NCBI GenBank assembly: GCA_900550815.1
Contig: URTW01000029.1
Span: 1-14,751 of the forward strand
DNA from: an uncultured Collinsella sp.
GTDB taxonomy: Bacteria; Actinomycetota; Coriobacteriia; Coriobacteriales; Coriobacteriaceae
DNA length: 14,751 nt
Direction of reading: 5' to 3'
Of this stretch, positions 1-14,751 are shown piece by piece. Numbering within the stretch: position 1 is the first letter of the stretch; every line of letters starts with the position of its first letter. A program made the translations under genes and the position numbers. The notes beneath the pieces were generated by a model. It was given only the letters and a program-made list of their open reading frames with translations, had not been told where the DNA came from and made no database searches.

Positions 1-465
1 GAACCCCTTGCCCGGGCACATCTGTATTTCGGACATGTGCAACGTGGTGCCGCGTATATCGCATTCGAGCAGACAGGTGCGTGACGGTCGGCCTAGGATG
101 CTGAGGTCGATACGATACGCCGCATAGCTGTCCGTGTACTCGACTTGCTCGGCGTTGAGGGTTGCCCCGATTGTCAAGAAAGCGCCTAGTTCGGCATCGA
201 CAATCTTGGAGTCCTTTATCTTGACCTTGAACTCTTGGTAGAGGGACGGGCTGTTGTAGTAAATGGTTCGGGTTCCATCGGTGCACTCATCGGTCGCTTC
301 CCATTTGACGGTGGGCTGGTCCGAGTTGGCTATCAGCAGTTCTGCTCCAAAGGCTATAGTATGGGTGATGACAACCAGCAATGCCCAGCCGACAAAGAGA
401 TAGAGAACCAAATATGCAACGGGGTGTTTTGAGCGGATGTTTTGGAGCGCGTCGGGGGCGTTCAT
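1..465 (-). CDS. Unrecognised single-pass membrane protein (3' end outside window)
   Basis: A minus-strand reading frame of 155 codons runs open from an ATG at 465 off the left edge of the window. The start is well supported: GGAGGT lies 5 nt upstream (471-476) and a TATAAT box lies at 505-500. The protein begins with about 14 mostly polar residues, then a hydrophobic stretch at about residues 15-38 (PVAYLVLYLFVGWALLVVI) that looks like one membrane helix or an uncleaved signal anchor. The rest (from about residue 45) is a soluble, probably extracytoplasmic domain with Asp/Thr/Tyr-rich strands and four cysteines (sequence elements such as DECTDGT, CLLECD and QMCPGKG). I do not recognise the family. 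It is transcribed divergently from ybaB, so there is no operon link to it. The coding call is firm because of start, RBS and composition; the function is unknown. Confidence 0.75.
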   Translation of the reverse strand, partial: MNAPDALQNIRSKHPVAYLVLYLFVGWALLVVITHTIAFGAELLIANSDQPTVKWEATDECTDGTRTIYYNSPSLYQEFKVKIKDSKIVDAELGAFLTIGATLNAEQVEYTDSYAAYRIDLSILGRPSRTCLLECDIRGTTLHMSEIQMCPGKGF

Positions 466-499
466 GGGGCACCTCCAAATTGCTATCTATGGCAATCAA

Positions 500-516
500 A
501 TTATACCCCGCCGTCA
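500..516 (-). promoter_or_regulatory. Promoter core for the membrane protein at 1-465
   Basis: Read on the minus strand this is TGACGGCGGGGTATAAT, with a perfect TATAAT -10 hexamer at 505-500, about 35 nt upstream of the ATG at 465. No good -35 hexamer is seen 17 nt further up. The same 17-nt string with one difference (TACAAT) precedes nifJ at 12594-12610, which suggests a shared promoter type in this genome. Confidence 0.55.
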
Positions 517-804
517 TGCGTGCCGCCTCGAGTAGTGGCTCGGCATTTAGCCATTTAGTGGTACGCATTAAATGTCGGATTCCGGTTCTACGAGATTTAG
601 CTTTCAATATTATGCAGATGCGATTTATTCAACTTTGCATAATCTTGGGGGCGCATCACGCTCCAGGACATGTATATCGACTGAGGTAGCGTGTCCGCCC
701 CGCTTGCTTGCCCCGCGCCGTGGTACGATTTTTGAGTTTGAAAGTCCCGCCGTGCTCCGGCTGCCCTTGCAGCTTGTCGCGCGGCCGCACGTAAAGGAGC
801 CATC
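517..804. other. Intergenic region between divergent genes, no gene seen
   Basis: About 290 bases with no credible coding frame in either direction; the short open frames here lack ribosome binding sites and family resemblance. It holds an AT-rich inverted repeat (609-643) and a GC-rich stretch. A possible -10 for ybaB is TACGAT at 723-728, but no clear -35 accompanies it. AAAGGAG just before 805 is the ybaB ribosome binding site. I looked for the conserved SRP RNA core often found near dnaX-ybaB-recR and did not find it; dnaX is also absent upstream. Confidence 0.5.
609..643. repeat. 8-bp inverted repeat ATTATGCA / TGCATAAT
   Basis: ATTATGCA at 609-616 is repeated in inverse as TGCATAAT at 636-643. 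The right part, TTATTCAACTTTGCATAA (626-643), is itself an imperfect 18-bp palindrome with 7 of 9 arms matching. Half sites like TTATTCA and TTGCATAA resemble arginine-repressor boxes of other bacteria, but no arginine gene is in view, so the regulator is a guess. Confidence 0.35.
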
Positions 805-1125
805 ATGGCCGGTATGAACATGCAGCAGATGATGAAGCAGGCTCGCAAGATGCAGGAGCAGCTTGCCGCCGCGCAGGAGAACCTCAAGTCCCAGACCGTC
901 GACGCCTCTGCCGGCGGCGGCATGGTCAAGGTGACCGTTAACGGCGAGATGGAGCTCGTCAACCTCACCATCGATCCCGATGCCCTCGATCCCGAGGACG
1001 TCGATATGCTGCAGGACATGATCATGGCTGCCGTCAACGAGGCCGTCCGCGGCGTCAACGAGCTCGCCAACAAGCAGATGGGCGCCATCACCGGCGGCCT
1101 CAACATCCCGGGCATGCCGTTCTAA
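805..1125 (+). CDS. ybaB: YbaB/EbfC family nucleoid-associated DNA-binding protein
   Basis: 106 residues, the usual length for YbaB/EbfC. These small dimeric proteins bind DNA without strong sequence specificity and lie next to recR in most bacteria, where they are thought to act with recombinational repair. The N-terminus is a Met/Gln/Lys-rich helix ([21 protein letters not shown]) typical of the family. A central beta-sheet follows with [22 protein letters not shown] (about residues 37-58), then an acidic helix ([19 protein letters not shown]). The C-terminus is rich in Gly, Ile and Met. The start has AAAGGAG 7 nt upstream. Only 13 nt separate it from recR, so the two are probably cotranscribed. 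dnaX, a common upstream neighbour, is absent here. Confidence 0.96.
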
Positions 1126-1138
1126 GACACGCATATAT

Positions 1139-1735
1139 ATGAGTGCGAATCACAGCCTGCAAAAACTGCTCGATGAGCTGGGCCGTCTGCCGGGCATTGG
1201 TCCCAAGTCGGCCCAGCGCATCGCCTATTACCTGCTCGAGGCCGACGCCGAGGAGGCCCGCCGCCTGGCCGAGGCCATCCTGGAGGTCAAGCAGGAGGTC
1301 CACTTTTGCAGCCGTTGCTTTAACTACGCCACGGCCGACGAGTGCTCCATCTGCCAGGACCCGATGCGCGATACCACTCGCATTTGCGTGGTGGGCGAGC
1401 CGCGCGACGTCCAGGCAATCGAGCGCACGGGCAGCTACCATGGTCTGTACCATGTGCTGGGCGGCGTGATCAGCCCCATGGACAAGATTGGTCCCGAGCA
1501 GTTGCACATCCGCGAGCTGCTGGCGCGTCTGGGCCACGAGGATATCCATGAGGTCATCATCGCCACCAACCCCAATATTGAGGGCGAGACCACGGCGAGC
1601 TATCTGGCCCGTACCATCAAGCCGTTGGGCGTCGAGGTGTCGCGTCTGGCAAGCGGCCTTCCCGTGGGCGGCGACTTGGAGTATGCCGACGAGCTTACGC
1701 TTGGCCGCGCCATCGAGGCCCGTCGCGCGATTTAG
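1139..1735 (+). CDS. recR: Recombination mediator protein RecR
   Basis: 198 residues, full length for RecR, which acts with RecF/RecO to load RecA on gapped single-stranded DNA. Domains in order: helix-hairpin-helix at about residues 8-33 ([18 protein letters not shown]); a four-cysteine zinc finger with Cys57, Cys60, Cys69 and Cys72 (CSRC and CSIC); a TOPRIM domain from about 80 to 175, starting [11 protein letters not shown] and including the acidic motif [10 protein letters not shown]; and a C-terminal walker-like stretch [17 protein letters not shown] that is highly conserved in RecR. The start at 1139 has no good Shine-Dalgarno (context CACGCATATAT), so translation may depend on coupling to ybaB 13 nt upstream. 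All key residues are present and the gene looks intact. Confidence 0.97.
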
Positions 1736-1772
1736 GCGGCGAGCCTGCTCCTGCCGTATGTTTTCCTCGCGA

Positions 1773-1802
1773 CGCACGGGGTAGTCATAATTTCCCCGTG
1801 CG
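1773..1802 (+). terminator. GC-rich hairpin downstream of recR
   Basis: CGCACGGGG (1773-1781) and CCCCGTGCG (1794-1802) form a perfect 9-bp stem with a 12-nt AT-rich loop, 38 nt after the recR stop. No U-tract follows, so it could be a terminator of unusual type or a 3'-end stabilising hairpin. Confidence 0.45.
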
Positions 1803-1810
1803 ACTGTGAG

Positions 1811-1826
1811 TTTGTTGTGCAACAAA
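1811..1826. promoter_or_regulatory. Palindrome TTTGTTG-TG-CAACAAA, possible operator
   Basis: Two perfect 7-bp arms separated by TG form a short palindrome about 60 nt upstream of the -35 of the kinase-operon promoter. Its size and symmetry suit a dimeric repressor or activator, but no regulator can be named. Confidence 0.3.
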
Positions 1827-1883
1827 GATGCTTCGTATCCGCTTATCGCATGGGTGCTTCCGCTCACATCCTTAATTTGCCCA

Positions 1884-1912
1884 TTGCAACCTTTTGGGTT
1901 CGCTGATACACT
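1884..1912 (+). promoter_or_regulatory. Promoter of the kinase/FHA operon
   Basis: TTGCAA (1884-1889), a 17-nt spacer, then TGA-TACACT with the -10 at 1907-1912. This is a good sigma-70 type match, placing the transcript start near 1919. The first gene's RBS and ATG follow at about 1963 and 1975. Confidence 0.6.
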
Positions 1913-1933
1913 CAAATATGGATTTGAATGAAT

Positions 1934-1962
1934 GCGCCGCTTCTGAGCGGCGTGTTTTTGTT
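1934..1962 (+). terminator. Intrinsic-terminator-like hairpin in the operon leader (possible attenuator)
   Basis: CGCCGCT (1935-1941), loop TCTG and AGCGGCG (1946-1952) form a 7-bp GC-rich stem followed by TGTTTTTGTT. This is a textbook rho-independent terminator shape. It lies only about 15 nt downstream of the predicted transcript start and just before the GGAGGAG ribosome site, so it may be an attenuator or a 5'-stabilising hairpin; alternatively it ends read-through from recR. Confidence 0.55.
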
Positions 1963-2037
1963 GGAGGAGAACGCATGCGGCCCGGTGGCACTCAGACAAA
2001 GCGCGGCGCCGCGGTGCGCATGTGACGCCGACTGGGA

Positions 2038-2880
2038 TTGGCGCCGCGGGCGTACGCGCTGCTGTCTTGCTCGCTGGTGCTGGTCATAGCTGGCGTTTCT
2101 GCCTATGGTATGACCGTGCCGTCCATGATGCAGGCGCATGCCGCACGCGAACCGCGCGTGGGGCATGAGGTCAAAAGTGATCTGGGTACCACGACTGGAT
2201 ATGCTTGGGCAAGTGTGGTCGCGCATATTGTGTTTGGCACCGACGATGCGGACGGCGCCGCGGCCCCGGACAACGAAGTCACGCTTGCCAATGGCAAAAC
2301 CATCGTGCTCACCAACACCAAGATCATCGATCGGTTGTCCAACAATAGCGTGGCGGCAACGGTGAATAAGGTCGAGCAGCAGAAGGAGCAGGACGCCCAG
2401 CAGTCCGGAAAGCCCGGTAGCTCGGATACTTCTGGCTCCGGCTCGGATTCATCGAGTTCGGGCGGCGGCTCTGGGGCGGGTTCCTCTACCGGAGGGTCTG
2501 GAAACGGCGGCTCGACGGGCGGCAACACTGACAACGATGCAAACTCCGGTGGCCTTTCCGCTGCTGAGGAAGAGGGCGTTCACAGTTGGCTTGTGACCAA
2601 GTACAACATGCTCGACAGTTACGTTTCTCGTGCCAATGACGTGGTCTCGACCTATAACTCTACGGGAGATCCCAGGCCGTGCGACAGCCTGGTCGGGGAG
2701 ATGTTTGTCATTCGAGCCGAGTTCGGTCGTCAGACATTCTCGCCCCGGTCAAAGTGGTATCAGCAGTATGCCAATCTGTGGGGCTGTTACACCAACCTAT
2801 GTCAATGGGTCGGCCATTACGGCGATGATGACGTCGCGCTCGGTAACTTCAACAATAACGTGGCGGCGCTTGCCCTATGA
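2038..2880 (+). CDS. Membrane-anchored protein with Ser/Gly linker, first gene of kinase operon (5' end interrupted by TGA)
   Basis: 280 residues from a TTG at 2038. A hydrophobic anchor at about residues 5-24 (AYALLSCSLVLVIAGVSAYG) is followed by an extracytoplasmic region, a Ser/Gly-rich low-complexity linker (about 121-172), and a C-terminal domain (about 173-280) with aromatic residues and Cys215, Cys250 and Cys255. No known enzyme motif is seen, so the function is unrecognised. The start is odd: the best start is ATG at 1975, with GGAGGAG 5-6 nt upstream, in the same frame. That frame is stopped by TGA at 2023-2025 after 16 codons (basic residues, consistent with a cytoplasmic tail). CGA (Arg) to TGA would be one transition, so this is either a nonsense variant, a sequence error, or a 16-codon leader with reinitiation. 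The stop codon overlaps the kinase start (ATGA at 2877-2880), which implies translational coupling and a shared role. Confidence 0.7.
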   Translation: MAPRAYALLSCSLVLVIAGVSAYGMTVPSMMQAHAAREPRVGHEVKSDLGTTTGYAWASVVAHIVFGTDDADGAAAPDNEVTLANGKTIVLTNTKIIDRLSNNSVAATVNKVEQQKEQDAQQSGKPGSSDTSGSGSDSSSSGGGSGAGSSTGGSGNGGSTGGNTDNDANSGGLSAAEEEGVHSWLVTKYNMLDSYVSRANDVVSTYNSTGDPRPCDSLVGEMFVIRAEFGRQTFSPRSKWYQQYANLWGCYTNLCQWVGHYGDDDVALGNFNNNVAALAL

Positions 2881-4721
2881 TGACCGATCTTGCATCTACC
2901 ACACCACAATCGCTCGGTCGCGATCCCATGGTCGGCCTGCGCCTGGCGCGTGTCGACGGGTTTGAGCCGGCCATTGCGCTCGGTCAGGACGAACTGCCTA
3001 CCTATCTGCGTCGTTTTACGATGCTGTTTGCCGACGATGCCACCATGCGCCGTGGCGGTATCGGCCGCGTGACGCGTGCCGTCAACGCCCAAGGCGAGGC
3101 AGTGGCACTCAAGCAGCTCATCTTGCCGACGCGCGATGAGTTTGATGACGATGCCGCTCACGAGGCGCTGGTCGCCAAGTTCAAGGCGGCGTTTCGCGAG
3201 GAATACGAATGCCATCGCGCCCTTTCGGGCCTTAAGGGCTTTCCCCGCCTCTATGGCTGGGGCGAGGTCGACGGTGTGCCTGCAATTGTCATGGAATGGG
3301 TCGAGGGCGAGACACTTGCCCGCTTGCGTTCGCGACTCGCCGTGGACGATGCCGGACGCCTGTCGCCGCTTGTGGCGGCGCGTCTGGGTCGCGACCTGTT
3401 CGATCTGCTCTGCCGTATGAGCCTGGTGGGCGAGGGCTTTGTCCATCGCGATATCTCGCCCGCTAATATTATGGTGCGTACGGCGCGCCTGTCGCTTGAC
3501 CGGCAGCTTGCCGAGGGCACCTTTGACCTGTGCCTGATCGACTTTGGCTCGTCGCTGGCGCTCGAGCCTGCGTCGGCCGTGGCCGGTACCGGCGGCAAGG
3601 CTTCGTTTACGGAGCGCTATGCCACGCTGCGTCGCGCGACGGTTGCCTATGCCCCGCCCGAGATGCTCACCGACGATATTCCCGACCTGCGCGCTTTGCG
3701 TATGTCGCCGGCGATTGACGTCTATGCCGCGGCAAGCACGGTTTACGAGCTCATTGCCGGCGTCGCGCCATACGAAGCCGCGCCGAGCACTTCGGGCACC
3801 TCGGGTTCGCGCAAAAAGACGCGCGACATTGCCAGCCCCTACCGTCTCAAGATGGACACACGGCCCGACTATCCCATTGGTGCCCATGCGCCCGGTTGTG
3901 ATTTGACTCAGCTGCTTCGTCGTGAGCCCGATGTGGCGCTCGCCGCGGCCGAGCAGGCCCAGCAGCTAGGGCTTGAGCCGGATTCCGAAGAGCTACGCGA
4001 TGCGCTGGCGTTTGTCGATGCCCAGCTGTTCGACGTGGTGATGGCCTGTCTGTCCAGCCATCAAAAAGATCGTCCCGAGCCGGCGGCGGTCGAGGCGGCG
4101 CTCTCGGCGTTTTGTGACCACTATGCGCAAAATGTCGGTCGTTCGCTCCGCGGCGAGCCGCTCACGCCGTGCCCCATGGATGCGTCCGGCCGCGCGGTTC
4201 GTCGCGCGCTGATGGCCGGCGCGACGGTCGTCTGTGGCGTGGTTTGGGCTGTGGTCGTGGTTTCGGCCGCGCTGCTGGCGTCGGGCGCTCGCGTGACGGC
4301 GACTTTGGGATCGCTCGTGTGGTTTGGGTTGCTACCGGGTATTATTGCCGCACTGGCGTTGGCGCTGCCAGGCATAGCCGGCGTTGCCGCGGGGGCACTT
4401 GCGCGCGATCGGCGCTCGGGCTTCCTGCAGGGTGTGCTTGCGCTTTCCGCCTGCGAGGTTCCGGTGCTGGTTGTGGCTGCATGTAGCGTATTTTCCCAAC
4501 GCGCCGTGATGGGCGGCCTTGTTGCCGCTCTGGTTGCAACCTATACGCTTACGTGGTTTTTGCTTGCGATGGGCTTTGCCTTTGAACTTCCCGTTTCGGC
4601 ACCGCGACGCACAAAAGTCCAGATGGCGACTCCGCTTGCCGGTGGAGCCGCAGCTGCCCGTACTTTTGGCGGACCTGTCGAAGTATCGTCCGATTCTATT
4701 TCTACGACCAAGGAGGCCTAG
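2877..4721 (+). CDS. Membrane-tethered Hanks-type serine/threonine protein kinase
   Basis: 614 residues. The N-terminal kinase domain (about 45-410) carries the main eukaryotic-like kinase motifs: a Gly-rich loop at 60-65 (GGIGRV), the ATP-binding lysine in VALKQL (Lys79), a catalytic loop HRDISPAN (His190, Asp192, Asn197), the Mg-binding DFG at 222-224, APPE at 259-262 and the DVYAAA helix-F aspartate at 281. The catalytic Lys, Asp, Asn and DFG residues are all present, so it should be active. The C-terminal part (about 445-570) has four hydrophobic segments, so the kinase is anchored in the membrane. Unlike PknB-type kinases it has no extracellular PASTA sensor. It overlaps the preceding gene by ATGA, and an FHA gene begins 3 nt after its stop, so kinase and phosphothreonine reader are probably made together. 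The start could be ATG 2877 or ATG 2880. The substrate is unknown. Confidence 0.92.
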   Translation: MMTDLASTTPQSLGRDPMVGLRLARVDGFEPAIALGQDELPTYLRRFTMLFADDATMRRGGIGRVTRAVNAQGEAVALKQLILPTRDEFDDDAAHEALVAKFKAAFREEYECHRALSGLKGFPRLYGWGEVDGVPAIVMEWVEGETLARLRSRLAVDDAGRLSPLVAARLGRDLFDLLCRMSLVGEGFVHRDISPANIMVRTARLSLDRQLAEGTFDLCLIDFGSSLALEPASAVAGTGGKASFTERYATLRRATVAYAPPEMLTDDIPDLRALRMSPAIDVYAAASTVYELIAGVAPYEAAPSTSGTSGSRKKTRDIASPYRLKMDTRPDYPIGAHAPGCDLTQLLRREPDVALAAAEQAQQLGLEPDSEELRDALAFVDAQLFDVVMACLSSHQKDRPEPAAVEAALSAFCDHYAQNVGRSLRGEPLTPCPMDASGRAVRRALMAGATVVCGVVWAVVVVSAALLASGARVTATLGSLVWFGLLPGIIAALALALPGIAGVAAGALARDRRSGFLQGVLALSACEVPVLVVAACSVFSQRAVMGGLVAALVATYTLTWFLLAMGFAFELPVSAPRRTKVQMATPLAGGAAAARTFGGPVEVSSDSISTTKEA

Positions 4722-4724
4722 GTC

Positions 4725-5663
4725 ATGGCATCTCAAGTTGAGCTCACCCCATGCGGGGCCATGTTTGACATCTTTAAGCGCGCGGCGCATCTGAGCCATA
4801 TCGAGCTGTGCGGCTTGGTGCTTTCGTCCCGTCCGCTCGCCGACGGCCGCAGCCCGCAGAGCCGGGCCGCCGATCGCTCTTGGGTTTCCCGCTTTATCGT
4901 TCGCGCGCCGGTCGGCACGCTTCAGCAGCGCTACTTTGCCGAATACGGTACCTCGGCTGCGCGCATTATGTCGCAACTGGCCCTGCGCCAGCGAAATCCC
5001 ATGGACTCCACGGCTGTGATCAATATGGTGTGCGGTCCTGCAGGTGAACCGATGGTACGCGCGCTCGAAGAGTGCCACCAGGACACGAATCTCTATCGCA
5101 ACGCGCTCGATCGCCTGTCCCAGGCGGCGGAACTCATGCCCGCCGAGCGCGCCGAGGCCGTGCTGGTGCTGTTTGTCGCCGTCGGTTGTTCGGCGGATGT
5201 GCGGTCCTCGGTGAACTATGCCATCGACTACGCGCACGCGACCTGTGGCGGAGGCACCTCCACGCCGCGTTCGCTTGGCATGTCGATGACCGCGGGCGAA
5301 CGCGAACCCGCCCCGGCGCACCCCTTGGGCTTGCTGCGCGTACAAAACAGTTTTGTCGTGAGCGCCCCGCGCTGGATTCAGCCGAGTGAGCAGGGTGTTG
5401 AGATTGGCGCGCTGGCCACTGGTGAGGGCGATATTACCGACGTCGGCGACGATGTCTCGGCCCGCCATGCCCATATCTGGTGCGATGCTCAAAATATCTG
5501 GCACGTCGAGGACTTGTCGTCCACCAACGGAACCGTGGTGGTAAACGGGGCCACGCGCGTCTGCATTCAGGTCGAGCCCGGCCGTTCCGCCCAACTCAAT
5601 CCCGGCGACGAGCTCAAGCTCGGCGAATCCACTACCTACGCCATCCTCTTCGGTGCCCTCTAG
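4725..5663 (+). CDS. FHA-domain protein, probable phosphothreonine reader for the adjacent kinase
   Basis: 312 residues; ATG 4725 lies behind AAGGAGG and 3 nt after the kinase stop. Residues 1-170 form a helical domain I do not recognise, with two cysteines. A Gly/Thr-rich and Pro-containing linker follows (about 172-200). The C-terminus (about 203-312) is a forkhead-associated domain: EIGALATGEGDITDVGDDVSARHAHIWCD with the Ser-Ala-Arg-His signature at 245-248, then EDLSSTNGTVVVNG (SSTNGT at 265-270) and a closing LNPGDELKLGESTTYAILFG. FHA domains bind phosphothreonine peptides, so this protein is likely a substrate or effector of the kinase encoded just upstream. Its last ~430 bases are repeated, at high identity, at 11972-12411, beyond the accessory island. 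Confidence 0.92.
   Translation: MASQVELTPCGAMFDIFKRAAHLSHIELCGLVLSSRPLADGRSPQSRAADRSWVSRFIVRAPVGTLQQRYFAEYGTSAARIMSQLALRQRNPMDSTAVINMVCGPAGEPMVRALEECHQDTNLYRNALDRLSQAAELMPAERAEAVLVLFVAVGCSADVRSSVNYAIDYAHATCGGGTSTPRSLGMSMTAGEREPAPAHPLGLLRVQNSFVVSAPRWIQPSEQGVEIGALATGEGDITDVGDDVSARHAHIWCDAQNIWHVEDLSSTNGTVVVNGATRVCIQVEPGRSAQLNPGDELKLGESTTYAILFGAL
5232..5663 (+). repeat. Direct repeat, copy 1: 3' part of the FHA gene
   Basis: This stretch matches 11972-12411 in the same orientation, with near-identical encoded FHA domains and one extra Asp codon in copy 2. By eye the last 150 bases agree at about 90 percent. The two copies bracket the accessory island, so recombination between them could delete about 6.7 kb. 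Confidence 0.85.
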
Positions 5664-5695
5664 CCGGCAGATAGGGACGTTTCTTTTCTGCCGGC
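5663..5695. repeat. REP-like hairpin after the first FHA gene
   Basis: GCCGGCAGA (5663-5671) and TCTGCCGGC (5687-5695) form a perfect 9-bp stem around a 15-nt loop starting TAGGGACG. It starts inside the FHA stop codon and may also act as a 3'-end structure. A different palindrome carrying the same ATAGGGAC string follows the second FHA copy (12430-12492), hence the REP-like label. Confidence 0.55.
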
Positions 5696-5778
5696 ACTTG
5701 GGGACACTCCTCGGCGCGCCAGAGCCAGTCGCCCGGGGATGGAGGGGCCATTTTGGCCCTTGGCGGTCAGTCGGGGCG

Positions 5779-6613
5779 AAACTAGAAGATCTTTCCGATT
5801 CGCGGCTGTTCATGCTTGTAGAGCATCTAAAACAATAGGATGTTATTCTGGAATATGCCGGGTGCGTGAACTTGCCTGTCTTAGCCTTAATAAGGTATAG
5901 GGGAGTTTGGCTCAGGGGTTCCGTCTTGTTCTTCAGCGCAGTATTGTGGGACAGATTTGCTGAGATTGGCGCCTTACACCGCAGAGCGCACGGAAGGCTC
6001 TCGATTTGTGTTCTGGCCCCAGAATACAGGGCCTGATACTTACCAACTGTGGCATGGATGTAACATCTGTAGAAATCAACCCTTTTGTTGTCGACCTTTG
6101 TAAGAAGAACACTGCCATCAACTCTTTGGATGACGAAACTAGGGTGCTTGAGGGGAGCCTTTACTCCCCTCTGAGAGATGACTCATGTTTTTCGCTTGTC
6201 GTTGTGAATCCTCCGTTACTGCCGATTCCGGATGAGATTCCTTATCCCTTCGTTTGAGATGGAGGACAATCGGGTCTGGATAAAACACTTCGTATTCTTA
6301 AGGGTGGCGATACGCATTTAGAGAAAAACGGTAAATACTGCTAATAGGGGTGACGACGATGGTGCAGGGGCGACCCGCGATGCTCTCATCAATACGTCGG
6401 ATACTTGGGAAATCAGGTCTAGATGCATGTATGATGATGCTGTGTGGCTATTCAATTAATCCGCGTTCCGAATGGGTGCAGGGTATAGCTGCGACATCGT
6501 ATGCTTTTGACCCGGCGCGATACTCAGATATTTCTGAGGCGGTTGACGAAGTTTATACGCACTATGCCGCGCAAGGCGTTTCGGAAGTTTGCACATCTAC
6601 GTTACGGGCTTAG
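5779..6613 (+). pseudogene. Decayed class I SAM-dependent methyltransferase (HemK/PrmC-like NPP motif)
   Basis: The remains of one methyltransferase gene can be followed through three frames. Part 1 (from 5779): a helical N-terminus DLSDSRLFMLVEHLKQ, stopped by TAG at 5836-5838, continuing DVILEYAGCVNLPVLALIRY. Part 2: LAPYTAERTEG (about 5960-5995), a frameshift, then the SAM-binding motif I ALDLCSGPRIQGLIL (about 5997-6041), VEINPF, and the substrate motif NPPLLPIP (6207-6230). A TGA at 6255-6257 interrupts what should read PFV-G-DGGQ. A further one-base shift near 6335 leads into the last part, LLIGVTTMVQG to the stop at 6613. With two nonsense codons and at least two frameshifts, no enzyme can be made. 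The NPP motif suggests methylation of an amide or amine nitrogen; the original target is unknown, though peptide modification is possible given the RiPP context. Confidence 0.75.
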
Positions 6614-6737
6614 GTTTCTTCAAGCGAGCAGGCCGGTTGCGTTATTTCGAGCGATTTTTCTAGTCTAGGCGACAAAAGGCAAAGGATTTGGTGGGTGTAA
6701 AACGAGGTCGTTTGCGGGCGGACGCTCCAATCTATTG

Positions 6738-6783
6738 TGGCAATCGGGCGGTTGAAAAAGATATTTCAATCGCCCGATTGCCA
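6738..6783. repeat. 20-bp inverted repeat with 6-nt loop
   Basis: The arms at 6738-6757 and 6764-6783 pair over 20 bp with a single G:T exception, which is a G-U wobble in RNA. No T-tract follows in either direction, so it is not a plain terminator. It lies between the dead methyltransferase and the ABC exporter, about 145 nt before the latter, and could be an operator, an RNA processing structure or a miniature mobile-element remnant. Confidence 0.7.
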
Positions 6784-6798
6784 GATTCGTCGGAGGAG

Positions 6799-6907
6799 AT
6801 GTCCGATTCCGACTCTCTTGTAGGAAGAGCTTGAGACCGTATTGGCCCAAGGCAATCTTAAAGCAGTCTCATTGGCAAATCTTCGCTCCTGTTGTGTTGA
6901 GGTGTAA
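6799..6907 (+). other. Possible frameshifted small Cys-containing peptide gene upstream of the ABC exporter
   Basis: After GGAGGAG an ATG at 6799 opens MSDSDSLV and then hits a stop. If one base is removed near 6821-6823, the frame continues EELETVLAQGNLKAV SLANLRSCCVEV and stops at 6907, about 35 residues in all. An acidic leader and a short C-terminus with CC would suit a RiPP precursor placed just before an exporter. The spacing between GGAGG and ATG is too short for an ideal start, and the frameshift is assumed, so this is a weak call. Confidence 0.2.
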
Positions 6908-6928
6908 GGTATCAGTGATTGATGTTTT

Positions 6929-8581
6929 GTGGCGGGTAGATTGGGGCCTTCCTTGATTCGATGCGTTCTCTCGAGGTTCATCAGAGCAAAAGGGGCTTTC
7001 GTCTTCATTGCTATCACGGTGATTGGAACCGCTCTCTCCTATGCCATGCCATACGTGAACGGGAAATTCTTAGATTTTCTTCTCGGTAACCGCAGCGAAA
7101 GAGACGCCGTACTCTTCGCGCTCCTGGTTGCGTCAATAGGAGTTTTCTCCACCCTCTTTACTTATTTTGCAGGAACACTTTCCATTCGCATAACCACGAG
7201 ACTTTCCTTTGATCTTCTCAGGGAGGCCGTCTTGCGTTTTGAAAGAGACGATTACTTGGTGAGTCGGACCATCGATCCAGCCTATACAACGCAACGGATT
7301 ATTTCCGACTCCAGCGTGGTCTCATCCTTCGTTTTGGCGAATTTTATCAGTGCGCCGCTGTCTATTGTAGCCATTCCCATCGTATTGCTTATCATATGGT
7401 CAATTGATTCAACTCTCGCGGTGTTTTCCATCATTCTCCTCATCGTGTATTTCTGTGTAATTACTGGGTTGAGGAAACTTTTGTATAGGGTCACGTATGA
7501 GAAGAAAGAGGCGGACAGCGCCTTTTACGCCGCAATTGCATCGCAGCTTAATCAGATTCTCAACATTCAACTGACATCTTCGTACGGCAAGAGCGAACAA
7601 GCGCTCGACGCTGGGTTTAAGAGCTATTTTCCCAAAGTTTTGCGCTCCGGAAAGCTATCATATTCTCTGACATCGCTCGATGGTCTTTTCGCAGCGTTGT
7701 TTCAAGCGGTGATACTTGTTGTTTCCGGAGTACGAATCATTAACGGAACTATGTCAATAGGCGAGTACACTATCATCGGTACATACTTCGCGGTTCTCTT
7801 TAAGACTTTGAAAAGTATGATGTCATTGTTCAAATCCTATCAAGATGCCAAAGCATCATGGGATAGGACGGCTATCGCGACGAGAGAAAAGGAGAGATCG
7901 GGGTGGAATCGGACCGATTTAGCTAAACTCGATGAAATAAATGACATTTCGGTATCTGATTTGGAATTCTCGGTTGCCCTTCCAGACGGATCTGTCCGAG
8001 GGGTCCTCGGCGGGTTTTCTTTCAAGTTTTCCGGTCCTGGTACATATTGCATAGTTGGGGAAAACGGAAGAGGCAAGACGTCACTTCTTTACTTGATGCT
8101 CGGGCTATACTCATCGAAAGGCAAAGTAAAATACAACGGTGTGCCAATCGAAGAATGCGACTTGGATTACATACGTGCGAGAGAGATATCGTGCTGCCCG
8201 CAGTCGTGCTTCGCGCCGGACGAAACGGTGAAAGAGCTGTTAGAGTATTTCGACACGCCCTTTTCTTCCTATCACCGGGGTGTAGATGGCCTACTTTCGC
8301 TGGAAAACAGCGTGAAGGAGTTGCTCGGGAAACGTTGCTCCGCGCTTTCGGGCGGTGAGCTGCGCCGAGTGTACTTATGGTCGGCGATTTCACGCAAGTC
8401 GTCAGTTTTGGTACTCGACGAGCCCACGACTGGGTTAGACGCTGTAAGCCGCGCCGAGCTTGCGGCCTATGTTAAGCGCAACAAGCAAAGCCAGCTGATC
8501 ATCGTTGTCTCTCACGATGACGAGATGGTCGGCGCGGTAGAAGGGGTAGTGGATTTAGACAGCATGTACCAGGGTAAATGA
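6929..8581 (+). CDS. ABC-type exporter, fused membrane and ATPase domains
   Basis: 550 residues with exporter layout. The N-terminal transmembrane domain (about residues 12-300) has around five or six hydrophobic helices. The C-terminal nucleotide-binding domain (about 340-550) has Walker A GENGRGKT (377-384), Q-loop Gln425 (CCPQSCF), signature LSGGE (473-477), Walker B VLVLDE (493-498), D-loop GLD and H-loop His529. All catalytic elements are present, so it should hydrolyse ATP. It lacks a C39 peptidase domain, so it would not cut leader peptides itself. The start is uncertain: GTG 6929 follows an in-frame TGA at 6920-6922 without a clear Shine-Dalgarno, and TTG 6941 or 6953 are alternatives. 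Codon use is more AT-rich than the flanks. It converges on the RiPP operon and is the only nearby candidate for product export, which is inference. An ATGA overlap at its end opens a 12-codon frame, perhaps the stub of a lost second gene. Confidence 0.88.
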   Translation: MAGRLGPSLIRCVLSRFIRAKGAFVFIAITVIGTALSYAMPYVNGKFLDFLLGNRSERDAVLFALLVASIGVFSTLFTYFAGTLSIRITTRLSFDLLREAVLRFERDDYLVSRTIDPAYTTQRIISDSSVVSSFVLANFISAPLSIVAIPIVLLIIWSIDSTLAVFSIILLIVYFCVITGLRKLLYRVTYEKKEADSAFYAAIASQLNQILNIQLTSSYGKSEQALDAGFKSYFPKVLRSGKLSYSLTSLDGLFAALFQAVILVVSGVRIINGTMSIGEYTIIGTYFAVLFKTLKSMMSLFKSYQDAKASWDRTAIATREKERSGWNRTDLAKLDEINDISVSDLEFSVALPDGSVRGVLGGFSFKFSGPGTYCIVGENGRGKTSLLYLMLGLYSSKGKVKYNGVPIEECDLDYIRAREISCCPQSCFAPDETVKELLEYFDTPFSSYHRGVDGLLSLENSVKELLGKRCSALSGGELRRVYLWSAISRKSSVLVLDEPTTGLDAVSRAELAAYVKRNKQSQLIIVVSHDDEMVGAVEGVVDLDSMYQGK

Positions 8582-8952
8582 TGACAAGTGTAGTGCTACC
8601 CAACTGGCAGAGATAACAAAAAGGCGATGCAGATGCACGTAGCATTCAGGCGGTTCGGACTCGGTGCCTTCACGCCATCGCAACGCTTTCAGATATAGTT
8701 CTCGTTCTCTTACTAAAGGAAACTTTAGTCTACGTCATCTTGTCGAGACAGAGGTGAAGCGAAGTGTTGTCGCGACGTATCTTATTCCAGGTGGCTCAGT
8801 ATCAGCGTGAGAATCGCACCAAAGTGTACTTACGATTCTCGTGTCCCACGGACAACATGAGCTGAGCATTGAGGTTCCACCCTTTGCTGCAACTACACGG
8901 GGTTGGACGGCAATGAATATGCCGGGCCGCATACCACGCGCAGCGGGGGTCC
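8582..8952. other. Degenerate stretch downstream of the ABC gene, no intact gene
   Basis: The region begins with a tiny frame starting at 8578 (ATGATG, overlapping the ABC stop) that ends after 12 codons. A plus-strand frame through about 8700-8950 reads protein-like (for example VETEVKRSVVATYLIPGG and TILVSHGQHELSIEVPPF) but contains an internal TGA near 8810 and has no family I recognise. It is best described as debris of one or two lost genes. Confidence 0.4.
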
Positions 8953-9172
8953 ATGTCCCAGTATGTTGCCTACAGCAGCCTCGATGTCCACGCACACATC
9001 ATCTCTGCCTTCGCGTTCAATCCATTTGCCGGAGAGTGCGAGGGTTGCCAGGCCGTAGAATTCGAGCCGAACAAATGAAATGCGGTATCAGCGCATAGGA
9101 TTAAACTGACGATTGCTTTGCACTGAGAATACGCTTGAAAAGCCGCTATGGGTGGCGGCCCAGGTTAAATAG
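8953..9172 (+). mobile_element. Transposase remnant, IS110-like N-terminus and a detached C-terminal piece
   Basis: ATG 8953 opens 41 codons reading YVAYSSLDVHAHIIS and stopping at 9078. This matches the start of IS110-family transposases, where a Y-x-G/S-x-DVH segment contains the first catalytic Asp of the DEDD domain. A second short frame from 9110 to the TAG at 9172 ends in EKPLWVAAQVK, which looks like a protein C-terminus, though I cannot tie it firmly to the same family. Nearly all of a ~400-residue transposase is missing, so this is a dead, internally deleted copy. Confidence 0.5.
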
Positions 9173-9173
9173 A

Positions 9174-9216
9174 GAAGCCCGTCCGATCACTTTCATGTGG
9201 CGAACGGTCGGGCTTC
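9174..9216 (-). terminator. Strong hairpin ending the RiPP operon (possibly bidirectional)
   Basis: GAAGCCCG-T-CCG (9174-9185) pairs with CGG-T-CGGGCTTC (9205-9216): 11 of 12 bases match around a 19-nt loop. On the minus strand it follows the last small gene by about 65 nt and is trailed by TCTATTT. On the plus strand it is trailed by TTATT, so it may also stop transcripts from the ABC side. Confidence 0.65.
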
Positions 9217-9281
9217 TTATTCCACTTGCCAATGCTCGGCTCATATTGGAAGAAAGCTACGCTAATGTTTGCGTGACACTC

Positions 9282-9389
9282 CTATTTTCTCCGAAGAAAG
9301 AGTCGGATAATGAAGAATAGAATTAAAAAAGGTGCCAGATATAACGCAAGTATAAAGGCTAATCCAACGAGACCTTGCAATAATGGCAT
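9282..9389 (-). CDS. 35-aa hydrophobic membrane peptide at the end of the RiPP operon
   Basis: ATG 9389 is preceded by GGGAGGAG with 2-5 nt spacing to the start, one of the strongest ribosome sites in the region. The 35-residue product is one long hydrophobic helix (about residues 4-29) ending in the basic tail RLFLRRK, i.e. a single-pass membrane peptide with its C-terminus probably cytoplasmic. It lies 78 nt after the second precursor and before the hairpin at 9174-9216, so it appears to be the last gene of the operon. Small hydrophobic peptides beside peptide-product clusters are sometimes immunity or export helpers, but no family is recognised and the role is inference. It is too short for usual gene-calling cut-offs. 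Confidence 0.65.
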   Translation of the reverse strand: MPLLQGLVGLAFILALYLAPFLILFFIIRLFLRRK

Positions 9390-9467
9390 AACTCCTCCCA
9401 GACACGAGATTTTGGTATTTGTTCCCATCTTATTCTGAATTGGACCAAATAGTTCCTAGCCACAAAA

Positions 9468-9647
9468 CTACTCGTCAACTGGATCGCACCAATCTGCTGG
9501 CAAAACACAGCTTGATTCTTTATCGACATAGCACCAATCCGCAACAGGGCACTCGGCGATGTCGTAAAAATTGCATATATCAACTCCAAGACAACAAGGC
9601 TCAACGGGAGGATGTTCATTTGAACCAACAGGATGGATATGCTTCAT
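9468..9647 (-). CDS. Cys-rich RiPP precursor peptide B (59 aa), CX3D repeats
   Basis: ATG 9647 follows GTGAGGAG with a 5-6 nt spacer. The 59-residue product starts MKHIHPVGS and has seven cysteines at 18, 19, 25, 33, 39, 47 and 54. Three consecutive Cys-X3-Asp units are visible: CLGVD (19-23), CNFYD (25-29) and CPVAD (33-37). The adjacent precursor A shares the KHIHP start, the LG-x-DIC block, a YD after the next Cys, and the later Cys order, so the two are clear paralogues. In ranthipeptides such as freyrasin, a radical SAM enzyme links Cys sulfur to the Asp three residues on in CX3D motifs; the maturase encoded upstream is of that general class. Expected product: a multiply thioether-bridged peptide. 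No obvious leader cleavage site (such as GG) is seen. Recognition as a precursor rests on context and composition, not on a known family. Confidence 0.82.
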   Translation of the reverse strand: MKHIHPVGSNEHPPVEPCCLGVDICNFYDIAECPVADWCYVDKESSCVLPADWCDPVDE

Positions 9648-9677
9648 AACAGCTCCTCACCTTAATCCAATTAGAGA

Positions 9678-9881
9678 CTACGTTTGATCAATGCCACAGT
9701 GATCTACAACGCAGATGCTGCCGCCATCCATGTCATAGTCGCAGTAATCGTATGCACCACAGCCATCTGCTTTATCATAAACAGTACAGATGTCAGTAAT
9801 GCCCAAGAGGCAGTCAAAAGACATCGGCTTCACGCCTGCCTCGTCGCCACTTCCTGGATTAATCGGATGAATATGCTTCAC
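9678..9881 (-). CDS. Cys-rich RiPP precursor peptide A (67 aa), CX3D repeats
   Basis: GTG 9881 is chosen because AGGGAGG lies 5-6 nt upstream and because it aligns exactly with the ATG of precursor B; a longer frame upstream exists but lacks this support. The 67-residue product begins (M)KHIHPINPGSG, has a Gly/Asp/Glu leader-like stretch to about residue 20, then six cysteines at 24, 32, 41, 47, 57 and 62 in an acidic, Tyr/Asp-rich core. Cys-X3-Asp units are CTVYD (32-36) and CGAYD (41-45); other Cys have Asp at two or five residues. The predicted core pI is low. It is separated from precursor B by about 30 nt, so they are cotranscribed, downstream of the radical SAM maturase. Six-Cys peptides beside SPASM enzymes define the SCIFF/ranthipeptide classes, but this sequence does not look like canonical SCIFF, which has a different Cys pattern. 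Confidence 0.85.
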   Translation of the reverse strand: MKHIHPINPGSGDEAGVKPMSFDCLLGITDICTVYDKADGCGAYDYCDYDMDGGSICVVDHCGIDQT

Positions 9882-9939
9882 GACTACCTCCCTTTGAGTG
9901 CAGAAAAACCTCAATATTGTGTATAACAAACCAAGATGT

Positions 9940-10023
9940 CTAGTTCACCATATTTCTAGAATGGTTTCGGCGAACGTAGCAATAAGCTTTGCAGACGGTA
10001 ATCAGAAGAACGAACACCTCCAC
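9940..10023 (-). CDS. Possible 27-aa hydrophobic peptide between maturase and precursor A
   Basis: Reading on from the maturase stop in the same frame, a GTG at 10023 (or 10017) opens VEVFVLLITVCKAYCYVRR followed by a short polar tail, ending at TAG 9942-9940. It resembles the 35-aa peptide at 9282-9389 in design: one hydrophobic helix, then Arg-Arg. No good ribosome site precedes either GTG, so expression is doubtful and it could instead be leftover sequence. Its placement inside the operon is the main argument for it. Confidence 0.3.
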   Translation of the reverse strand: MEVFVLLITVCKAYCYVRRNHSRNMVN

Positions 10024-10050
10024 AATGGTGACAGCAATGCGCTGAACCGC

Positions 10051-11409
10051 TTATTCCGATACAGTAGCTTCTCGTTGATTTTTCTCCTGCGAAGATGAGT
10101 GGCGGGAAATAAGGTCAAAAGCCATCTCGTAGCACATTTTTCTATATTCACATGATGCAGGGTGTAGACTCTTGGGCAAGTAGCCGTGCTCGTCTGCAGC
10201 CTCCCAGCTACAGCCCCCACCACAGAAAGACCGAGCCCAACAGTCCGTACAGTCAATTCTTTTTTCGACACCCTGACTCCAGTTTTCAATATACCTAGTT
10301 TCGTCAATTCCGGTGACGATGTTGCCCATTTTGAATCGCATCATCCCGACAAACCTGTGACAGGGGTATACGTCCCCTTCGGGAGTCACGGAAATAAAAC
10401 GCCTGCCAGCCCCGCATCCGACAAAGGCGATCCTGTTGCTCATAATCAAATCAACTGCAGTTTTCAATGTTCTAAACAAGGGCTTTTCCCCTTGATCAAT
10501 CTGTTTGAGATATTGATCCGCCAAATCTATTAGGCCCGCCCTGATTTTGTTTAATGAGTGTTCGTCGAGTTTGATATTCTCATCGAATGAGCTCACGGGC
10601 GAGAAGTAAATCCTTCTGAAGCCCATCTCTTTAAACTGAAGATAGTCTTCAACAAGGTTACAGTTATTATTTGTTAAGGTCGCTCTTGCGCCGAAGGGGA
10701 ACGACTCGGAAAAACGACGAACGTTTTTGTCGATATCGGAGAAAGAGCCGCCTCCCGTCTTGTACGGGCGCGATGCATCGTGCTTGCATCCTGTACCATC
10801 GAGACTAATCAGAACAGAAAACCCGTGCTCCTTGAAAGAATTCACAGCAGTGTCATTCAAAAGCGTTCCGTTGGTCGTAATAGAATAGGTAAAGTTTCTA
10901 TTGGGGTATATTCTTTTTGAATAGTCGACCGTTTTCCATATCAGCGGCTCGTTAATCATGGGTTCCCCACCAAAAAAGACGATCGCAAGCGTTTCGTTTT
11001 CCGATGAACTTGCGACGAGGTAGTCGACCGCCTTGAAGGCTATCTCGTCTGTCATCAGCAGAGGAGACGTTCCATAATCTCCTTTACCGGCAAAACAGTA
11101 ACTACAACCAAGGTTGCATGCATGTGAAACGTGGAGTTCGATGGATCTAAGTTTTCGAGGCGTGTCTTTTGTTAAGAAAGTCCGCTCAGACAATCGTTGA
11201 TACTCATCAATGTCGTCTTCAAGTTCTGCTATGGTCGTTTGGTCGTAGCCTTTCGCAGCAAGTGACTTTGTTAGCAACTTCGAGTTGACCGTTCTTCCCG
11301 ATGCTTCAAATATGCGAAGCGCATCTTCTGATGCTTGGTCAACCTGAAAGCAATTGCGAGTGACCTCATCGAAGCAGTAACGACGATCACTTACTGAGAA
11401 AAAATGCAT
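10051..11409 (-). CDS. Radical SAM/SPASM peptide maturase, SCIFF/ranthipeptide thioether-type
   Basis: 452 residues from ATG 11409, preferred over a GTG ten codons upstream (11439) because GAGG lies 5 nt before it. The N-terminal ~85 residues (MHFFSVSDRRYCFDEVTRNCFQ...) look like the small precursor-recognition region of such maturases. The radical SAM core starts at about 88: Cys98-x3-Cys102-x2-Cys105 (CNLGCSYCF) binds the 4Fe-4S cluster that cleaves SAM; FFGGEP (145-150) contacts SAM; TTNGTLL and SLDGTG are further barrel motifs. The C-terminal SPASM region has Cys332 (VGCGAGRRFISVTPEGD), Cys350, Cys387, Cys390, Cys396, Cys400, Cys420 and Cys426 for auxiliary clusters. The blocks HVSHACNLGCSYCFAGKG and CGAG..PEGDVYPCHRFVG strongly recall the thioether cross-link-forming SCIFF maturases. 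It probably installs Cys-to-Asp (or Thr) sulfur-carbon bridges on precursors A and B, encoded just downstream. Chemistry is inferred from family and substrate motif. Confidence 0.93.
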   Translation of the reverse strand: MHFFSVSDRRYCFDEVTRNCFQVDQASEDALRIFEASGRTVNSKLLTKSLAAKGYDQTTIAELEDDIDEYQRLSERTFLTKDTPRKLRSIELHVSHACNLGCSYCFAGKGDYGTSPLLMTDEIAFKAVDYLVASSSENETLAIVFFGGEPMINEPLIWKTVDYSKRIYPNRNFTYSITTNGTLLNDTAVNSFKEHGFSVLISLDGTGCKHDASRPYKTGGGSFSDIDKNVRRFSESFPFGARATLTNNNCNLVEDYLQFKEMGFRRIYFSPVSSFDENIKLDEHSLNKIRAGLIDLADQYLKQIDQGEKPLFRTLKTAVDLIMSNRIAFVGCGAGRRFISVTPEGDVYPCHRFVGMMRFKMGNIVTGIDETRYIENWSQGVEKRIDCTDCWARSFCGGGCSWEAADEHGYLPKSLHPASCEYRKMCYEMAFDLISRHSSSQEKNQREATVSE

Positions 11410-11925
11410 ACGTTCCTCAATTTCATGCTGGACTGGCACTAACCTTGTTTATTGTTGCGCAGCTATAAAAAACCACCAGCGGGGATTCGGTGTGCGGCCC
11501 AATCGGACTCCCAAAAGGTTCTATTTGAGACTGGCAAGCTTTGTGTTGTTGGCACTTCGACAGCGCTCTTTATTCCAACATGGAGCCTCGCAGTTTGAGT
11601 CGACTTGCCTCTGGAAGGTCCGATCTTAACTTGATTTAGGATGAAAACAGATTACAGGCGCGCTCCTCTAGAAAGAAAGGAAACCAATCGCCGCCTTTCA
11701 CCAGGAAAGTTTTTATAGCCCACCTCGAGCAAAATGAAAGATGCGAGAGCGATTGGGGAACAACGCGAATCTCCCATTTTGGGTGGGAGCGAGCCTTCAG
11801 CCACCGGCGAACGACTCGCCCTGGTCAGAATCTGGAAGTGGTGCCGGGCCGCTTGGGCCTCCCCGGTGACTTCGTGGGGCTTGCCTGCCTGACGTCGAGG
11901 AGTACATCCGCAAGATTCGTTCCCT
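11410..11925. other. Gene-poor stretch upstream of the maturase, with hairpin and gene debris
   Basis: About 515 bases without a convincing gene. It should contain the maturase promoter on the minus strand, but I see no clear -35/-10 pair. A small hairpin, CTCCCA (11771-11776) with TGGGAG (11784-11789), is present. A minus-strand frame (11942-11652, 96 codons) lacks a ribosome site and overlaps the truncated FHA copy. On the plus strand a frame ending at TAG 11951-11953 reads ACLPDVEEYIRKIRSLCRLL, which looks like the C-terminus of a lost gene next to the island edge. Confidence 0.4.
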
Positions 11926-12411
11926 ATGCCGTTTGCTCTCACGCCCGCCTTAGTTCCAAGTCGGGCGAGCCGCCGCGCTCATGCGACCCGTGGCGGCGAC
12001 ACGTCGACGCCGCGCTCGCTGAGCACATCTTCGGTCGCGGGCGAGCACGAAGTCGCGCCGGCGCATCCGCTGGGACTGCTGTGCGTGCAAAACGGCTACG
12101 TGGTGAGCGTCCCGCGCTGGATTCAGCCGAGTGAGGAAGGCGTTGAGATCGGCGCGCTGGCAACGGGGGAGGGCGGCATCACCGACGACGTCGGCGACGA
12201 CGTCTCGGCCCGCCATGCCCATATCTGGTGCGACGAGTCTGGCGCATGGTTTGTCGAGGACCTGTCGTCCACTAACGGCACCGTGGTGGTAAACGGGGCC
12301 ACGAGTGTGTGTATTCAAGTAGAGCCCGGCCGCTCCGCCCAGCTCAACCCCGGCGACGAGCTCAAACTCGGCGAATCCACCACCTACGCCATTCTCTTCG
12401 GTGCCCTCTAA
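11926..12411 (+). pseudogene. 5'-truncated second copy of the FHA-domain gene
   Basis: The frame ending at TAA 12411 encodes a complete FHA domain almost identical to that of the protein at 4725-5663: EIGALATGEGGITDDVGDDVSARHAHIWCD, EDLSSTNGTVVVNG and LNPGDELKLG. Homology starts only at about 11972 (HAT-GG-TSTPRS), so the ~170-residue N-terminal helical domain is missing. The open frame runs upstream to ATG 11926 through unrelated residues, without a ribosome site. Nothing suggests a promoter close by. It could still yield a stand-alone FHA domain of about 161 residues, but a truncated remnant at the island boundary is more likely. Confidence 0.75.
11972..12411 (+). repeat. Direct repeat, copy 2: 3' part of the FHA gene
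   Basis: Second member of the pair with 5232-5663. The copies differ by scattered, mostly silent changes, so they are an old duplication and not a recent copy. They bracket the island. Confidence 0.85.
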
Positions 12412-12429
12412 CTCATCCCCCCAAATAAC

Positions 12430-12492
12430 TTGCGGTGAAATAGGGACTGATTAAGGCCGCGACCGGCAAACACACTCCCTATTTCACCGCAA
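12430..12492. repeat. Perfect 17-bp inverted repeat (REP/REPIN-like) after the second FHA copy
   Basis: The arm TTGCGGTGAAATAGGGA (12430-12446) is repeated in inverse as TCCCTATTTCACCGCAA (12476-12492), enclosing 29 nt that contain a small GCCG/CGGC hairpin. ATAGGGAC in the arm also occurs in the loop of the hairpin at 5663-5695. Such paired intergenic palindromes are typical of REP elements mobilised by REP-associated tyrosine transposases; no such transposase is in this window. Confidence 0.7.
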
Positions 12493-12593
12493 TTGTTGTG
12501 GGGTTCCAGGGGCCTGTGCCCGTCGGTGCCGGGCGCACAATAGTCACCCAAGGTAAACCTTTACCGCCCGCCTATATTTGTCGAAATTACACT

Positions 12594-12610
12594 TGACGGC
12601 GGGGTACAAT
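12594..12610 (+). promoter_or_regulatory. Promoter core for nifJ
   Basis: TGACGGCGGGGTACAAT carries a -10 TACAAT at 12605-12610 and matches 16 of 17 bases of the promoter core at 516-500. A TTGAC sits directly in front (12593-12597), too close to act as the -35 of this -10, so the true -35 is unclear. Transcripts starting near 12617 would have a leader of about 275 nt. Confidence 0.45.
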
Positions 12611-12891
12611 AAACCCGCATGCGGATTTCCGTTGCGGGCGCTTCCCATCGCCGGGGCGTGCCCGGGAGCATCCGGCATGCGGCCTTTGCGGCGCTCGGTC
12701 ATGTGCAAGACGGGCGGTCGGGTCTGTGGGGCGCATCAGCTGGCCCTCGTCTCGGCATGTCTTCTCTCCACGCCACGTACCTGCTGCTGAGCCTGCCTGC
12801 CAGATGATTGGAAGCAACAGCGTAAATCCCATCACGCCAACATCCCGGCGATCGCCGGGGCCTGTATACCTATATGAGAGGAGAGGGGTAT
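12611..12891 (+). other. Long GC-rich nifJ leader with a 16-bp palindrome
   Basis: No supported gene lies in these ~280 bases; an ATG frame at 12619 has no ribosome site. Just before the nifJ ribosome site is the perfect palindrome CCCGGCGATCGCCGGG (12844-12859), which as RNA would form an 8-bp arm structure and as DNA could be an operator. I do not recognise a riboswitch class. Confidence 0.4.
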
Positions 12892-14196
<1,305 letters not shown>

Positions 14197-14217
<21 letters not shown>

Positions 14218-14751
14218 CACAATGTCATAACCGGCGTCAAAAACATGGCAGGTATCAAGGCAGACACCGATTTTATCGTTTCGCTCCACACGGTCGATAA
14301 TCATACGCAGTTCTTCAAAGGTTCTGCCGACCTCCGTGCCTTTGCCCGCCATTGTTTCAAGCAATACCGTGGTTGTCATATCATCGAACATTGCAGTATT
14401 CAATGCTGTGCCTATTTGCTCAACCGCAGCTTTAACGCCCTGTCCCGTGTGACTGCCGGGGTGAAAGTTGTAAAGATTATTCGGGTGATATTCCATTCGT
14501 TTCAAATCATCCGTAAGCGTGTTCAGAGCAAATTCACGGGTTTCGGGTTTTGCCGAACAGAGGTTCATTGTGTATGGTGCATGGGCAAGAATTTTTGCAA
14601 AATTATTTTCCGTCATAAGTTTTATAAGTGCATTGACATCTTCGATATCAATTTTTCTTGCAGATCCACCACGAGGGTTGCGAGTAAAAAATTGAAATGT
14701 GTTTGCTCCGATTGAAAGTGCATCTCTGCCGATTGCGTAAAAACCTTTTGA
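14197..14751 (-). CDS. nfo: Deoxyribonuclease IV (AP endonuclease), both ends missing
   Basis: The minus-strand frame is open from the right window edge to the junction, 185 residues. It begins [19 protein letters not shown] (roughly residue 10 of the family) and includes FFTRNPRGG. Zinc-site residues of the Nfo TIM barrel are visible: His in [10 protein letters not shown], His in [11 protein letters not shown], Glu in [13 protein letters not shown], and Asp and His in [13 protein letters not shown]. The remaining ligands (equivalents of E. coli His216, Asp229, His231 and Glu261) would lie beyond the junction and are absent. The enzyme cuts DNA at abasic sites in base excision repair. Codons are AT-rich (AAA, GAA, AAT, ATT), like a Firmicute gene and unlike everything else here. 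The frame continues past 14197 only as antisense of nifJ. A start at 14616 would be internal to the domain. Confidence 0.9.

Follow-up and report, generated by a model that had tools for sequence, protein, structure and literature searches.

The stretch of DNA analysed here (the window, 14,751 nucleotides from an uncultured Collinsella sp.) carries on its minus strand what is probably a two-peptide Cys-Asp ranthipeptide-like cassette, in which a single maturase would act on both precursors. The case is built on gene order, homology, repetition of a Cys-Asp module, similarity of the leaders, predicted fold, co-occurrence and the presence of the same plan in a second phylum, and it extends to a predicted chemistry, a putative route of export and a possible joint action of the two products. 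Transcription of the biosynthetic locus runs from the maturase through precursors A and B and a hydrophobic mini-ORF to a hairpin. The features, in order of their left ends, are as follows.

5770..12541, no strand: low-GC island, the same site being occupied in some genomes and empty in others
6929..8581, plus strand: convergent ABC exporter with Pfam ABC_membrane and ABC_tran domains
9165..9225, minus strand: hairpin, -27.2 kcal/mol, z -5.84, 0/200 shuffles as stable
9282..9389, minus strand: hydrophobic mini-ORF, 35 aa, with a strong ribosome site
9468..9647, minus strand: precursor B, 59 aa, ATG start at 9647, a paralogue of A with three modules
9678..9881, minus strand: precursor A, 67 aa, GTG start at 9881, leader MKHIHPIN, three C-x(2-5)-D-x-C-x(2,3)-D modules
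10051..11406, minus strand: radical SAM/SPASM peptide maturase, 451 aa, with an N-terminal RRE-like domain, a CX3CX2C cluster motif and SPASM cysteines
11926..12411, plus strand: second copy of the 3' part of an FHA gene, at the right end of the island

The genomes hosting the locus are of the type of Collinsella aerofaciens, a common human gut actinobacterium, and a divergent copy is found in C. intestinalis. The original prediction had placed a maturase and two small Cys-rich peptides with ribosome sites on the minus strand; this observation is confirmed, with the pair and its maturase recurring in C. intestinalis, and the ranthipeptide interpretation attached to it is partly supported.

Both precursors have recognizable ribosome sites, GGGAGG a few bases 5' of the GTG of A (the C. 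intestinalis copy has ATG in its place) and GGAG upstream of the ATG of B. The two peptides align with 36-41% identity, and the number of modules in A is beyond chance, as 0/20000 shuffles reach three. With the module Asp taken as the partner, the spacings are X5, X3, X3, X2, X2, X2 in A and X3, X3, X3, X2, X4, X3 in B. The peptides had been described as paralogous CX3D precursors; the paralogy holds, but CX3D accounts for only 2/6 sites in A (CX2D for 3/6) and 4/6 in B, and the more permissive module takes its place. Each peptide therefore has six Cys-Asp pairs without having the six CX3D motifs of freyrasin. An Asp immediately neighbours C47 of A and C54 of B, and where B has the first Cys of its "CC", the C. 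intestinalis copy, P0133 and P0135 have Tyr.

The conservation expected of genuine precursors is borne out in C. intestinalis, where A and B both lie beside a maturase 66% identical to that of the window; the homologue of A, 61% identical, is annotated there merely as "hypothetical protein". Compared with this locus, the pN/pS values of A (0.237/0.885) and B (0.240/0.786) resemble those of the maturase (0.22/0.88); they are given raw, with no dN/dS, since dS is saturated. Neither peptide scores above the cut-off of any Pfam or NCBIfam model, and there are zero NCBIfam families at E<=1. The SCIFF precursor model TIGR03973 does not match them (a true SCIFF, as positive control, scores 87.6), nor does the freyrasin precursor model NF037957 (cut-off 30, positive control 30.3). 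What places them with the ranthipeptide class is that precursors rich in Cys, with a leader and conserved candidates for the acceptor, adjoin a radical SAM/SPASM maturase having a CteB-kind N-terminal RRE-like domain.

The maturase ORF spans 10051-11439, and the ATG at 11406 is the likelier start because the copy in genome G028 aligns to query residues 12-462 only. Its best solved structural relative, the N-terminal domain included, is CteB. Among the 25 NCBIfam families listed it exceeds no cut-off: it scores 266.4 bits with the SCIFF maturase model TIGR03974 (cut-off 425, positive controls 628-804), 271.7 with the PapB model NF047865 (cut-off 340, Lysinibacillus control 432.2) and 241.3 with the QhpD-type model TIGR03906 (cut-off 453, control 719.5). 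Membership of the SCIFF, freyrasin and QHNDH systems is ruled out by these curated cut-offs. Of the SCIFF-like maturase that had been proposed, the ranthipeptide-type enzyme with a CteB-type relative stands, and the SCIFF equivalog does not (266 bits vs 425); the family search suggested at the time ended in the same way for the PapB and QhpD types.

In the tree, the Collinsella maturase falls in a clade apart from the SCIFF enzymes, while its placement relative to the SCIFF, PapB, QhpD-type and Eisenbacteria maturases is unsettled. Given this and the lack of any family cut-off exceeded, the acceptor could be a different atom or residue, and the likeness of precursors between phyla could be partly convergent. 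The labels backed by the family scan are L039, L041 and L042 (SCIFF), L078 (PapB) and L090 (QhpD type) only; the remaining SCIFF labels denote an adjoining SCIFF peptide and the remaining QhpD-type labels a single clade with L090. PapB forms one long branch of unsure place, because the searches gave no closer relatives: among 250 genomes of the Lysinibacillus class they were found in Lysinibacillus itself only, and the 15 listed from plasmids, at <=43% identity, were left out of the tree.

The nearness of the Collinsella fold and leader to SCIFF systems raises the alternative of a SCIFF-type signal, with one or a few links per peptide and products that serve as signals between cells and do not form a fixed pair; a table in one review indeed puts SCIFF under quorum sensing (PMC8326336). 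The patchy distribution of the pair, in 8/65 family genomes, speaks against this, as do the SCIFF peptide and maturase models above, and an Asp follows every conserved Cys, whereas the SCIFF cores compared have no Asp between their Cys residues. We regard this alternative as unlikely. The SCIFF pattern was found in 40/77 loci scanned, exactly once in each, which agrees with the earlier statement that one precursor is the usual ranthipeptide plan.

All eight Collinsella genomes carrying A also carry B (a match to A in G051, with E 0.049 and one internal stop, was dropped from the count), so two distinct precursors are kept as a pair in one pathway, as in two-component RiPPs. A peptide profile built without Eisenbacteria members matches 19/20 genomes of Candidatus Eisenbacteria, where two precursors per enzyme are nearly phylum-wide and the order is alpha to beta in 16/19 loci; UBA7524 has a single precursor rather than two. 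None was found in the 297 Acidobacteriota searched for such peptides, and a match in G442 (E 0.003, within a 437-aa frame) is a false positive of the profile control. Since alpha/beta pairs with a maturase also occur in Candidatus Eisenbacteria, the combination of a single maturase and two paralogous substrates is a recurring one; two diverged substrates of one enzyme, as first proposed, are conserved beside it but are not peculiar to Collinsella. The same plan in so distant a phylum suggests that the pair matters.

The Eisenbacteria maturase, where seen, is a fusion with a prenyl-synthase-like domain. A wider proposal, which we put forward tentatively and with more doubt than belief, is that of an unrecognised two-component ranthipeptide family across Coriobacteriia and Candidatus Eisenbacteria, having one maturase, C-x-D-x-C-x-D double-ring modules and two (sometimes three) co-conserved paralogues that would act together; the prenyl-synthase fold in Eisenbacteria would make prenylation conceivable as well, either of the peptides or of a lipid partner.

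The Eisenbacteria loci also bring up the idea that the peptides end up as cross-linked subunits with a structural role. In quinohemoprotein amine dehydrogenase QhpC is such a subunit, and A and B would by analogy be built into a larger enzyme. The MKHLK leader is common to QhpC-like subunits, and an FG-GAP/PQQ-type beta-propeller gene lies 3' of the peptides in 6/6 scanned Eisenbacteria loci. In the Collinsella island, however, neither a beta-propeller nor a cytochrome gene was seen, and the maturase remains far below the QhpD-type cut-off (241 vs 453); the chance of such subunits seems to us a little smaller than that of a SCIFF-type signal. A sactipeptide with sulfur-to-alpha-carbon links has a precedent in the two-component sactibiotic thuricin CD, whose two peptides are radical SAM-made (PMC12093266). 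It is quite improbable here, as the nearest relatives of the maturase (CteB, PapB, QhpD-type) are non-alpha enzymes, the conserved candidates for the acceptor are, like those of freyrasin, Asp residues, and thuricin CD requires two maturases where the Collinsella locus has one (PMC12093266). That A and B are small proteins with disulfides or bound metal, accidental neighbours rather than substrates of the enzyme, would suit their richness in Cys and Asp and a weak, sub-threshold Pfam match of A to SapA (E 0.0061), but is made very improbable by the shared leader, the conserved order and the tight association with the maturase across two phyla.

In the two-peptide cassette that we favour, the N-terminal RRE-like domain of the maturase would bind the MKH[IM]-type leader of A and of B, making both of them substrates of the same enzyme. 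The radical SAM center would take a side-chain hydrogen from an Asp, and an auxiliary cluster would present the partner Cys to it, which would turn every C-x(2-5)-D pair into a sulfur-to-carbon thioether; a fully modified peptide, its three modules holding six pairs, would be about 12 Da lighter. The conserved pairing of the precursors points to a joint action of their products, in antagonism or in signalling. The analysis found neither a leader peptidase nor an immunity gene for the pathway. Published accounts of the spacing tolerance of such maturases disagree (PMC9413430, PMC8172795), and PapB, according to the latter review, was mostly unsuccessful with CX2D variants of PapA. Given that half of the sites in A are CX2D, this counts against the proposal.

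The convergent ABC exporter of the island, a neighbour of the operon, would probably carry the products of A and B out of the cell. Its C. intestinalis homologue lies in the same convergent position, with 264/543 aligned residues identical; it diverges faster than the rest of the locus (pN 0.357), and is therefore linked to the pathway by position only. Pfam finds no C39 peptidase domain in it.

The hydrophobic mini-protein had been listed as 9282-9428 (48 aa), and its ribosome site, GGGAGGAG, is real, but it indicates the ATG at 9389. Copies 97-100% identical occur in 7 genomes, none occurs at the C. intestinalis locus, and the ORF is above the cut-off of no Pfam or NCBIfam family. Eight other matches (E 0.036-0.275), four inside frames of ~900 aa and four in frames of 36-91 aa, were dropped. 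With near-identical copies only, and a C. intestinalis locus lacking it, it was rejected as a pathway gene and is at most accessory. The hairpin likely terminates the operon; the strong terminator predicted earlier is upheld by its stability, but it lies just outside 9282..11409, its U-run is short, and a simple terminator scan left it off the list. A promoter scan gave 3 sites vs 3.7 in shuffles, and an Rfam scan zero matches.

The cassette was probably acquired horizontally. The GC content is 0.480 over 5770-11925, 0.454 over the operon part (9165-11406) and 0.625 on either flank. In G006, which has the empty site, window 4265-5769 directly abuts 12542-14216. The second FHA-gene part forms a long direct repeat with 5231-5662, the repeats being 78-98% identical and the FHA domain being found in both copies. 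A plasmid origin was considered and rejected, all matches being remote (25 records, all <60% identity). A phage origin was set aside likewise: phage-collection matches are <60% in 32 records, the ten of these that are listed being human-faecal "Bacteriophage sp." without annotation, and the best of 75 IMG/VR loci reaches 32% identity. The island is not demonstrated to be phage or plasmid DNA.

Our literature search, whose scope took in few subscription papers and no bioRxiv preprint, found no described Collinsella ranthipeptide, no such two-peptide system and nothing on radical SAM enzymes of Eisenbacteria; given that scope, the absence is weak. The accessible text of two papers (PMC10904984, PMC11324757) names no Collinsella ranthipeptide, and in that of a report on an E. 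coli refactoring platform no ranthipeptide cluster tested gave modified peptide (PMC9576775). With one enzyme, two natural paired substrates and varied Cys-Asp spacing, the locus offers a direct test bed for how maturases choose their pairs, and the fused prenyl-synthase-like domain in Eisenbacteria, with peptides in 19/20 genomes, a second chemistry to test.

Among the known systems, SCIFF (CteA/CteB) shares the enzyme fold with its N-terminal domain, an MKH-type leader and six conserved Cys; it differs in that the Collinsella enzyme and peptides fall outside TIGR03974 and TIGR03973, that the enzyme has its own clade, that the acceptor candidates are Asp within modules, and that the SCIFF loci seen have one precursor where the Collinsella locus has two. 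Freyrasin (PapA/PapB) likewise has six Cys-Asp pairs, and its enzyme model gives the top NCBIfam score among the families listed, but its spacing is uniformly X3 as opposed to X2-X5, its enzyme and precursor models (NF047865, NF037957) are not reached, and the leader of the Lysinibacillus freyrasin-like peptide is unlike that in Collinsella. QhpC/QhpD resembles the system in its MKHLK leader though not in its enzyme model, and a related enzyme makes Cys-to-Asp/Glu links (PMC8326336). Thuricin CD (TrnA/TrnB, TrnC/TrnD), likened here by description, also has two distinct radical SAM-processed peptides in one locus, but uses two maturases that work as a complex and form alpha-carbon links (PMC12093266). 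Cytolysin and other two-component lanthipeptides that depend on one LanM are unrelated in enzyme class and chemistry and serve as an analogy only, one in which a single enzyme also handles two different substrates (PMC12093266).

The locus is genuine and conserved, and represents a subfamily, undescribed in the literature searched, within a known class. Its predicted minus-strand layout between 9282 and 11409, in which a radical SAM/SPASM gene is accompanied by two small genes rich in Cys and Asp and by a hydrophobic mini-ORF, with a strong hairpin beyond them, was borne out, with the following refined positions.

Features of the operon
11406 (refined start), minus strand: maturase, radical SAM/SPASM
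9881 (refined start, GTG; ATG at the equivalent position in C. intestinalis), minus strand: precursor A
9647 (refined start), minus strand: precursor B
9389 (refined start), minus strand: hydrophobic mini-ORF
9165-9225: strong hairpin, 3' of the mini-ORF

Peptides A and B share 36-41% identity, varying with the alignment. Neither reaches the cut-off of any Pfam or NCBIfam family; A matches SapA below threshold (E 0.0061). When they are aligned with their relatives from C. intestinalis, the coriobacterial UBA7524 and the databases, M1, H3, D30, C32, D36, C41, D45, C47, D50, D60, C62 and D65 (A numbering) are invariant. All seven cores tested contain three copies of a module, C-x(2-5)-D-x-C-x(2,3)-D. 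Three modules were reached by 0/20,000 shuffles of each core, a result that describes the regularity of a module defined from these same cores and is no independent prediction. Comparing the window with C. intestinalis gives pN/pS values of 0.216/0.879 (maturase), 0.237/0.885 (A), 0.240/0.786 (B) and 0.357/0.846 (convergent ABC exporter).

The arrangement of two peptides with a single enzyme is found again in a distant phylum, Candidatus Eisenbacteria, where A/B-like peptides were first met in two loci among the relatives. In the precursor search 19 of 20 Eisenbacteria genomes match at E<=0.001. In the 19 loci, a profile made from non-Eisenbacteria sequences picks up 37 ORFs with E<=1, of which 25 have E<0.01; all 37 are precursors. 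On 75 control loci it gives two matches, with E 0.79 and 0.99. With a wider profile, one of 46 genomes carrying SCIFF, PapB, QhpD-type or similar maturases matches at E<=0.01, inside a long frame, and none of 297 Acidobacteriota. Because these peptides were found after the module had been defined, they serve as an independent check of it: all 36 counted (40 matches minus four partial rows) hold exactly two modules, versus three in Collinsella.

The maturase gene adjoins the peptides in 18/19 Eisenbacteria loci, the copy at L198 being split across two frames; the nineteenth locus is a 3.5 kb contig with no maturase on it. One peptide, alpha, lies immediately 5' of the other, beta, in 16/19, four of which have a third, beta-like copy. 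There are three exceptions. The L198 contig ends past alpha, and L204 has alpha alone, with a further match on another contig of the same genome. At L203 the second (beta) peptide has an in-frame TGA (4558-4560) at the position expected for the first core Cys, after which the frame stays open up to the contig end; an error, a broken copy and a selenocysteine codon are candidate readings.

The Eisenbacteria maturases have an extra N-terminal domain (11 aligned: L052, L188, L190, L191, L193-L196, L199, L200 and L204), whose Asp-rich motifs include QDxxLD and ADDLxDL. Its model (pLDDT 80.5) is matched by polyprenyl diphosphate synthases, with E 1.9e-4 and TM 0.55/0.63 for the best of them, and the best 50 structural matches are prenyl-synthase or terpenoid-synthase type proteins. 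In the modelled structure, the domain fused to these maturases has a prenyl-synthase-like fold. An FG-GAP/PQQ-type beta-propeller gene lies 3' of the precursors in all six loci scanned, followed by an ABC ATPase in 3/3 loci whose next gene was included in the scan; an ABC2 permease was present in the single locus scanned for it.

Beta-propeller genes in Eisenbacteria loci
L193: 6746-8182
L191: 5421-6950
L188: 5419-6918
L205: 454-1935
L197: 2814-4328
L190: 3404-5257

Within the Coriobacteriia, A matches 9/65 family genomes; a weak match with an internal stop (G051) was dropped, and the remaining eight all have B. Among 396 genomes, the precursor profile and the maturase each match nine, eight being common to both. 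In G016 the contig ends inside the maturase, and G195 has a 33% enzyme only, with no such peptide within its 3.1 kb of sequence. UBA7524 has a single precursor upstream of a 39% maturase, and downstream an ABC ATPase gene and a CPBP (Rce1-like) protease gene. For nine clusters of 468-aa maturases (P0011-P0019) the match covers no more than 77-83% of the query; P0012 and P0016, the two that were aligned, change frame near the C-terminus, for which null alleles and sequencing errors are candidate readings. Unannotated human-faecal 'Bacteriophage sp.' records (MT837264 and similar), possibly bacterial DNA, hold SPASM-type relatives at 30-34% identity.

The window aligns with Collinsella genomes, and the nearest genome compared is 100% identical over 9000-11700. 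By record comparison the locus is also in a contig named C. aerofaciens, and C. intestinalis DSM 13280 has it too (best maturase segment 67%). Base composition favours acquisition of the island: GC is 0.480 over 5770-11925 and 0.454 in the pathway part (9165-11406), versus 0.625 over 751-5663 and 11926-14216. The edges are a direct repeat (5231-5662 and 11976-12410) corresponding to the 3' portion of a gene with an FHA domain; among island-less genomes, some have the left type of this tail and others the right. In G006, 4265-5769 is joined directly to 12542-14216, with ~6.8 kb missing. The site was read in the 22 of 43 genomes searched that were aerofaciens-type (at least 11 matches). Seven have the island (four with both flanks on a single contig, three with one flank seen), 14 have an empty site, and G038 was placed in neither group. 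Upstream of the ABC gene lies a 20-nt inverted repeat (6738-6783; 95% complementary, 6-nt loop), around which, over 5770-6928, no ORF of 100 aa is listed. All 16 whole-genome loci aligned across 14217-14751 lose the match at 14216 or 14217; past this point the window's pyruvate:ferredoxin oxidoreductase gene is cut short, and another frame, which we take to be endonuclease IV-like, follows on the opposite strand; a misjoined contig or a rearrangement is possible.

As for the chemistry, PMC8326336 describes CteB, PapB and QhpD as joining Cys sulfur to a non-alpha carbon. In PapB this is the Asp beta-carbon, with CXnD (n = 0-6) tolerated on a minimal substrate, according to PMC9413430; a review records CX2D in PapA as mostly unsuccessful (PMC8172795). 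Because Cys and Asp are paired in A and B, each peptide could carry up to six Cys-Asp thioether-type links and would then lose ~12 Da. That one enzyme has two substrates in conserved order suggests that the two peptides act jointly. We infer both the chemistry and this joint action from sequence, and offer them as proposals. The products may be exported by the transporter of the convergent ABC gene, since its place is conserved in two Collinsella species.

The strict form of the MKH-type leader motif occurs 35 times among 46,607 Met positions in the 75 loci. SCIFF precursors have a leader resembling that of A and B, with 40/40 fitting a loose pattern and 16/40 the strict one. The leader is likewise seen in QhpC-like subunits, which make up 18/19 of the other strict matches by eye and 17/19 by pattern; judging from their sequence, we take these to be QhpC. 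QhpC has a propeller partner, which the Eisenbacteria beta-propeller gene faintly recalls.
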